Positions 1 through 64,000 of a stretch of DNA of 64,000 nt are shown here, piece after piece. The stretch is from Bremerella volcania (lineage in GTDB: Bacteria; Planctomycetota; Planctomycetia; Pirellulales; Pirellulaceae), in the NCBI RefSeq assembly GCF_007748115.1, contig NZ_CP036289.1, forward strand, positions 930,001 to 994,000. The letters are read 5' to 3'. The notes below the pieces were generated by a model. It was not told the DNA's origin and did no database searches. It saw only the letters and a list, made by a program, of their open reading frames with translations. The first letter of the stretch is position 1, and each line of letters opens with the position of its first letter. The translations under genes were made by a program, and so were the position numbers.

Positions 1-24
1 CGCTTCGACGACTTCGGCGGCTAA
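1..24 (+). CDS. nqrF: 3' end of nqrF (partial)
   Basis: The first 24 bases translate to RFDDFGG followed by a stop. A DDFGG C-terminus is characteristic of NqrF, the NADH-oxidising FAD/2Fe-2S subunit of the Na+-translocating NADH:quinone oxidoreductase. Only seven codons are visible, so the call rests mainly on the next two genes, apbE and nqrM, which are the maturation genes that usually follow nqrABCDEF. The rest of the nqr operon should lie just upstream of the window. Confidence 0.7.
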   Translation, partial: RFDDFGG

Positions 25-60
25 GCCCCCAATGGCGAGTCGATTCGGCTCGCGAAGATC

Positions 61-1089
61 ATGCAAAGCTACACCACGGCCAGCCTCTTATGGCTGGCCG
101 TTTTCCTTGGTTGCCAGCAAGTTGCCCCGCCAGACCCCATCGCGACGATCCAGGGGCAGACGATGGGCACCACCTATCACATCCGCGCGGTGACCGGTCC
201 GGAAGGTCCCCAGCGGCTGATCAAGATCCAGGAAAGGGTCGACGAGCTTCTGGCCCAAGTCAATCACCAGATGTCGACTTACGATCCTGAGTCAGAACTC
301 TCTCGCTTCAACCAGGCACCGGCAGGCGAGTGGTTTCCGGTTTCGAGCCAACTGATCGAAGTCGTGGATGCTGCCCGGCAGATCAGTGACGCGACCGACG
401 GCGCCTTCGACGTGACGGTCGGACCTTCGGTGAACCTGTGGCGGTTTGGCCCCGACAAGAAGCGGAAAGAGTTCCCCACGGACCAAGAGATCGCCCAGGC
501 GAGCAAGCTGGTCGGCTACCAGCAAGTCGAGATCCAATCCGATCCGCCCGCACTTCGCAAAGCACAAGATGACGTCTATGTTGACTTGTCGGCGATCGCG
601 AAAGGGTATGGGGTCGACGCGGTCTATGAGTTAATCAAGGCCGAAGGCTTCACCGACTTCATGGTCGAGATCGGCGGCGAAGTCCGCGCGACTGGGCTCA
701 AGCCCAACGGCGATCCATGGAAGATCGGAATTGAGACGCCCGCCGACGATGTTCGCCAGTACGACCTGGTGGTCGGCCTGCATGACAGGGCGCTGGCCAC
801 CTCTGGTGACTATCGCAATTTCTTCAAGCACGACGGCAAGCGTTACTCGCATACGATCAATCCCAAGACGGGTCGCCCGGTCGAACACGACCTGGCATCG
901 GTCAGCGTGTTGTTTGAAAACTGCATGCTGGCCGATGGCTACGCCACCGCATTTTTGGTCTTGGGCCCGGTCGAAGGATATAATTTCGCACAGGAACACA
1001 ACCTGCCGGTCTTCTTCCAGATGAGGAAAGAGGACGGCACGGTTGAGACCAAAGCCACCACTGCCTGGCAGCAGTACCAATCGAATTAG
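61..1089 (+). CDS. apbE: FAD:protein FMN transferase ApbE (lipoprotein)
   Basis: ApbE transfers FMN from FAD onto a threonine of target proteins such as NqrB, NqrC or RnfG, outside the cytoplasmic membrane. The 342-residue product has a short hydrophobic N-terminus ending in a lipobox (LGC, Cys18), so it is probably a membrane-anchored lipoprotein. ApbE signatures are present: MGTTYHI near residue 36, DLSAIAKGYGVDAV near 175, VEIGGEVRATG near 203, ATSGDYRNFF near 247 and SHTINPKTGRPV near 263, the last two close to the Mg/FAD site. The length is normal for the family. It starts 36 bp after nqrF and lies 12 bp before nqrM, so it is most likely cotranscribed with the nqr operon and flavinylates NqrB/NqrC. 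Confidence 0.93.
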   Translation: MQSYTTASLLWLAVFLGCQQVAPPDPIATIQGQTMGTTYHIRAVTGPEGPQRLIKIQERVDELLAQVNHQMSTYDPESELSRFNQAPAGEWFPVSSQLIEVVDAARQISDATDGAFDVTVGPSVNLWRFGPDKKRKEFPTDQEIAQASKLVGYQQVEIQSDPPALRKAQDDVYVDLSAIAKGYGVDAVYELIKAEGFTDFMVEIGGEVRATGLKPNGDPWKIGIETPADDVRQYDLVVGLHDRALATSGDYRNFFKHDGKRYSHTINPKTGRPVEHDLASVSVLFENCMLADGYATAFLVLGPVEGYNFAQEHNLPVFFQMRKEDGTVETKATTAWQQYQSN

Positions 1090-1101
1090 AGGACATCCGC
1101 C

Positions 1102-1368
1102 ATGCTTATCGTATTGCTTATTACCATCGGCGTCTTTGCCATTGTATTGGCTGGAATGGCGATCGGCGTGATCCTCAGCAATCGCGAAATCAAAGGAAGC
1201 TGTGGGGGGCTGAACAAGTTCAAAGACTCGGTCGGCAATCCGATCTGCGATGCGTGCAGTAACCCTTCGCCCTCGTGCAGCCGCATCCCCGAGAAAGAAC
1301 GCTGCCAAGAGCCAACCGACTGCGCCGACCACGACGTCGAAGACGAAGTGACCAACCAGGTTCACTAG
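1102..1368 (+). CDS. nqrM: Na+-NQR maturation factor NqrM
   Basis: This is an 88-residue protein of the NqrM (DUF539) family, which is needed to insert the iron centre between NqrD and NqrE. It has one N-terminal membrane span (about residues 2-26) followed by the family hallmark SCGGL, then the cysteine pairs in CDAC and CSRIPEKERC. Those cysteines are thought to bind the iron delivered to the complex. It directly follows apbE, which is its usual place at the end of an nqr operon. The C-terminal tail after the last cysteines is acidic and a little longer than in Vibrio. Confidence 0.88.
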   Translation: MLIVLLITIGVFAIVLAGMAIGVILSNREIKGSCGGLNKFKDSVGNPICDACSNPSPSCSRIPEKERCQEPTDCADHDVEDEVTNQVH

Positions 1369-1425
1369 CAGGTTGCGGCATCCCAATGGATGGGTCCTTA
1401 TCTCTGATGACCTAAAGAAGGGACT

Positions 1426-1533
1426 AGCCACAGAGATCACAGAGGACACAGAGTTGGGAAGCTAAGAATCTCCACCATGGCTAGGGACTAACATCTAGCG
1501 CATGAAATCCTACTCTCTGTGTCCTCTGTGGCT
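1426..1533. repeat. Intergenic inverted-repeat element
   Basis: AGCCACAGAG...GACACAGAG at 1426-1453 faces CTCTGTGTCCTCTGTGGCT at 1515-1533, its near-exact reverse complement. The arms enclose about 60 bp without coding potential. This looks like a small dispersed palindromic element; similar CACAGAG-rich repeats are common between planctomycete genes (general knowledge). It may also act as a weak terminator after nqrM. Confidence 0.6.
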
Positions 1534-1665
1534 CATTCCTCTTAGGGATGTGGAAACGAACTTCTGAGGCCAATTTCTCGGCAATTGCGAAACTTTGCAT
1601 TGACCCTGGGGGTTAAACGTAGGAACCTTAACTTTTCGCAACTTGGTACCTCCGAGGGCTTGGCT

Positions 1666-2838
1666 ATGAATTGCTCAGCGCGGCTACTTTCTGTTCTTGG
1701 TTGTCTCTTTCTCGCCGGGCCACTCTTCGCCCAGGCACCTTCTTTCGATCGACTCGATCGCAACAGCGACGGCAAGATTGAGAAAGACGAATTGCCTGAG
1801 CGTGCCCAGCAACTTTTTGGTCGGCTCGATAGTGATTCCGACGGTAGTGTTACCCAAGCAGAATTCGAGGCCTTTGAAAAGCGACGAGCACAAATGCAAC
1901 GACAGCGCCAAGGTCAACGCCCTCAAGCGAATGACAACGTCGCCGGTGTCGAGATCAAGCGTGACATTCCCTATGGCGATGAGAAGATCAATCGGCAAAA
2001 GCTGGACGTCGCGGTGCCTGAAAAGCCTTCGACCGACAAGCCATTGCCGGTCATCGTGCTGATTCACGGCGGCGGCTGGCAGGGCGGAACGCACGGGCCG
2101 TATCTCAGCCGGGCAATTCCCCTGGTTCGCACAGGCGACTATGCCGCGGTTTCGATCGGTTATCGCTTGACCGACGTGGCCAGCTGGCCTGCGCAGATCC
2201 ATGATTGCCAGGCCGGTCTGCGCTGGGTGAAAGCCAACGCCGAAAAGTACAACTGGGATCCGGATAAGATCGTCGTATGGGGGAGTTCCGCTGGTGGTCA
2301 TCTCGTGGCGATGCTGGGCGTCTCGGCCGATGTGAAGGAACTAGACGGTAAGCTGGGCCCCCATGCCGATCAGTCTTTGAAGGTAGCTGGCGTGGTCGAT
2401 TTCTTCGGTCCGGCCAACATGCTGACGATGGGGGATGGTCCCGGATTCGAACGCCACAATAGTCCTGACTCGCCCGAGAGCAAGTTGCTGGGCGGGCCCG
2501 CGAAAGAGAACGTTGAAGTCGCCAAGTCCGCTTCGCCTCAGTTCCATGTCTCTAAGGGGGATGCTCCATTCCTGATCCTGCACGGCACGGCCGATGGCAC
2601 GGTTCCGTTTCAGCAGTCGGTCGATTTCCACGAGGCACTCACCAAGGCAGGCGTCGACTCGACCTTCGTCCCGGTCAAAGGTGCCGGTCATGGCTTTGCT
2701 GGCCAGGAAGTCAACGAGCGCGTCGAAGCATTCCTGAGCAAGATCCTGCTGGGCAAGGAGGTCGAATTGAGTGACGATCCGATCGAATCTGCTCAGCGTC
2801 CGCAGCCACGTCGACCGCAAGGTTCCCGTAGCGAATAA
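1666..2838 (+). CDS. Secreted EF-hand / alpha-beta hydrolase (esterase-like)
   Basis: The 390-residue protein has a signal peptide (residues 1-22, cut after LFA), two EF-hand calcium loops (DRNSDGKIEKDE at 31-42 and DSDSDGSVTQAE at 55-66), a Gln/Arg-rich linker, then a BD-FAE/acetylesterase-type alpha/beta hydrolase domain. The hydrolase shows the oxyanion-hole HGGGW, the nucleophile elbow GSSAGG, an acidic residue in HGTADGTVP and the catalytic His in GAGHGF. I chose the ATG at 1666, not the in-frame ATG at 1585, because it begins the signal peptide. The role is probably deacylation of carbohydrate or another ester outside the cytoplasm; the substrate is unknown. The EF-hands suggest calcium-dependent folding or anchoring. 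Confidence 0.85.
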   Translation: MNCSARLLSVLGCLFLAGPLFAQAPSFDRLDRNSDGKIEKDELPERAQQLFGRLDSDSDGSVTQAEFEAFEKRRAQMQRQRQGQRPQANDNVAGVEIKRDIPYGDEKINRQKLDVAVPEKPSTDKPLPVIVLIHGGGWQGGTHGPYLSRAIPLVRTGDYAAVSIGYRLTDVASWPAQIHDCQAGLRWVKANAEKYNWDPDKIVVWGSSAGGHLVAMLGVSADVKELDGKLGPHADQSLKVAGVVDFFGPANMLTMGDGPGFERHNSPDSPESKLLGGPAKENVEVAKSASPQFHVSKGDAPFLILHGTADGTVPFQQSVDFHEALTKAGVDSTFVPVKGAGHGFAGQEVNERVEAFLSKILLGKEVELSDDPIESAQRPQPRRPQGSRSE

Positions 2839-2878
2839 CGCGATGCTGCGTGCAATCGTACGGTTGATGAATTATACT

Positions 2879-2915
2879 GGGCCGACGTCGTCAGACATGA
2901 CTCGTCGGCCCTTTT
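2879..2915 (+). terminator. Intrinsic terminator after the esterase gene
   Basis: GGGCCGACG (2879-2887) pairs with CGTCGGCCC (2903-2911) around a 15-nt loop, followed by TTTT. It lies 40 bp after the esterase stop and 15 bp before the sulfatase start, so it separates the two transcription units or attenuates readthrough. Confidence 0.7.
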
Positions 2916-2929
2916 CGTAGAGATCGCCA

Positions 2930-4396
2930 ATGCTTCGCACGACCCTTTTCGCCTTGCTGTTTTCCTTCTGGTGCATCACGGCCTCGCTGGCGGACGATCG
3001 TCCCAACTTCGTGTTGATCTACGCCGATGATCTCGGCTGGAAGGACGTCGGCTACCAGGGAAGCGACTTCTACGAAACGCCGATCATCGACTCGCTGGCC
3101 AAACAGGGGATGACCTTTTCGGCCGGCTATGCGTGTGCCGGAAACTGTGCCCCGAGCCGGGCCTGCATGCTTTCAGGGCAGTACACGCCGCGGCATCACC
3201 TGTATGCCGTCGGCAGCACCGACCGAGGTCCCAAGAACGAGATGCGGTTGAAACCCATCCCCAACAGCAGCGGCCTCAGTCCCGAGAGCCTGACCCTGGC
3301 CGAAGCCCTCAAATCCGCCGGTTACGCGACAGGGCATTTCGGCAAGTGGCATCTGTCTGGCAAAGACGGTGCTGATCCCAGCGAGCAAGGCTTCGACGAA
3401 ACGTACGACTCGTTCGGCGATGGACCGCTCAAGGAAGGGACCGAAACCAACAAAAAAGGTCCTCCCAGCGATCCCAAGGGCGTCTTCACTCTGACCGACA
3501 AAGCATGTGCATTCATCGAGAAGAATCGCGACCGTCCTTTCTTCTGTTACCTGCCGCATCATGCGATTCATGGTCCCCTGCAGGGGCAACCGAAAACGGT
3601 TGGCCATTTTGAGGCGAAGCCCAAAGGGAAAAATCACAAGTCGGTCATGTACGCGGCTTGTACTTATGATCTGGACGAAAGCGTCGGACGCTTGCTGGCA
3701 AAGCTCGACGAACTGAAGCTGGCCGAGAAGACGATGGTCATCTTCACCAGTGACAATGGTGCCACGCCGCAGTCGCTGCAGGAACCGCTGCGAGGCAACA
3801 AAGGGGGCTACTACGAAGGGGGCATTCGCGAACCGTTCATCATTCGTTGGCCCGGTAAGGTCAAGCCTGGCAGCGTGTGCGACGTGCCGGTCATCCAAGT
3901 CGATATCTACCCCACGATCCTCGCCGCCGCTGGCGTGTCGGTTCCTGATGGCAAAGTTCTCGACGGCGAGAGCCTCTTGCCGCTGTTAACCGGCCAGGGG
4001 CAGCTTGAGCGCTCAGCCATCTTCTGGCACTTTCCCGGCTACCTCAATACGGCCGTCACACGAGGACGTCCGCTCGATGTCCGTACCGGCTTTCGCTCGC
4101 GACCGGTGACCGTCATCAACAAGGACCACTGGAAGCTGCATCTGTACCACGAAGAGTGGGTGCTCGATGGTGGTGCCGAAAAGCTGCCTGAAAATGGTGC
4201 CGTTGAACTCTACGACTTGCGGAAGGACGTTGGCGAACGTCACGACCTGGCCGCTTCCAACCCCCAGAAGCGAGACGAACTGCTGGCTGATGTGCTCCGT
4301 TGGCACGAAAGTGTCGGTGCTTTGATCCCCACCGAGCCGAATCCAAAATACGCCCCAGGCCCCGCGAAAAAGGGGAAGGGGAACAAGAAAAAGTAG
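2930..4396 (+). CDS. Secreted sulfatase
   Basis: This 488-residue type I sulfatase hydrolyses sulfate esters, probably on algal polysaccharides. It has a signal peptide (residues 1-21), the metal-binding segment YADDLGW (31-37) and the sulfatase signature CAPSR at Cys73, whose cysteine must be oxidised to formylglycine by an FGE-type enzyme encoded elsewhere. Downstream landmarks are GKWHL (substrate/sulfate-binding Lys and His) and FTSDNG (metal ligands). The C-terminal tail is Lys/Gly-rich. Planctomycetes carry many sulfatases, and the substrate cannot be told from the sequence. It follows a terminator and is probably transcribed alone. Confidence 0.93.
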   Translation: MLRTTLFALLFSFWCITASLADDRPNFVLIYADDLGWKDVGYQGSDFYETPIIDSLAKQGMTFSAGYACAGNCAPSRACMLSGQYTPRHHLYAVGSTDRGPKNEMRLKPIPNSSGLSPESLTLAEALKSAGYATGHFGKWHLSGKDGADPSEQGFDETYDSFGDGPLKEGTETNKKGPPSDPKGVFTLTDKACAFIEKNRDRPFFCYLPHHAIHGPLQGQPKTVGHFEAKPKGKNHKSVMYAACTYDLDESVGRLLAKLDELKLAEKTMVIFTSDNGATPQSLQEPLRGNKGGYYEGGIREPFIIRWPGKVKPGSVCDVPVIQVDIYPTILAAAGVSVPDGKVLDGESLLPLLTGQGQLERSAIFWHFPGYLNTAVTRGRPLDVRTGFRSRPVTVINKDHWKLHLYHEEWVLDGGAEKLPENGAVELYDLRKDVGERHDLAASNPQKRDELLADVLRWHESVGALIPTEPNPKYAPGPAKKGKGNKKK

Positions 4397-4512
4397 GCTC
4401 GCTCACTAATCGGCCTGCTGATTCGGCTGATATCCAGGGAAACCACGACCTTGCCACCCGACAGGGGAGCGGCGAATTGGCCGCAAGTTATGGATATCAA
4501 AGGGTTTTCCTA

Positions 4513-4543
4513 TTGGACTTGCATGGCCGCGATCGTGTAAAAT
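4513..4543 (+). promoter_or_regulatory. Possible promoter for the cytochrome/DUF1552 pair
   Basis: TTGGAC at 4513 and TAAAAT at 4538-4543 resemble -35/-10 boxes, but the spacer is 19 bp, longer than ideal. The rest of the 344-bp gap between the sulfatase and the next start (4397-4740) holds nothing else I can support. Confidence 0.3.
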
Positions 4544-4740
4544 AGAACGGCCTGAATCATTTCAGGAAAAACTATCGGTACCAGGCGACGATGTAAGACA
4601 AAGACGCCTTGCCGTTGGTGACATCCCGCCTACCGCTAATTCCCCACCTGCTAGCTATTGTAGATCGACGACGTTTGGTTCCGCCAAGTAGCGTCGGACG
4701 GGCAATTCCCGTAAAACTGCAAAGCACGCTGCACGAGCCT

Positions 4741-7104
4741 ATGACTTTCCATCCTCACTTCGTTCGCATCACCTTGCCGCTTGCGCTGTTGACGCTTGTT
4801 GGTTTCGGCCAAACGTGTTGGGCCGACGAGGACGCCCTGCGCGACAAAGGCCAGAAGATCTACACTTCGATGTGCGCCGATTGCCACGGCGAAAAAGGGG
4901 AAGGCGTCGTCGGTGCCTACGAAACGGCCCTGATCGGCGATGCCAGCCTCGGCGAGTTGACCCACCAGATCACCAAGACGATGCCGGAAGGGGACGCTGA
5001 AGCTTGTGTCGGTCCCGATGCCGAGGCAGTCGCCGCGTTCATGCACTATGCGTTTTACAGCGAAGCGGCTCGCATTCGAAATCGTCCTCCGCAAATCTCG
5101 CTGGCCCGACTGACCGGCAACCAGCTTCGTCAGAGTCTGGCCGACCTTTACAGCCACTTTCATGGTGCTCCCAGCTACACCGACGAACGGGGCGTGAAGG
5201 GAATTTATTTCGCGGGCTCTCGTTGGAAGAACGAGAACAAAAAAATCGAACGCGTCGATCCGACGATCGATTTCGACTTCGGTCGTGAAAGCCCCGGCGA
5301 AGGCATTAAGAAGGAAGAATTCTACATTCACTGGAACGGGAGCATTATTGCCGATGAGACCGGCGACTACGAAATCATCGTCCGCAGCACCGTCTCGTTT
5401 ACCATGGATTTCGGCAAGCTCGGTCGCACCCTGATCGACAACCACGTGCAGTCGGGCGACAAGACCGAATTCCGCGAGGTCGTGCGGCTGACGGCAGGAC
5501 GTGCCTATCCGTTCAAGATCGATTACATCCAACGGAAGCGTAAGACGGAACAACCGCCAGCGAGCATCTCCCTTTCGTGGATTCCGCCGCATGGCGTCGA
5601 GCAGCTCATTCCGCAGCGGAACATCATTCCCTGGACGATCGAGCCGACATACTCGCTGCAAACCAAGCTTCCGCCAGACGATCGCAGCTACGGCTTCGAG
5701 CGCGGGATTGCCGTCGATCGCCAATGGGACGATTCGACGACGGCGGCCGCCATCGAGTTCGGCATCGTGGCAGCCGACGAACTGTGGCCTCACTTCAGCC
5801 AACGCAACAAAAAGATTCCCGAAGAGAATCGTGCTCGCTTGAAGGCGTTCCTCCACGAGTTCGTCGAGACCGCCTTCCGCACCGAACTTTCCGACGAAAC
5901 CAAGCAGCTTTACATCGATCAGCAGATCGCCCAGTGCCCGGACGACCATGAAGCGATCCGCCGCGTCGTGCTGATGACTTTGAAGTCGCCGCGATTCCTC
6001 TACCCACAAACCGATGCGACCGACTCCCCGTCGCAGAAGGTCGCCAACCGTCTGGCATTGACCTTCTACGATTCGATTCCATCCGATAAATGGCTGCTGG
6101 AAAAGGTCGAACGCAATCAACTGGAAAACGAACAACAAGTCCGCGAAGCTGCCTGGCGGATGGTCAACGACTTCCGTACCCGCGGTAAGACGCGTGAGAT
6201 GCTGCACGAGTGGCTTAACATCGGTCACTTTGGCGAGATCACCAAGGACGAAGCCCGCTTCCCTGGTTTCGATCACGAGTTGATCGCGGACATGCGTGCC
6301 TCGCTCGACCAGTTCCTCGACGACGTCGTCTGGAGCGAGAAGAGCGACTATCGGCAGCTGTTTACCGCCGACTGGGCCTACACGACAGATCGCATGGCCG
6401 AGTTCTACGGCGACCAGTGGAAGCCGGAAGAGACCGCCCAGCCGGAGGCCGACAAGCTGCCGCGCGGGCCTGGTCCTCAGCAGCTGCGGAAGACAGCCGG
6501 CGGCGGCGAACATCGACTGGGTTTGCTGACGCATCCTTACCTCATGAGTGGTTTGGCCTACACGGATGCCTCGTCGCCGATTCATCGTGGCGTGTTTTTG
6601 ATTCGATATATGCTTGGTCGAACGTTGCGTCCGCCGAATGCTGCGTTTTCGCCCCTCAGTCCCGATCTGCATCCCGACCTGACCACGCGCGAGCGGGTAT
6701 CGCTGCAAACCAGTCCTGAAAGCTGCCAGGTTTGTCACTCGCGAATCAATGGCCTCGGGTTCACGCTGGAACGATTCGACGCGGTGGGTCGCTTCCGCGA
6801 GACCGAAAGGGACCGCCATGTGAACGCCCAGGGAACCTACACGACACGTGACGGACGCGAAGTGACCTTCCAAAATGAACAAGAGCTGGCCAAGTTTCTG
6901 GCCGAAAGTGACGACGCCCATCGGGCCTTCGTCAGCCGAGCTTTTCAACATTTCGTCAAACAGCCAGTGGCCGCCTATGGTCCAGAAAAGCTGGACGAAC
7001 TAACTGAGAAGTTCAAAAATAGTGGATATAACATCCGCGCCCTCTTGGTCGAGATCGCAGTGATCGCGGCCATGGAACCTCACAACACCAAGATCGCAGG
7101 ATGA
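4741..7104 (+). CDS. Secreted cytochrome c with PA14 and DUF1592/1588/1585 domains
   Basis: This 787-residue planctomycete-type protein starts with a signal peptide (about 1-28), then a cytochrome c domain with heme motif CADCH (45-49). A PA14-like beta domain follows (about residues 150-290; [28 protein letters not shown]), then DUF1592, DUF1588 with a second CQVCH motif (662-666), and DUF1585 at the end ([10 protein letters not shown]). I chose the ATG at 4741 because it opens the signal peptide; the upstream in-frame ATG at 4609 would add 44 residues with no secretion signal. It lies 4 bp before a DUF1552 gene, its constant partner in planctomycetes. The PA14 domain suggests carbohydrate binding. 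The enzymatic role of this pair is unproven; a periplasmic redox role is inferred from the heme motifs. Confidence 0.88.
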
Positions 7105-7108
7105 ACTG

Positions 7109-8470
7109 ATGGTGCATCAACTTTCACGACGTGACTTTCTGCAGAAGACCGGCATCAGTTTCGCCGCCGCCAATCTGCTGGCCGGGCTGCCGAGCCTGGG
7201 CTGGGCGTCGCAGGCTGCGCCTAAGAAACGCCTGGTGTTCATCTTCAGCCCTAACGGCGTGATCCCAGACCACTTCTGGCCCAAGACGCTTGGTGCCGAC
7301 TACGACATGCAGCGGATCCTCAAACCGTTGGAGCCCTTCAAGAAGCAGACGATGACCATCAAGGGCATCGGCAACTTGATCAAGGGAGACGGCGACGGTC
7401 ACATGCGCGGCATGGGCTGTCTGCTCACCGGGATCGAACTGTTCCCTGGCGACGTCCAAGGGGGTTCCGATACGCCAGCCGGCTGGGCGATGGGCATCTC
7501 GGTCGATCAATACCTCAAGAATCAACTGCAAGCCAACGCCGACACGCAAACGCGATTCGGTTCGTTGGAATTCGGCGTGATGGTTCCTGACCGCGCCGAT
7601 ACTTGGACGCGTTGGTCGTACGCCGGGCCGAACCAGCCGGTAGCTCCGATCGACGATCCGTACCAGATGTTCGACAAGATGTACGGCCAGGCCAAGAACC
7701 GAGCAATGCTGGCCAGCGTGCTTGACGACCTGACCGAAGACTTCAAAAAGGTCGAAAAACTGATCAGCGTCGAAGACCGGCAACTGCTCGATACGCACAT
7801 GCAAATGGTCCGAAAGGTCGAGTTGGAACTACAGGCCGAAATGGCGCAGCAGAAAAAGCAGGATGCCGAGCAGTCCGGCGACGAACGAGCCGAACTCGAT
7901 CACGCCATTCCGGAACTTCCGCCGAATGTTCGCGAAGACAACGACAACATTCCGCAGATCACCAAGATGCAGATCGAACTGATGGTCAACGGCTTCGTCC
8001 ACGACATGAACCGGATTGCCTCGCTGCAGATTACCAACAGCGTCGGCCAGCCAAAGATGAAGTGGTTGGGCATCGACGAAGGGCACCACGGCCTGTCGCA
8101 CGAGCCTGACAGTAACGAGGACGCCTACGAAAAGCTGATCAAGATCAACACCTGGTACTGCGAGCAGGTCGCTCATCTGGCTAAACGGCTTTCGGAAACA
8201 CCTGAGCCAGGCGGTAGTGGCAGCATGCTCGACAACACCACCATCATCTGGACGAACGAACTGGGCAAGGGGAACTCCCACACCCACAACGATATCCCGT
8301 TCGTCCTGGTCGGCGGCGGCCTGGGCTTCAAAATGGGTCAGGCCATCGACGTCAAGAAGGTCGCCCACAACCGCTTGCTGCTGAACATCTGCGAAGCGAT
8401 GGGCTACCCCCAGAAGACCTTCGGCAACCCCGATTACTGCGGCGACGGTCCTTTGACTGGCCTGACCTAA
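7109..8470 (+). CDS. DUF1552 Tat-exported protein
   Basis: The 453-residue protein carries a twin-arginine signal (SRRDFLQ at 6-12 followed by a hydrophobic stretch to about residue 33), so it is exported folded. The remainder is a DUF1552 domain, related to the alkaline-phosphatase-like DUF1501 proteins; landmarks are [25 protein letters not shown] and [19 protein letters not shown]. It lies 4 bp after the DUF1592-type cytochrome and is surely cotranscribed with it. The function is unknown. The pairing suggests the two act together outside the cytoplasm. Confidence 0.88.
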
Positions 8471-8526
8471 TCGGTCGTGTGTGCGCGTGCATCCAAATGC
8501 ACAGGTGTGGCACCCAAAACACATGT

Positions 8527-8559
8527 CCCCTCTCCACCGTCTGCGGGGGAGAGGGTTAG
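8527..8559. repeat. Dispersed CCCTCTCC/GGAGAGGG hairpin
   Basis: CCCTCTCC (8528-8535) pairs with GGAGAGGG (8548-8555), followed by TTAG. It belongs to a family of G+C-rich hairpins also seen at 17379-17413, 20275-20435 and 29992-30026. Here it follows the DUF1552 gene and could act as a terminator, but no U tract follows. Confidence 0.55.
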
Positions 8560-8685
8560 TGGGCAGATCGCCGATCGTGCAGCGCATGCGCGAACATCGT
8601 TCCTATCGATGTAGAACACTTATCCGGCGATGTTGGGTAAACGCTCGTCCATGCAACCCTCAACTCGGCGAGGGGGGACAGGAAT

Positions 8686-9315
8686 CTATGGGGGCCCGCG
8701 TTCTTTCACGTGATCCGTTGTGGGGGCCATGCTGACATCTTTTTGAATTTCATGCCGCATGCAACCAGCCCGTTCTTGCTTGGTTTCCGCATGAGCATGC
8801 CCTCGCGGACTTGGGCATGGCACCCGGGAGGTTGGGTGCTGCTTCAGCAGTTTCTTCAGCCGTTTGATCTCGCTCCCTTGCCGGTCGAGTACCTTCAAGT
8901 GAAACGAAACCCATGCCATCGCGCGATCCAACTGGCCGGCGGATGGTACCGCTAGTCCGTCGATGATTTTGCTGGTGAATCCTTGATGGCTGTGGTGCCG
9001 CGGTTGTTTGGGCCGCGGCGGTTGGGACGTTTGCCGAGCAGTACTTGGTGATGGGGTGGATGTAGGAACCGGCTTGTTTGGCGTAGGCTTTTCCGTACGC
9101 GACTGGTTCTGGGGAGGTGATGTGTCGACCTCTTCCTCCTGCGCTGCAGGATCGACCGCAATCACCAGCTGACCGACGACGTCGGCCGGCACTTCCACCA
9201 TCGTCCCGCACGCAGAGCACACGAAGTACTTGCCCGCGCGCACGACAACCTGGGGCTTACTCTCGTTTGAGAGTTTGCCACGTTGTTCAAGCTGTGCGTG
9301 GGATGATGACGACAT
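8686..9315 (-). CDS. Zinc-ribbon-like hypothetical protein
   Basis: This 209-residue protein is not recognised as a named family. Near the N-terminus (about residues 33-36) is a CSAC motif in YFVCSACGTMVEVP, which looks like half of a zinc ribbon. A Pro/Thr/Ser-rich low-complexity stretch (about 65-105) follows, then a short charged helix-rich part (SFHLKVLDRQGSEIKRLKKL). No signal peptide or membrane span is visible. It stands alone between convergent and divergent neighbours. The last 40 residues are poor in structure and may be less conserved. It could be a small DNA- or protein-binding protein, but the evidence is thin. Confidence 0.6.
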   Translation of the reverse strand: MSSSSHAQLEQRGKLSNESKPQVVVRAGKYFVCSACGTMVEVPADVVGQLVIAVDPAAQEEEVDTSPPQNQSRTEKPTPNKPVPTSTPSPSTARQTSQPPRPKQPRHHSHQGFTSKIIDGLAVPSAGQLDRAMAWVSFHLKVLDRQGSEIKRLKKLLKQHPTSRVPCPSPRGHAHAETKQERAGCMRHEIQKDVSMAPTTDHVKERGPP

Positions 9316-9483
9316 GGTGGATGCTTTTTCAACTTAGGATGACGTTTTCCGAAGCCCCGTTGGGGCTAAGAGGTCCGTGGAAACCCCCGGAAAGAAAGAG
9401 TTCCGAGGTCTTGAAAACAATTTAAGGGCGGAGCGCTTCAGTGAGATAGTGCGCGCGGAAAAAATTTTGCGGATCGTCATCCC

Positions 9484-9525
9484 ACAAAAAAAGAGGGACC
9501 GCAGTAAGCACTGCGGTCCCTCTTT
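9484..9525 (-). terminator. Strong intrinsic terminator (minus strand)
   Basis: A perfect 15-bp stem (AAAGAGGGACCGCAG at 9490-9504 with its complement at 9511-9525) has a 6-nt loop. On the minus strand it runs straight into a U tract (A-run at 9486-9492 on the plus strand). It ends the minus-strand DUF1559/lipoprotein unit. Confidence 0.88.
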
Positions 9526-9549
9526 CAATTTGTCGAGGTTTTACGTGGT

Positions 9550-9816
9550 TTAGGATGCCTGGTCCTTGGTCATTTCAGGACGAATTTCCTCCTGGTAGAA
9601 CTTGCTCCAGGCACGACTCGAGCGGAACTGCTTGTTGTCCATACGCAGCTTTTCCAGCGTGGTTCCATCGAACTTAATGCTCGGGTCCAACTGCTTCCAT
9701 GCTTCAACCGTTAGGACTTCGGGGCGATCCGCTTCTGCCGAATCCTTTGGGGCTTGGCTACAGGCCATGATTCCAATCAAGAGCATACAGATAAGCCAGT
9801 AGGTGAAGGCTCGCAT
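9550..9816 (-). CDS. Small lipoprotein downstream of DUF1559 gene
   Basis: The 88-residue product has a lipoprotein signal peptide with lipobox IMAC (Cys19) and a short charged mature part of about 70 residues. There is no recognised domain. It lies 89 bp after the DUF1559 gene on the same strand and before a strong terminator, so the two probably form one transcript. Small lipoproteins next to DUF1559 genes are common in planctomycetes (general knowledge), which suggests a partner or assembly role for the prepilin-like protein. Confidence 0.75.
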   Translation of the reverse strand: MRAFTYWLICMLLIGIMACSQAPKDSAEADRPEVLTVEAWKQLDPSIKFDGTTLEKLRMDNKQFRSSRAWSKFYQEEIRPEMTKDQAS

Positions 9817-9905
9817 CTTAAGTCATCTCAAAGGGAAAGGAGGTAGAAAAAGTTCACCGCGACGACGCTGTCGCGGTGAAGTGAAATCGTGAGGCAACCA
9901 ATCGC

Positions 9906-10841
9906 CTACGGAAGCGAAGCGACTTCGCCACCGGCTCGGGTAAAGATGGCCTGGTAGGTGGTCATGTCGATCGTGGCCGGCACGAAGGAGACCGAGCCAT
10001 CGACCATTAGGAAGTGAGCGCCGCCAGGGTGCTGACTGCGGAACGCCCCGTACACGGTGGAGGTGTTGTCGTGTTTGTCCAGTTGGATCGCACCCGTTCC
10101 CCAGCCGTAATACCCGTAAGACCAAACGGCGCCATAGGAGGTCGAAGGAACACCTTGTGGGGTAAAGTCGGTTTCGCCCACCATGAAGGTGTTCGACGTT
10201 CCGTCGGTGATATCACGGAATTTGGTCGGGTCTCGGTGCAGCGGGCCCGGTGGATTGGAGGAATCGGTGAACGTCTTCACGGGGATGATCGCCCCGTCAG
10301 CCGCGGTCGCACTCGCGTACAGAAACGCTCCCAGAGGATCGGCTTCGTCAGCGTCGACACAGAACTGATAGCTGCTTGGGGCTCGGCCTTCGGCACCGTA
10401 GTAGCCGTCGAGCGAATCGCTGGGCATGGTCATCGTGGGGCAATAGTAGGTGGGAATGATCTCTTGCTGAAGCGTCGCATTGGACCAGCCGTCGCCATCG
10501 GGGTCGGCCGTGCTGTTTCGTGCTTCTTCGGGATCCCAACGACGGGCAACGGCATCTTGTTCCAGAAATGGAAGGATCTGTATCCAGCCGGTGGCGTAGG
10601 TGTTGGCGTCGTCCCCTTCCACGCGATCGCGAAACGCGTAAGGAAAGTTCAGAAAGGTGTCGTGGAAGTTATTCATCCCGAGGCCAATCTGTTTCATATT
10701 GTTGCTACAGCTCAGCCGGCGAGCTGCTTCGCGGGCCTGCTGGACGGCGGGAAGCAATAGGGCGATCAGAATGCCGATGATAGCAATCACTACCAATAGC
10801 TCAACCAATGTAAATGCAGTGCGAGACGACCGTGTCGACAT
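9906..10841 (-). CDS. DUF1559 prepilin-like protein
   Basis: This 311-residue protein has a type IV prepilin-like N-terminus: short basic leader, [20 protein letters not shown] with the cleavage-site pattern G/A-FTLVE and the glutamate at +5, then [20 protein letters not shown]. The rest is the DUF1559 (SBP_bac_10) domain, closing with the family motif H-x9-DG ([13 protein letters not shown]). Planctomycetes have dozens of these, thought to be exported and processed by the type II/IV pilin machinery; their function is unknown. The substrate-processing enzyme may be a prepilin peptidase, and a degenerate one lies at 21011-22279. Confidence 0.92.
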
Positions 10842-11065
10842 CGTAAGATACCTCTGTAAATACCAACCTGGAAATGACTTAGGGCAAGGAAGGGTGCCCT
10901 GACGTTTGGGTTGGCTGGCATCACACGACGCGATCGCTGGCTGCGAGAGGACCCAGTTCGCGAGCTGGTTAGATGAAACTGAGTCTCAATTACATTCTTT
11001 TTTAAGGGAGCGGAGAGCCGTAGTCAAGGGTCACGGTCGAAGTTTTCACAGACGATGGAGCACGA
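10842..11065. other. Intergenic region between divergent DUF1559 and hsp20 units
   Basis: This stretch between the minus-strand DUF1559 start and the hsp20 control region should hold the DUF1559 promoter (reading left). I see no convincing -35/-10 pair, repeat or small gene in it. Confidence 0.4.
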
Positions 11066-11120
11066 CTGCTGGGCACCCACCAGCAGGACTGTCGAAATGA
11101 CAATTCTTGCCATTTTGGCA
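11066..11120 (+). promoter_or_regulatory. Possible activator-binding inverted repeats upstream of sigma-54 promoter
   Basis: Two dyads lie about 100-155 bp before the sigma-54 promoter: CTGCTGG (11066-11072) with CCAGCAG (11080-11086), and TGCCA-TTT-TGGCA (11108-11120). Sigma-54 promoters need an enhancer-binding activator bound roughly 100-200 bp upstream, so the second palindrome is well placed. Which protein would bind is unknown. Confidence 0.4.
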
Positions 11121-11220
11121 GATGGCCGCAGACTGCCCGTCAGGCGCCCTTTGAGTTCGACCTTTCATAAATCCTTCAGAAATAACAGCTTGTGAATTCT
11201 GGGAAATATCACGGCCGCAA

Positions 11221-11237
11221 TTGGCACACACGTTGCA
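11221..11237 (+). promoter_or_regulatory. Sigma-54 (-24/-12) promoter of hsp20
   Basis: TTGGCAC-N5-TTGCA matches the RpoN consensus; the GG (11223-11224) and GC (11235-11236) are separated by exactly the required 10 bases. It lies 110 bp upstream of the Hsp20 start and reads toward it. Transcription should begin near 11248. Confidence 0.82.
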
Positions 11238-11246
11238 TTTCTATCT

Positions 11247-11270
11247 AGTGCCTCTCGAACAAAAGGCACT
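11247..11270 (+). promoter_or_regulatory. 5' stem-loop at the hsp20 transcript start
   Basis: AGTGCCT (11247-11253) and AGGCACT (11264-11270) form a perfect 7-bp stem with a 10-nt loop. If the sigma-54 promoter starts transcription about 12 bases after its GC, this hairpin would sit at the extreme 5' end of the mRNA and could protect it or sense temperature. It could also be an operator. Confidence 0.5.
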
Positions 11271-11347
11271 CAATAACCCACAAAAAACGAGTTTGCAAAC
11301 TCAAAGAATTTGCTGAGGTTTTGTTTCAACTTCTGTAGGAACTCTTT

Positions 11348-11812
11348 ATGGAAAGGTTGATCAAAATGGTACGCCCACAAACACAATCCGAATCGAAGTC
11401 GCATCCTCTGGCCAACTGGTCGAGCGAGATGGACAACCTGTTTGAGTCGTTCTTCCGTCCGGTACGTCAAAGCGCCTCCGGGGCATGGCTGCCGGCCATG
11501 AACATCTCGGAAACCGAAACCGGTTATCAGATCGACTTGGAACTCCCAGGCCTCAATGCCGAGGACGTCAATGTCGAACTGCACGACGGCAAGCTGACCA
11601 TCTCGGGTGAACGCAAGACCGAAGAGCAGTCCGAAGATCGCCGCTGGCATCGTGTCGAACACGTGTACGGCAAGTTCCAACGAGAACTGAAGCTCGGCAC
11701 TCCGGTCGACGAAGAAAACGTTTCGGCCAACTTCAAGAACGGTGTGCTCTCGGTCGTGATTCCCAAGTCGGAACACGCCAAGCCCCGCAAGATTGAAGTG
11801 ACCAACAGCTAA
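11348..11812 (+). CDS. Small heat-shock protein Hsp20
   Basis: This 154-residue ATP-independent chaperone holds unfolding proteins in a refoldable state in the cytoplasm. The alpha-crystallin domain spans about residues 46-140 (ISETETGYQIDLELPGLN, then the conserved NGVLSVVIPK near 136) and ends in the short C-terminal tail. AGGA lies 8 bases before the ATG at 11348, supporting that start; an in-frame ATG six codons later is the alternative. It sits alone between a sigma-54 promoter and a terminator, so its expression is probably activator-controlled instead of depending on sigma-32 or CIRCE, for which I see no site. Confidence 0.93.
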   Translation: MERLIKMVRPQTQSESKSHPLANWSSEMDNLFESFFRPVRQSASGAWLPAMNISETETGYQIDLELPGLNAEDVNVELHDGKLTISGERKTEEQSEDRRWHRVEHVYGKFQRELKLGTPVDEENVSANFKNGVLSVVIPKSEHAKPRKIEVTNS

Positions 11813-11852
11813 CCTTGCACAACCCCGTCGTGCATTTTCGTTGGATGTGAAA

Positions 11853-11892
11853 GACGCCGGTTCGCGAACCTCTAAGCGGTCGGCGTTTTTTG
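11853..11892 (+). terminator. Intrinsic terminator of hsp20
   Basis: ACGCCG (11854-11859) pairs with CGGCGT (11881-11886), with an inner GGTTCGCGAACC palindrome, followed by a run of six T (11886-11891). It lies about 40 bp after the Hsp20 stop. Confidence 0.65.
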
Positions 11893-11995
11893 TTTTCTTG
11901 CTTCGCACCCGGCAAGCTTGAGCTTTGCAGGCAGGCCCGCCATACTACTTGGTTGCATCCTTCCTCCTTCATGCCAACCAAGAGTACTGCTTCTC

Positions 11996-13687
11996 ATGGA
12001 CCGACCGCTCAACTGGAATAGCCGCAATCTGACCCAAGGCTGGCAGCGCGGAGTGACCGCGTTTTACTATGGGCTGAACTTTCAAGAAGAAGACTTCCAC
12101 AAACCCCAGGTCGGCATCGGGGTGCCCCTTTTGGAAGGGAACCTATGCAACGTACACGCGTACCGCCTGGCGACGCTCATCAAACAAGGCTGCGAAAAGG
12201 AAGGGCTCATCGGTTTTCCGTTTGGTACGCCGGCCGTCAGCGACAACATCACCCAGGGGCACGAAGGGGGGAACGCGAGTCTGCCGTCGCGCAACATGAT
12301 TGCCAACGCGGCCGAATGCGTAACCAGTTCGCATGGCTACGATTTTCTGATCGGCATGCACAACTGCGATAAGAACGGCCCCGGCTTTGCCATGGCATTG
12401 GCTCGGCTAAACTACCCGGGGCTGATCATCAACGGCGGCAGCATCAAGCCCGGCTGCCATCGCGGGCAGGATACTTCGATTCTGGACGTCTACGACTCGC
12501 AGGCAGCCGCCAGTGTCGGAGCGATGACGCATGCCGAGGCTGACGAGATCCTTCGTACTGCCTGCCCAGGTCCTGGCGGATGCGGGATTGCCGCCTCGTT
12601 CAATACGTGGGGGATCGCCCTGGAAGCGATGGGGCTCTCAGCCCCCTATTCCAGCAGCAACCCGGCCGATGATCCCTCGAAAATTGCCGAGTGCGAAGGA
12701 ATCGGCGCGCTCGTCAAACGGCTGCTGGCCGAAGACATCCGTCCGCGCGACGTCGTTACCCGGGCATCGATGATCAACGCCACGCGGGCCGTCGCCGCGA
12801 TGGGAGGTTCCACCAACGGGGTGCTGCATCTGTTGGCGCTGGCGCGCGAGGCACACGTCGATTTTCATCTACAAGACATTCAGCAGATCTGCCGCGAGAC
12901 GCCGGTTCTGTGCAGCTTCGCCCCGCGCGGCAAGCGTACGATGTACGACTTGTTCAAACTCGGCGGCACGCCCATGTTTCTCAAGTATCTGCTTCAGCAG
13001 GGGATGCTGAGCGGAGACTGCATCACGGTGACCGGCAAGACGATGGCCGAGAACCTGGCCGACGCGCCTGACATCGACTGGAATCAGGATCTGATCGTGC
13101 CGGTCGACAAGCCGTTCAAGCCGTACGCCGACATGCAGATCTGTTTCGGCAACCTGGCGCCCGGCGGGATCGTCTTCAAGGTGAGCAGCATGAAGGAGCC
13201 AACCTTTCGCGGTAAGGCCATTTGTTTCGATGATGCCCGCAAGATTGTTGAAGCGGTCGAACGCGACGAGATTCAGCCAGGCAGCGTGATTGTGCTGCGT
13301 TACCTGGGACCGGTCGCCTCAGGCATGCCGGAAGTGTTGGTGGCGACCGCGGCCCTGGCGACGCCGAAGCTTGACGGTAAAGTCGCGTTCCTTTCCGATA
13401 CGCGCGTCTCGGGCGTCTCGCACGGAGCGATTGGCGTGCATTGTGCTCCCGAAGCAGCCGTCGGTGGGCCGATCGCGCTGGTGGAAGATGGGGATGAAAT
13501 TTCGTTCGATCTGACGGCTGGAGATTTAACGCTGCATGTCGACGATGCCGTGCTCGCCGCGCGTCAGCGCGAATGGCAGGCGCCGGAGATTCCTCGCACG
13601 CGCGGCTACCTGGCCGACTTCGCGGCGACCGTCTCGCAAGCGCACCATGGCTGCGTCAGCAAGGCATTTCTGCCGGACGCCGAGTAG
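11996..13687 (+). CDS. IlvD/Edd-family dehydratase (dihydroxy-acid or sugar-acid)
   Basis: Family members dehydrate 2,3-dihydroxy acids with an Fe-S cluster. This 563-residue protein keeps the three cysteines that bind the [2Fe-2S] cluster in plant and bacterial forms: Cys51 in LCNVH, Cys124 in NCDKNGPG and Cys196 in GPGGCG. Other family landmarks are SLPSRNMIANAAE, GGSTNGVLHLLALA and HCAPEAAVGGPIALVEDGD. The active-site motif usually written TDGRFSG reads SDTRVSG, and the early GISMG-type motif reads NITQG, so the substrate may be a sugar acid such as a gluconate, xylonate or arabonate instead of the valine/isoleucine precursor. I chose the ATG at 11996 because the family homology starts there; upstream codons back to 11918 look non-coding. 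It is a single gene with no pathway neighbours. Confidence 0.82.
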   Translation: MDRPLNWNSRNLTQGWQRGVTAFYYGLNFQEEDFHKPQVGIGVPLLEGNLCNVHAYRLATLIKQGCEKEGLIGFPFGTPAVSDNITQGHEGGNASLPSRNMIANAAECVTSSHGYDFLIGMHNCDKNGPGFAMALARLNYPGLIINGGSIKPGCHRGQDTSILDVYDSQAAASVGAMTHAEADEILRTACPGPGGCGIAASFNTWGIALEAMGLSAPYSSSNPADDPSKIAECEGIGALVKRLLAEDIRPRDVVTRASMINATRAVAAMGGSTNGVLHLLALAREAHVDFHLQDIQQICRETPVLCSFAPRGKRTMYDLFKLGGTPMFLKYLLQQGMLSGDCITVTGKTMAENLADAPDIDWNQDLIVPVDKPFKPYADMQICFGNLAPGGIVFKVSSMKEPTFRGKAICFDDARKIVEAVERDEIQPGSVIVLRYLGPVASGMPEVLVATAALATPKLDGKVAFLSDTRVSGVSHGAIGVHCAPEAAVGGPIALVEDGDEISFDLTAGDLTLHVDDAVLAARQREWQAPEIPRTRGYLADFAATVSQAHHGCVSKAFLPDAE

Positions 13688-13909
13688 GCCCCAACAAGGG
13701 CAACGGGGGTCGAACGGGTGTTTGCCAGGGAGTGGGTAGAAAAATTTTTAATGCCCATTTCAAACATCCTCCTTTATCGGTTGCCTAAGGTGGGGTCGTC
13801 TTCCATTCGAAATCCCATTTGTGTGGTGACCCGTGACCACCGGAAAATAGTTGGTTAGGATCAGGCCAGACGGCAACTACAAGCGATCCTTATCCACTTG
13901 GTGCGACGT

Positions 13910-16900
13910 ATGGACTTACGAGAATCCCTTGGCATTCGCCAACCCGGTGAAGTCTTCGATCCGAAATCGGATCGGCAAGAATTGATTCGCTACATCAACT
14001 TGCAACTGATTGCCAACGAACTGCCTCCGGCGCTCGATGCGAGCGATGTGGAATTCGCCGGCCTGGCCAAGGGATTGCTTGCCAACTATCACGAAAAAAC
14101 GCGGATGCTGTACGATCGTCCGGCTCCGATCGATCAGCGGATCGAAGCGTTCCTGGCCCGCTACTTTGGCGACTTGAATCCCAGCCAGCCGTTGCAACTG
14201 CCGCGCAAGAGCTTCACGCTTGAGCGTCACGGCGTTGCCCGCGAGCTTTCGATTCCCGTCAATCGTTCTTCCTTCAAGAGCGAACTGGTCGAATCGTATC
14301 GCATTGCCAACGGAGCGCTGCACAATCCGCGGCACGATCGCCGTACCACCAAGGGGACCTTCCACGTCACCGAAGGAGGCTTACCGATCGCCGGCGACAA
14401 GCGTGTCGTGCCGCGGGAAGTCTTCATGAAGATGTTCCAGATCGCGGTCAATCCGCCTGAGTCGGACACGCTGCTGCCGTTTACCGCCGATCAAGAGAAC
14501 GCGGCCCACAGCATTGTTTCGCTTCTCTTGCGGCCGATTGTCTGTCCGGAAGTTCCCGGGGTGACGCCAGAGAAGACCATGGAAGTCCGCTTCTTCGCGC
14601 CGGGGCAGTTGGTCAGCAACCTGGACTTCGTCGAATCGATTTTCGGCAACGCCGGCGACCCCTACATCTCGAAGAACAACTCGGCGCTGGATGTCGAGCA
14701 TTGGACCGGCCACACCGGCTGCGTGATCCTGGCTCCGCATTTGGGAACGCATACCAAGAAGGAACTGGGCCTTCCGCATTGGGACGATGCCACCGAGCGT
14801 CAGCGCAACGACTCGATGTGCTGGAAGGAGGACTCCGAACTGTACAACGACGGCATGGCCTTCAAGCTGACCTGCCGCGATGCCAGCGGCGTGGTGGTGA
14901 CTTTGATCGCCGACAACTACTACGGCTACTGCAAGAAGGAAGTCAAAACGCAGATCAGCTATGCCGCGAACCTGTACGGCGATACGGAAGAAGAGCACGC
15001 CGGCGGCTGCATTGCCTACACCAGCTGGAACCTGGGTGACGAGTTTAAGGTCAACAGCCAGAAGTACAACGGCCGCACGATCGACGACGTCATGCAAGAC
15101 TATGGCGATTTGATTGATTTCCAGCCGGAAGGTTACGGCATCGATAAGAAACACCCCGAGGTGTTCTACATTCCGGAAGATGCCCGGGCCACGATGCTCG
15201 ATCAGTGCATCAAGTGGACTCGCGACGGCAAGCAGCACAGCCTGCCACTGCTCCCCAACCGGTACTACATTGCGCCATCCGGTTACAAAATCAGGATGGA
15301 AAAGCACCCGGCTGCTCCGAGTTGGCGCTTGGTGGGTTCGACCGCCGAAGGGATCTTCTGCCACAAGCCGTGTACCGTGAGCGGTGGCGGTAAGAGCGAA
15401 ATCAGCAAGTCGCTGACCGACTATACGTTGTACGGTCCGATTTTCGTTTCCGATATCGAGAAGGACCTTGACCAGGTCGAAGAGATCTTCCAGAAAGATT
15501 ACTCGAAACGCTGGAAGGCGGATTCGACGAAGCGGCCTGACTATTCGGCCAGGCCATCGCGAGCCGTTTTGTCGGCCGATCGAACGCTGGGCAGCGTGAT
15601 CAAACTGCTGACCCCTTCGATTGAATATACCGACGAGTACAACGAATGGCTGCAGGCCATTCCGCATCACATCACGTCGATGGTCTTCATCATCAAGCGA
15701 TTGATGCTGCCTGAGTGGGGCGAGAACTGGCGGGATTACTTCGGCGTCGACATCGTGAATGGGGTGCCCGGTCACGAGTTGAAAGTGCTCGATCGGCACC
15801 TGGTAGGTACCTACCTGCGAGTTGGCTTCAACAAAGACAATCGCTGGCGAACCTACAAGCTGCGGCAAGACTTCATGCCGTCGGATAAGGTGCAGACCGA
15901 GGACGACATCAGCGCTTCGGTGATCGTTCCCAATGCCATGTTGGAAAATTTCGAACCGCAGCCGGGGGGCATTTCCTCGAAGTTTACCATCAACTGCGAG
16001 AATCGTTTGTTCCAGCGACCCGATGATGCGATCCATCGCGGTTTCGATAAAAAGACGGAAATCGACCTGGCCAAGCCCAACAATTTTATCTCGAACTTCG
16101 AGCCGCTCACCAAAGAGTACGTCGATCAGATGGCGACCCATGCGGTCGACTTCGACGCGTTCACGCAGCCAATGAAGAGCTTTTTGAACAGCTTTCTTGA
16201 TTCGGAATACGAGTATGTGGTCAGTTCCGCGAATCCGCGCCTGGTCAACGGCGTACCGACCAAGAATCCGCGGTACCTGCAAACGCGGCCAGATCTCGAA
16301 AACCCGCTGCCCAAATACGTCGGCGAGATGGGTGTTCGGTTGTATCGCAAGCTGAAGCCAGACCAACCGCTGTATCAGCCGGTGGGGGCGGTCTTGTGCG
16401 GACGCCGCAACAATCCGCCAGACAAGGAAGCAGGCATCCGCGGTCTGGCCGTTTACGGTCCGATCCACTACCAGGAACTGCCGGAGCTGTTCATGGACTT
16501 CATCGCGTCGCTGACCGGTAAGAGCCCTTCGACCACTGGTGCCGGTAGTGAAGGGGCCCTCACCAAGGGGCCGTTCAACTGCCTGCGTCCGACGGCCGAT
16601 TTGAACCAGGCATTGGTAGGTTACATCCTCACCGGGCTGGGCGGCTTCTCGACGGCGGCGGGGCACATCGGTCCGAATGTACGTGTCGATCACGACGTCA
16701 GTCTGCTCATTCCAGAAGTCTGGTGCCGCCTGACGCCGGAAGAACGCGATCCCGAGTTTCTGATTCGTCAGCGAATGCTCGAGAAGGTCGAAGACTTTGA
16801 ATACGAAGGGGAAACCATTCCTGGCAGCCGCCTGGGCTACCGCATTACTCGCGGCTTCGTACGGATGTTCTTCGGTCGCGTGTTCGACTATCCGCTGTCG

Positions 16901-17374
16901 GTCTTTGACGAGTCGATCTTGAAGCCGGAAACGCAAGACATGGAGGCGTACGTCGACGGCATCAAGCACATCGCCGAGGTACAACAGCGAGTCGCCAAGC
17001 GCTACTTCGACGATGGCTCGATCGAAGAAGCCTGCCCACCCTTGAAGGCCCTGCTGGCCATCATGGCCGAAGGAAACTACGAAGGCATGACGGTTCACGA
17101 TCCTGAGTTCCGGACACTGTTCACCCGCGACTCGCTGCTGGCAAGCGACTGGTACAAAGAACGCCTGACCACCAAGCAGCAGCGCGACATCCAGCTGTGG
17201 CAGCGTCACATGAAGTCGCTGGAAGACTTCCTGAAGAACTCGGTCTACCTGGAAGACGACATGCAGGAGGAACTCGAGCGACGTAAGCAGTACGTCCAGC
17301 GGCAGCTGGCGAAACTGCAGGCTCCCGAGTACCTGCAAAGCCAGATCGGAGCGATCGGCGTCCAGCCGATGTAA
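13910..17374 (+). CDS. Very large conserved-looking protein of unknown function
   Basis: I do not recognise this 1154-residue protein. It has no signal peptide or membrane span and looks cytoplasmic and globular, with even codon use. Notable stretches are a GGGKSEISK motif after HKPCTVS (about residue 490), which resembles a phosphate-binding loop but lacks a canonical Walker A; NNSALDVEHWTGHTGC near residue 255; NDGMAFKLTCRD near 315; and TTGAGSEGALTKGPFN near 880. The C-terminal 60 residues are charged and helical, possibly coiled coil (EDDMQEELERRKQYVQRQLAKL). I took the ATG at 13910 over the upstream GTG/TTG codons. It has its own terminator and no operon partners. A large nucleotide-binding or carboxylase/kinase-like enzyme is possible, but nothing decides it. 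Confidence 0.8.
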   Translation: MDLRESLGIRQPGEVFDPKSDRQELIRYINLQLIANELPPALDASDVEFAGLAKGLLANYHEKTRMLYDRPAPIDQRIEAFLARYFGDLNPSQPLQLPRKSFTLERHGVARELSIPVNRSSFKSELVESYRIANGALHNPRHDRRTTKGTFHVTEGGLPIAGDKRVVPREVFMKMFQIAVNPPESDTLLPFTADQENAAHSIVSLLLRPIVCPEVPGVTPEKTMEVRFFAPGQLVSNLDFVESIFGNAGDPYISKNNSALDVEHWTGHTGCVILAPHLGTHTKKELGLPHWDDATERQRNDSMCWKEDSELYNDGMAFKLTCRDASGVVVTLIADNYYGYCKKEVKTQISYAANLYGDTEEEHAGGCIAYTSWNLGDEFKVNSQKYNGRTIDDVMQDYGDLIDFQPEGYGIDKKHPEVFYIPEDARATMLDQCIKWTRDGKQHSLPLLPNRYYIAPSGYKIRMEKHPAAPSWRLVGSTAEGIFCHKPCTVSGGGKSEISKSLTDYTLYGPIFVSDIEKDLDQVEEIFQKDYSKRWKADSTKRPDYSARPSRAVLSADRTLGSVIKLLTPSIEYTDEYNEWLQAIPHHITSMVFIIKRLMLPEWGENWRDYFGVDIVNGVPGHELKVLDRHLVGTYLRVGFNKDNRWRTYKLRQDFMPSDKVQTEDDISASVIVPNAMLENFEPQPGGISSKFTINCENRLFQRPDDAIHRGFDKKTEIDLAKPNNFISNFEPLTKEYVDQMATHAVDFDAFTQPMKSFLNSFLDSEYEYVVSSANPRLVNGVPTKNPRYLQTRPDLENPLPKYVGEMGVRLYRKLKPDQPLYQPVGAVLCGRRNNPPDKEAGIRGLAVYGPIHYQELPELFMDFIASLTGKSPSTTGAGSEGALTKGPFNCLRPTADLNQALVGYILTGLGGFSTAAGHIGPNVRVDHDVSLLIPEVWCRLTPEERDPEFLIRQRMLEKVEDFEYEGETIPGSRLGYRITRGFVRMFFGRVFDYPLSVFDESILKPETQDMEAYVDGIKHIAEVQQRVAKRYFDDGSIEEACPPLKALLAIMAEGNYEGMTVHDPEFRTLFTRDSLLASDWYKERLTTKQQRDIQLWQRHMKSLEDFLKNSVYLEDDMQEELERRKQYVQRQLAKLQAPEYLQSQIGAIGVQPM

Positions 17375-17378
17375 CACA

Positions 17379-17442
17379 CCGGTCCCCTCTCCCTGCGAGG
17401 GAGAGGGGACCGGGAAACGCGAACGTTGGTTCGCGTTTTTTT
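17379..17442 (+). terminator. Double hairpin terminator
   Basis: Two hairpins lie in tandem. The first is a perfect 15-bp G+C-rich stem (17379-17393 with 17399-17413), a member of the CCCTCTCC repeat family. The second pairs AAACGCGAAC (17415-17424) with GTTCGCGTTT (17429-17438) and runs into a T tract to 17442, a canonical intrinsic terminator. They end the large gene upstream. Confidence 0.85.
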
Positions 17443-17446
17443 ATGC

Positions 17447-17474
17447 TTGACTTCACTACCTAGGCTCGCATAAT
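17447..17474 (+). promoter_or_regulatory. Probable sigma-70 promoter of the PadR operon
   Basis: TTGACT (17447-17452) and CATAAT (17469-17474) are separated by 16 bp, a good match to the housekeeping consensus. They lie 36 bp before the PadR start. PadR proteins often repress their own operon, so the operator is likely to overlap this stretch, though I see no clear dyad. Confidence 0.55.
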
Positions 17475-17509
17475 ACTGAAAGAGCAGACTACCTGGTGAG
17501 GCGAAATAG

Positions 17510-17860
17510 ATGAGCGAACCGACCATCCAAGGCGATCGACTACGCGGGCACTTAGAGGCGATGATCCTGGCGATCCTCGACCGAGAGCCGGCACATGGGT
17601 TTGATGTCGTCAAGAAGCTGGAGGCTCGCGGCGAAGGGGCGCTGCAGATGCGGGAAGGAACGATCTACCCGGTTCTTTATCGCATGGAAGCAGCCGGGCT
17701 GATCAAAGCGCAGTGGGACGAGTCTGAAGAAGGACGCAAAGGACCCCAACGGAAAGTCTATACGCTGACTCGCAAGGGACAGCGGCAACTGGCCAAGGGA
17801 CGCGAACAGTGGCAGCATTTCGTGCAGGTGGTCGGCGGAATCATTGGAGGCACGGCATGA
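17510..17860 (+). CDS. PadR-family transcriptional regulator
   Basis: This 116-residue winged-helix regulator has the typical PadR core: LRGHLEAMILAILDREPAHGFDVVKKLEA, then GTIYPVLYRMEAAGLIKAQWD, then the wing RKVYTLTRKGQRQL. It has the short C-terminus of the PadR-s2 subgroup. Its stop overlaps the next start by ATGA, so the three genes 17510-19373 are translationally coupled. It most likely controls its own operon in response to an unknown signal, perhaps membrane stress or a small hydrophobic compound. Confidence 0.93.
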   Translation: MSEPTIQGDRLRGHLEAMILAILDREPAHGFDVVKKLEARGEGALQMREGTIYPVLYRMEAAGLIKAQWDESEEGRKGPQRKVYTLTRKGQRQLAKGREQWQHFVQVVGGIIGGTA

Positions 17861-18633
17861 ATACCGATCTGATGCGTGTCGTCGAGCAAGTGGTTCGACC
17901 GCTGCCTGCCCTTAAAGTCAACAAGATGCGGATGCGCATGGAGCTTTATACGCTGCTCGAACAGATCTACCAGGAAGAGCTATCTCAGGACGGCACGAGC
18001 GAGACCGCCGCGTTGGAGCGGGCCAGCAGGCGTTTCGGCGATCCAGAACTGTTGCGCGGGGAACTGTTGCAGACGATCCCTCTATCCGAGCGAGCCTGGA
18101 CGATAGCTGATCGTTTGCTGGTGCGCCGCCGGGAAGGGGAGGGGCTAGTTTGCTTCTGTTTTCGGATCGGACTGCACGCGTGTCTCGGGATGGTGTTGTT
18201 TGGTTTGTTGCTTTATGTCGTCGCGACATTCCAGAAGAACGATCCGCCTGAATTATCATTCTGGGGATGGTGGACGCTGGCGATCTTGACGGTTGGTGTG
18301 AACAGCTTTTGTTTGACTCTGCTGGGAAACGTGGCACTCGCCGGGTTTCGCCAGATTAAGGGACGCACCCGTTTTGTGGGTCCGCTGCGATTCATCCTGT
18401 GCACGCTCGCCGCAGGCCTTTTGATCGCCAGTTCGGAAGTGCTCAACATGTACTATCTCGTCGGTCCTTACTGGAAACTTGGTTATGCCGAGCCGTTCCT
18501 TTTTGTCGGGATGATCACGGGCACCATGTTCGCGGTCATCGTCTGGCTGCGAGCCCGCGAGGATGCCCAGTTCCAGCCATGGAACGAGATTTCCCTTCCA
18601 TCGCAACCATCGGCGATGCGAGGTACGGCATGA
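17857..18633 (+). CDS. PadR-linked multi-span membrane protein A
   Basis: The 258-residue protein starts with a cytoplasmic helical domain (about residues 1-80; VVRPLPALKVNKMRMRMELYTLLEQIYQEEL, then RRFGDPELLRGELLQTIP) like the permease-prefix domain that accompanies PadR genes. About four hydrophobic spans follow (roughly 110-130, 145-170, 185-205, 215-235). The ATG at 17857 overlaps the padR stop, which fixes the start. The next gene is a paralogue with the same layout. Its function is unknown; a membrane sensor or partner of a transport system is the likeliest reading. Confidence 0.82.
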   Translation: MNTDLMRVVEQVVRPLPALKVNKMRMRMELYTLLEQIYQEELSQDGTSETAALERASRRFGDPELLRGELLQTIPLSERAWTIADRLLVRRREGEGLVCFCFRIGLHACLGMVLFGLLLYVVATFQKNDPPELSFWGWWTLAILTVGVNSFCLTLLGNVALAGFRQIKGRTRFVGPLRFILCTLAAGLLIASSEVLNMYYLVGPYWKLGYAEPFLFVGMITGTMFAVIVWLRAREDAQFQPWNEISLPSQPSAMRGTA

Positions 18634-19373
18634 ATCAAGAATTGATGAAAACAGTCGAGCGAGTCGTGCGTCCACTGCCTTGCGACAAAACGCATAAGAA
18701 TCGCATGCGAGCCGATTTGTACTCGCAGCTGGAGCGGATCTTCGAAGAAGAGTTGGCGAAAGAACCCAATGAGTCGTTGGCGCTTTCGCGTGCCCAAGAC
18801 CGTTTTGGTGAGACGGCCCAACTGAAGAAAGAACTGCTGGCGACCATTCCGCGAATCCATCAGTGGCAAACTGCCTTAGATCACTTCATTACCGGTCATC
18901 GCGAAGGTAGGTCGACGCTGCGATTCGCCGTAGGGTTTGGATCACGCGCGTCCGTCGTTCTGACTTTGTTTTTTGCAGTGATGATCGGCTGGGGCACGTT
19001 TTATTGGCAAGATCCGATCATCTTTGGGATGTGGCCTGCGTTTCTGGCAATTGCTCTGCTGTTTGGGGGCAATTGTTTCACGAACGTGATACTAGGAGAC
19101 CTAGCCCTGCAAGCGTTTCAGGGCGATTCATTTAGCGCGCGGCTAAAGAAACCTTATCTTCTGGTTCTGGCCGCCGTCGGGGCTGGCTTATCAGTCGCGG
19201 TTTCGTTGTTGACTTTGATTGAAGTCGCTTCGCCGGGAGCATACTGGAGCGGGCTGCCAGGTGTGTTCCTCTGGCCAATGGGGATGACGATTGCATTATT
19301 TCTAGTCGTCGTCACGCTGATGGCGAAAGTAGAACTGGTCGATCGCCGCTGGTCGCAGCTGAGCTTGGACTAA
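18630..19373 (+). CDS. PadR-linked multi-span membrane protein B (tandem paralogue)
   Basis: The 247-residue product is a paralogue of the gene before it: both begin with M-N-x-x-L-M-x-x-V-E-x-V-V-R-P-L-P and share the R-F-G helix of the prefix domain, followed by about four membrane spans. The ATG at 18630 overlaps the previous stop, so I rejected the in-frame upstream ATG at 18399. The downstream end overlaps the convergent DUF4259 gene by 4 bp. Tandem duplication followed by divergence suggests a heteromeric membrane unit under PadR control. Confidence 0.82.
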   Translation: MNQELMKTVERVVRPLPCDKTHKNRMRADLYSQLERIFEEELAKEPNESLALSRAQDRFGETAQLKKELLATIPRIHQWQTALDHFITGHREGRSTLRFAVGFGSRASVVLTLFFAVMIGWGTFYWQDPIIFGMWPAFLAIALLFGGNCFTNVILGDLALQAFQGDSFSARLKKPYLLVLAAVGAGLSVAVSLLTLIEVASPGAYWSGLPGVFLWPMGMTIALFLVVVTLMAKVELVDRRWSQLSLD

Positions 19374-19708
19374 TCCCAGTCTTTGCGAACCTTCAAGAAG
19401 CGGCAGAAGGTCTTGGCGATGATGTCTCGTCGCTCGGCGGCGTCTTCCGGCGTTGAGTAGAACTCTTCTTTTTCTTCGTCGAAGATTTCGAGGCAGGCAT
19501 CTCGTAAAGCAATCAGCTCGGCTTCTTCAGGCGGTCGGGCATTGCAGTGCTCGACCAGGACCCGCAGCATGTCGACCTGGGCCATCAGCATCAGCAGGTC
19601 TTCGATCTCGTCGGGGTGCACGAGTTGAGAACGCACCTGATCGGCAATCCCTTCCACGTAGTCGAGTGCCGCGTCGTTCTGGAAATTGCCAAAGCCCCAA
19701 CTGCCCAT
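19370..19708 (-). CDS. DUF4259 protein
   Basis: This 112-residue protein starts with MGSWGFGNFQNDAALDYVEG, the signature opening of DUF4259. The rest is helical and acidic, with no membrane span. It is convergent with and overlaps the end of the PadR operon by 4 bp, and lies 11 bp after mogA on the same strand, so it is probably cotranscribed with mogA. The function of DUF4259 is unknown. Confidence 0.85.
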   Translation of the reverse strand: MGSWGFGNFQNDAALDYVEGIADQVRSQLVHPDEIEDLLMLMAQVDMLRVLVEHCNARPPEEAELIALRDACLEIFDEEKEEFYSTPEDAAERRDIIAKTFCRFLKVRKDWD

Positions 19709-19719
19709 GGCTGGCTCCT

Positions 19720-20259
19720 TTATTTCTTTTGAGGACGAAATGCCTGGATGCGCTCGGGATTGGTCTCCAGGTACGGCCCTTCGACGAGATCAATACAGTA
19801 CGGTATCGCCGGGAAGACGGCGTCCAGGCATTCCGCAATCGCCTTTGGCTGACCAGGCAGATTGATGATCAGCGAATTGCCGCGAAGTCCGGCCGTTTGG
19901 CGGGAAAGAATCGCGGTGGGAACCTTTTCCAGGCTCACCTTGCGCATCAGCTCGCCGAAGCCAGGCATCTCTTTGTCGCAGACCTGGACGGTGACGTCAG
20001 GCGTCAGGTCGCGCTTGGCAGGGCCGGTTCCGCCAGTGGTGATGATCAGGCAGCAGCCGACGTCGTCCGACAGACCAATCAGCGTTTGGGCGATCGTGTC
20101 GCGATCATCGGGAATCACTTTCGCGACGGCTTCCCACGGCGAGGACATCACCTGGTCGAGGTACTCGCGAATGGCGGGACCCCCTCGGTCTTCGTAGTCG
20201 CCTCGCGAGGCACGATCCGAAACGGTCACAATCCCAATTTTCGCAGGTGTGTTGGGCAT
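19720..20259 (-). CDS. mogA: Molybdopterin adenylyltransferase MogA
   Basis: MogA activates molybdopterin by adenylation before molybdenum insertion. The 179-residue protein matches MogA closely: TVSDRASRG at the start, the substrate-binding TTGGTGPAKRDLTPD, EMPGFGELMR, ILSRQTAGLRG and LIINLPGQPKAI, ending with ETNPERIQAFRP as in E. coli MogA. It is the first gene of a two-gene minus-strand unit with the DUF4259 gene. No other molybdenum cofactor genes are in the window. Confidence 0.94.
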   Translation of the reverse strand: MPNTPAKIGIVTVSDRASRGDYEDRGGPAIREYLDQVMSSPWEAVAKVIPDDRDTIAQTLIGLSDDVGCCLIITTGGTGPAKRDLTPDVTVQVCDKEMPGFGELMRKVSLEKVPTAILSRQTAGLRGNSLIINLPGQPKAIAECLDAVFPAIPYCIDLVEGPYLETNPERIQAFRPQKK

Positions 20260-20274
20260 TGGATGACTTCCTGT

Positions 20275-20435
20275 CCCCTCGCCCCCGTCCTCGTGGGAGA
20301 GGGTTAGGGTGAGGGGGCGAGCAATTATGATGTCGTCAAATCAGCAAGAGCGGAGGGAGAATACAGTATCCAGCTCGTCGTCTAGCGAAGTTCAAAAACC
20401 CCTCACCCTTGCCCTCTCCCCTCGGGGGAGAGGGA
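20275..20435. repeat. MITE-like element with inverted ends
   Basis: GGGAGAGGGTTAGGGTGAGG (20295-20314) and CCCCTCACCCTTGCCCTCTC (20399-20418) are near-perfect inverted copies flanking about 80 bp of non-coding DNA. Each end also has its own small hairpin. It fills most of the gap between mogA and queD and belongs to the dispersed CCCTCTCC family. It could be a non-autonomous mobile element; no transposase is nearby. Confidence 0.6.
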
Positions 20436-20468
20436 ACTAAATGCGGCTTGGCCTCCGTGGTGTATGCG

Positions 20469-20948
20469 TTAGGACACCATCGGTTCCGAAAGTTCCGCGA
20501 TCGATTGGAGATTGCCTGCCGAATCGAGGCTGGCCTCGGCGAAGCTGTCTTCCGTTTCCCAGATGGCGACTTTGCGGCAAGTGACCCCGGTTCCCTTGAG
20601 CAGCTTGGGGCAGACCTTTTCCAGCAGATAGGTCGCCATGCTCTCGGCGGTCGGGTTGGTCGGCAGAACGTACATCTTGCACGGTACGACCTGCTTGAGG
20701 GCGTTGATCCCGTTATCGTCGTCTTCGTTCAAGATGAACGCGTGATCCCAGTGTTCGTCGATCCACCCTTTGAACAGGCGTTTCAGTTCGGCGAAATCAA
20801 TCACGCGGCCGACGTCGTCAACCTCGTCGCCGCTGACGTGAAAATCGGCAACGTAATTATGACCGTGGAAGAACTCGCACTTCCCGCCGTGCTTGTAAAG
20901 TCGATGTCCGGCACAAAACTTGATGCGCCGCATAATGCTCAGGCTCAT
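20469..20948 (-). CDS. queD: 6-carboxy-tetrahydropterin synthase / PTPS-like QueD
   Basis: QueD converts dihydroneopterin triphosphate to 6-carboxytetrahydropterin in queuosine synthesis. The 159-residue protein has the zinc-binding histidines in CAGHRL and HGHNY, the catalytic DHAFIL, PTAESMATYL and the closing WETEDSFAE. It could equally be a 6-pyruvoyl-tetrahydropterin synthase of the same fold, but QueD is the usual bacterial role. The spacing of CKMYVLPTNPTAE fits the bacterial form. No other queuosine genes are in the window. Confidence 0.88.
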   Translation of the reverse strand: MSLSIMRRIKFCAGHRLYKHGGKCEFFHGHNYVADFHVSGDEVDDVGRVIDFAELKRLFKGWIDEHWDHAFILNEDDDNGINALKQVVPCKMYVLPTNPTAESMATYLLEKVCPKLLKGTGVTCRKVAIWETEDSFAEASLDSAGNLQSIAELSEPMVS

Positions 20949-21010
20949 ATCATTCTCCCTGGATCAGTTTCCAGGATTGGGAGGCCCGGTGATGGGGCCA
21001 AATGCTTCTT

Positions 21011-22279
21011 CTACGGACTATTCTCGGGAATTGTGCCAGCCGAGGCAAGGACTTGCAGTTCGGGCGAATCTGTACCCGTCGTCTCCGGCGGGCGCTGAAA
21101 TCGCTGCAGATCGAGTGTCGGTCGCCACGTGATTTTTCGCAGAAGTAGCCCCAGTAGCACCGCTACGCCAGCGAACACCGCGGCCTTAGGCAAATCGGTC
21201 AAGCCGAACGGCTGGTTCCAGAACTTCCAAAACAGCACGAAAACAAAACTGCTGACCAGGATCGACAGTTCGACGCCGCCGGCGAAGTCGGTTCGTCCGA
21301 GACGTTTGAGAACCGGCCAGATCACAACGGATACCAGCAAACTCAGCGCCGCAATCACGAAGGTGGCCTGCCACCCAAAGTACATCCCGGCGGCAACCAT
21401 CATGATCGGAATCCCCAGGCGGCGTGAGTGATCGTCCTGGGTCGGCCGCGAAACGAAAGCTCGCATGAGCATCCCCCACACGGTACCGGCAGCTGCTCCG
21501 CAGAGAACCGTCAAAAAGACTTCCAACCGCTGGGCATCGATAACGCTTCCCAGGTCCATGCTGCCGAAACGTACCGGGTAGAGGTCAGGCCGGATCATCG
21601 GTCCCAAAAAGCCCGCACCGTAGCCCAGCACGCAAAGGGTCAGGGGCATGCGCGAGCGGTCCCAGGCAATCATCGCCCAGCACACCATCAGGCTGAACAG
21701 ATAACAGTGGAACACGTAGATCGAAAGCAGCGGGAACTGCAGTTCCAGCATGGCACGCGAATGGCTAATCCGAACGGCATCAATGCCAGGCAGGTTGCCG
21801 CCACCGCTAAGCACTTCAAACTGCAGTAGCAGCAGAAAGATGAGCCCCACGACCGTTTCGATGATGGGGTAACGCGGCGAGATCGGCAGCCGACAGGTTC
21901 GGCAGCGTCCACCGAGCATGATCCAGCCCAGCACCGGGACGTTGTCGTTCCATTTGAGCTGGGTACTGCAGTAGGGGCAGCGCGACGGCCGGGAAACGAC
22001 CGTTTCCCCCCGCGGCATCCGCCAGATGACGACGTTCAGGAAGCTTCCGACGGTGGCTCCAAAGAAGAAGAACCACGCGTAGAGGAAGCCGGCGATCAGG
22101 ATCGATTGAATCCACTGCACCTGGTCCAGCCGGTTCTGGCGGCTGACGAAGTCCTCGTCGGTACCGGCCAGCCAAAGCATCTCAAATGCCGGCCACGCCA
22201 GGACCGCGCCTACGCCCAGACACACCACGACCGCGATCGTGTAGCGAAGCCAGGTGAGTCGAGACTGTGAGCGGGGCAT
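21011..22279 (-). CDS. Prepilin peptidase-like protein lacking second catalytic Asp
   Basis: The 422-residue polytopic membrane protein keeps the N-terminal domain of prepilin peptidases/N-methyltransferases (PilD/GspO): GSFLNVVIWRMPRGE (78-92) and the zinc tetrad CPYC (101-104) and CRTC (126-129), followed by PISPRYPIIE. The A24 aspartic protease half has the first aspartate in AWDRSRMPLTL (Asp207). The second motif, normally GxGD before LGWQ, reads RRLGIPIMM before YFGWQA, so the second aspartate appears missing. It may be an inactive paralogue, a methylase only, or may use another acidic residue. Prepilin-like DUF1559 substrates are encoded at 9906 and 33603. Confidence 0.85.
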   Translation of the reverse strand: MPRSQSRLTWLRYTIAVVVCLGVGAVLAWPAFEMLWLAGTDEDFVSRQNRLDQVQWIQSILIAGFLYAWFFFFGATVGSFLNVVIWRMPRGETVVSRPSRCPYCSTQLKWNDNVPVLGWIMLGGRCRTCRLPISPRYPIIETVVGLIFLLLLQFEVLSGGGNLPGIDAVRISHSRAMLELQFPLLSIYVFHCYLFSLMVCWAMIAWDRSRMPLTLCVLGYGAGFLGPMIRPDLYPVRFGSMDLGSVIDAQRLEVFLTVLCGAAAGTVWGMLMRAFVSRPTQDDHSRRLGIPIMMVAAGMYFGWQATFVIAALSLLVSVVIWPVLKRLGRTDFAGGVELSILVSSFVFVLFWKFWNQPFGLTDLPKAAVFAGVAVLLGLLLRKITWRPTLDLQRFQRPPETTGTDSPELQVLASAGTIPENSP

Positions 22280-22515
22280 GATGCTTTCTGCCGGGGCAAA
22301 GGATCCAAAGGGAAGGGGCTATTTTAGAACGACTTAGGGAAAAAACCCAGGGTATGGCCGCAACTGTTCCGCTGCGGTTGTGCGGCGAAAATCGTCTCCG
22401 TTAGTACCTAATAGATAGGTGACAACTGATGATTAGCTGGCTAAACTGCAAGTCCGTTCCTGCCCCCTGTGGAGTGGAATCATCCTACCTCTGGCTCGCA
22501 TCACGATGGACAACG

Positions 22516-23379
22516 ATGGATCTCGATAATCCTTTCCGTACGCCGACCGAAGATTCCTCCGGCAATGCTGTCAGCAGCAATTCGATTCGCATCGAGCCGT
22601 TCCAGGTGCGGGCTTCCGGCTTCCATTGCCGCGTCTTAACCGAAGCTCAAGTGAGCGAGATGCTCGCCAAAGAACTGGCCACTTTTTGCGGTGAGCAGGG
22701 CTTCGAAATCATCAATGGCAAGGCGCAATACACGATCAAGGGGGAGATCGTCAAAATCGACCAGGGGAATCAACTGCTGCGGTACCTCCTGCCGTATCTG
22801 GCCGGTGAGGCGATGGTCGAGATTCATGGAGAAGTCGTCCAAGGAACTCACTCCAGCAAGACATTCCACATCAAGAAGACCTTCTCGATGGGGGTTTTCG
22901 GTGGAAGCAGCAAAGGGATGATCAAGGATGGCTTGCGGCTCGCAGCGATGAAGATTGCCGCGGATGCTGGCCTGGTTGGGCATCAAACGTCGGGCCTCAA
23001 ACGAGGCGGCAGCGGCGGCGCGGCGCTCGATCCGATGAATACCTGGTTGTACCTGGGGCTGGTCGCGCTTGCCGCGCTGATTGCCGCGTTGATTGTGGGG
23101 AACGTTGCCAATGGCTGGGCTCTTGCGGCTCCAGAACGGCACGACGGCATCGCCATGGAAGACCGCGGCGGTTGGGTCCTGCTTCAGGGTGTGCTGGCTT
23201 TTATTTCGATCTTGTTTGGGGGCCTCGCCGCTGCGCCCGACAGCGTGCTCAAAAGTAGTGGGATGATTTGGCTTCGTGCCAATGCTGGGGTGAAGTCGAT
23301 CATCGCCCAACGAATCTTGTTGGGGATTTTATGCGCCGTGCCAATTCTGTTGGCTCACCTAAGCAAGCTCCTCATGTGA
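22516..23379 (+). CDS. DUF4410-like domain fused to a membrane region
   Basis: The 287-residue product is not firmly identified. Residues 30-160 resemble DUF4410 proteins: a pattern of GEIVKIDQGNQLLRYLLPYLAGEAMVEI, then a strand-rich stretch and FSMGVFGGSSKGMIKD. DUF4410 proteins are usually lipoproteins, but here there is no signal peptide, and three hydrophobic spans follow (about 183-205, 225-245, 265-285). I chose the ATG at 22516 because the upstream frame back to 22429 looks non-coding. It is alone between divergent and downstream units. Confidence 0.7.
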   Translation: MDLDNPFRTPTEDSSGNAVSSNSIRIEPFQVRASGFHCRVLTEAQVSEMLAKELATFCGEQGFEIINGKAQYTIKGEIVKIDQGNQLLRYLLPYLAGEAMVEIHGEVVQGTHSSKTFHIKKTFSMGVFGGSSKGMIKDGLRLAAMKIAADAGLVGHQTSGLKRGGSGGAALDPMNTWLYLGLVALAALIAALIVGNVANGWALAAPERHDGIAMEDRGGWVLLQGVLAFISILFGGLAAAPDSVLKSSGMIWLRANAGVKSIIAQRILLGILCAVPILLAHLSKLLM

Positions 23380-23663
23380 AATAATAGTAGGGGAGAGTTT
23401 CGCGGATGGCTCAAAATTCCCCTAAACTCGCGGCCGCCAGCCTGGCATTGGCGCGATAAGGCATTGATCGATTGGCTCGATCCGTCGAATCAATGATTGC
23501 CGTGGCAACGGCTACCCGCAAACCGCAAATTTCGCGGAACGGATCTTGCTCAATTGTGCCGACCGTTCCTACAATTCTGCGATATAGTGCCCGAGGCATG
23601 CCAGACCTGAACTCTTAACCCCAAGGTCTGCCCCGGTGCAGCTCGCTTAAGTGCTGTCCTGGG

Positions 23664-24398
23664 ATGGCCAATCCGTTCGACTTCGAGATCCTGCCACAGC
23701 CGGATGACACGACCTGTGGGCCGACGAGCCTGCATGCCGTCTACCAGTACTTTGGCCTGAACTTAGATCTTCACCAGTTAATCTCGGAAGTACCCAGCTT
23801 AGAGCAGGGTGGAACCCTCGGCGTGATGCTGGGGATCGACGCCCTGCGGCGCGGCTTCGAGGCGACCATCTTCACGTACAACCTCGAGGTCTTCGACCCG
23901 ATCTGGTTCACGCGAAGCTATGACCTGACCGAGCGTCTCGAGGCTCAGCTGACCGTCAAGTCCGACCCCAAGCTGCACCTGGCCAGCAAGGCCTACATCG
24001 AGTACCTGGCTTTGGGCGGAAAGATCAAGATGCGGGATCTCAGCGCGATGTTGATCAGTCGCTACTTGCATCAATCGGTCCCGATTCTCACCGGGCTCAG
24101 CTCGACCTATTTATATAGTGGGCCGCGCGAGCACGGCTTGAAGAACACGCCGGACGACATTCGCGGGCTGCCCCAGGGGCACTTTGTCGTTTTGTACGGA
24201 ATGAACGAAAACCAGGATCGCGTTTATGTCGCCGATCCCTATCTGCCCAATCCACTGGGCGAGATGCATCACTATCCAGTCAGCTTTGATCGGCTGGTGT
24301 GCTCGATTTTGTTGGGCATCCTGACCTATGACTCGAACCTGTTGGTGATCGAGCCCAAGAAAGAGGGCTCGATCACCAAAGCCAAGATCGCCCCATGA
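23664..24398 (+). CDS. C39-like cysteine peptidase of the amidoligase operon
   Basis: This 244-residue papain-fold (peptidase C39-like) protein has the catalytic cysteine in DDTTCGPTSLHAVY (Cys18), the histidine in GHFVVLYG (about 171) and the acidic residue in VYVADPY (about 190). There is no signal peptide or membrane span, so it is a cytoplasmic stand-alone enzyme and not the domain of a bacteriocin ABC exporter. It opens a four-gene unit with a RimK-like ligase, a GCS2-type ligase and an N-formylglutamate amidohydrolase. In such clusters it is predicted to cleave or trim a peptide product or tag (family knowledge from work on amidoligases). Confidence 0.82.
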   Translation: MANPFDFEILPQPDDTTCGPTSLHAVYQYFGLNLDLHQLISEVPSLEQGGTLGVMLGIDALRRGFEATIFTYNLEVFDPIWFTRSYDLTERLEAQLTVKSDPKLHLASKAYIEYLALGGKIKMRDLSAMLISRYLHQSVPILTGLSSTYLYSGPREHGLKNTPDDIRGLPQGHFVVLYGMNENQDRVYVADPYLPNPLGEMHHYPVSFDRLVCSILLGILTYDSNLLVIEPKKEGSITKAKIAP

Positions 24399-24483
24399 TG
24401 GCTTAATCCATTCCAGCGGGCAGCTACCCCATGCTGCCGGCTCGTTCTTCGCCCCATTCGCTCCGACGCATAGAAACTTTCCC

Positions 24484-25947
24484 ATGGCAATTTTGATAGT
24501 GACCGACCAGACCGACCGCTGGCCAAGCGACGGCCCCAGCGTGGAAGTGGTCGATCCGAAGGCCTACATCACTCAGCCGCAGTACAGCGAAATGCGCGGC
24601 GCGAAGGTCTTTAACCTTTGTCAAACGTATCGGTATCAAAGCGTGGGCTATTACGTCTCGCTGTTGGCCGAGGCCCGCGGTCATCGTCCGGTGCCGAGCG
24701 TTGCCGCGATGCAAGACTGGAAGACCCGCAGCATCATTCGGCTGGTCAGCGAAGATCTGGACGAGTTGATTCAGAAGTCGCTCGCTCCGATCAAATCGAA
24801 TAAGTTCACGCTCAGTATCTACTTCGGCAAGAACATGGCCAAGCGGTACGATACGCTGGCCTGGCGACTGTTCAACCTGTTTCAAGCTCCGCTTCTGCGT
24901 GCCAAGTTCATGCAGGAAAAGGAGCGCTGGCAGTTGACCAGTGTCGGGGGCATCTCGGCCGCGGACGTCCCGGAGGCTCACTGGCCGTTCATCGTGGAAA
25001 CGGCACTCGATCACTTCTCGAAACGCCGCAGCGTTGCGAAGGTCAAAAAGACCCGCTTCGACATGGCCATCCTGCGTAATCCTAAAGATCCCGAACCCCC
25101 TTCGGATGAAGTCGCACTGCAGAAGTTTGCCAAGGCCGCGGCGCAACAGGGAGTGTCGACCGAGTACATCTCTCGAGACGACTACGGCCGCCTGGCCGAG
25201 TTCGACGCGCTGTTCATCCGCGATACCACAGCCGTGAATCACTACACTTATCGTTTCGCTCGCCGCGCCCATGCCGAAGGGCTGGTGGTGATCGACGATC
25301 CGACTTCCATTTTACTGTGCACCAACAAGGTGTACCTGGCGGAACTGCTGTCGCGGCATAAGATCCCCGTTCCCAAGACGGTGGTCGTGCATCGCGACAA
25401 TGCCGATACGTTGGGCGAAGAGTTGGGCTTTCCATGCGTGCTCAAGCGGCCGGACAGTGCGTTTTCGCTCGGCGTGGTCAAGGTGAAGACGCCGGATGAA
25501 CTGCAGCAGAAGCTGAAAGAGTTCTTTGCCGATTCAGAGTTGATCATCGCCCAAGAGTTCCTGCCGACCGACTTTGATTGGCGGATTGGCATCTTCGATC
25601 GGCAGCCGCTGTATGCCTGTAAGTATTTTATGGCCAAGGGGCACTGGCAGATCATCAAGCACGAGAACGCCAACCGCGGACGCTACGGCAAGCTGGAAAC
25701 ACTGCCGGTAGAACTGGCTCCCCGTAAGGCGGTCCAGGTAGCTCTCAAGGCGGCCAATTTGATTGGGGATGGTCTGTACGGGGTCGACGTTAAAGAGTCC
25801 GATGGCAAGTTTTCGGTCATCGAAGTCAACGACAATCCCAACATCAACTCCGGCTGTGAAGATGCCGTACTGAAAGAGGAGTTGTATCGACGCATGGTGT
25901 CGATCTTCGTACGGCGAATCGAACAACAGAAAGCAGGCGTGGCCTAA
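24484..25947 (+). CDS. RimK-like ATP-grasp ligase with N-terminal RLAN domain
   Basis: The 487-residue amidoligase has an N-terminal RimK-like ATP-grasp-associated domain (RLAN, about residues 1-160; NLCQTYRYQSVGYYVSLLAE) and a C-terminal ATP-grasp domain (about 280-475). ATP-grasp landmarks are CVLKRPDSAFSLGV, IIAQEFLPTDFDWRIG and IEVNDNPNINSG, the last with Mg ligands. It should join an amino acid to a carboxylate using ATP. It lies 85 bp after the C39-like peptidase and 96 bp before the GCS2-type ligase. The substrate could be a peptide, a protein C-terminus (RimK adds Glu to ribosomal S6) or a small metabolite; the cluster context favours a small peptide. Confidence 0.9.
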   Translation: MAILIVTDQTDRWPSDGPSVEVVDPKAYITQPQYSEMRGAKVFNLCQTYRYQSVGYYVSLLAEARGHRPVPSVAAMQDWKTRSIIRLVSEDLDELIQKSLAPIKSNKFTLSIYFGKNMAKRYDTLAWRLFNLFQAPLLRAKFMQEKERWQLTSVGGISAADVPEAHWPFIVETALDHFSKRRSVAKVKKTRFDMAILRNPKDPEPPSDEVALQKFAKAAAQQGVSTEYISRDDYGRLAEFDALFIRDTTAVNHYTYRFARRAHAEGLVVIDDPTSILLCTNKVYLAELLSRHKIPVPKTVVVHRDNADTLGEELGFPCVLKRPDSAFSLGVVKVKTPDELQQKLKEFFADSELIIAQEFLPTDFDWRIGIFDRQPLYACKYFMAKGHWQIIKHENANRGRYGKLETLPVELAPRKAVQVALKAANLIGDGLYGVDVKESDGKFSVIEVNDNPNINSGCEDAVLKEELYRRMVSIFVRRIEQQKAGVA

Positions 25948-26043
25948 GTCGCGCCAGGTAGCCCTGCTTGAACCAGTGCTGGGCTGCTCAACGAATTGAA
26001 AACAGAACCATCCTTTCCAATTTTGCTTAAGGCAACCAACCGT

Positions 26044-27309
26044 ATGTTGGCCGAACCGTCCCGGTCCGCGAAAGACTCGATCCCGCTGTTTGAAGCGTTC
26101 GGCGTGGAGGTCGAGTACATGATCGTGCATGAAAATTCGCTCGACGTCGCGCCGATCGCCGATCAACTGCTGCGCGACGAAGAGGGTAACCCGAGCGAAG
26201 AGATCGAACGGGGAGACATTGCCTGGTCGAATGAGCTGGCGCTACACGTGGTCGAACTGAAGACCAACGGCCCTGTCGATTCGCTAGTTGGTCTGGCTGC
26301 GCGGTTTCAAGCCAACGTCAACGACGTCAACGAGCGTCTGGGGAGCATCGGCGCTCGTCTGATGCCCAGTGCGATGCATCCCTGGATGCGTCCGGATGTG
26401 GAAATGAAGTTGTGGCCGCATGGCCATAACGAAGTTTACGAAGCGTTCAACGTGATCTTTAATTGCTGCGGCCACGGCTGGGCGAATTTGCAGAGCTGCC
26501 ACCTGAATCTGCCGTTTGACGGAGATGAAGAGTTTGGTCGATTGCATGCGGCGATTCGTTTGCTGCTGCCGATCTTGCCGGCGCTGACAGCCAGTAGCCC
26601 CGTTTGCGAACGGCAGTTGACACTCCACCTGGATCACCGGCTCGAGACGTATCGCCACAATGCCGACCGGATTCCGCAAGTCGCTGGCGTGGTGATTCCC
26701 GAAGGTTTTTATACCGAGCACGACTACCGCCAGTTTGTTCTCGAGCCAATCTATCAGGCGATGGCACCGTTGGACCTGGCCGGCGTGCTGCGGCACGAAT
26801 GGGTGAACAGTCGCGGTGCGATCGCTCGCTTCATGAGAAACACGATCGAGATTCGCGTGATGGACGTCCAGGAGCACCCGGCGGCGGATGTGGCGATCTG
26901 CCAGTTGGTGGCCAACGTCGCCAAGGCCTTGACCGAAGAAACATGGTGTTCGGTGGCCGCTCAGCAACAGGCCGAAACGTTGCGACTTCGCGATATCTTC
27001 CTAAACGTGGTCGACAATGCCGACGAAACGATGATCATCGACCCGGACTATCTTCAATTCTTCGGCTGGGACCAGGGGATCTGCACCGCAGGCGATCTGT
27101 GGCGATCGCTGGCTCAGCGTTTCCCCGTGGAAGAAAAGCCACTCCGCGATGCGCTCGATACGATCCTGAGCGAAGGCCCGCTTTCCCGACGGATTGTGAC
27201 GGCGCTAGAAGACAACTTGCTAGAGCGGTTACCCATCGTCTATCGCGAACTTTGCGATTGCCTGCAAGAGGGGCGTTCGTTTCGACCTGCTGAATTGAAC
27301 GTTCGATGA
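26044..27309 (+). CDS. GCS2-family carboxylate-amine ligase (YbdK-like)
   Basis: The 421-residue protein belongs to the glutamate-cysteine ligase family 2, with FEAFGVEVEYMIV near the start (residues 16-28), FNCCGHGWANLQSCHLNLPF (the metal/ATP face) and NTIEIRVMDVQEHPAADVAICQ late in the domain. It uses ATP to form an amide on a glutamate-like substrate. I chose the ATG at 26044; an upstream in-frame TTG at 25996 is less likely. Its stop overlaps the start of the amidohydrolase (ATGA), so the two are translationally coupled. With the RimK-like ligase it gives this operon two distinct amide-forming enzymes. Confidence 0.88.
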   Translation: MLAEPSRSAKDSIPLFEAFGVEVEYMIVHENSLDVAPIADQLLRDEEGNPSEEIERGDIAWSNELALHVVELKTNGPVDSLVGLAARFQANVNDVNERLGSIGARLMPSAMHPWMRPDVEMKLWPHGHNEVYEAFNVIFNCCGHGWANLQSCHLNLPFDGDEEFGRLHAAIRLLLPILPALTASSPVCERQLTLHLDHRLETYRHNADRIPQVAGVVIPEGFYTEHDYRQFVLEPIYQAMAPLDLAGVLRHEWVNSRGAIARFMRNTIEIRVMDVQEHPAADVAICQLVANVAKALTEETWCSVAAQQQAETLRLRDIFLNVVDNADETMIIDPDYLQFFGWDQGICTAGDLWRSLAQRFPVEEKPLRDALDTILSEGPLSRRIVTALEDNLLERLPIVYRELCDCLQEGRSFRPAELNVR

Positions 27310-28034
27310 GTTCGCGCCCCAGACATTCGGTCCTCTTTACCTGTGAGCATGGCGGCAATCGGATTCCGAAGAGGTATGCCGCGCGCTTCATCGATCACCA
27401 GGAACTTCTGCAGACGCATCGGGGCTGGGACCCAGGCACGCTCCAAATGGGCACGTACTTTCATCAGCGGATTCCGTCCCAAATGTTTGCCAGCCAGACG
27501 TCACGGCTGCTGATCGACCTGAACCGATCCGAAGGGCATCCGTCTCTCTTTTCCAAGCTGGTGCCCCCGCCGGGTGATTCGCAGCGGAACGAACTGCTGG
27601 AGACTTACTACCGTCCCTGGCGACGGGAGGTGGCCGATTGGATTTCGCGCCAGGTACGTCAAAAGCAGTTTGTCTGGCATCTCTCGTTTCATAGCTTCAC
27701 CCCAGAGCTTAATGGAGAAGTGCGTACCGCCGAGATTGGTTTGTTGTACGATCCTGGACGTTTGCCGGAACGAGCTTTCTGCGATCGCTGGCGAAAGAAG
27801 ATCCGCGAGACGTTCCCCACGTTTCGCGTCCGCAGGAACTACCCCTACCGTGGCGTTGCCGACGGACACACGACCTCTTTGCGGAAGCGATTCTCCACCA
27901 ATCAATACGCCGGGATTGAATTGGAAGTCAATCAGCAGCTTTTCCTGCAACCCAGCGGTAAAGTGAAGAAGTTGATTGCCGGGCTCTATCAAAGCTGGAG
28001 TCTGGCCCTGCAGCAGACGTCAGGAGCCAAGTGA
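27306..28034 (+). CDS. N-formylglutamate amidohydrolase-family protein
   Basis: This 242-residue member of the N-formylglutamate amidohydrolase (HutG-like) family hydrolyses N-acyl amides with a bound metal. Visible motifs are FTCEHGGNRIP (11-21), HRGWDPGT, LLIDLNRSEGHP and LSFHSFTPE, which carry the expected metal-binding His/Glu residues, and GIELEVNQ near the C-terminus. There are no histidine utilisation genes around it. It overlaps the GCS2-type ligase, so its job is probably in the amidoligase pathway, removing or recycling an N-acyl group. Confidence 0.88.
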   Translation: MSSRPRHSVLFTCEHGGNRIPKRYAARFIDHQELLQTHRGWDPGTLQMGTYFHQRIPSQMFASQTSRLLIDLNRSEGHPSLFSKLVPPPGDSQRNELLETYYRPWRREVADWISRQVRQKQFVWHLSFHSFTPELNGEVRTAEIGLLYDPGRLPERAFCDRWRKKIRETFPTFRVRRNYPYRGVADGHTTSLRKRFSTNQYAGIELEVNQQLFLQPSGKVKKLIAGLYQSWSLALQQTSGAK

Positions 28035-28426
28035 AGATCGGGGGGCTTCCTCACGTTGGACTTGGCTGATCGGCACGGTTTACCAGGTTCGACCAAATCC
28101 CCGAGAGTAGACGTAACCAGTTGCGTCCTTGCTACTTGAGATTCCTCCTGGGAATGTTATTCTAAGACTTGGCAAACAGGGAGGGGCTCCTTGGCTGGCT
28201 GACGTTGCGCGCGGAAGCCTGTCGGTCTCTCAATAATCACCTTCTGTTCAAGTTCGGGGGAACGTCGAACGATTGGGATCTCACTCCGGGGAAATTCAGA
28301 CGCACAGCTTCTCGTTTTTTTGGTCTGATCATGTCCGTGGCGACACGGCGTATTAACCGTTTGGGATTTCAAGTTCGTCGCTTCTCGCAATCGCAACCTG
28401 ACTCGCTAGTGGAATAGGAATATTGC
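28035..28426 (+). other. Intergenic region before tssK
   Basis: This 392-bp gap separates the amidoligase operon from the first T6SS block. It holds a possible sigma-70 promoter (28136-28163) and a short 82-codon frame (28169-28417) that I do not believe is a gene. No strong terminator or operator is visible. Confidence 0.5.
28136..28163 (+). promoter_or_regulatory. Possible promoter for tssK-tssL-tssM
   Basis: TTGAGA (28136-28141) and TATTCT (28158-28163) lie 16 bp apart and read toward tssK, with a 5' leader of about 260 bases. The match is moderate. Confidence 0.35.
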
Positions 28427-29890
28427 ATGAAGAACCCACCCATCCATTGGTCGGAAGGGATGTTTCTTCGCCCCCATCATTTCCAAGCGCAGGATCGTCA
28501 CTGGTTTGAGTTCCTCGAAAACTCGATCCGTGACCTTATCCCCTACGCTTATGGGATTCGTTATATCGAAATCAGCGAGCAGGCCATCGCCAACTTTCAG
28601 ATCGAGGTCTCGCAGTGCGAAGCACGCATGCGAGATGGTTCGATCATTTCGATCGGCGGCAACGATCAGATGGACCGGATCGATCTCCGTCAGGGGATCA
28701 AAGGCTTGCAGAACCTGAAAGAGGTTTTCCTCGAGAACGAGACCATTCGTGTTTACCTGGCTGTCCCACGTATCAAATTGGGACATGAAAACACGGCCCG
28801 CGACGCTCACACGCCCAATACCCGGTACTGCGAGTTTTCTCGGGAAGATGAAGAAGAAAATCGCGGCGGCAATCCTCAAGAGGTTTCGTATCGCGAACTG
28901 AATATCCGGATCTTGCTATCCACCGATGACCTGTCCGGTTTCGAGCTTCTGCCGATCTGCCAGATTGTACGTAACGAATCGGACGGAACGCCGCGAATTG
29001 ACCCGAACTATCATCCTCCGTGTCTGGCCGTCGATGCCTGGACGCCCCTGGGGACGGGGATCGTGCGGCGCGTATTCGACCTGATCGGGGAACGCATCGA
29101 GCGTTTCCGCAACGATATTCTTAATCAGAACATTACCTGGGACCCGCGCGAGATCGGGGACCTGGAAAAGATGATGCGGCTGCGAACCTTGAACGAGGCC
29201 TACGGCGAGCTTCGTATCCTGGCGTTCAGCGATGGGATTCATCCACTGAAGGTCTATACCGCGCTGTGCCGTATTATCGGGCAGCTGGCGATCTTCGACG
29301 ACAAAGAACGCCGCATCGACAATATTCCGAAGTACGACCACGAGAACCTGGCCGAGATTTTCCAGTGGGCCTACAAAGAGATTCGCCGGCTCAGTGAAGG
29401 TCGCATCGATGCAACCTACGAGCATCGCTTCTTCCTGGGCAGCGGCCAATCGATGCACGTTCAATTAGATCCAAAATGGTTCGACCCGAGTTGGGAATGG
29501 TACATCGGATTTGAAGGGGTCAGCGTTTCCAAGGAAGACACCTATCAATTGGTCACCCAAGGTTTTCACTGGGTGTTTGGTAGCGGCGAACAGGTCGAGA
29601 CATTGTTCCGCAACAACATGCCGGGCGTCCGACTGCGACCGGTTGCTCAGCCCCCGCGCGTGTTGCCGCAGGGGGGCAACTGGGTTTACTTCCAGGTCCA
29701 ACGCCAAGGCCCACCCTGGGACGACGTCCAACGAACCCAGACGATGGGGTGGCGGTTTCAGGAAGAATACATCCACGACGTCAAAGAGCTGCAAGGCAAG
29801 AAGCGTTTGGTGTTGAACATTCGAAACCAACTGATTGCCCTGCATGTCGCCGTGTTCGCGCTGCGGCATGGCGAGCAGAAGAGAGTTTAA
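28427..29890 (+). CDS. tssK: T6SS baseplate protein TssK
   Basis: TssK links the T6SS baseplate to the membrane complex through TssL/TssM. The 487-residue protein has the diagnostic opening HWSEGMFLRPHHFQ (7-20) and the overall length of TssK (about 450). Other family stretches are IGIPYAYG-like residues (DLIPYAYGIRYIEI), PDPHYIPP-like RIDPNYHPPCL, and LRRRWDA-like LRTLNEAYGELR. It opens the first T6SS block, with tssL after a 220-bp gap that contains an inverted-repeat element. It fits the cytoplasmic trimer that contacts the short membrane proteins encoded next. Confidence 0.95.
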   Translation: MKNPPIHWSEGMFLRPHHFQAQDRHWFEFLENSIRDLIPYAYGIRYIEISEQAIANFQIEVSQCEARMRDGSIISIGGNDQMDRIDLRQGIKGLQNLKEVFLENETIRVYLAVPRIKLGHENTARDAHTPNTRYCEFSREDEEENRGGNPQEVSYRELNIRILLSTDDLSGFELLPICQIVRNESDGTPRIDPNYHPPCLAVDAWTPLGTGIVRRVFDLIGERIERFRNDILNQNITWDPREIGDLEKMMRLRTLNEAYGELRILAFSDGIHPLKVYTALCRIIGQLAIFDDKERRIDNIPKYDHENLAEIFQWAYKEIRRLSEGRIDATYEHRFFLGSGQSMHVQLDPKWFDPSWEWYIGFEGVSVSKEDTYQLVTQGFHWVFGSGEQVETLFRNNMPGVRLRPVAQPPRVLPQGGNWVYFQVQRQGPPWDDVQRTQTMGWRFQEEYIHDVKELQGKKRLVLNIRNQLIALHVAVFALRHGEQKRV

Positions 29891-29897
29891 TTGAGTT

Positions 29898-30109
29898 GTC
29901 AGTTTTCAGTGTTCAGTAGGAGTGTGAAAGTCACGCTTGCTGATGAGCATCGGGAGCTGATTGCAAAAGGGTAGGGGATTGGTACCTGGTTCGCCCCTCA
30001 CCCTAGCCCTCTCTGTGCGAGGGGCGGGGGGACAGGAGCAAGAGAATCGAGATGTCCCTTTTGTTCTCTGACTGAAAACTGAACACTGAAAACTTCACAC
30101 TAAAAAAAG
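29898..30109. repeat. Inverted-repeat (MITE-like) element between tssK and tssL
   Basis: CAGTTTTCAGTGTTCAGT (29900-29917) is inverted at 30078-30094 (ACTGAACACTGAAAACT). Between them lies a CGCCCCTC/GAGGGGCG hairpin (29992-29999 and 30019-30026) of the dispersed CCCTC family. A related copy fills the tssL/tssM gap. It looks like a small non-autonomous mobile element whose transcript would fold into a long hairpin inside the operon. Confidence 0.65.
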
Positions 30110-30111
30110 CA

Positions 30112-30753
30112 ATGACTCCCAAGTTTGCGAAAGCGGTTGATCCCATTTTTCTGTGCGTCCTGGATCTGTTGGATCGGATTGAACGGGATGGGAACTCGTT
30201 GGATCCAAGCCAGGAGCGTATTCGCGTGAAGAAACGAATCGATACGGCTGAGAATCTGTTGGGCCAGACGGCTGAATGGGAACTTGCCAAGTACGCCCTG
30301 GTTGGCTGGATCGATCAGATGCTGATCACCGCTCCCTGGAACGGAGCCAACTGGTGGCAAAATAACGACTTGGAATTTGAATGCTTCCACAGCGGTAAGG
30401 CGTTCGAGCATTTCTTTGTGGCGGCCAAGGAAGCTCAAAGCTTGCCCAACAAGGACGCGTTGGAAGTTTACTACGTGTGCGTGGTGCTCGGCTTTCGAGG
30501 TCTCTATGGTCACCCGCACTCGTTGCAGTACACGCAGCACTACGGCCTGCCGGCTGACCTGGATACCTGGGCGAAGCAGACGGCTTCGGCCTTGCAGCTA
30601 GCGATCGGTCGTAGCCCGATCATGGACCGCCCTGAACCTGGCGAAGGGGCGCCCCCGCTGACCGGCTACAACAAACTGATCAACATGTCGCTGTTTGCGG
30701 TCATTATGGTCGCGATTTGCGTCGGCTACTTTTTGATGTTTGGAATGAAATAA
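30112..30753 (+). CDS. tssL: T6SS membrane protein TssL (DotU), short form
   Basis: TssL is an inner-membrane protein of the T6SS core complex. This 213-residue form has the DotU cytoplasmic domain (YALVGWIDQMLITAPWNGANWW at 61-82, then LEVYYVCVVLGFRGLYG at 117-133) and ends in a single C-terminal membrane span (about 190-210) with almost no periplasmic tail. There is no OmpA/peptidoglycan-binding extension. It sits between tssK and the half-length tssM, with repeats on each side. The usual TssK-TssL-TssM contacts are expected. Confidence 0.93.
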   Translation: MTPKFAKAVDPIFLCVLDLLDRIERDGNSLDPSQERIRVKKRIDTAENLLGQTAEWELAKYALVGWIDQMLITAPWNGANWWQNNDLEFECFHSGKAFEHFFVAAKEAQSLPNKDALEVYYVCVVLGFRGLYGHPHSLQYTQHYGLPADLDTWAKQTASALQLAIGRSPIMDRPEPGEGAPPLTGYNKLINMSLFAVIMVAICVGYFLMFGMK

Positions 30754-30757
30754 AGAA

Positions 30758-30860
30758 TTAGTTTTCAGTGCGAAGTGTTCAGCTTTCAGCAAGAAGGAGC
30801 ATGTGCTTCTTTCCTCGTGCTGAGAATTGAATACGGAAAACTTCAAGCTAATAAAGAGAA
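30758..30860. repeat. Second MITE-like element between tssL and tssM
   Basis: The left end AGTTTTCAGTGCGAAGTGTTCAG (30760-30782) and the right end GAATACGGAAAACTTCAAGC (about 30827-30846) are diverged versions of the ends of the element at 29898-30109, including the CTTCA-x-x-CTAA junction just before the next gene. The two elements are likely from one family and mark repeated insertion in the tss operon. Confidence 0.5.
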
Positions 30861-30875
30861 CCAAAGGTTCGACCC

Positions 30876-32570
30876 ATGATGGCATTCGTTTACCAACTGG
30901 TTTACTACGTTACGCTGCCGTTCACCGCGTTTAACACGCTGGCGACGAACATCCCCGGCATACGTAGTCTCGGGAAAATTACGCTTCCCACGCGAATTGC
31001 GTTGTTGGTGTTCGTCTTCCTGTTCTTCGTGTTGGTGTCGTTTTGCATAACCTTCCAGTTCTCGGACACCTCTGCCCAGTGGACCGACTACCTACTGGAC
31101 TGGAAGACAGGCCTCACGGTATTCGCGCTGATGATCGTCATCCCGATTGTCTCGTATTATGTCGTGAAGATCTGGATGGAAGAGGACTCGTCGGAATATC
31201 CCGATATCGATAAGGCCTGGAAGCAGGGTCTCACGGAACTCGATAAGCATGGGATTCCTCTGGGGAGCACGCCGCTGTTCCTGGTAATCGGGAACCCGGA
31301 CGATCGCCGGGCGAGCAATTTGATGCGGGCCTCCGGCTTCGGCTTTAACGTTTCCGACCCGGCCCAGGGGCCAGCCGCTTTGCACTGGTATGCCAATCCC
31401 GACGCGATCTTCGTTTTCCTGACGGGTACGTCCTGCTTGTCGACGTTGACAGACGGCTACAAGAACCATGCGAGCAGGCATTCGCAACTGGCCACGCCTT
31501 CCCCGCAGCAAATTCCCGGGGGACAAACGATCATCGCCGGTGCAGGCCAACAGAGCTTGATCAACGAGCAACTCGACCACACCTTAGGGGCTGACGAAGA
31601 CGAAGACGAGCAGCGCTTCATGGAAGCTCCTTCCAGCATGCAGCCCGGTGTCGGAGCGACCATGGATTTCGGCCAAGGGATGTCCGGGGGACAAACGATG
31701 AACTTCGGCGCCGAAGATGCCGCCAAGGCCGTATCGATGTCGAAAGCAGGCATGCGTCAATCCAAGTCTGACTTGACCGATCAGATGGAACGCTTGAAGT
31801 ACGTCTGCAAGCTCATCAACAAGGCCCGTCGTCCGGTCTGTCCGATCAATGGCCTGTTGGTCACCATTCCGTTCGACATGATCGAAGACTCCAGCGAACC
31901 GATCCAACTAGCCGTCCAAAGCGACCTGGAAGTGATCCGTTCGACGACCCGCCTGCGATGCGCCGTAACGGCACTGATTACCGAAATGGAAAGCGCCCAA
32001 GGCTTCCTGGAACTCATCCGACGAGTCGGCGAAAAGCGAGCCAAAGAGCAGCGTTTCGGCAAGGGGTTCAACGTCTGGAATCCGCCAATTGCCGAGCAGT
32101 TGGAAGCGGTCTCGCAGCATGCCACCGGCGCGTTCGAGGACTGGACGTATCTTCTGTTCCGCGAGAAGGATGGTCTGCGTCGGCCAGGTAATCCGAAGCT
32201 GTTTGAACTGTTGTGCAAGATTCGCGGCAAGTTCAGCGAGTGCATGACCAATATCATCGCCAATTCGTTTGGCTTCGAACCGGACAAGAATCCCCGCGCG
32301 GCAGGCAACTCGCTGTTGTTTGCCGGCTGCTATTTCGCGGCGACCGGTGACACCGGAGACCGCCAGGCGTTCGTGCGTAGCGTGCTGTACAAGGTGATGG
32401 AGCAAGACGCCGAACTCGACTGGAACAAGGAAGCTCTGGAAGAAAACACAGGCGCCGAATTCGCTGCCAACCTCGCGGCACTGATCGGGGGCGTTTGTCT
32501 GTTGATTCTGATCGGCTTCGGCTTGAATTCCGCGTTCGGCGAGTACATGCCGTGGCATCAGGACCAATAA
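30876..32570 (+). CDS. tssM: Half-length TssM/IcmF-like protein without periplasmic domain
   Basis: Canonical TssM (about 1100-1200 residues) has two N-terminal spans, a cytoplasmic NTPase-like domain, a third span and a large periplasmic part that binds TssJ. This 564-residue protein has spans at about 41-62 and 79-99, a cytoplasmic domain (100-530) and a third span at about 534-552, then stops after roughly 12 residues. The whole periplasmic domain is missing. Where Walker A would be, the sequence is VIGNPDDRRASN (137-148), so nucleotide binding looks lost. A Gly/Gln/Met-rich acidic insert (about 205-290) is unusual. IcmF homology is supported by the KYVCKLINKARRPVCPINGLLVTIPFDMIE stretch (in pieces) and by position next to tssK-tssL. 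The call as TssM is strong from context, moderate from sequence. Confidence 0.8.
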   Translation: MMAFVYQLVYYVTLPFTAFNTLATNIPGIRSLGKITLPTRIALLVFVFLFFVLVSFCITFQFSDTSAQWTDYLLDWKTGLTVFALMIVIPIVSYYVVKIWMEEDSSEYPDIDKAWKQGLTELDKHGIPLGSTPLFLVIGNPDDRRASNLMRASGFGFNVSDPAQGPAALHWYANPDAIFVFLTGTSCLSTLTDGYKNHASRHSQLATPSPQQIPGGQTIIAGAGQQSLINEQLDHTLGADEDEDEQRFMEAPSSMQPGVGATMDFGQGMSGGQTMNFGAEDAAKAVSMSKAGMRQSKSDLTDQMERLKYVCKLINKARRPVCPINGLLVTIPFDMIEDSSEPIQLAVQSDLEVIRSTTRLRCAVTALITEMESAQGFLELIRRVGEKRAKEQRFGKGFNVWNPPIAEQLEAVSQHATGAFEDWTYLLFREKDGLRRPGNPKLFELLCKIRGKFSECMTNIIANSFGFEPDKNPRAAGNSLLFAGCYFAATGDTGDRQAFVRSVLYKVMEQDAELDWNKEALEENTGAEFAANLAALIGGVCLLILIGFGLNSAFGEYMPWHQDQ

Positions 32571-32671
32571 GCGGTGCCGCGGGTTTTCTGATTTGATTAA
32601 GGCCCGCGCTGGGGTAAGATGAGATCGCTCATAAGTACGACGTCCTTTACTCTCCCCAAAGGTCTCAGGCC

Positions 32672-33022
32672 ATGCATGCCGCTGCCAAACTTCTCTCGCT
32701 CTGTTTGCTTTCGTTAGGACTTCTCGTTGCCACGCAGTCTGGCTGTGGTGCTCCGGCGGACGAGCCGCTGGGGCCGGAAGAGATTCGTCTGAAGATCACC
32801 GGCGCCGATACCGACGCGGCCCGTGACGCGATCCAAACCGAACTGGAAAACCTCTCGGATCTACCGGGTAACCATAACACGTCGATGCGCTGGGCCTCGG
32901 GGCAGCCGCTGACGATCAAGTTCGGGCCGGTGGCCGACCCACAGAAGTTTGCCGACAAGGTGAAGTTCGGTAAAGTCGACAAAATCGAAGACCGGACTGT
33001 ATTCATTACCTATACGAACTAG
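32672..33022 (+). CDS. Small lipoprotein, paralogue 1 (after tssM)
   Basis: The 116-residue protein has a lipoprotein signal ending in the lipobox SGC (Cys25) and a compact mature domain with the pattern I-x-L-K-I-T-G near 40 and V-x-F-G-K-V-x-K-I-E-D-R-T-V near the end, suggesting a beta-alpha-beta fold. The next gene is a paralogue. It follows the half-length tssM by 101 bp. A role as a TssJ-like outer-membrane anchor for the T6SS is possible from the position, but there is no sequence similarity to TssJ that I can see. Confidence 0.72.
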   Translation: MHAAAKLLSLCLLSLGLLVATQSGCGAPADEPLGPEEIRLKITGADTDAARDAIQTELENLSDLPGNHNTSMRWASGQPLTIKFGPVADPQKFADKVKFGKVDKIEDRTVFITYTN

Positions 33023-33073
33023 CTTTGGCGAGCTTGGCTCGCTTTGTTGATTCTCAACCACCGGGAGAACGCC

Positions 33074-33496
33074 ATGTCCATTCAACGTTGCTTACTGATT
33101 GTCGGCCTACTCGTCTTGCCAATTCTCACGTCGCTGGGGTGCTCAGGCGAGAATATGGTGACCCTGAAAATCTCAGGAACGAGCACGAGCGAAGAACGTG
33201 AAAAGATCTCGGAGAAGGCCAAGTCCCTCACCGATGGCAGCAGCAACTACATCACCAGCTATCACATGAACAACACCTACACGGTGAACGTCGGCCCGGT
33301 GACGGACGTCGAGGCATTCGTTCAGCAAATCGACTTCGGTAAGGTCACCAAGGTGGAAGAGCGAACCATCTACGTCGACTTGGACGCCGAGCCTGACGCC
33401 GAAGAGCCAGCCGCGACAGATCCTACGACGACCGATCCGGCGCCGATGGAAACCAAGCCGATGGAAGAAACGCCAATGGAAACGTCGAGCGAGTAA
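33074..33496 (+). CDS. Small lipoprotein, paralogue 2
   Basis: This 140-residue lipoprotein has a lipobox LGC (Cys23) and a mature domain sharing L-K-I-S-G-T, V-x-V-G-P-V-T-D and I-D-F-G-K-V-T-K-V-E-E-R-T-I with the previous gene, so the two are tandem duplicates. It carries an extra acidic Pro/Thr/Met-rich C-terminal tail of about 35 residues (repeated METKPMEETPMET-like units). I chose the ATG at 33074, which begins the signal peptide. The function is unknown. Confidence 0.72.
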   Translation: MSIQRCLLIVGLLVLPILTSLGCSGENMVTLKISGTSTSEEREKISEKAKSLTDGSSNYITSYHMNNTYTVNVGPVTDVEAFVQQIDFGKVTKVEERTIYVDLDAEPDAEEPAATDPTTTDPAPMETKPMEETPMETSSE

Positions 33497-33530
33497 CAGG
33501 ACTGTCACGCAGACCATCCATTCGAAAAAG

Positions 33531-33567
33531 CAAGAGTCGCACCTAGGGCAGTAGGTTGCGACTCTTG
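33531..33567 (-). terminator. Terminator between convergent lipoprotein and DUF1559 genes
   Basis: CAAGAGTCGC (33531-33540) pairs with GCGACTCTTG (33558-33567), with a short inner CCTA/TAGG stem in the loop. On the minus strand it is followed by a T-rich stretch (CTTTTTCG), so it mainly ends the DUF1559 gene, but it could work in both directions. Confidence 0.68.
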
Positions 33568-33602
33568 CACAGCCAGGCGAGAGGAGTTTGGGGAACTCTC
33601 AC

Positions 33603-34631
<1,029 letters not shown>

Positions 34632-34998
34632 GTGTCTTCTACTGTCCTTTCAGGTCAGGCATCCGCGTTGGCAGCGGAGCCTGGGGGGTGAAGAACGCGG
34701 GCGAGAAGAAATCATGGCCCAACGAAACGTGCCCGCGCAAGCCGAACTTCTAGTGCAACCCATATGCCGATCATTCGAGGGCCGGCAGTTTGAAAGTAAT
34801 TAGCAGGCTAACTACCTTGGTAAGGTTCGAAAGAAGATTGGTTCCAAGTCTGAAAAACAAGCCTGCGAAATTATCTGAGCCAGTCACGATCATTTCACCA
34901 GTTCATGTGTCGTGTTACTTGAACCGACAGATGCGTCACCTAAAGTGACATGTTCATGCCGTACTGACGACACCATCCATTTTTTGGGGAGAGTCCTT
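34632..34998. other. Divergent intergenic region
   Basis: This 367-bp region lies between the minus-strand DUF1559 gene and the methyltransferase. It must hold both promoters, but I see no clear consensus. A strong ribosome-binding site GGGGAGAG (34987-34994) ends it and decides the methyltransferase start. Confidence 0.45.
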
Positions 34999-35736
34999 GT
35001 GGAAGCGATGATCGACTTGTTTTTGGGCCTCGAGCGGATGTCGCCAGGCAGTCAGGAAACGACCGCCGGGGCATTTCAGATTGCCGCACAAGATCGCGAC
35101 ATTCGGAAGGTCGTTGAGTTCGGCTGTGGCAGCGGAATCTCCACGATCGCGCTCGCCAGACTTAGTGGGGCTTCAGTCATTGCGGTCGACAATAGTGCTC
35201 CATTTCTTTCCCAGTTGAAGCAGAAGGTCGAGCGCACCGGACTCCAGCAGCAAATCAAGGTCCAAGAGCAAAGCATGGATGCGGCTTGGCCCGAGGAAAC
35301 CCAGTTCGATTTAATTTGGAGCGAAGGCTCTGCGTATGCCATCGGCCTCGAGAACGCTCTGAAGCGTTGGCGTGCATTGCTTCCGCCTGGCGGGCGAATT
35401 GTCCTGAGCGATTTGATCTGGATCGATCCCCAGCCGGACGCGGAAGTCCAAGATTTCTGGAAAAATCAGGGGGAAACTCTTCGTTATCGAGACGACACTC
35501 GCAAGTTATTTGTGTCGCAAGGATACCAGGTGATCGACGATTTCGTCTTTTCAGATCAGGACTGGCGGAACTACTATCAGCCGCTGAAAACGCACTTGCC
35601 GCGGTGGAAATCTATGTATTCTGACGCAGAAACTGCCGGAATCGTCGACCAAATGTTTCAAGAAGAGATGAGGATGTACGACCAGTTCGGGTCGCAATAT
35701 GGCTACGCGTTCTTCATTGCCGAGCGGGCCGGTTGA
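34999..35736 (+). CDS. SAM-dependent methyltransferase
   Basis: The 245-residue class I methyltransferase has motif I VVEFGCGSGISTIALA, an acidic end of strand 2 (IAVDNSA), then FDLIWSEGSAYAIG and LPPGGRIVLSDLIW (motifs of the Rossmann fold). I chose the GTG at 34999 because GGGGAGAG lies 5 bases before it; the ATG at 35008 is an alternative, and the longer frame back to 34912 is unlikely. The substrate is unknown; the tail has no diagnostic motif. It stands alone between the DUF1559 gene and a sulfatase. Confidence 0.82.
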   Translation: MEAMIDLFLGLERMSPGSQETTAGAFQIAAQDRDIRKVVEFGCGSGISTIALARLSGASVIAVDNSAPFLSQLKQKVERTGLQQQIKVQEQSMDAAWPEETQFDLIWSEGSAYAIGLENALKRWRALLPPGGRIVLSDLIWIDPQPDAEVQDFWKNQGETLRYRDDTRKLFVSQGYQVIDDFVFSDQDWRNYYQPLKTHLPRWKSMYSDAETAGIVDQMFQEEMRMYDQFGSQYGYAFFIAERAG

Positions 35737-35805
35737 GTTCGAGTTTGCCCCACCGTCGTGCTATGATGAAACGACCTCGATTTTTACCCCCCTGGAGATC
35801 TAGTC

Positions 35806-37644
35806 ATGCTGCGCGGTCTGTTGAGCGTGTTTCTCATTCTGTTGTCGTGCGGTTCTCTGCTTGCCGCTGAGAAGCCGAATTTCGTGTGGATCATGTCCGA
35901 GGACAACTCGAGCCACTTCCTCAAGCTGTTCGATCCCACCGGGGCTCCGACCCCCAATATCGATGCCCTGGCCGATCAGGGACTGGTGTACGAGCACGCA
36001 TTCTCGAATGCTCCGGTATGCAGCGTGGCGCGGACGACGTTGATCACTTCCTGTTATGCCCCGCGAATCGGAACATTTCATCACCGCCGAAGTTTCATGG
36101 TTCCCATGCCGGAAGGCGTGAAGATGTTCCCGGCTTATCTGCGCGAGGCAGGCTACTACACCACCAACAACAGCAAGGAAGATTACAACGCGAAGAAGTC
36201 GGACGACGTATGGGATGACTCCTCACGCAAGGCATCCTGGAAGAATCGCAAGGCGGATCAACCATTCTTTCACGTGCAGACGTTCACCACCACGCACGAA
36301 AGTTCGCTGCACTTTCCCGCGAAGGATATTCAAGACAAGCCGACCAAGACCGATCCCGAAACCGTGTTTGTCCCCCCGCATCATCCCAAGACGGAAACGT
36401 TCAAATACACCTATGCCCGCTACCACGATCGCATACAAGACGTCGATCAGCAGGTCGGTCAGCTGGTCGATCAGTTAAGGAAGGAAGGTCTGCTTGAGAC
36501 CACCTTCATCTTTTACTTCGGCGACCATGGTGGCGTGCTTCCGCGCGGCAAGGGGTATGCCTACGAAACCGGACTGCACATTCCGCTGGTTATTCGCGTG
36601 CCTGAGAAGTTTCGCGATCAGATGCCGGAGAAAATCGGCAGCCGCATCCAATCGTTCGTCAGCTTCATCGACTTCGGCCCCACGGTGTTGAAGCTCGCCG
36701 GAGCCAAGATTCCTGAGGGGATCGATGGCCATGCCTTCTTGGCGTTGGGCGACGCGCAGTTGATGGAAACGGATGAGTCACTGGGATACGCCGATCGCTT
36801 TGACGAAAAGTACGACATGGTCCGGACGCTCCGCAAAGGTAAGTACCGCTACGTCCGCAATTTTCAGCCCTTCAACTTCGACGGGCTGATGAACAACTAT
36901 CGCTATAAGATGGTCGCCTACCGCGAGTGGCGCGAGCTTTACGATGCCGGCAAACTGAACGAAGTCCAGGCCCAGTTCTTCAAAGCACGTCCCGCCGAAA
37001 TGCTCTTCGACGTCGAAGCCGATCCGTATGAAACGAAGAACCTGGCCGGCGACCCGCAGCATGCCCAGGCCCTGGCTGAACTTCGCGGTCGTTTGAATAC
37101 CATCCTGACCGGCATGCCGGATCTCGGTTTCTATCCGGAAAGCTTCCTCGCGGCCAACGCAGCGGAAAACCCCGTGGCGTTCGGTCAGCAGCATAAGGAC
37201 GAGATCGCTAAGCTACTGGAGACGGCCAATCTTGAAATTCTCGCGTTCGACGAAGCTCGTCCGCAACTGGAAGAAGCCCTGGATTCGGCCGATCCGTGGC
37301 AGCGCTATTGGGGCGTGATTGCCTGTAGCTCGCACGGCAAGTCCGCGTTGCCGCTTGGCAAGCAGTTGGAATCGATGGCCATGACCGATCCAGAGAACCT
37401 CGTACGAGTCCGTGCGGCGGAGTTTCTCGCTCTGCATGCCGATGTCGACCCGGCCGCGGTTCTTAGTAAGGCGATTGCCGACGCGGAAACGGCCACTGAA
37501 GCGAACTTGATTCTCAACACGGCCGTTCTTCTGCAAGATGGGCAACCTGGTTACGAGTTCAACTTCAAACACTCCGACTTCAAGCACTTGAAGGGGAATC
37601 GCGGGGAGTTGGATCGCCGGTTGGAATACCTCATCGGGAAGTAA
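35806..37644 (+). CDS. Secreted sulfatase with C-terminal helical extension
   Basis: The 612-residue protein has a signal peptide (1-21), a sulfatase/alkaline-phosphatase fold with metal-binding SEDNS (31-35), and a formylglycine site reading CSVAR at Cys72, where the canonical third residue is Pro or Ala. GDHGG and HIPLVIR supply later metal/sulfate residues. The last 130 residues are helical and HEAT-like (EEALDSADPWQRYWGVIACS, RVRAAEFLALHAD), an extension absent from the sulfatase at 2930. The variant may still be oxidised by FGE, since a Val at this position is seen in some planctomycete sulfatases, but activity is unproven. The substrate is unknown. Confidence 0.9.
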   Translation: MLRGLLSVFLILLSCGSLLAAEKPNFVWIMSEDNSSHFLKLFDPTGAPTPNIDALADQGLVYEHAFSNAPVCSVARTTLITSCYAPRIGTFHHRRSFMVPMPEGVKMFPAYLREAGYYTTNNSKEDYNAKKSDDVWDDSSRKASWKNRKADQPFFHVQTFTTTHESSLHFPAKDIQDKPTKTDPETVFVPPHHPKTETFKYTYARYHDRIQDVDQQVGQLVDQLRKEGLLETTFIFYFGDHGGVLPRGKGYAYETGLHIPLVIRVPEKFRDQMPEKIGSRIQSFVSFIDFGPTVLKLAGAKIPEGIDGHAFLALGDAQLMETDESLGYADRFDEKYDMVRTLRKGKYRYVRNFQPFNFDGLMNNYRYKMVAYREWRELYDAGKLNEVQAQFFKARPAEMLFDVEADPYETKNLAGDPQHAQALAELRGRLNTILTGMPDLGFYPESFLAANAAENPVAFGQQHKDEIAKLLETANLEILAFDEARPQLEEALDSADPWQRYWGVIACSSHGKSALPLGKQLESMAMTDPENLVRVRAAEFLALHADVDPAAVLSKAIADAETATEANLILNTAVLLQDGQPGYEFNFKHSDFKHLKGNRGELDRRLEYLIGK

Positions 37645-37668
37645 GATCGCGCGACGATGGCTGGGGCA

Positions 37669-37710
37669 TAAAAAAACGTCCGAGTTGCTTTCAGCAGGAC
37701 TCGGACGTTT
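37669..37710 (-). terminator. Terminator between sulfatase and tolC-like gene
   Basis: AAACGTCCGAGT (37674-37685) pairs with ACTCGGACGTTT (37699-37710), a 12-bp stem with a 13-nt loop. On the minus strand it is followed by a T-tract (A-run at 37670-37676), so it ends the tolC-like gene. Confidence 0.85.
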
Positions 37711-37716
37711 GAGAGA

Positions 37717-39993
37717 TCATCGACTCGATATCGAGGTTTGGTGTAGCCAGATTGCTTCTCGTGGGGCTTCGCCGCCGAAGGAGAAGTTCTCGCTGGACTT
37801 GGCTTCTTCGGCTCGGATGATCGGTGCCGGAGTGGCGCGTTCAACCGGAGCGGCCGAGTGACCGGCGGGTTTGATCAGGCCGCCGGTGTTGGTCGAGGCC
37901 GATCGCAGTGGGTTGTTCAAGACCGGCAAGGAACTGGTGCGTACTGCCGGAGCAGTATCCATTTCGGCTGGGGTTGGCACGTCGATCTTTTCGACTGCTG
38001 GGCCTGCTTCTCCATCGACCGGCTTGGCGACCAGGGTGTTCCCCGATTGCTTCGGCTGACCAATCACTGCTTCGTTGATCACGTAGTTGTGATGAGCGGC
38101 ACGCTTGTGCAGGTCACGTCGCAGGGCATCGTTGTAAGCCTTTTGCGGCCATGGGCCTTCGGCCAGTGAGATCTGGTAGAACTCGAGCAGCGAGCCCTTC
38201 TCGAAGTGCATGTTCTTGATGGCCAGAGCGTAGTCGATACGAGCCTGGTTGAACAAGGCACTCGAGTCGATCACACGACGCTGGGCTTCCAAGAGCAGGT
38301 CGATCGGAGCCTTGCCGGCTTCGTAGCTTGCTCGGACGGTTGCCTCTTGAGCGTTGGCGGCTTCACGACGATTGAACAGCAGTTCCATGATCTCGTAGGC
38401 ACGCTGAATTTCCGCGTAGGTGTTCGAGAGACCATACATGATCTGCTTTTCTTGCTCTTCCTTGATCGCTCGGGCACGAGCCAAGGCCAGTTCGCTGCTG
38501 CGGACAGCCGAGTGGGCACGGCGGAAGCCGATTGGCATCTCGAATTCAACACCGAGTTGGTATTCAGCAAAGTCCCCATCGGTCAGGCTCTGCAGGGCAC
38601 CTGCTTCGCCTGGGATGCTGCTCTGGTCCGAGAGCGTAGGGCCGAAGCCGCGCTGACGGTAACGAGCGATCAGGTCCAGGTTGGGCATCAGGAAGTTGCG
38701 GTTGGCCAGCAGTTCTAGTTCACGCTGCTTGATGACCCACTTCTGACGGCGGAGTTCGGGGCGGCGAGCGAGTGCTTCGGTCGCGACCGCATTCCAGTCG
38801 AAGTTCACCTTGGCAACCGGTGCTTCGGTAACAGGACGGATCAGGCGGCCGTTGGTCTGGGTGAGACCCATCATGAACCGCAAGCGGCGTTCACAGACGC
38901 GGACACCACCTGGGTTGTTGAACGTACCACCGAGCGAACCGTTGTTGTCGCGAGTACGTTCGACCAGACGACCATTCAAAGCGTTGACCACTTCGACTTC
39001 AAAGCGGAAGTACTGTTCGCGAGCCTGGGCTTCGGTGTCAGCCGACTTCTTGTCTGCTTCGACGTTGGCGTAGGCTTTCTTCCAGACTTCCAGCACGTTG
39101 TTACGAGCGTTGATTTTGACGTCCAGGTCGCGGTAAGCGAAGAACAAGTCCCAATAGGCGTTTTCGACGTCGCTCACCAGGTTGCGGACCGCGATCTCGA
39201 AATCAGCCAGGCTGATATCCGTACGTGTGCGGGCGATCAAGACGCCGTTGGCAAAACCAGGTTCGCCATTGGGCCCTGCGATGCGGTTAAACATGACGCC
39301 GGCGCCTTGCAACAAGGGCTGTCGCATTTCAGCGTCGATGTACGTATCCCAGCCGGCACTGAAGACCTTCTGGGGATTGTTGTTGTAGTCGTACTGGGTG
39401 ACCCCTCGCAACGACACCAAACCACCGGTCGCGTTCCGTTTGCTCAGGTTGACTTCGTAGTTGTGCAGATCTTGTTGGAAGAAACCGTTTTCACCGACGG
39501 TGAAGTTGTTCACGCGGCGATCGTTGGCTTCAAAGTAAGCGTTGGCACCGAAGGTTGCGTCGAAAGCACTCAATGCGGCTTCTTCACCGAAACGGCCATC
39601 CGTGTAGACGATTGCCGGATCGTACATCGAAACAAGTGCTTCGGGGCTTCGCAGAACGCCGCCGAGATCTTTCATGACCTGCGAGTTCTGCAGGGCCAGG
39701 CGAACCGCCTCTTCCAGGGAGAGGTCCCAGTAGCCAGCTTCCAGATCGATGTTATCCGGGTTGATCGCGTCGGGCGAATCTGGAATCTCAAGCCAGTCTT
39801 CATCCTCGCAGACACTCGGGACAGGGTCTTCGATCTTCAGGCCTCGCTCGGCATATTCCGAGATGAGGCATTCATCGTATGCAGGCGGATCTGGGCAGTC
39901 GTAGTTGTTCCAGCACGGGTGTAAACAGCCGCTTAGACCAGTGGTCATGCAAGTGCTAAGTACAACAATCCAATGCGTGTAGCGACGTAGCAT
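37717..39993 (-). CDS. TolC-family outer-membrane efflux/export protein
   Basis: The 758-residue protein has a signal peptide with a possible lipobox (LSGC, Cys23), followed by a cysteine-rich acidic stretch, then the two repeats of an outer-membrane efflux protein: LSLEEAVRLALQNS (about 92), long coiled-coil helices, LRFMMGLTQTNGRLI, then the second repeat FDWNAVATEALARRPELR (about 405). The length exceeds typical TolC (about 470) because of N-terminal and C-terminal extensions. AGGAGG lies just before the ATG at 39993. It could pair with the HlyD-type proteins at 54062-59246, or with a transporter elsewhere. Confidence 0.88.
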   Translation of the reverse strand: MLRRYTHWIVVLSTCMTTGLSGCLHPCWNNYDCPDPPAYDECLISEYAERGLKIEDPVPSVCEDEDWLEIPDSPDAINPDNIDLEAGYWDLSLEEAVRLALQNSQVMKDLGGVLRSPEALVSMYDPAIVYTDGRFGEEAALSAFDATFGANAYFEANDRRVNNFTVGENGFFQQDLHNYEVNLSKRNATGGLVSLRGVTQYDYNNNPQKVFSAGWDTYIDAEMRQPLLQGAGVMFNRIAGPNGEPGFANGVLIARTRTDISLADFEIAVRNLVSDVENAYWDLFFAYRDLDVKINARNNVLEVWKKAYANVEADKKSADTEAQAREQYFRFEVEVVNALNGRLVERTRDNNGSLGGTFNNPGGVRVCERRLRFMMGLTQTNGRLIRPVTEAPVAKVNFDWNAVATEALARRPELRRQKWVIKQRELELLANRNFLMPNLDLIARYRQRGFGPTLSDQSSIPGEAGALQSLTDGDFAEYQLGVEFEMPIGFRRAHSAVRSSELALARARAIKEEQEKQIMYGLSNTYAEIQRAYEIMELLFNRREAANAQEATVRASYEAGKAPIDLLLEAQRRVIDSSALFNQARIDYALAIKNMHFEKGSLLEFYQISLAEGPWPQKAYNDALRRDLHKRAAHHNYVINEAVIGQPKQSGNTLVAKPVDGEAGPAVEKIDVPTPAEMDTAPAVRTSSLPVLNNPLRSASTNTGGLIKPAGHSAAPVERATPAPIIRAEEAKSSENFSFGGEAPREAIWLHQTSISSR

Positions 39994-40322
39994 CGCTAAT
40001 TCCCTCCTGGGGTCGATCGTGCGGGCAAACAGGCCGTCGAAAAACTGGGTACGGTCGTTTTCGCGAGGACTTGATGGTCCTATCTCTGGCTCTGGGTCGA
40101 GCCAGCTGGGTCGATAGCACCACGCTTATGGGTTGAATCCTCCAGGTTCATTTTCGGCAGCCTCAATTTGTAAACTCAATAAAACCCGTACTTTCTGAGG
40201 ATCTGTTAGGAACGCTATCATGCATCCAACGGCTAGCATCGGTTTTTTTCGACCTACCATTTTCGTAACCGTCAAACTCGGTCGATCACGATAGCAATTG
40301 AGCTGATTGCATCGCCTACCGA
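39994..40322. other. Divergent intergenic region upstream of tolC and sigma operon
   Basis: It holds a structured hairpin (40077-40121) in the tolC-like leader and, at its right edge, the sigma-operon promoter. The rest has no clear motif. Confidence 0.45.
40077..40121 (-). promoter_or_regulatory. Structured leader hairpin upstream of tolC-like gene
   Basis: An inner 7-bp stem CTGGCTC (40086-40092) with GAGCCAG (40099-40105) sits inside an outer imperfect stem GGTCCTATC/GATAGCACC (40077-40085 with 40113-40121). On the minus strand it would lie in the 5' leader about 85 bases before the tolC-like ATG. A regulatory leader structure is a guess. Confidence 0.4.
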
Positions 40323-40350
40323 TTGGAATGGTTTTGCTGGCTGGTATACT
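40323..40350 (+). promoter_or_regulatory. Probable promoter of the sigma-factor operon
   Basis: TTGGAA (40323-40328) and TATACT (40345-40350) have a 16-bp spacer. A similar TTGAAG-N16-TATACT precedes tssA, so both may use the housekeeping sigma factor. Confidence 0.5.
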
Positions 40351-40454
40351 CACCAAAGGTGGAGCGTTCAGGCGATGGGGGTTGCCTGAGCAAAATGGCT
40401 CCTCGTGCGGTCGTGGTGAAATCCACGGTCCGACCTAAAACCAAGGGGGGAAGT

Positions 40455-40805
40455 ATGAATTCCAAGGGGTGGAATTCCGATTCATCTGGCGACGACCAAT
40501 CTCGGAAAGAAAGTTCCGAGAGTGCCTGGTCGATGGATGACGTGCTGCGTCGGACAGCAGATTCTGGACAGGCTGACGACGTTCTGGAGACGATCAAGCA
40601 CATCAAGAGCAACCATCCCCAAGCCAAGCCGAGTGAGATCGATACGATCACTCGTTTTGTCGTAGCTCTGCTCAAACGTCGCTACCCAGATCTTCCGCTG
40701 AAGAGTGAAAAGGTCCTGACGATGGCTTCGACCATCGCCCAGTCACTGGTCGAGGATCCCGTGGCAAGTGAACGTATGCGAATCCTTTGGTCCCAGTTGA
40801 ATTGA
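40455..40805 (+). CDS. Small hypothetical protein cotranscribed with sigma factor
   Basis: The 116-residue protein is not recognised. The first 35 residues are Ser/Asp/Glu-rich and look disordered; the rest is helical (VLETIKHIKSNHPQAKPSEIDTITRFVVALLKRR, read in parts). There is no signal peptide. A strong ribosome-binding site (GGGGGGAAG) lies just before the ATG at 40455, so I rejected the longer frame starting at 40323. It ends 3 bp before the sigma-factor gene, so the two are cotranscribed. An anti-sigma factor or sigma co-regulator is a reasonable guess from the position. Confidence 0.72.
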   Translation: MNSKGWNSDSSGDDQSRKESSESAWSMDDVLRRTADSGQADDVLETIKHIKSNHPQAKPSEIDTITRFVVALLKRRYPDLPLKSEKVLTMASTIAQSLVEDPVASERMRILWSQLN

Positions 40806-40808
40806 GCC

Positions 40809-41495
40809 ATGACTGCGGAAGCGACCCAACTCGAGCAACGCATTCAAGAGAACCAGGGACTGGTTATTTCCCTGGCCAAGTCGATCCATCGGAAGCTGCC
40901 TCCGCAGATTGGCATGGACGATCTGATCGCTTATGGACAGCTTGGGCTTGCCGAGGCGGCCCAGTCTTTTGAGGACGACAAAGGCGCGAGCTTTTCGACG
41001 TTCGCTTACTATCGCATCCGTGGCGCTATCTACGACGGCATCTCGAAGATGAGTTGGAACTCTCACGCCGCCAGGATGCAGAATAAGTATCAGCAAATGG
41101 CCGCCGATACGCTGCAAACCGATGCCGCAGCCGGCAGCACGTCGACCGCTTCGGCCCAGGAAAACGCGAAATGGCTGGGCAATCTGACCGAAAAGCTCGC
41201 GGTTGTGTATTTGGCCAGCCATGGGGAAGAAACCCAGCACGCGTTCCAGGCCGTCGCCGACGCGCGCACGCAGCAGCCAGCCGAGCAGTTAGAAAACAAA
41301 GAGATTCAAGCCCTGCTGCAGAAGCTGCTCCAGACGTTGGCTCCCCACGAGCAGCAGTTAATTCGGATGACCTATTACGAGGGTTACAGTCTGAAAGAAG
41401 CTGCCGACCAGCTAGGTAAAAGCAAGTCGTGGGCCAGCCGTCTGCATCAAGCCATTTTGGAGCGACTGGCCAGGGCTTTGCGTCAGACGACTTAG
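40809..41495 (+). CDS. FliA/SigB-like alternative sigma factor
   Basis: This 228-residue sigma-70-family protein has regions 2, 3 and 4: DDLIAYGQLGLAEAAQSFEDDKGASFSTFAYYRIRGAIYDGI (region 2, about 37-78, in pieces), a variable middle part, and the region 4 helix-turn-helix MTYYEGYSLKEAADQLGKSKSWASRLHQ (about 188-215). The layout fits group 3 factors such as FliA and SigB/F. It precedes the tssA-clpV operon by about 200 bp, with its own promoter and a small partner gene upstream. It may control the T6SS, a surface structure or stress genes; no target promoter is proved here. Confidence 0.9.
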   Translation: MTAEATQLEQRIQENQGLVISLAKSIHRKLPPQIGMDDLIAYGQLGLAEAAQSFEDDKGASFSTFAYYRIRGAIYDGISKMSWNSHAARMQNKYQQMAADTLQTDAAAGSTSTASAQENAKWLGNLTEKLAVVYLASHGEETQHAFQAVADARTQQPAEQLENKEIQALLQKLLQTLAPHEQQLIRMTYYEGYSLKEAADQLGKSKSWASRLHQAILERLARALRQTT

Positions 41496-41631
41496 CCCGA
41501 TGGCGCAGTGAGGTTAAAGCGTAGCGATTAAATCGATCGGAATGATTCGCACCCGTGAGGATTGCCGAGAAAGAGGGTAAGGAGACTTTTGACGACGATT
41601 CGGCCGAACCCATTCCGCCGGAATAAATTAG

Positions 41632-41659
41632 TTGAAGTTCCTAGATTGACACTTATACT
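41632..41659 (+). promoter_or_regulatory. Probable promoter of tssA operon
   Basis: TTGAAG (41632-41637) and TATACT (41654-41659) with a 16-bp spacer lie 44 bp before the tssA start. It resembles the promoter at 40323-40350. Readthrough from the sigma gene is also possible since no terminator lies between. Confidence 0.5.
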
Positions 41660-41702
41660 TTCGCGGCGAATTTGTTCCCCAATCCGTTCGAGATGAACCG
41701 CC

Positions 41703-42836
41703 ATGGCATTTCCACAAGTACTTGATATCGAGTCGCTGACCAATCCGATCTCGGAGGAAAACCCGAGCGGCGTGGAGCTTCGCGGCTCTGAGCATGCCAA
41801 CGAGTTTTTCGATCTCCGCGAGATCTTCAACCAGTCGAACAAGGCCGAGCGAGATATCCAGACGGCCATGGCATTTCCGGACGAGGAATTCCCAGACCTG
41901 AAGGATCCAGAATGGGATGAAGTCCGAGATCGCGCTATTCATATCCTGACCAGCTATTCCAAGGACGTCTCGGTTGCTTCCTGGTTGATTGAGGCCGTCA
42001 TGCGGATGGACGGCATTCCCGGCCTGCGGGATGGCTTCAAGTTGATGCTCGAGCTTTGTCGCCGTTACTGGGACAACATTCACCCAGAACCGGACGAAGA
42101 TGAAGGTTACGCCGAGACGGTCTCGCAGTTGACGGGCCTAACCAGCGATCGCTCGTACGGCGTACTCGACAATCTTCCGCTGACCAACGGCGGAGGGGGG
42201 ACCTACTCCCTCTTTGATTTCAACGAGGCCAACCGCATCGAGGGAATGGATGCCGACGACAAGCAGCGACGAATCGCGGAAGGAGCGATTGAACGCCATA
42301 CCTTCGACGACTCGTTTCGCGCGACTTCTCGGGAACATTGGAACAACGTCGTCGAAGATCTCGACACCTTAATCGAAACGATTCGCGAGTTGGGAACCTA
42401 CCTGGACGAGCGATGCCTGCGGAATTCTTACGGGGAAGATACCGCTCCGTCGATGACTTCGTTTCGCCAACGACTTGAGTCGATTCGCTCGACGGTTCAG
42501 CAACTGATGTCGGAATTGCTGCTGGACGAGGTCGGAGAGACGCCTGTCGAAGATGGTGATGAAGGAGAAGCAGTAGGCACGGCCGTTCAGCAAAAGGGAC
42601 CTGCCGGAGCGATCCAAAGTCGAGCCGACGCGATCAAGCTGATCCGCAAGGCGGCGGAGTATTTCCGTAAGACCGAACCGCAGTCGTTTATTTATTTCAA
42701 ATTGGAACAAGCAGCCAAATGGGCCGAAATGCCCTTTCCAGAACTGCTCAAAGAGCTACTTCGAGACGACACCGCAATGGGCGAATTGCATCGTCGAACG
42801 GGGATTCCAATACCCGAGGACGAAAGTGGATATTAA
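41703..42836 (+). CDS. tssA: T6SS baseplate/tail protein TssA (ImpA)
   Basis: TssA organises baseplate and tail assembly. This 377-residue protein carries the ImpA N-terminal domain (INPISEENPSGVELR-like opening, then DWDEVRDRAIHILTSYSKDVSVASWLIEAVMRMDGIPGLRDGF in pieces, and the conserved YWDNIHPEPDED). The C-terminal part is acidic and ends with RTGIPIPEDE, a common ending in short TssA forms. It opens the second T6SS block, with its own promoter. The ATG at 41703 has no strong upstream ribosome-binding site. Confidence 0.93.
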   Translation: MAFPQVLDIESLTNPISEENPSGVELRGSEHANEFFDLREIFNQSNKAERDIQTAMAFPDEEFPDLKDPEWDEVRDRAIHILTSYSKDVSVASWLIEAVMRMDGIPGLRDGFKLMLELCRRYWDNIHPEPDEDEGYAETVSQLTGLTSDRSYGVLDNLPLTNGGGGTYSLFDFNEANRIEGMDADDKQRRIAEGAIERHTFDDSFRATSREHWNNVVEDLDTLIETIRELGTYLDERCLRNSYGEDTAPSMTSFRQRLESIRSTVQQLMSELLLDEVGETPVEDGDEGEAVGTAVQQKGPAGAIQSRADAIKLIRKAAEYFRKTEPQSFIYFKLEQAAKWAEMPFPELLKELLRDDTAMGELHRRTGIPIPEDESGY

Positions 42837-42908
42837 TGAAATTCCTTTAATATCTTGCATTGATTGATTGAAATCTGTCCGCATATTTCCGAAATTGAAG
42901 GCAGGTTT

Positions 42909-42924
42909 AAGTTTGGGCAAACTT
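42909..42924 (+). promoter_or_regulatory. Perfect palindrome upstream of tssB
   Basis: AAGTTTG-GG-CAAACTT (42909-42924) is a perfect 7-bp dyad with a 2-base centre, 85 bp before tssB in the only sizeable gap (173 bp) at the start of the sheath genes. The tight centre suits an operator for a dimeric regulator better than an RNA hairpin. A weak -35/-10 pair (TTGATT...CATATT around 42863-42890) lies just upstream. Confidence 0.45.
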
Positions 42925-43009
42925 GGCCAGTGACGATGCGTGCTGTCCATTGGGGCTGCAAACGGCTTTTCATTGACGCATCTAATTGAACTGACATTGA
43001 GGGGAAACG

Positions 43010-43537
43010 ATGGCTGAAAGTTATCAAAAGAGGCTCAACCGCGTCCGCAAACCCCGCGTCCACATTACATACGACGTGGAAACGGGCGACGCGATGGAAA
43101 AGAAAGAGCTTCCGTTCGTCGTGGGTGTCATGGGGGATTTCTCTGGCAACCCAGCAGAGAAACTGGAACCGCTCAAAGAACGTAAGTTCGTCCAGATCGA
43201 TCGCGACAACATCGACGACGTGATGAAACGGTTTCGTCCCGAACTGAACTTGCGGGTTGACAACACGCTGGCCGACGATGGCTCGCAGATGGCCGTCAAC
43301 TTGAAGTTCGAATCGATGGACGATTTCAGTCCAGCCAGCGTTGCCAAGCAAGTCGAGCCACTTAAGAAACTGCTCGCCACGCGCGATAACCTTCGCGACC
43401 TGCTGACCAAGATCGATCGTAGCGACGATCTGGAAACGCTGCTTGAGCAGGTAATGAACGATGCAGATCAACTTAAGAAGTTGGCTGGCGAACTGGGCGT
43501 AAGTGAATCGGGTGATGCCGACAAGGGGGATAGCTAA
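43010..43537 (+). CDS. tssB: T6SS sheath small subunit TssB
   Basis: TssB and TssC form the contractile sheath. This 175-residue protein has the TssB core [31 protein letters not shown] in pieces (about 17-46), [23 protein letters not shown] (about 58-80) and the C-terminal [28 protein letters not shown], which interacts with TssC. The length is normal. GAGGGG precedes the ATG. It ends 2 bp before tssC, typical of the paired sheath genes. Confidence 0.95.
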
Positions 43538-43539
43538 TT

Positions 43540-45033
43540 ATGAGTGCAGGCGAACAACAATCCGCCCAATCGGCGGCACAAAACGAAGAGGCTACCAGTC
43601 TGCTGGATGCCGCGATCACCGCGACCAAGCAGACCGAACAGCCGCGAGCCAAGGAATTGATTCAGACCCTGGTTCAAGAGGCCATGAAGGGGACGGTCAC
43701 CTTCGATAAAGACATCATTCGTACGATCAACCAAGGGATCGCGGCGATTGACGAGGCCGTGTCGAAACAACTAGCAGCCGTGATGCATCATCCTGAATTC
43801 CAGAAATTGGAAGGCAGTTGGCGCGGCTTGCACTACCTGGTCAGCAACAGCGAAACGGGCGAAATGCTCAAGCTTCGCGTGCTCAACGCCTCGAAGAAGG
43901 ACATCTCGAAGGACCTGGAACGTGCCGTCGAATTCGACCAGAGCACGCTCTTCAAGAAGGTTTACGAGAGCGAATTCGGCCTGGCGGGCGGTACGCCTTA
44001 CGGCGCGCTGATCGGCAACTACGAATGGGACAACACCCCAGACGACATCGCCGCTCTGGAAAAGATGTCCGGCGTAGCCGCCTCGGCGTTCGCTCCTTTC
44101 TTGACGGCTCCGAGTGCGAAGTTCTTCGGTTTCGACGACTGGGAAGAACTTTCCAAGCCGCGCGACTTGGCGAAGATCTTCGATTCGCAAGAGTACATCA
44201 AGTGGAACTCGTTCCGTCAGTCGGAAGATTCCCGCTTCGTGACGATGTGCATGCCGCGCACCTTGGCTCGTTTGCCTTACGGTGCCGCGACCAAGCCGAT
44301 CGAAGAATTCAACTACGAAGAAGTGGAAACGGGTCCTGGCGGTCAGCCGATCGAAGTCGATCACGGCGAGTACTGCTGGATGAACACGGCATTCGTGATG
44401 GGTGCCAAGTTGACCGACGCATTCGCCAAGACCGGCTGGTGCACTGCCATCCGTGGTGTCGAAAACGGCGGTAAGGTCGAAGGCCTGCCGGTTCACGTCT
44501 TCAAGAGCAGCGACGGCGACTCAGGCGTCAAGTGTCCGACTGAAGTGGCGATTACCGATCGTCGTGAAGCGGAATTGAGCAAGCTCGGTTTCCTCTCGCT
44601 TTGCCACTTTAAGGATACCGACTACTCGGTTTTCTTCGGTGGTCAAACGACTCAAAGGCCGAAGCAGTACCACGATCCCGATGCGACGGCCAATGCCGAA
44701 ATTTCGGCTCGCTTGCCGTACATCATGGCATCGTCTCGCTTCGCCCATTACCTGAAGGTGATCGCTCGCGACAAGATCGGTTCGTTCATGGAACGAGACG
44801 ATTGCGAACGCTGGCTGAACGACTGGATTCACAACTACGTTTGTGCGGACGAACACCCCAGTGCCGAAGTCAAAGCTCGTTTGCCGCTGGCCCAGGCACG
44901 TGTGGAAGTCACCGAAACGCCCGGCAAGCCCGGTTCGTACAACGCGGTGGCTTACCTGCGACCTTGGCTGCAAATGGAAGAACTGACCGCCTCGCTCCGC
45001 ATGGTGGCATCGATTCCGCAGAAAGCTGGTTAG
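43540..45033 (+). CDS. tssC: T6SS sheath large subunit TssC
   Basis: The 497-residue protein is a standard Tss[41 protein letters not shown] (about 90-128, in pieces), then [12 protein letters not shown], a hydrophobic sheath-core stretch, [18 protein letters not shown] and the late [21 protein letters not shown]. It is translationally coupled to tssB. A second TssC homologue follows (impD), after an intrinsic terminator. The pair TssB/TssC should assemble the contractile sheath recycled by ClpV at 51095. Confidence 0.96.
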
Positions 45034-45059
45034 TCTGCTTCGATAGGTAAGCAAATCCC

Positions 45060-45100
45060 AGAGGCACATTGGGGAGCCGCTCCTCTGTGCCTCTTTTTTT
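45060..45100 (+). terminator. Intrinsic terminator between tssC and impD
   Basis: AGAGGCACA (45060-45068) pairs with TGTGCCTCT (45086-45094), a perfect 9-bp stem with a 17-nt loop, followed by a run of T (to 45100). It lies inside the operon, 27 bp after tssC and 25 bp before impD. It probably lowers expression of the downstream genes relative to the sheath genes. Confidence 0.8.
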
Positions 45101-45125
45101 ACCCTCTTCTCTGCGCGATGATGCA

Positions 45126-46718
45126 ATGAGTGCCGAGTTTCAGTCGCAACCCGAAGAGTACGCCGAGGCGCCTGCCGAGCAGGCATTGCCCCTCGAAGAA
45201 ACGAGCGCGCCAAGCGAGGACGCTTATTCCGGCTCGATCTTAGATTGGATTGTTTCCAACGAGAACGTCCAGCAGTCGAATCGGGCAGCCCATCGCTGGG
45301 ACGAATTCATGAACGCCGAATCCGTTCGTGAAAAGCTGGTTGCGTGGCTGGGCAAGATTGATGGACTCTCGAAGAAGTCGCTCGTGCTCCGTTTGAATGC
45401 GGACGTCGCACAAATCGATCAGTGGCTTACCGATCAACTCAATGCCATCTTGCATCATCCAAAGTTTCAAAAGCTGGAAGCTTCCTGGCGCGGCCTGCAA
45501 TACTTGACCGACATGGTTGACGACGAGGCCGATCGCGAACGCGTCATGATTCGTGTACTCAACGCGAGTTGGAAGGATGTCGAACGCGACATTGAACGGG
45601 CCGTCGAGTTCGATTCAAGCGAGTTGTTCAAAAAGATCTACGAGGAAGAATTCGGAACCGCCGGCGGCAAGCCGTTTGGCGTGATGATTGGGGACTACGA
45701 GATTCACCCTAATCCGACCAAGAATCATCCTCACCGCGACCTGGACACGCTGCAAGGGCTCGCAGGTATTGCTGCTGCGGCGTTTTGTCCCTTTATTGCC
45801 GGGGCCAGTCCCACGATGTTCGGCCTGGACGAGTTTACGGGGCTCGAGCACGTCGAGAACTTGCGTTCGGGGTTCGATCAGGCGGAATTCACGCAGTGGC
45901 ACGCATTTCGCAAAACGGAAGATGCTCGATTCGTCGGCCTGGTCATGCCGCGCGTTTTGATGCGTTTGCCTTACGAAACCTTCGATGCCAGGGCCGACGG
46001 GTTTAGTTTTCGAGAGGAAGTCGGCGGTCGTGATCGTCGCAAGTACCTCTGGGGGAATGCGTCGTACGCGTTTGCGGAAGTCCTGATTCGCGCTTTCTCG
46101 GAGTGTGGTTGGCTGGCTCAAATCCGCGGCGTCCAGCGCAATGTCGTGGGGGGCGGGCTCGTGAGTCGACTGGCCGTTCATCACTTCAGTACCGATCGAC
46201 ACGGGGTTGCTCCCAAGTCTTCCACGGACTGTATTATCTCGGATCGGCAAGAAGCGGAACTGGCACATTTGGGGTTCATTCCTCTCACGCGGTGTCACGA
46301 TACGGAGTTGAGCGCGTTTTACTCGAATCAAACGGTGCAAAAGCCCAAGGTTTACGAAGACGAGGCGGCCACGCAAAACGCGAAGATTTCCGCCATGCTG
46401 CAGTACATCTTATGTACCAGCCAGTTCGCCCATGCATTGAAGGTGATTGCCCGGGACAAGGTTGGTACCTTCGAGGATCGCGATGCGGTCGAGCGATTCT
46501 TGAACGACTGGATTCACGAATACGTTACGCCAGATGAAAAGGCCAAGCCGGCAACCAAGGCCGCGCGACCGCTGCGTCAGGCAGAAATCCGCTTGCGAGA
46601 CGACCCTGGCAAGCCGGGTTCGTATCACTGTACCTTTAAACTTTGGCCGCATTATCAACTGGATGACCTGGTCGCATCGATTCGCATGAAGACCAATATC
46701 GAAGGTCGCCGACAATAA
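45126..46718 (+). CDS. impD: Second TssC-like sheath protein (ImpD)
   Basis: The 530-residue paralogue of TssC keeps the main TssC landmarks (LEASWRGLQYLTDMVDDEAD, VMIRVLNASWKDVERDIERAVEFD in pieces, RLPYETFDARADGFSFREE, LSAFYSNQTVQKPKVY) but has an extra acidic N-terminal segment of about 35 residues, starting with MSAEFQSQPEEYAEA. In the rhizobial imp locus the same position is held by ImpD, the TssC2 form. The role of the second large subunit is unsettled; it may form the baseplate-proximal sheath end or a distinct cap. I chose the ATG at 45126; an upstream frame to 45069 overlaps the terminator. Confidence 0.92.
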   Translation: MSAEFQSQPEEYAEAPAEQALPLEETSAPSEDAYSGSILDWIVSNENVQQSNRAAHRWDEFMNAESVREKLVAWLGKIDGLSKKSLVLRLNADVAQIDQWLTDQLNAILHHPKFQKLEASWRGLQYLTDMVDDEADRERVMIRVLNASWKDVERDIERAVEFDSSELFKKIYEEEFGTAGGKPFGVMIGDYEIHPNPTKNHPHRDLDTLQGLAGIAAAAFCPFIAGASPTMFGLDEFTGLEHVENLRSGFDQAEFTQWHAFRKTEDARFVGLVMPRVLMRLPYETFDARADGFSFREEVGGRDRRKYLWGNASYAFAEVLIRAFSECGWLAQIRGVQRNVVGGGLVSRLAVHHFSTDRHGVAPKSSTDCIISDRQEAELAHLGFIPLTRCHDTELSAFYSNQTVQKPKVYEDEAATQNAKISAMLQYILCTSQFAHALKVIARDKVGTFEDRDAVERFLNDWIHEYVTPDEKAKPATKAARPLRQAEIRLRDDPGKPGSYHCTFKLWPHYQLDDLVASIRMKTNIEGRRQ

Positions 46719-46763
46719 GCTTACAATCCAACATTGGCTGAGAATCAACTTCGGGGGGAGCAC

Positions 46764-47558
46764 ATGAGCATCGGCGAACAACTGAAAGCGGGGCAACTGA
46801 ATGAAGCCATCGAGGCGGCTATTCAGGATGTCAAGAAGAAGCCCATGCAGTGGGACTTGCGAATCGCGCTGGCCCAACTGCTATGTTTGCGAGGGGATCT
46901 CGAGCGAGCCGATAACCACCTGGAAACGGCTCAGATTCAGTCTCCCGATGCGATCCTTCGCATCTCAATGTATCGGCAGATGATCCGGGGCGAGATGACC
47001 CGCAACGAATGCTGGGAGCAAGGACGCACGCCTGACCTGATGCAGAATCAAGAGCCGTCTCCTCTGATCGAGAAGAATTTGCGGCTGATTCTCGCGCTGC
47101 GAGAAAAGAACATGGAAGAGGCTTCGACGCTGGTCGACGAAATCGAAGAGGAACGTCCGATCGTGAAGGGAAAGTGCGACGGCGTCGAATTTGAAGACAT
47201 CCGGGACCAGGACGATCGCACCGCGTTCTTCCTGGAAACGATCACCAGTAATGGCAAGTATTTCTGGATTCCTTTCGAAGCGATCGATTCGGTTGAGTTT
47301 CATGCTCCTGAGCAGCCGTGCGATTTGATCTGGCGGCGGGCAACGATGAACGCCTATGGTCAGGAAGGGGACGTCTTCATCAACGCTCTTTACCCGGGCA
47401 GTTCCCAAAGTGAAGAGATGACGCACAAGTTGGGACAAAGCACAACCTGGCTTGGAGAAGAAGGTGAACCGGGACGCGGCCTCGGCCAGCGAATGCTCTG
47501 GCTGGGTGAGGATGAGAAGTCGATTATGGAAATCGGCATGTTGGAATTGACCCACTAA
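46764..47558 (+). CDS. impE: T6SS accessory protein TagJ (ImpE)
   Basis: The 264-residue ImpE-family protein has TPR-like helices at the start (LKAGQLNEAIEAAIQDVKKKP, then LRGDLERADNHLETAQ) and the ImpE C-terminal part with WIPFEAIDSVEFHAPEQPCDLIWRRA. TagJ binds the sheath (TssB) and ClpV in some T6SSs. It lies between impD and tssE, as in the imp locus. GGGGGGAG precedes the ATG at 46764, so I rejected the upstream in-frame start. A WLGEDEKSIMEIG-like tail resembles the family. Confidence 0.92.
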   Translation: MSIGEQLKAGQLNEAIEAAIQDVKKKPMQWDLRIALAQLLCLRGDLERADNHLETAQIQSPDAILRISMYRQMIRGEMTRNECWEQGRTPDLMQNQEPSPLIEKNLRLILALREKNMEEASTLVDEIEEERPIVKGKCDGVEFEDIRDQDDRTAFFLETITSNGKYFWIPFEAIDSVEFHAPEQPCDLIWRRATMNAYGQEGDVFINALYPGSSQSEEMTHKLGQSTTWLGEEGEPGRGLGQRMLWLGEDEKSIMEIGMLELTH

Positions 47559-47582
47559 GTTCTTCATTGACGGGAGGCAGCG

Positions 47583-48080
47583 ATGTCCAAAGGGAATCCG
47601 GATGAAGAACCACTCATGCCGTCGGTGTTTGACCGACTGATTGACAACGAGCCGTTCAATTCGCGCGAGACGCCCCATTCGCAAACGCAGACCATGCGGG
47701 AAATCCGTGAGTCGGTCATGCGCGACCTGGAAAATCTGTTGAATACGCGTTGGCGCTGCAAGTCATGGCCGCCGCAGCTCAACGAACTGAATAATTCGCT
47801 GATCAACTACGGGATTCCCGATTTCTCATCCATCGACCTGAGTTCGGACATGGATCGCGATTCGCTCCGCGAGGCGATTGAATTCGCGATCCGTACGTTT
47901 GAGACTCGCTTTGTTTCGGTGCGTGTCGAGATTCCCGAGAAGAGTAGGTCGGAAGACCGGACTCTGCACTTCATCATCCGGGCCGAACTCCATGCGACGC
48001 CGGCCCCCGAACCGATTGTGTTTGATTCGAAGCTGGAGCCATCGGATCATCTATTTCATGTCAGACGGAAAGATCGATGA
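47583..48080 (+). CDS. tssE: T6SS baseplate protein TssE (gp25-like)
   Basis: The 165-residue protein carries the gp25-like/lysozyme-like domain of TssE (about 35-145), with the conserved MREIRESVMRDLENLLNTR, INYGIPDF and FETRFVSVRVEI. It forms part of the baseplate wedge. Its last 4 bp overlap tssF (48077), so the two are translationally coupled. It has a good ribosome-binding site (GGGAGG) just before the ATG. Confidence 0.94.
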   Translation: MSKGNPDEEPLMPSVFDRLIDNEPFNSRETPHSQTQTMREIRESVMRDLENLLNTRWRCKSWPPQLNELNNSLINYGIPDFSSIDLSSDMDRDSLREAIEFAIRTFETRFVSVRVEIPEKSRSEDRTLHFIIRAELHATPAPEPIVFDSKLEPSDHLFHVRRKDR

Positions 48081-49909
48081 GCGACGAACTGCTCGAGTTT
48101 TACCGCCGCGAACGCGCCTACCTGTTGGATCAGGGCAAAGCGTTTGCTCGTGCCAACCCCAAGATTGCCAGTCGTTTGGGCCTTGGTGGTGACGACTTTA
48201 AAGATCCGCACGTTGGCCGCCTGGTCGAGTCGTTTGCTTATCTCAACGCACGGACGCGTCTCAAGCTGGAAGACGATTTTCCCGAGATTGCCGCGTCAAT
48301 GCTGGAGGTTCTCTTCCCGCATTTGCTGCGGCCGATCCCCTCGATGTCCGTTGTCCAGTTCGGACTGGATCGAGCTCAGGTCGAAGCGGTGAATGGCTTT
48401 CAGGTGGTCCAAGGAACCAGTCTCGAGACCGAGCAGATCGACGGAGACCCGTGCCGCTTTCGGACTTGCTATCCGGTTACCTGTTGGCCGATCGAAGTCA
48501 GCGAAGTCAGCATGATGAGTCATCCGTTCGAGGCACCGCAGACTCCGTACAATGCGGAAGCCTCCGCGATGATCCGCATCGGCTTGAAGAGCTTCACTTC
48601 GACGATCGATCTGAGCCAATTGAAACTGAAGACGCTTCGGTTTTTTATCAAAGAGCAAGCCCCCTACAAATTCGACCTGTATGAAATGTTGATGACGTCG
48701 GTCGTCGGTGTCGCGGTGGCTCAGCATCATAAGTCGGCCGAATTTCAAATGCTCGGTCGCAACTGCATTCAGCCAGTCGGTTTCCATCGGGAAGAAGGGA
48801 TGTTCGACTACCCGGCCCGCTCGTTCCTGGGATATCGCCTACTGACGGAGTTCTTTACCTTTCCTGACAAGTTCCTGTTTTTCGATCTGAATCTGGAATC
48901 CGCCTTAAAGAGGATCCCCGGCGAACAGGCAGAGATTTACATCTTCTTGAAACGAGGGAACTCCGACCTGGAACGTCGCCTGCATGTCGACAACCTGCGG
49001 ATCGGGTGTACGCCGATCACCAATCTGTATCGGCAAGAGGCCGAGCCGATTCGGCTGACGCACGAGAAGACCGAGTACCACGTGATCCCAGACTCGCGGC
49101 GGCCGTTTGCCAACGAAATCTATTCGATTGACGAGGTCACCGCCGTATCGCAGGATCATCGCGAGGTCAGTTACCATCCGTTTTATTCGTTCAAGCACTC
49201 GTCCGAATCGCACGATGCCGAAACGTACTGGCACGCGGTTCGGCGGCCGAATCCTGGCGGCGAAGAATCAGGGGACGAAGGAACCGAGTTATTCCTGTCG
49301 GTGGTCGATCTGAACTTCACTCCCAGCGCCGAGCAGCAATGGAGCTTGCACGCGGACTTGACCTGCTTCAATCGGGATCTTCCTGAGCGACTTCCGTTTG
49401 GCGGCGATCAGCCCAAGTTGAGCATGTCAGGCTTGGCCCCCATTACCAAGATCAAGTGCCTGCTGCCTCCGACGCCGACACGTCGTCCGGACGTCGAGCA
49501 GGGGATTCGGTGGCGTTTGATTTCCCATCTGTCTCTGAACCATCTGTCGCTCAGTGATGACGCGGAAGGTTCGCACGCATTGCGAGAGATCCTGGGCTTA
49601 TACGATTACGTCGATTCCGGGGTGAGCCGGGCATTCATCGAGGGAATCTCGTCGCTACGAAGCGAGCCCTGCACGGCGCGCGTGAAGACGCCCAATGGTA
49701 CCGTGTTCTGCCGCGGTACGCGCCTGCACGTCACGTTTGACTCCAGTAGTTACACCGGTGGCGGTATGTTTTTGATGGCGAGCGTGCTCGAGCGATTTTT
49801 CGCCCTGTATTGCACGATCAATTCATTCACCCAGACGGTCATGCATGACGAGACCGGAGAGGAGATCTACCGTTGGGCACCGAGGGCCGGCGAAAACGTG
49901 CTACTGTAG
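48077..49909 (+). CDS. tssF: T6SS baseplate protein TssF
   Basis: The 610-residue TssF is a wedge component of the baseplate. The opening DELLEFYRRERAYLLDQGKAFARANPKIASRLGL and DPHVGRLVESFAYLNARTRLKLEDDFPE (in pieces) are typical, as is the late GGGMFLMASVLERFFALYCTINSFTQ. The length matches the family (about 590-620). It is coupled to tssE at the start and overlaps tssG by 37 bp at the end. Confidence 0.95.
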   Translation: MSDELLEFYRRERAYLLDQGKAFARANPKIASRLGLGGDDFKDPHVGRLVESFAYLNARTRLKLEDDFPEIAASMLEVLFPHLLRPIPSMSVVQFGLDRAQVEAVNGFQVVQGTSLETEQIDGDPCRFRTCYPVTCWPIEVSEVSMMSHPFEAPQTPYNAEASAMIRIGLKSFTSTIDLSQLKLKTLRFFIKEQAPYKFDLYEMLMTSVVGVAVAQHHKSAEFQMLGRNCIQPVGFHREEGMFDYPARSFLGYRLLTEFFTFPDKFLFFDLNLESALKRIPGEQAEIYIFLKRGNSDLERRLHVDNLRIGCTPITNLYRQEAEPIRLTHEKTEYHVIPDSRRPFANEIYSIDEVTAVSQDHREVSYHPFYSFKHSSESHDAETYWHAVRRPNPGGEESGDEGTELFLSVVDLNFTPSAEQQWSLHADLTCFNRDLPERLPFGGDQPKLSMSGLAPITKIKCLLPPTPTRRPDVEQGIRWRLISHLSLNHLSLSDDAEGSHALREILGLYDYVDSGVSRAFIEGISSLRSEPCTARVKTPNGTVFCRGTRLHVTFDSSSYTGGGMFLMASVLERFFALYCTINSFTQTVMHDETGEEIYRWAPRAGENVLL

Positions 49910-51012
49910 CCAGTCGCCTGATCGAACAGCCGTACCAGTTCGACTTTTTCCAGGCCATGCGGCTACTGGAGAAGATGGCTCAGGAAGATCCTGAAGCGTT
50001 CCCGAATTGGAAGCCGATTGGGCAAGACGGGCCACCGCATCGCGAGTTGGTCCAACTGAAGGTTCTGTGCGCGCGGACTTTTCCGCCGAGCGAGGTCACG
50101 TCGATTGTTCGTCGCCGTCCCGATGCCGAAGATGCACCACCAGAAGGGGAACCTCCCTTCACGATGACGACGACCTTCATGGGGGTTTTCGGTGCCCAAG
50201 GGGTGATGCCGCTGCACTACACGCAGACCATTCTTGATCGCGTCCGTCGCAAAGATTACGCCCTGCGCGACTTTATCGATCTCTTTCACCATCGGATTTT
50301 GTCGTTCTTCTATCGGGCCTGGGAAAAGTATCGCTTTCCCATTGCTTTTGAAAGAGCTCGGCGAAATACACCCAAGCCGAAAGATCTCGATCTATTCACC
50401 GAGACGTTGTACGCACTGGTGGGGATGGGGACCGACGGCATCCGAGATCGCCTGCTGATCGACGATGAAACGTTCCTGTACTACGCCGGCCACTTCGCGC
50501 ACCGTCCGCGTTCGGCGCTCGGGCTTCAGCAGATCCTGGAAGATTACTTCTCCTTTGACGTCGTTGTGCAGCAATACACAGGCCACTGGTTGTATATCGA
50601 TCCGGCCGATCAATCTCGCTTGCCCGACTCGGCGGGGATGCTTGGTGGAAACAATCGGCTTGGTGAAGAGACCGTCATCGGGCATCGTATGTGGAACTGC
50701 GAAACGCGGTTTCGGCTGCGGATCGGTCCGGTCGATTATCGGCAGTACCAGCGACTGATGCCCAGCGGCGATCAACTCGGCGAGGTTGCTCAACTGACGC
50801 GGACCTACGTCGGGAATTCATTGGATTTTGATATGCAACTGGTGTTAAAAAATTCAGAGGTTCCCCAGTGCATCCTCGGGAGTGAGGAAGACCCATGTTT
50901 TTTGGGGTATAACATGTGGCTGCGAGTTGGCGAATTCGTCAACGATGTGGAAGATGCCGTATTCCAGCACTCGGGGTATCCGCTGGGATCGACCCAGGCA
51001 TCAGCGAAGTAG
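49873..51012 (+). CDS. tssG: T6SS baseplate protein TssG
   Basis: TssG completes the TssE-TssF-TssG wedge. This 379-residue protein has the typical beginning LIEQPYQFDFFQAMRLLE, then TFMGVFGAQGVMPLHYT and the late LGLQQILEDYFSFDVVVQQYTGHW, all diagnostic for TssG. It starts with a TTG at 49873 inside tssF (37-bp overlap); no better in-frame start precedes the conserved region. A start this deep in the previous gene points to translational coupling. Confidence 0.93.
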   Translation: MGTEGRRKRATVASRLIEQPYQFDFFQAMRLLEKMAQEDPEAFPNWKPIGQDGPPHRELVQLKVLCARTFPPSEVTSIVRRRPDAEDAPPEGEPPFTMTTTFMGVFGAQGVMPLHYTQTILDRVRRKDYALRDFIDLFHHRILSFFYRAWEKYRFPIAFERARRNTPKPKDLDLFTETLYALVGMGTDGIRDRLLIDDETFLYYAGHFAHRPRSALGLQQILEDYFSFDVVVQQYTGHWLYIDPADQSRLPDSAGMLGGNNRLGEETVIGHRMWNCETRFRLRIGPVDYRQYQRLMPSGDQLGEVAQLTRTYVGNSLDFDMQLVLKNSEVPQCILGSEEDPCFLGYNMWLRVGEFVNDVEDAVFQHSGYPLGSTQASAK

Positions 51013-51094
51013 ATATCAATTCGAGAACGAATTGGGGCATGTCGGATCAACTAGGGAAACATTCAAAGATTGAATTGAAAGGGATCGACCTACC

Positions 51095-53791
<2,697 letters not shown>

Positions 53792-53839
53792 ATCCATCGT
53801 GCCGATTGAATCAATTGGCGAACCTCTAACGATTGTTCC

Positions 53840-53866
53840 AACGGCAGCGATTTGCTGCCGTTTTTT
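53840..53866 (+). terminator. Terminator of the tssA-clpV operon
   Basis: AACGGCAGC (53840-53848) pairs with GCTGCCGTT (53854-53862), 9 bp with a 5-nt loop, followed by a T tract (53861-53866). It closes the T6SS operon. Confidence 0.88.
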
Positions 53867-54061
53867 ATGGACCTTTTGTCAGGTTTAACTCGTCAAATCG
53901 GGGGACTTGCGCGCTTTGCGTTTATAGTGAAATCTCGTTTGCCTCAGTTGGTGACAGGTCGGGACTGAAAAGCATTTGCCGCGACAGGTCCATTTTCTGA
54001 TAATTCAGGTTTGATCCTTTCTCGGGAAGAGCGGCTAGAGAACAAGCGTTCCACGCGAACC

Positions 54062-56092
54062 ATGGAATCATCGTTGCATCATCAAGACGCACCGCGAACG
54101 GCGGACGAGGCACGGCGTAGAATCGAGTCGCTGCTCGATGAAGTTGCCGATCTATCCGACTTGACCATTGCGCCCGATGTCTTCTACGGTCAGGTGCTCG
54201 ATCGACTTACCTTCGCTACCTCGGCAATGGGGGCAGCCGTATGGACCAAGAGTCCCAACGGTCACTTGCTCTTAGCCCATCAGACCGACCTCCTGCAGTG
54301 CTATCCTACGGGGAAAGCTGCGAAGGCCCTCAGCGACGACGAGGCACACCTCTTTCAGATCTTCAATCGAGGTGAGTCGGATGTCGTTCCGGGAAGCCAG
54401 ACCGTTCAACCAGGCTACGATATCGTCGCGGTCCCGCTGCAAGTGGCCGGCGAAGCTTGGGGCGTAATGGCTTGCTATCAGCCAGCCAATCTCGCTAAAT
54501 CGGTACGTCAAACCTACGTGCGAATCACGCACGCGTTCGCCGAGGTCGCCCAGCACTATCAGCAGCAGACGCTGCTGCGAGATTTCCAGCAGCATCAATA
54601 CGACTGGAAGCGGCAGCTTGCTTTCGCCGGCCTCGTCCATACCGACCTTTCCTACGAGAAAACCGCTTACCGAATTGCCAACGAGGCTCGCAACTGCTTG
54701 GAGGCCGATCGCGTGGCCGTGTTATCTGCCCGCGGGGCCAAGTGCCGGATTGAAGCCATCTCTGGCGTCGACAAGCCACACCGGCGATCCAATACGGTGC
54801 AAAAGCTGGAGCGCTTGGCCTCGGTGGTGGTCGGCTCGAAGCAAACGCTGCTCTACACCGGCGAAACCGAGAACCTCCCCCCGCAGGTCGAAGAGGCTTT
54901 GCTCGAGTACCTGGAAGAAACGCCGTCCAAAGTTCTGGCGATCGTTCCTTTGCAACTTGACGAGCCTGCGGACGATGACGAAGAAAAGAAGCCACGCCGA
55001 GCCAGCGAGCCCGTCGGGGCGATCGCCATCGAGAGCATCGATCAGCTCAACGGGCACGAACTACTGCATCGGACCGAACCGATCGTGCAGCACGCAGCCA
55101 CGGCGCTGGGCAATGCCCGGGCCTATCGCCAGCTGCCGCTTGCTTCGCTATTGATTCCCTTGGGCAATTTTCTGGCAACCATCGGCTGGTACCGATTGCC
55201 AACAACCCTCAAGATTGCCATTCCACTTCTCGTGACGATCGTCGCTCTTTGTTTCATTCCGACGGACTTCTCGATTGAAGTGCACGGACAATTGGTGCCT
55301 GAGGTCGAGCGAAACGTATTCGCGCCGTCGGACGGCTATGTCGAAGAGATCTTCGTTAAGCATGGCCAGCACGTCGAAAAAGACGCGGTGTTGATGCAAC
55401 TGCGGTCGAATGAATTCAATCTCGCGCGTGCCGAAATCGTCGGGCAACTGCAAACGGCTCAGGCCGAACTCGATGCCATTCTGGTCAAGCGTTCTCAAGG
55501 AATGCGAAGAGATCCACGTTCCGAAAGTCGCACGCCAGAGTCGTTCGAGAATCTCTCGGCCGACCAGTTGAAGTTGACCAAGCAGATCGAAAACCTGATC
55601 CAACGCCGCGACCTGCTGCAGAGGCGCGAAGATGAACTTAAGCTGCTCAGTCCGATCCATGGTCAGATCCTCGATTGGGAAGTCGAACAGGTTCTGGCGG
55701 CCCGCCCCGTTAGCCGTGGCGAACTGTTGATGAAGGTTGCCGATGTCGATGGCCCTTGGGTGCTGGACTTGGAACTGCCAGACAAGCGGACCTATCACGT
55801 GGTCAATGCCCAAAGAGAATCGAACGAGCCGCTCGTCGTGCGGTTTCAGCTGGTGAACGAGCCAGGCAAGACATACCGCGGGCAGGTTAGGTCAGCTGCT
55901 TCGATTGTTGACCTGGATGAGAGCTCCGAGGAACCCTTCGTGCCGCTGGAAGCGGAGATTGATAAGGCCGAGATTCCCCACTTGCGACATGGACTGAGTG
56001 TCGTCGGTCGGATCGAGTGCGGCCAGCGTTCGGTGGCCTACGTGTGGACGTATCAATTGGTGGAAACGGTCCGCCGTTATTTGTTCTGGTAA
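54062..56092 (+). CDS. GAF-GAF-membrane-HlyD protein
   Basis: The 676-residue protein begins with two GAF-like sensory domains (about 20-170 and 190-370; e.g. GYDIVAVPLQVAGEAWGVMACYQP), then one membrane span (about 379-401, LKIAIPLLVTIVALCFIP), then a periplasmic HlyD/biotinyl-lipoyl adaptor region (VFAPSDGYVEEIFVKHGQHVEKDAVLMQL, then a coiled coil and a beta barrel). I chose the ATG at 54062; the upstream TTG at 54011 would add 17 residues. It is followed by a second HlyD protein and an M50/HlyD fusion. The cytoplasmic GAF part suggests control of export by a small ligand. Confidence 0.85.
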   Translation: MESSLHHQDAPRTADEARRRIESLLDEVADLSDLTIAPDVFYGQVLDRLTFATSAMGAAVWTKSPNGHLLLAHQTDLLQCYPTGKAAKALSDDEAHLFQIFNRGESDVVPGSQTVQPGYDIVAVPLQVAGEAWGVMACYQPANLAKSVRQTYVRITHAFAEVAQHYQQQTLLRDFQQHQYDWKRQLAFAGLVHTDLSYEKTAYRIANEARNCLEADRVAVLSARGAKCRIEAISGVDKPHRRSNTVQKLERLASVVVGSKQTLLYTGETENLPPQVEEALLEYLEETPSKVLAIVPLQLDEPADDDEEKKPRRASEPVGAIAIESIDQLNGHELLHRTEPIVQHAATALGNARAYRQLPLASLLIPLGNFLATIGWYRLPTTLKIAIPLLVTIVALCFIPTDFSIEVHGQLVPEVERNVFAPSDGYVEEIFVKHGQHVEKDAVLMQLRSNEFNLARAEIVGQLQTAQAELDAILVKRSQGMRRDPRSESRTPESFENLSADQLKLTKQIENLIQRRDLLQRREDELKLLSPIHGQILDWEVEQVLAARPVSRGELLMKVADVDGPWVLDLELPDKRTYHVVNAQRESNEPLVVRFQLVNEPGKTYRGQVRSAASIVDLDESSEEPFVPLEAEIDKAEIPHLRHGLSVVGRIECGQRSVAYVWTYQLVETVRRYLFW

Positions 56093-56132
56093 TAATTCTT
56101 TTTGTCTGCAAGTTCATAAACGAGATTGATTG

Positions 56133-57017
56133 ATGTCAGGGAAACGAAAAATCACGTTCGCGGGGTTGGGTTTGCTCATCACGCTGCTTGTAGCTTTTCC
56201 CGTGGTCGCTCAAGAGATTGAGGTTTCGGCGACGCTGCTGAAGATTATTGAATCGGTCGAGATTCCCGCTCAGCAGTCGGGCGTATTGAAGATGGTCAAG
56301 GCCCAGGAAGGAACCATCGTCGATCGTGGGGAAGTGATTGCGAAGATCGACGATGAAGAAAAGGTTCTGGAAGTCCAGAAGGCCAAAGTCGATTTCGATA
56401 TTGCCGCGCGGGAAGCGAAGAACGATGTGAATATTCGTTTCGCGAAGAAGAGCCTGGAGGTCGCGGCAGCGGAGCTGATGCGATCGGAAGAGGCCCTTTC
56501 CATCGCCGAGAAGAGCGTTTCACAAACCGAAATGGATCGTCTCCGTCTATTAGTGGAGAAGAGCCGCTTAGAAATCGAGCAATCGGAAGAGAAGACCGCG
56601 ATCGCCAAGCTGACCGCCGAACTTCGTGATGCCGAACTACAGATCGTCAAAACGCAGCTTAAGAAGCATCAAATCGAGTCGCCGATTCAGGGGATGGTGG
56701 TCGCCGTCTTCCGTCGCTCGGGCGAGTGGGTCGAGACGAGCGATTCGGTCGTTAAGGTCGTCCGTATCGATCGCTTGCGTGCCGAAGGGTTCATTCGTAA
56801 CGAAGAAGCGATGATCGAACTGATCGGTTCCAAGGCAACCGTCACCGTCGAGATTCCTAATCGTGAACCGATTCAGGTCGAAGGGGAAGTGACGTTCGTC
56901 GATCCGGAAGTCGATCCGGTCAACGGTCAGGTGCGGGTATGGGTTGATCTGGAAAACGAAGACCTAAAGCTGCGGCCAGGGCTTCGCGCTTCCATGACGA
57001 TCCAGCCGAAGCAGTAA
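56133..57017 (+). CDS. HlyD-family periplasmic adaptor
   Basis: This 294-residue adaptor has a signal peptide (about 1-24, FPVVAQ), a lipoyl half-motif IPAQQSGVLKMVKAQEGTIVDRGEVIAKID, a coiled-coil hairpin (about 65-160) and a second lipoyl half HQIESPIQGMVVAVFRRSGEWV, then a beta-barrel ending GQVRVWVDLENEDLKLRPGLRASM. It bridges an inner-membrane unit and an outer-membrane channel in tripartite exporters. It lies 40 bp after the GAF/HlyD gene and 12 bp before the M50 fusion, so the three form one operon. No ABC or RND pump is adjacent. Confidence 0.9.
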   Translation: MSGKRKITFAGLGLLITLLVAFPVVAQEIEVSATLLKIIESVEIPAQQSGVLKMVKAQEGTIVDRGEVIAKIDDEEKVLEVQKAKVDFDIAAREAKNDVNIRFAKKSLEVAAAELMRSEEALSIAEKSVSQTEMDRLRLLVEKSRLEIEQSEEKTAIAKLTAELRDAELQIVKTQLKKHQIESPIQGMVVAVFRRSGEWVETSDSVVKVVRIDRLRAEGFIRNEEAMIELIGSKATVTVEIPNREPIQVEGEVTFVDPEVDPVNGQVRVWVDLENEDLKLRPGLRASMTIQPKQ

Positions 57018-57029
57018 GGGCTTGATTCT

Positions 57030-59246
57030 GTGGCGACGGCGACGATCCAGTCCGAACCCAACTTGCGCAGCGAAGTCCGTGTTCGTCCCGACTTGATCTA
57101 TGCTCGCCGGACCGAAGATGGCGACGAAACCTGGGTCGTGAAAGACCCGGTCACGCTGCGCTACTTTCACTTTGGTCCGTCGGAAGTCTACATTATGCGG
57201 CGGATCGATGGCCATAATTCGTTGGCATCGATCAAAGAGCAATACGACGAAGAATTTGCTCCCCATCGAATCTCGCAGCAGGAAATCCTTGGCTTTTGCC
57301 ACAGCCTGTACCAACGTGGATTATTGGTTGCTCCGGCTGAAAATCAGGCCGAAGGCCTGCTTGAGCGTCGGCACAAACAGGCCTGGATGCAGCGAGCCAG
57401 CCTGCCGCTGCAGGTCTTGGCCATTCGCCTGCCGGGCATCGATCCCGAGCGGTTCCTCGCGGCAACGCATGGTGCGGTCGACTGGCTGTTTCAGCGGGCC
57501 ACGGTCATCATCGTTTTACTGTGTGCGGCAATGGCGTTGCTATTGGGGCTGATCCATATCGAGTCGATCGCTGCCCGTTTACCGCACGAGTCGCAGTTCT
57601 TTCGCGGCGAAAATCTGGTCGTGCTGCTGATTACATTCGCCCTGGTCAAAGTGCTGCACGAGCTAGGGCATGCCTATTGTTGTAAAGCGATGGGAGGCGA
57701 GTGTCATCAGATTGGTATTTTGCTGATGGTCTTTACGCCGGCGATGTACTGCGACGTCTCCGACGCGTGGCTATTTCCCAAGCGATGGCAGCGTGTGTTT
57801 GTTTCGGCGGCCGGGATGTACGTCGAAGTCATGCTCGCGACGATTGCATTCGTGCTTTGGTTCTTCTCCGAACCAGGTGCCGTCAGTGATTGGCTGCTGA
57901 ATGTGGTGTTTGTTTGCGGGGTGAGTACGATTCTGGTGAATGCCAACCCGCTCTTGCGTTACGACGGCTACTACATCTTGTCTGATCTTCTGCACCTGCC
58001 GAACTTGAGTTCGCGTGCCACCGATGCGCTTTGGACGCCGATCAAAAACTGGTTTTACCGATATCCACGATACGTTGTGCCAGAGCCGCGTGCGGCAACA
58101 CTCCGTACTTATGCGATTTTGGCCATCATCTATCGGACGATGGTTTTTGGGCTCATCTTTTGGTTTCTCTACAAGGCATGTCGGCAGAACGACATTCTTC
58201 CGTTATGGCACACGGTCGCGGCCATGTTTGTCATCGGCCTCTTGTTGAAGCCGACGATCAGTTTGGTTCATTGGTTGAGGAGACCAAAGGGAAGGGGAGA
58301 CGCCATGGTGAAAAGCCGAGTCGCAATCGCTGCAGGGGTTATCGTGCTGGTTGGCTGTGCCCTCGGCATGGTCCCGGTGCCTTCGCGAATTCATGTGCCG
58401 GTCATTGCGGAAATCGATTCCGACCATCGCGTTTACGTGCAGGTCGACGGACGCGTGATCGAGACGGTTTTTCCTGAAGAGAACGTCGCCCAAGGAGATG
58501 TTCTGGCAGTTCTGAAGAACGAGGACATCGACGCCGATCTGCTGAAAACGGATGGCGAAATCGCAATTCAGCGTCAGCACTTGGAAGGTTTGGAACTGCG
58601 ATCCAACAACAATCCCGAGGCCGCCGCGCAGATCCCTACAGCAGAATCTGCACTGAAGGATCTTCAGCAGCGACGGATTGTACTGCAGCGGCAGTTAGAT
58701 CAGTTGACGATTCGGGCACCGGTCGATGGGGTCGTCATTCCGGCACCTCATAAGAATGACAAGGGGCATTCCGAGCGATTCCTGGCGCGGTGGTCGGGCA
58801 GCCCGCTCGATCCGAAGAATCGCGGGTGTCTTTTGCAACGCGGGGAACTGCTCTGCTTAATCGGAGATGCCCGTGCCCTACAAGCTCGCTTGTTCGTCGA
58901 CCAGGATCAGATTGAATTGATCCGCCCTGGCGATCCGGTGTCGATTTTATTCGACGGCAATTCGGTCCACAGCATTCAGGGGACTGTCAAAGAGGTTTCC
59001 ACCGACCAATCCGTGCAAATTCCTCGCAATCTGACGGCAAATCCGGCGCTCGGGCTAGAACGCAAAGAGGACGGCACAGTGGCTTTGATTGACGGGGCTT
59101 ATTCAGTGACCGTTACGCTCGACGAGACTTCGTCGCAAGAGATTCTGCCGGGCACGTGTGGCCGAGCGGTTGTCGTTGGACGAACGCAAACGCTATGGCA
59201 AATTGTGTCGCGATTCATCCAATTGAACTTCCGCTTCTTCAGTTAG
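57030..59246 (+). CDS. PqqD-like/M50 peptidase/HlyD fusion membrane protein
   Basis: The 738-residue protein has an N-terminal PqqD-like (RRE-type) domain (about 10-100; LRYFHFGPSEVYIMRRIDG), several membrane spans, a site-2-protease-like M50 core with zinc motif HELGH (210-214) and later NANPLLRYDGYY (an NPDG-like motif giving the third zinc ligand), then a C-terminal HlyD region (about 455-735; VQVDGRVIETVFPEENVAQGDVLAVL, coiled coil, and IRAPVDGVVIPAP). It starts with GTG 12 bp after the HlyD gene. The PqqD-like domain is the peptide-binding element used by many modified-peptide systems, so it may recognise a leader peptide of an exported substrate. No candidate precursor peptide is obvious nearby. 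Confidence 0.88.
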   Translation: MATATIQSEPNLRSEVRVRPDLIYARRTEDGDETWVVKDPVTLRYFHFGPSEVYIMRRIDGHNSLASIKEQYDEEFAPHRISQQEILGFCHSLYQRGLLVAPAENQAEGLLERRHKQAWMQRASLPLQVLAIRLPGIDPERFLAATHGAVDWLFQRATVIIVLLCAAMALLLGLIHIESIAARLPHESQFFRGENLVVLLITFALVKVLHELGHAYCCKAMGGECHQIGILLMVFTPAMYCDVSDAWLFPKRWQRVFVSAAGMYVEVMLATIAFVLWFFSEPGAVSDWLLNVVFVCGVSTILVNANPLLRYDGYYILSDLLHLPNLSSRATDALWTPIKNWFYRYPRYVVPEPRAATLRTYAILAIIYRTMVFGLIFWFLYKACRQNDILPLWHTVAAMFVIGLLLKPTISLVHWLRRPKGRGDAMVKSRVAIAAGVIVLVGCALGMVPVPSRIHVPVIAEIDSDHRVYVQVDGRVIETVFPEENVAQGDVLAVLKNEDIDADLLKTDGEIAIQRQHLEGLELRSNNNPEAAAQIPTAESALKDLQQRRIVLQRQLDQLTIRAPVDGVVIPAPHKNDKGHSERFLARWSGSPLDPKNRGCLLQRGELLCLIGDARALQARLFVDQDQIELIRPGDPVSILFDGNSVHSIQGTVKEVSTDQSVQIPRNLTANPALGLERKEDGTVALIDGAYSVTVTLDETSSQEILPGTCGRAVVVGRTQTLWQIVSRFIQLNFRFFS

Positions 59247-59273
59247 GCGAAGAAGCGGAAGCCAGCGACTCGA

Positions 59274-60266
59274 TTAAGGGAAGGCCGCACCGATGCCGGA
59301 GTAAACGACCCCGGTATAAACAACCCCTTTCCACGTGAAGGGCGTGGTGTGGATGTCGTGCGGGTTGCAGTCGCCAGGTCGGTAATGTCCCAGCGTGTAG
59401 ATTCGTTCACACGGTGGGTAAGCGCCCATCTTGTATGGCAAAGCCAAGGTGTTGCCGAAGAAGTGAGCAGCCGAGTAAACCGGCTGCAAGTGCTTGTGCG
59501 TGTGGCCGTATCGTTCCAGATTGACTTCTTCAAAGTAAAGCGGACGGTGATAGAAAGCAGGGGCTTCCCACATGGCAACCATGGGATACCAGTCGCGGTG
59601 GTAGCCGTTGGGGAAGTTTTCTTCTGGCTCTTGCGAGAAGACCTTCGCTGCGATGTTGGTTGGAGGTGCGACTTCCTTGCCGTCGACTTCATAATCGAAG
59701 GTACGACCGATACCAAACTGGTTGGCCAGCTTGCCATCGTATAGAATCTCGCGATCTTCCGGCGTCAAGCTCTCGAAGAAGCTATCAGGCTTGCCCGACA
59801 GGCGGCCGCGATCGTTGGCGATCGATGGCAGCGGCTGCGGCGGTGAAGCATCGGAAGGGCTGATCGGTTCTTCCGTCATTGGCATGGGCATCGGAACCGC
59901 TGGTGGCTCAGCCATTGGTTGGGCAGCTTCGACCATGGGAGCTGCTTCAGGGATTGCAGGCGGGTCAACGGCCGGCATCGGTTCCGGCACCGGCGGAGCG
60001 ATGTCGTCAAAAAGCGTCAACGCCGCCGCTCTTACCACGGGCTTGAGCGCCGCGGGGGCCGTTGCTGCGGTCACTTGAACTTGAGGGGTAGATTCAGCGG
60101 AAGCCGGTTGGACCTTTTTGACCACTGGCTGAATGCGCAACCTTGGTTTCGCCGCAGGTTCCGCTGCCGAAAGGGTGCTCACTAGGCACAGGGTGAGCAT
60201 CAGCAGCATGGAGGCGCGGCCCAAGTTGTGAAAACAAAGCTTTTGAATCTGCAAGACGCTGGGCAT
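59274..60266 (-). CDS. Planctomycete-specific secreted protein
   Basis: The 330-residue protein has a signal peptide (about 15-38, SMLLMLTLCLVSTLSAA), a Pro/Ala/Met-rich linker (about 95-150) and a compact C-terminal domain with many Tyr, His and Trp residues, including YGHTHKHLQPVYSAAHFFGN and YTLGHYRPGDCNPH. I recall this C-terminal pattern as typical of planctomycetes, but it has no known function. The ATG at 60266 begins the signal region and has GGAAG upstream; the frame to 60308 is less likely. It is convergent with the M50 gene and divergent from the giant protein. Confidence 0.78.
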   Translation of the reverse strand: MPSVLQIQKLCFHNLGRASMLLMLTLCLVSTLSAAEPAAKPRLRIQPVVKKVQPASAESTPQVQVTAATAPAALKPVVRAAALTLFDDIAPPVPEPMPAVDPPAIPEAAPMVEAAQPMAEPPAVPMPMPMTEEPISPSDASPPQPLPSIANDRGRLSGKPDSFFESLTPEDREILYDGKLANQFGIGRTFDYEVDGKEVAPPTNIAAKVFSQEPEENFPNGYHRDWYPMVAMWEAPAFYHRPLYFEEVNLERYGHTHKHLQPVYSAAHFFGNTLALPYKMGAYPPCERIYTLGHYRPGDCNPHDIHTTPFTWKGVVYTGVVYSGIGAAFP

Positions 60267-60712
60267 TGCGAGGCTTCCTCTACCAGACGTGGCACTCGAT
60301 TGGCACACTGAACGATCCGCTCCGCTGGGGGAACGGTTCAGAAGTTGTTTCGACCACTGAATATCCTCCCCCGCACAATTATGGGGAGAAATGAAAATAG
60401 CTTCCCAGCTTTCCTATCTTGTCGCGGAAGTGCAACACGAAGGGGCGACATGCGGTGGGCCGTTCTAAGGGAATTAAAGTGCCTACAAATGTGGTTTTGG
60501 CCTGAATTATGGAGTCTTCTGTAATTTCCCAGGAAGTTCATTGACACACCCCAAAAGCGTGATTTGAATGAACTTCTATCTGAGAATTCGTTAGTTTGGG
60601 GGATTTGGCGCAAATTGGGCAATTTGCGGCGTGTCGTGCGCCTGCAAACTCCTCCTCCCTTATCCGCGAACGAAGCCCCCTCTCTCCACTTGCAAACGCT
60701 GAGCAGCGAACC
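60267..60712. other. Divergent intergenic region before giant protein
   Basis: This 446-bp region separates a minus-strand secreted protein and the giant surface protein. It should hold both promoters. I see no convincing promoter boxes, repeat or small gene, and the giant gene's ribosome-binding site is weak. Confidence 0.45.
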
Positions 60713-63700
60713 ATGAAAAAGCAGACCCTCTGGAAGCGTATCTTTGGCCAGAAATCGGACAAGAAGGTCAAAGCGCAACATGCATTCCAGGAGCAGTTCG
60801 ACACTAAGCTGCGTTTTCGCGAGTTGGAGCCGCGCGTCGTGTTGGCGGCGGACATTAATTACAACGTCGGAACGGACACCTTGACCATCACCTACGACGC
60901 AGACGGAGGTGAGGTCACGGTCGGTCGCGACGTGGCTGGCAAGTTGGTCTTGGGTGGCGACCTGGGTACGGTCACTGGCTGGACGGATGGCAGCATCTAT
61001 TCCGTTACGAATTTATTTGCTTATGACGACGTCAACGCCGTCAGCACAACGCCGTCAACGCTAACGCTTCTCGATAGCCTAGACGATACGGCACATGGAA
61101 AGTCCTTCGTCACTGGCTTGACCGAACTAGTTAATGTTGACCAGTTCACCATCAGCGACAACGCCGATGTGAATCTTGGCAATTTTGCGTTTACTTCGAA
61201 TGTTGATGACGCGGACGCCAATCAGCTAGATCTGCTGGGAACGATGCGAACCAGCGAAACGCGTTTCCGTGTCTTCGCCACAAGCGATCAAACGACTGTC
61301 GTAAACGATGCGGACATTACGGAAACGCAAGTTGGGCAACTCATTTCGACAGGAATATTCCAAGCCTTCGAAGATAATACCGCAGGCGGCAAACTTTCCA
61401 TCGACATGTCGCGCGGGGCACACACAGTCGATTATATCTCAGCGAACCAGGATGACGTTGAACTGATGTTCAAGTCTGACGGAACGCTGACGCTTAACGA
61501 CGTCAATGCCACGAGTCTGTATTTGGAAACCGTTATGGGGGATATCAACCTCGATACGGGATTCAAGATTCAACAAACCGACGCGCTTGGCTCGGCGACA
61601 TTCATCGCAGGCACAGGCGGCAACATTGACATAACGGAATCAGGAAGTTCCTTCGCAGGTTCCATTAATCTGACGGGAAATGACGTTGCTCTGACTGCAA
61701 CAGGCAGTACTATCCAGCTTGATCAAGTCGATGTTGGCAATGATTTAACTCTCGTCTCTGCCAGTGACGTCACGCAAGTCTTGGGCAGTAGTATTGATGT
61801 CGATGGTGCGACGAGCCTGTCCTTGCAGTCCGGCGGCAGCGTTAACCTTCTTACCGGCACAAACGACTTCGCGGGAGAAGTGGAAGTCGATGGTACTGTG
61901 GCGAACTTGAAGAGTTTCCACTTAAGCAACGACAATGCGACTCCGCTTCTCGGAACGAACTTGCTCGGTCGATTCGCTTCGGGGGCGATGACGAACGTAT
62001 CCCTCGTATTTGCGAATGATGCTTCGTTCGATTTGCCTGCGATCGATATCCTGGGGGACTTGTTTGTTAGCGTTGGAGGTGATCTCAGCGATCAAAGCGG
62101 CAAACAGATCGTGGTGGGGAATATCGCTTCATTCGCTGCCACGAATATCAATTTGACGAATCATCTGCCTGGGCATGACTTTGAAAAGTTGACGCTCAAC
62201 GCTACCGCAAATGCCAGCGTTACTGAAACCGATGGCTTCACCTTTGCGGGCATCAGCAATATAACGGGTGACCTGGTCGTCACTTCCGGCGGAGCCATTG
62301 TTGACCAGGCCGATACGGAATTGACGGTTGGTAATCTGGCCAACTTGACGGGCACCCAAATCGATCTGACGAACACGACGGCGGTAACGGGTCACGCGCT
62401 GAACCTGGTGACCCTCGTTACCACTGGTACCGATCCGAACGACAATGCCTCGCTGTTGGAACTCGACGGATTTACCTTTGCGGGCGTGAATACGATCTTA
62501 GGCAACTTGACGGTCACTTCGGGCGGTGAGATCCTCGATCAGACCGATACGGAACTGTCCGTTGGCGATCTGGTGAGCCTGACCGGCACGCAAATCGATC
62601 TGACGAATACCACGGCGGTAACGGGTCACGCGCTGAACCTAGTGACGCTGGTCACCACCGGGACCAATCCGAACGACAATGCCTCGCTGCTGGAACTCGA
62701 TGGCTTCACTTTCGCCGGTGTGAACACGATTCTCGGTAACCTGACCGTCACCTCCGGTGGTGAAATCTTGGATCAGGCTGACACGGAATTGTCCGTCGGT
62801 GACCTGGCCAGCCTGACGGGCACGCAAATCGATCTGACCAATACCACCGCCGTGACGGGTCACGCACTGAACCTGGTGACCCTGGTCACGACTGGCACCG
62901 ATCCGAACGATAACGCGTCGCTCTTGGAATTGGATGGATTTACCTTTGCGGGCGTGAATACGATCTTAGGCAGCTTGACGGTCACCTCGGGTGGCGAGAT
63001 CCTGGATCAAGCCGATACGGAACTTTCGGTCGGCGATCTGGCCAGCTTGACGGGCACCCAAATCGATCTGACAAATACCACGGCGGTAACGGGTCACGCG
63101 CTGAACCTGGTGACCTTGGTTACCACGGGTACCGACCCCAACGATAACGCGTCGCTCTTGGAACTCGATGGCTTCACCTTCGCTGGGGTGAACACGATTC
63201 TTGGTAATCTGACCGTGACCTCCGGGGGTGAGATCCTCGATCAGACCGATACGGAACTATCCGTTGGCGATTTGGCGAGCCTGACCGGTACGCAAATCGA
63301 TCTGGCCAATACCACGGCGGTAACGGGTCACGCGCTGAACCTGGTGACCTTGGTTACCACGGGTACCGACCCCAACGATAACGCGTCGCTCTTGGAACTG
63401 GACGGGTTTACCTTCGCTGGGGTGAGTACGATCCTGGGTAACCTGATCGTCACATCCGGGGGTGAGATCTCGGATCAAGCCGATACGGAACTTTCGATCG
63501 GTGATCTGGCCAACTTGACAGGCACCCAAATCGATCTGACGAACACCACGGCAGTGACGGGTCATTCGCTGAACCTGGTGACCTTGGTTACCACGGGTAC
63601 CGACCCCAACGATAACGCGTCGCTCTTGGAACTGGACGGGTTTACCTTCGCTGGGGTGAGTACGATCCTGGGTAACCTGATCGTCACATCCGGGGGTGAG

Positions 63701-64000
63701 ATCTCGGATCAAGCCGATACGGAACTTTCGGTCGGTGATCTGGCCAACTTGACAGGCACCCAAATCGATCTGACGAACACCACGGCAGTGACGGGTCATT
63801 CGCTGAACCTGGTGACGCTGGTAACGACTGGAACCGACCCGAACGACAATGCGTCGCTCTTGGAATTGGACGGCTTCACGTTCGCTGGGGTGAACACGAT
63901 CCTGGGTAACCTAACCGTCACCTCGGGCGGAGAGATCTCGGATCAAGCGGATACGGAACTTTCGGTCAGTGATCTGGCCAGTCTGACGGGTAGCCAAATC
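60713..64000 (+). CDS. Giant LEPR-XLL surface protein with tandem repeats (partial)
   Basis: The open frame runs from the ATG at 60713 without a stop to the end of the window (1096 codons) and continues beyond. The N-terminus is basic (KKQTLWKRIFGQKSDKK) and contains ELEPRVVLAADINY (residues 37-50), the LEPR-XLL motif typical of giant planctomycete surface proteins. Residues 50-520 form beta-strand-rich, filament-like sequence (TLTITYDADGG, then many S/T/N/D turns). From residue 528 on there are near-identical 78-residue repeats. It is probably an exported adhesin or sheath-like surface protein. The adjacent M50/HlyD cluster may export it, but that is inference. Confidence 0.88.
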   Translation, partial: MKKQTLWKRIFGQKSDKKVKAQHAFQEQFDTKLRFRELEPRVVLAADINYNVGTDTLTITYDADGGEVTVGRDVAGKLVLGGDLGTVTGWTDGSIYSVTNLFAYDDVNAVSTTPSTLTLLDSLDDTAHGKSFVTGLTELVNVDQFTISDNADVNLGNFAFTSNVDDADANQLDLLGTMRTSETRFRVFATSDQTTVVNDADITETQVGQLISTGIFQAFEDNTAGGKLSIDMSRGAHTVDYISANQDDVELMFKSDGTLTLNDVNATSLYLETVMGDINLDTGFKIQQTDALGSATFIAGTGGNIDITESGSSFAGSINLTGNDVALTATGSTIQLDQVDVGNDLTLVSASDVTQVLGSSIDVDGATSLSLQSGGSVNLLTGTNDFAGEVEVDGTVANLKSFHLSNDNATPLLGTNLLGRFASGAMTNVSLVFANDASFDLPAIDILGDLFVSVGGDLSDQSGKQIVVGNIASFAATNINLTNHLPGHDFEKLTLNATANASVTETDGFTFAGISNITGDLVVTSGGAIVDQADTELTVGNLANLTGTQIDLTNTTAVTGHALNLVTLVTTGTDPNDNASLLELDGFTFAGVNTILGNLTVTSGGEILDQTDTELSVGDLVSLTGTQIDLTNTTAVTGHALNLVTLVTTGTNPNDNASLLELDGFTFAGVNTILGNLTVTSGGEILDQADTELSVGDLASLTGTQIDLTNTTAVTGHALNLVTLVTTGTDPNDNASLLELDGFTFAGVNTILGSLTVTSGGEILDQADTELSVGDLASLTGTQIDLTNTTAVTGHALNLVTLVTTGTDPNDNASLLELDGFTFAGVNTILGNLTVTSGGEILDQTDTELSVGDLASLTGTQIDLANTTAVTGHALNLVTLVTTGTDPNDNASLLELDGFTFAGVSTILGNLIVTSGGEISDQADTELSIGDLANLTGTQIDLTNTTAVTGHSLNLVTLVTTGTDPNDNASLLELDGFTFAGVSTILGNLIVTSGGEISDQADTELSVGDLANLTGTQIDLTNTTAVTGHSLNLVTLVTTGTDPNDNASLLELDGFTFAGVNTILGNLTVTSGGEISDQADTELSVSDLASLTGSQI
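62294..64000 (+). repeat. Tandem 234-bp (78-residue) repeats within the giant gene
   Basis: Equivalent codons recur at 62294, 62528, 62762, 62996, 63230, 63464, 63698 and 63932, exactly 234 bp apart, so at least seven full repeats are present and an eighth is cut by the window end. Each unit carries DTELSVGDLASLTGTQIDL, TNTTAVTGHALNLVTLVTTG and LLELDGFTFAGVNTILGNL or close variants. A degenerate unit lies before 62294 (near 62081). The stretch after 63340 is nearly identical to that after 63574, pointing to recent duplication or conversion. Confidence 0.92.

Follow-up and report, generated by a model that had tools for sequence, protein, structure and literature searches.

It seems fairly likely that the membrane complex of the T6SS has been rebuilt in one class of Planctomycetota, which we take to be Planctomycetia. 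TssM ends at its third membrane span in this class, and we consider it reasonably likely that the short TssM docks the baseplate together with TssL, with the trans-envelope conduit being formed by giant single-span proteins and a lipoprotein. The periplasmic domain of TssM is regarded, together with TssJ, as the channel of the T6SS. A large planctomycete clade including Rhodopirellula baltica appears to have lost this channel domain and kept the remainder of the machine, and in other planctomycete classes the domain was retained; this contrast between classes is a natural experiment on the purpose of the channel. The giants and the lipoprotein may represent another, so far undescribed route across the cell wall in a large group of planctomycetes, and they provide a short list of replacement genes that can be tested.

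A T6SS gene cluster with a short TssM

The window, a stretch of 64,000 nucleotides from the genome of Bremerella volcania (one contig, 6,496,182 bases), contains a T6SS gene cluster (Table 1), in which the short tssM sits with tssL and tssK. The T6SSi gene set tssA, B, C, E, F, G, H and K plus Hcp and VgrG is completely present in the genome; the Pfam matches of 40 ORFs of the window included no TssJ family.

Table 1. Genes of the T6SS cluster and of the giant protein cassette in B. volcania (positions are those of the window unless marked as contig)
Feature	Position	Strand	Evidence and remarks
tssK, baseplate subunit	28427..29890	+	PF05936 249 bits; TIGR03353 268 bits, cut-off 100
tssL / DotU-like, 213 aa	30112..30753	+	PF09850 84 bits, cut-off 27; TIGR03349 below cut-off, 59.7 of 89.95
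truncated tssM, 564 aa	30876..32570	+	spans about 41-59, 79-97, 529-547; cytoplasmic domain before the third; tail of 17 residues
small putative lipoprotein 1, 116 aa	32672..33022	+	lipobox-like SGC; paralogue of next gene
small putative lipoprotein 2, 140 aa	33074..33496	+	paralogue of small putative lipoprotein 1
ECF-type sigma factor	40809..41495	+	PF04542/PF04545
tssA	41703..42836	+	PF06812 94 bits
tssB, sheath	43010..43537	+	PF05591 214 bits
tssC first copy, sheath	43540..45033	+	PF05943 435 bits, PF18945 156 bits
tssC second copy	45069..46718	+	PF05943 396 bits, PF18945 135 bits
ImpE-like protein	46734..47558	+	PF07024 115 bits
tssE, gp25-like baseplate	47583..48080	+	PF04965 72 bits
tssF	48077..49909	+	PF05947 721 bits
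tssG	49873..51012	+	PF06996 339 bits
tssH / ClpV-like AAA+	51095..53791	+	PF07724 195 bits, ClpB D2
giant A, 1603 aa	contig 1019129-1023940	-	giant profile search
lipoprotein, 407 aa	contig 1017598-1018821	-	
giant B, 1767 aa	contig 1012036-1017339	-	giant profile search
Hcp, 163 aa	directly after giant B		PF05638 103 bits
VgrG, 860 aa	after Hcp		PF05954 257 bits

The preliminary description of this DNA held that the product of the only TssM-like gene is cut off right after its third span, and proposed profile searches against the IcmF/TssM families. These gave a match to IcmF-related_N (PF14331; 36.8 bits at residues 308-398, cut-off 25), the only Pfam family above its cut-off; the TssM periplasmic domain (PF06761), described as missing, was indeed absent, and no NCBIfam model scored above its cut-off. 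Residues 102-553 align with the membrane and cytoplasmic half of 11 long TssM, through span 3 (profile-profile comparison, probability 99.6, E 8.5e-24), and when the sequence of the short TssM was searched against the PDB, only chance matches appeared. The hydropathy scan revealed three membrane spans, two of them N-terminal and the third after the cytoplasmic domain; this last span was placed at 529-547 (534-552 in the preliminary description), so that the protein does end right behind it, with a tail of 17 residues. All spans were assigned with a hydropathy window and not with a dedicated predictor.

A full-length tssM or any second TssM elsewhere in the genome was looked for and rejected: the PF06761 search gave 0 matches (the E. 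coli control was positive), and PF14331 exceeded its cut-off solely at the 564-aa protein, the other match reaching 12.1 bits. The identification holds that the protein is the membrane/cytoplasmic half of TssM and the single TssM found in this genome.

The early end is conserved and Walker A is absent

When the 564-aa protein was searched against 149 genomes of its family, taken here to be Pirellulaceae, 61 gave matches. All 37 distinct family homologues that were aligned from the fetched loci end 0-17 residues past the last span, with a total length of 534-762 aa, and relatives with up to 96% identity to the B. volcania protein stop at the same place. At the Walker A position G139 is invariant, yet GK[ST] is absent from 37/37 family members, confirming the degenerate motif noted before. 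Walker A is present in many, not all, TssM. The TssM frames of 60 named loci end 0-53 residues past the last span in every case and within 0-17 residues in 57 (the longest tails are 53 residues in L082 and L105 and 29 residues in L084), and GxxxxGK[ST] is absent from all frames of these loci, several of which are C-terminal pieces unable to show the motif. The named loci with a short TssM include Rhodopirellula baltica BR-MGV (two), Stieleria, Aporhodopirellula, Aquisphaera and a Gemmatales MAG.

Since the relatives end alike, the gene contains no homopolymer of six or more and the periplasmic profile of long TssM is unmatched, the short tssM does not resemble the product of a frameshift or slippage or a pseudogene; we rejected these origins, in agreement with the earlier view that this is not a simple frameshift. 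The periplasmic profile matched 0/149 family genomes, a set that holds no positive control (the profile recovers its own members), and no ORF in the loci of the window's class then compared. PF06761 was detected in one of the 149 family genomes, G020 (88% complete, 440 contigs), which also has the short form.

That both Walker A and the periplasmic domain are lost would also be expected if the short TssM were a degraded or accessory copy in a dying system. This is extremely improbable, as it is the sole TssM found in its own genome, every homologue examined has the identical end point, 12 columns including the start Met are invariant in the 37 family members, and the tail, baseplate, ClpV-like, Hcp and VgrG genes are all open frames.

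The truncation is a trait of one class

The sheath protein TssC (PF18945) was found in 61/149 family genomes and together with the short TssM in 58. TssM without TssC occurs in G063, G066 and G119 and TssC without TssM in G050, G084 and G138; counting genomes with TssM or TssC, 64 of the 149 are T6SS-positive. Five of the six genomes of the window's genus contain TssM, TssC and the giants described below, and G140 contains none of the three.

Among 392 genomes of the phylum, TssC was present in 82, of which 16 belong to the window's class and 66 do not. Each of the 16 class genomes has a short TssM (open frames of 542-611 aa), and PF06761 was found in none of them. PF06761 was detected in 37 genomes of the phylum, all outside the class (36 above the cut-off, 35 TssC-positive); 13 further TssC-positive genomes outside the class have a match to the TssM profile in frames of 1276-1683 aa, and 18 of the 66 have neither PF06761 nor a long-frame match to the TssM profile. 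Shorter frames outside the class matched the TssM profile in G427 (663 aa) and G386 (756 aa, E 7.9e-4), both without TssC. Walker A is present in 16/16 listed frames of long TssM outside the class (1129-1606 aa). A third span was called in 15 of these 16, starting at residue 419-605 and followed by 674-1094 residues; the half-by-half comparison of TssM left out L153, in which no span 3 was called, and the long-TssM stretch L162 was unmatched by the short profile and does not enter the Walker A count.

The TssM truncation is a class-level trait (the class being taken as Planctomycetia) and is not general to planctomycetes. The preliminary description had seen in the short protein a different way of crossing the planctomycete envelope, and had raised the question of whether other planctomycete T6SS loci have the same length. 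Within the class both ideas stand, since 16/16 are short and a different envelope crossing is the best reading; they do not extend to planctomycetes generally, as TssM in other classes is long and has Walker A.

In a maximum-likelihood tree of the shared TssM part (63 sequences, rooted on four long ones), the 47 short sequences are grouped in one clade at an ultrafast bootstrap of 82%, which is a weak tree support, and neither long group is monophyletic. Because other classes have long TssM with Walker A and the short TssM form a clade, parsimony suggests that this class lost Walker A and the periplasmic half, probably in one event.

Giant proteins accompany the short TssM

In many relatives a gene for a protein of ~1600 aa with one N-terminal span adjoins tssK or tssM. 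These giant proteins are mostly 1450-1900 aa long and belong to two paralogue clades, A and B. A giant-type frame was found in 61 of the 64 T6SS-positive family genomes, in 56 with at least 1400 aa and in five as shorter pieces only (G063, G082, G084, G089 and G120, fragmented genomes of 760-1270 contigs); the profile search found no giants in the other three (G066, G119 and G138). Giant and T6SS gene share a contig in 49 family genomes, the match starts being at most 15 kb apart in 31 and at most 65 kb apart in 39. The distance from giant to tssM or tssC in the 13 single-contig family genomes is 4 kb to 3.4 Mb, and in seven of these the nearest giant is 0.49-3.4 Mb away. The giant profile also matches 33 T6SS-negative family genomes; for 12 of them the places are listed, and these match profile positions 40-350 only, in frames of 651-1163 aa, so that the absence of full-length giants from T6SS-negative genomes refers to 12 of 33 matched genomes. 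The search scored few first-pass candidates per genome (three in most family rows, at most seven elsewhere), and divergent giants may escape it. A one-protein query missed the giants of B. volcania, of which a wider profile detected two, and the first giant profile missed the giants of L163, one of which is detected by clade-specific profiles at the same place (L193).

Outside the family, giant frames of 1600-1912 aa are present in all eight T6SS-positive genomes of the class, with weak matches in G284 (2.6e-9) and G341 (9.4e-8), and in seven of the eight the giant match lies 35-261 bases from the tssM match. Six of these regions were read in detail, G235 and G436 being left out. In 6/6 a giant B of 1653-1777 aa that contains DxSxS and matches the giant profiles is located directly after tssM on the same strand. 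Directly before tssM, L190 and L191 have a clade-A-type giant and L192 a frame of 1640 aa that matches weakly (4.9e-11); the giant-A place of L188, L189 and L193 is occupied by a long frame that runs off the end of the stretch and does not match the profile. In G436 tssM is flanked by a giant on each side. Among the 66 T6SS-positive genomes outside the class, with at most seven candidates scored in each, no full-span giant was found; 39 gave local matches (profile 28-381 or 1279-1519, frames up to 1416 aa) and 27 none. The giants are associated with the T6SS in this class, and from this we infer a function in it.

It might be possible that the machine is anchored in the inner membrane only, so that the spike crosses the periplasm and outer membrane channel-free and the giants serve adhesion, sensing or another purpose. 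The absence of PF06761 from 148/149 family genomes and of the long-TssM periplasmic profile from 149/149 would be in line with this, as would a T6SSiv without TssJML, reported in the accessible part of PMC10433429. However, the presence of giants in 61/64 T6SS-positive family genomes, their location next to tssM, tssK or hcp/vgrG and, where two are present, their pairing as A with B make channel-free passage quite unlikely.

Domains and topology of the giants

A midpoint-rooted tree of 46 giants, from which the second copy of L181 was left out since it is cut by the stretch end, consists of two clades, and in 8/8 two-giant loci each clade is represented once. An N-terminal domain is common to giants A and B and resembles degenerate caspase-like (Peptidase_C14) domains in motifs only; Pfam and PDB searches lent this label no support, the Cys position expected for a His/Cys dyad is not conserved, and a PDB sequence search with the domain returned chance matches only. 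The first five giants scanned had no Pfam family above the cut-off. Clade B carries a von Willebrand A domain (VWA_2) in 13/13 scanned sequences (E up to 0.01; the clade has 15) and gave a PDB profile match to BatB (3.5e-9). The metal-site motif DxSxS is intact in these 13 and in 6/6 further giants of the class. In clade A, CarboxypepD_reg was found in 9/21 scanned sequences and Ig-like families in a few; the C-termini are often Ig/CnaB-like, and giant A of R. baltica gave a weak PKD match below the cut-off (E 0.0073).

One N-terminal span was called in 45/46 giants and none past residue 200. Charge favours a cytosolic N-terminus in 39/45 giants, and those of L059 and L178 show a second early hydropathy peak. 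A Trp is found before the span in 19/21 clade-A sequences and forms an invariant column in 13 clade-B sequences. Identity along the giants, compared in 200-residue blocks in four small groups, is even; the C-terminus is equally conserved and there is no variable tip.

The large size of the giants, their location next to hcp and vgrG and the Ig/CnaB-like C-termini in part of clade A, which are typical of surface proteins, could indicate cargo effectors of the T6SS or surface adhesins travelling with hcp/vgrG, the true conduit then being an undetected protein. We regard this as unlikely, given the N-terminal anchor span, the lack of a hypervariable C-terminal tip in the blocks of the four groups, the A/B pairing in 8/8 two-giant loci and the position of giant B directly after tssM in the 6/6 class loci outside the family.

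Another explanation would be gene fission, in which the periplasmic half of TssM survives as a gene of its own that has diverged strongly and could itself be a giant. The giants co-occur with the short TssM, no full-span giant was seen together with a long TssM, and in L093 and L095 TssM is divided further, with the N-terminal half separate. Against this, the profile-profile comparison of the giants with both kinds of TssM periplasmic half revealed no similarity (probability about 0.1%), a null result on which we rejected the giants as diverged periplasmic halves, and the periplasmic profile of long TssM matches 0/149 family genomes; fission therefore seems very improbable.

The giant-lipoprotein-giant cassette

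The own genome of the window has the gene order giant A, lipoprotein, giant B, Hcp, VgrG in a cassette about 15-30 kb past the window end, and thus outside the DNA seen in the preliminary description. Near this cassette there are also genes for FHA proteins and for a 518-aa protein, parts of which are VipA- and VipB-like. The order giant-lipoprotein-giant is also found in L176, L177, L178, L181 and L182, and the lipoprotein gene follows tssM in L043, L070 and L086. BLAST relatives of the 407-aa lipoprotein occur in 17 other loci, among which at least three pairs represent the same or a nearly identical region. The iterative search yielded a family of 20 frames (own included), counted among the fetched loci; 12/20 were flagged by the lipobox pattern. 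A HEAT match of the lipoprotein remained below the Pfam cut-off (20.6 of 23.5 bits).

A proposed model of a rebuilt membrane complex

In the model that we prefer, TssL and the short TssM would be the inner-membrane hub receiving the TssK baseplate in the manner of other T6SS, as their homology suggests. Giants A and B would be anchored by their single N-terminal span, with the conserved Trp in a cytosolic tail, and would project about 1400-1840 residues into the periplasm to meet the lipoprotein at the outer membrane. Together, giants and lipoprotein might form a cage or conduit for the exit of the Hcp tube and VgrG spike, which would take the place of TssJ and of the periplasmic domain of TssM. 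Giant B may make a regulated contact through its vWA domain, in which DxSxS is intact, and the N-terminal domain common to both giants could have a structural role. That giants and lipoprotein supply the parts in the periplasm and at the outer membrane is suggested by co-occurrence, synteny, topology and the analogy with TssNQOPR. The chances are about even that this is an independently evolved conduit, seated on a base of TssL and short TssM that has no NTPase motif, and so a distinct type of membrane complex in which only the periplasmic half was swapped. If this is true, the T6SS is modular in that its hub in the inner membrane can be separated from its periplasmic channel.

Comparison with known systems

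The planctomycete system is similar to the T6SSi of the EAEC type (TssJ-TssL-TssM) in having TssL and a three-span cytoplasmic half of TssM beside tssK, as well as baseplate, sheath, ClpV-like, Hcp and VgrG genes. It differs in that TssM ends at the third span, lacks Walker A and is accompanied by giants A and B and the lipoprotein.

For the other systems we compare with the accessible parts of the cited papers. The T6SSiii of Bacteroidota contains TssNQOPR, single-span proteins with periplasmic domains plus the vWA lipoprotein TssR, which are required for T6SS function, and its TssP has PKD-like domains (PMC10781749). The combination of single-span inner-membrane proteins with periplasmic domains and a vWA component is a likeness in the way of working. 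According to the same text T6SSiii is without TssL and TssM, whereas both remain here, TssM being shortened; furthermore, the vWA site is in a lipoprotein in T6SSiii and in a membrane-anchored giant here, and TssR, with 790 residues (PMC10781749), is shorter than the giants.

TssM forms without the usual C-terminal part have been described elsewhere. TagP of the Pseudomonas putida K1-T6SS is, in the section available, derived from TssM and lacks the usual C-terminal domain in the periplasm, but it has a peptidoglycan-binding domain, whereas the window protein has only its 17-residue tail (PMC10433429). The tssM gene of Citrobacter rodentium likewise stops early, giving the short form TssM1[1-807], but transcriptional slippage also yields the full-length form (PMC4256274, from the part consulted). 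In contrast to that gene, no downstream periplasmic sequence that could be restored was found here. The T6SSiv of Amoebophilus is another T6SS without canonical trans-envelope complex; as far as the available text goes it is without TssJML and ClpV, whereas the planctomycete system has TssL, a short TssM and a ClpV-like protein (PMC10433429).

The T6SS of R. baltica was noted in 2009 (PMC2660368) and again in PMC5394234, and T6SS in freshwater planctomycetes in PMC6461901; in the accessible parts of PMC11385963, PMC9113992 and PMC13373197 the phylum is merely named. In the literature covered, which is mostly outside subscription journals and accessible in part, we found no description of a truncated planctomycete TssM or of giant partners. 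We predict that surveys in which a TssM of full length or a TssJ is required will misjudge the T6SS of planctomycetes.

Further genes of the cluster

Other genes of the window were considered as well. The small putative lipoproteins 1 and 2 were rejected as TssJ substitutes, since among the loci compared they are confined to the window's genus and thus provide no general answer. The OEP, HlyD and M50 genes near the cluster are not favoured as conduit, with homologues in 10/71 loci (OEP) and 4-6/71 (the others). The ECF-type sigma factor has a homologue in 23/71 loci and is located between tssM and tssA in several relatives.

Genes around the short TssM and its unusual forms

A regulatory candidate in the T6SS cluster is an ECF sigma factor preceded by a gene of 160 amino acids. 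In several relatives a gene of about 120-160 amino acids likewise precedes a sigma factor downstream of tssM, and this recurrence suggests a dedicated T6SS regulator. The two small putative lipoproteins next to tssM were confined to the genus Bremerella among the loci compared. Homologues of the flanking genes were found in some of the 71 loci: ten for the outer-membrane efflux gene (OEP), six for GAF-HlyD, four for HlyD and five for M50-HlyD.

The sheath gene tssC is duplicated, and a sheath profile search showed a second copy in many genomes of the family as well; the two may form a mixed sheath. The protein of 518 amino acids encoded near the giants, the large single-span proteins, has a VipA-like part (24 bits) and a VipB-like part (107 bits), and the VipB_2 profile found no match in it. 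Its closest relative among the loci compared is an ORF of 650 amino acids in L181. A separate observation is an open frame of 1523 amino acids with a VipB_2 match in another genome (G138:C1:1596711), where the searches detected no short TssM and no giant.

Features of the T6SS region and split tssM genes
Feature	Location	Strand	Remark
ATP-grasp, glutamate-cysteine-ligase-like and N-formylglutamate-amidohydrolase-like genes	window 24484-28034		tandem, just 5' of tssK
Small putative lipoproteins	window 32672-33022, 33074-33496		paralogous, immediately 3' of tssM
OEP gene	window 37717-39993	-	flanks T6SS
160-aa gene, then ECF sigma factor	window 40323-41495
TssC paralogues	window 43540-45033, 45069-46718		tandem, both complete
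GAF-HlyD, HlyD, M50-HlyD cassette	window 54011-59246	+	flanks T6SS
3532-aa frame and 1821-aa protein kinase carrying WD40 propellers	own contig 990596-1006860		between T6SS cluster and giants
518-aa VipA/VipB-like protein	L175 14472-16028 (own contig 1028472-1030028)		near giants
Split short TssM, L093	5995-6603 with 9209-10774
Split short TssM, L095	6209-6817 with 9161-10978

In two loci, L093 and L095, the short TssM is split further: the N-terminal part with its two spans is a divergent gene of its own (202 amino acids) and the remainder is another ORF. A PF06761-type TssM (288 bits) was present besides the short one in a single case among the 149 family genomes (L053, genome G020); since this genome is fragmented, we regard it as either an acquisition or a contamination. 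Short TssM genes were also seen in two metagenome-assembled genomes labelled Alphaproteobacteria and Kuenenia stuttgartiensis (L111, L112), reflecting either mis-binning or transfer.
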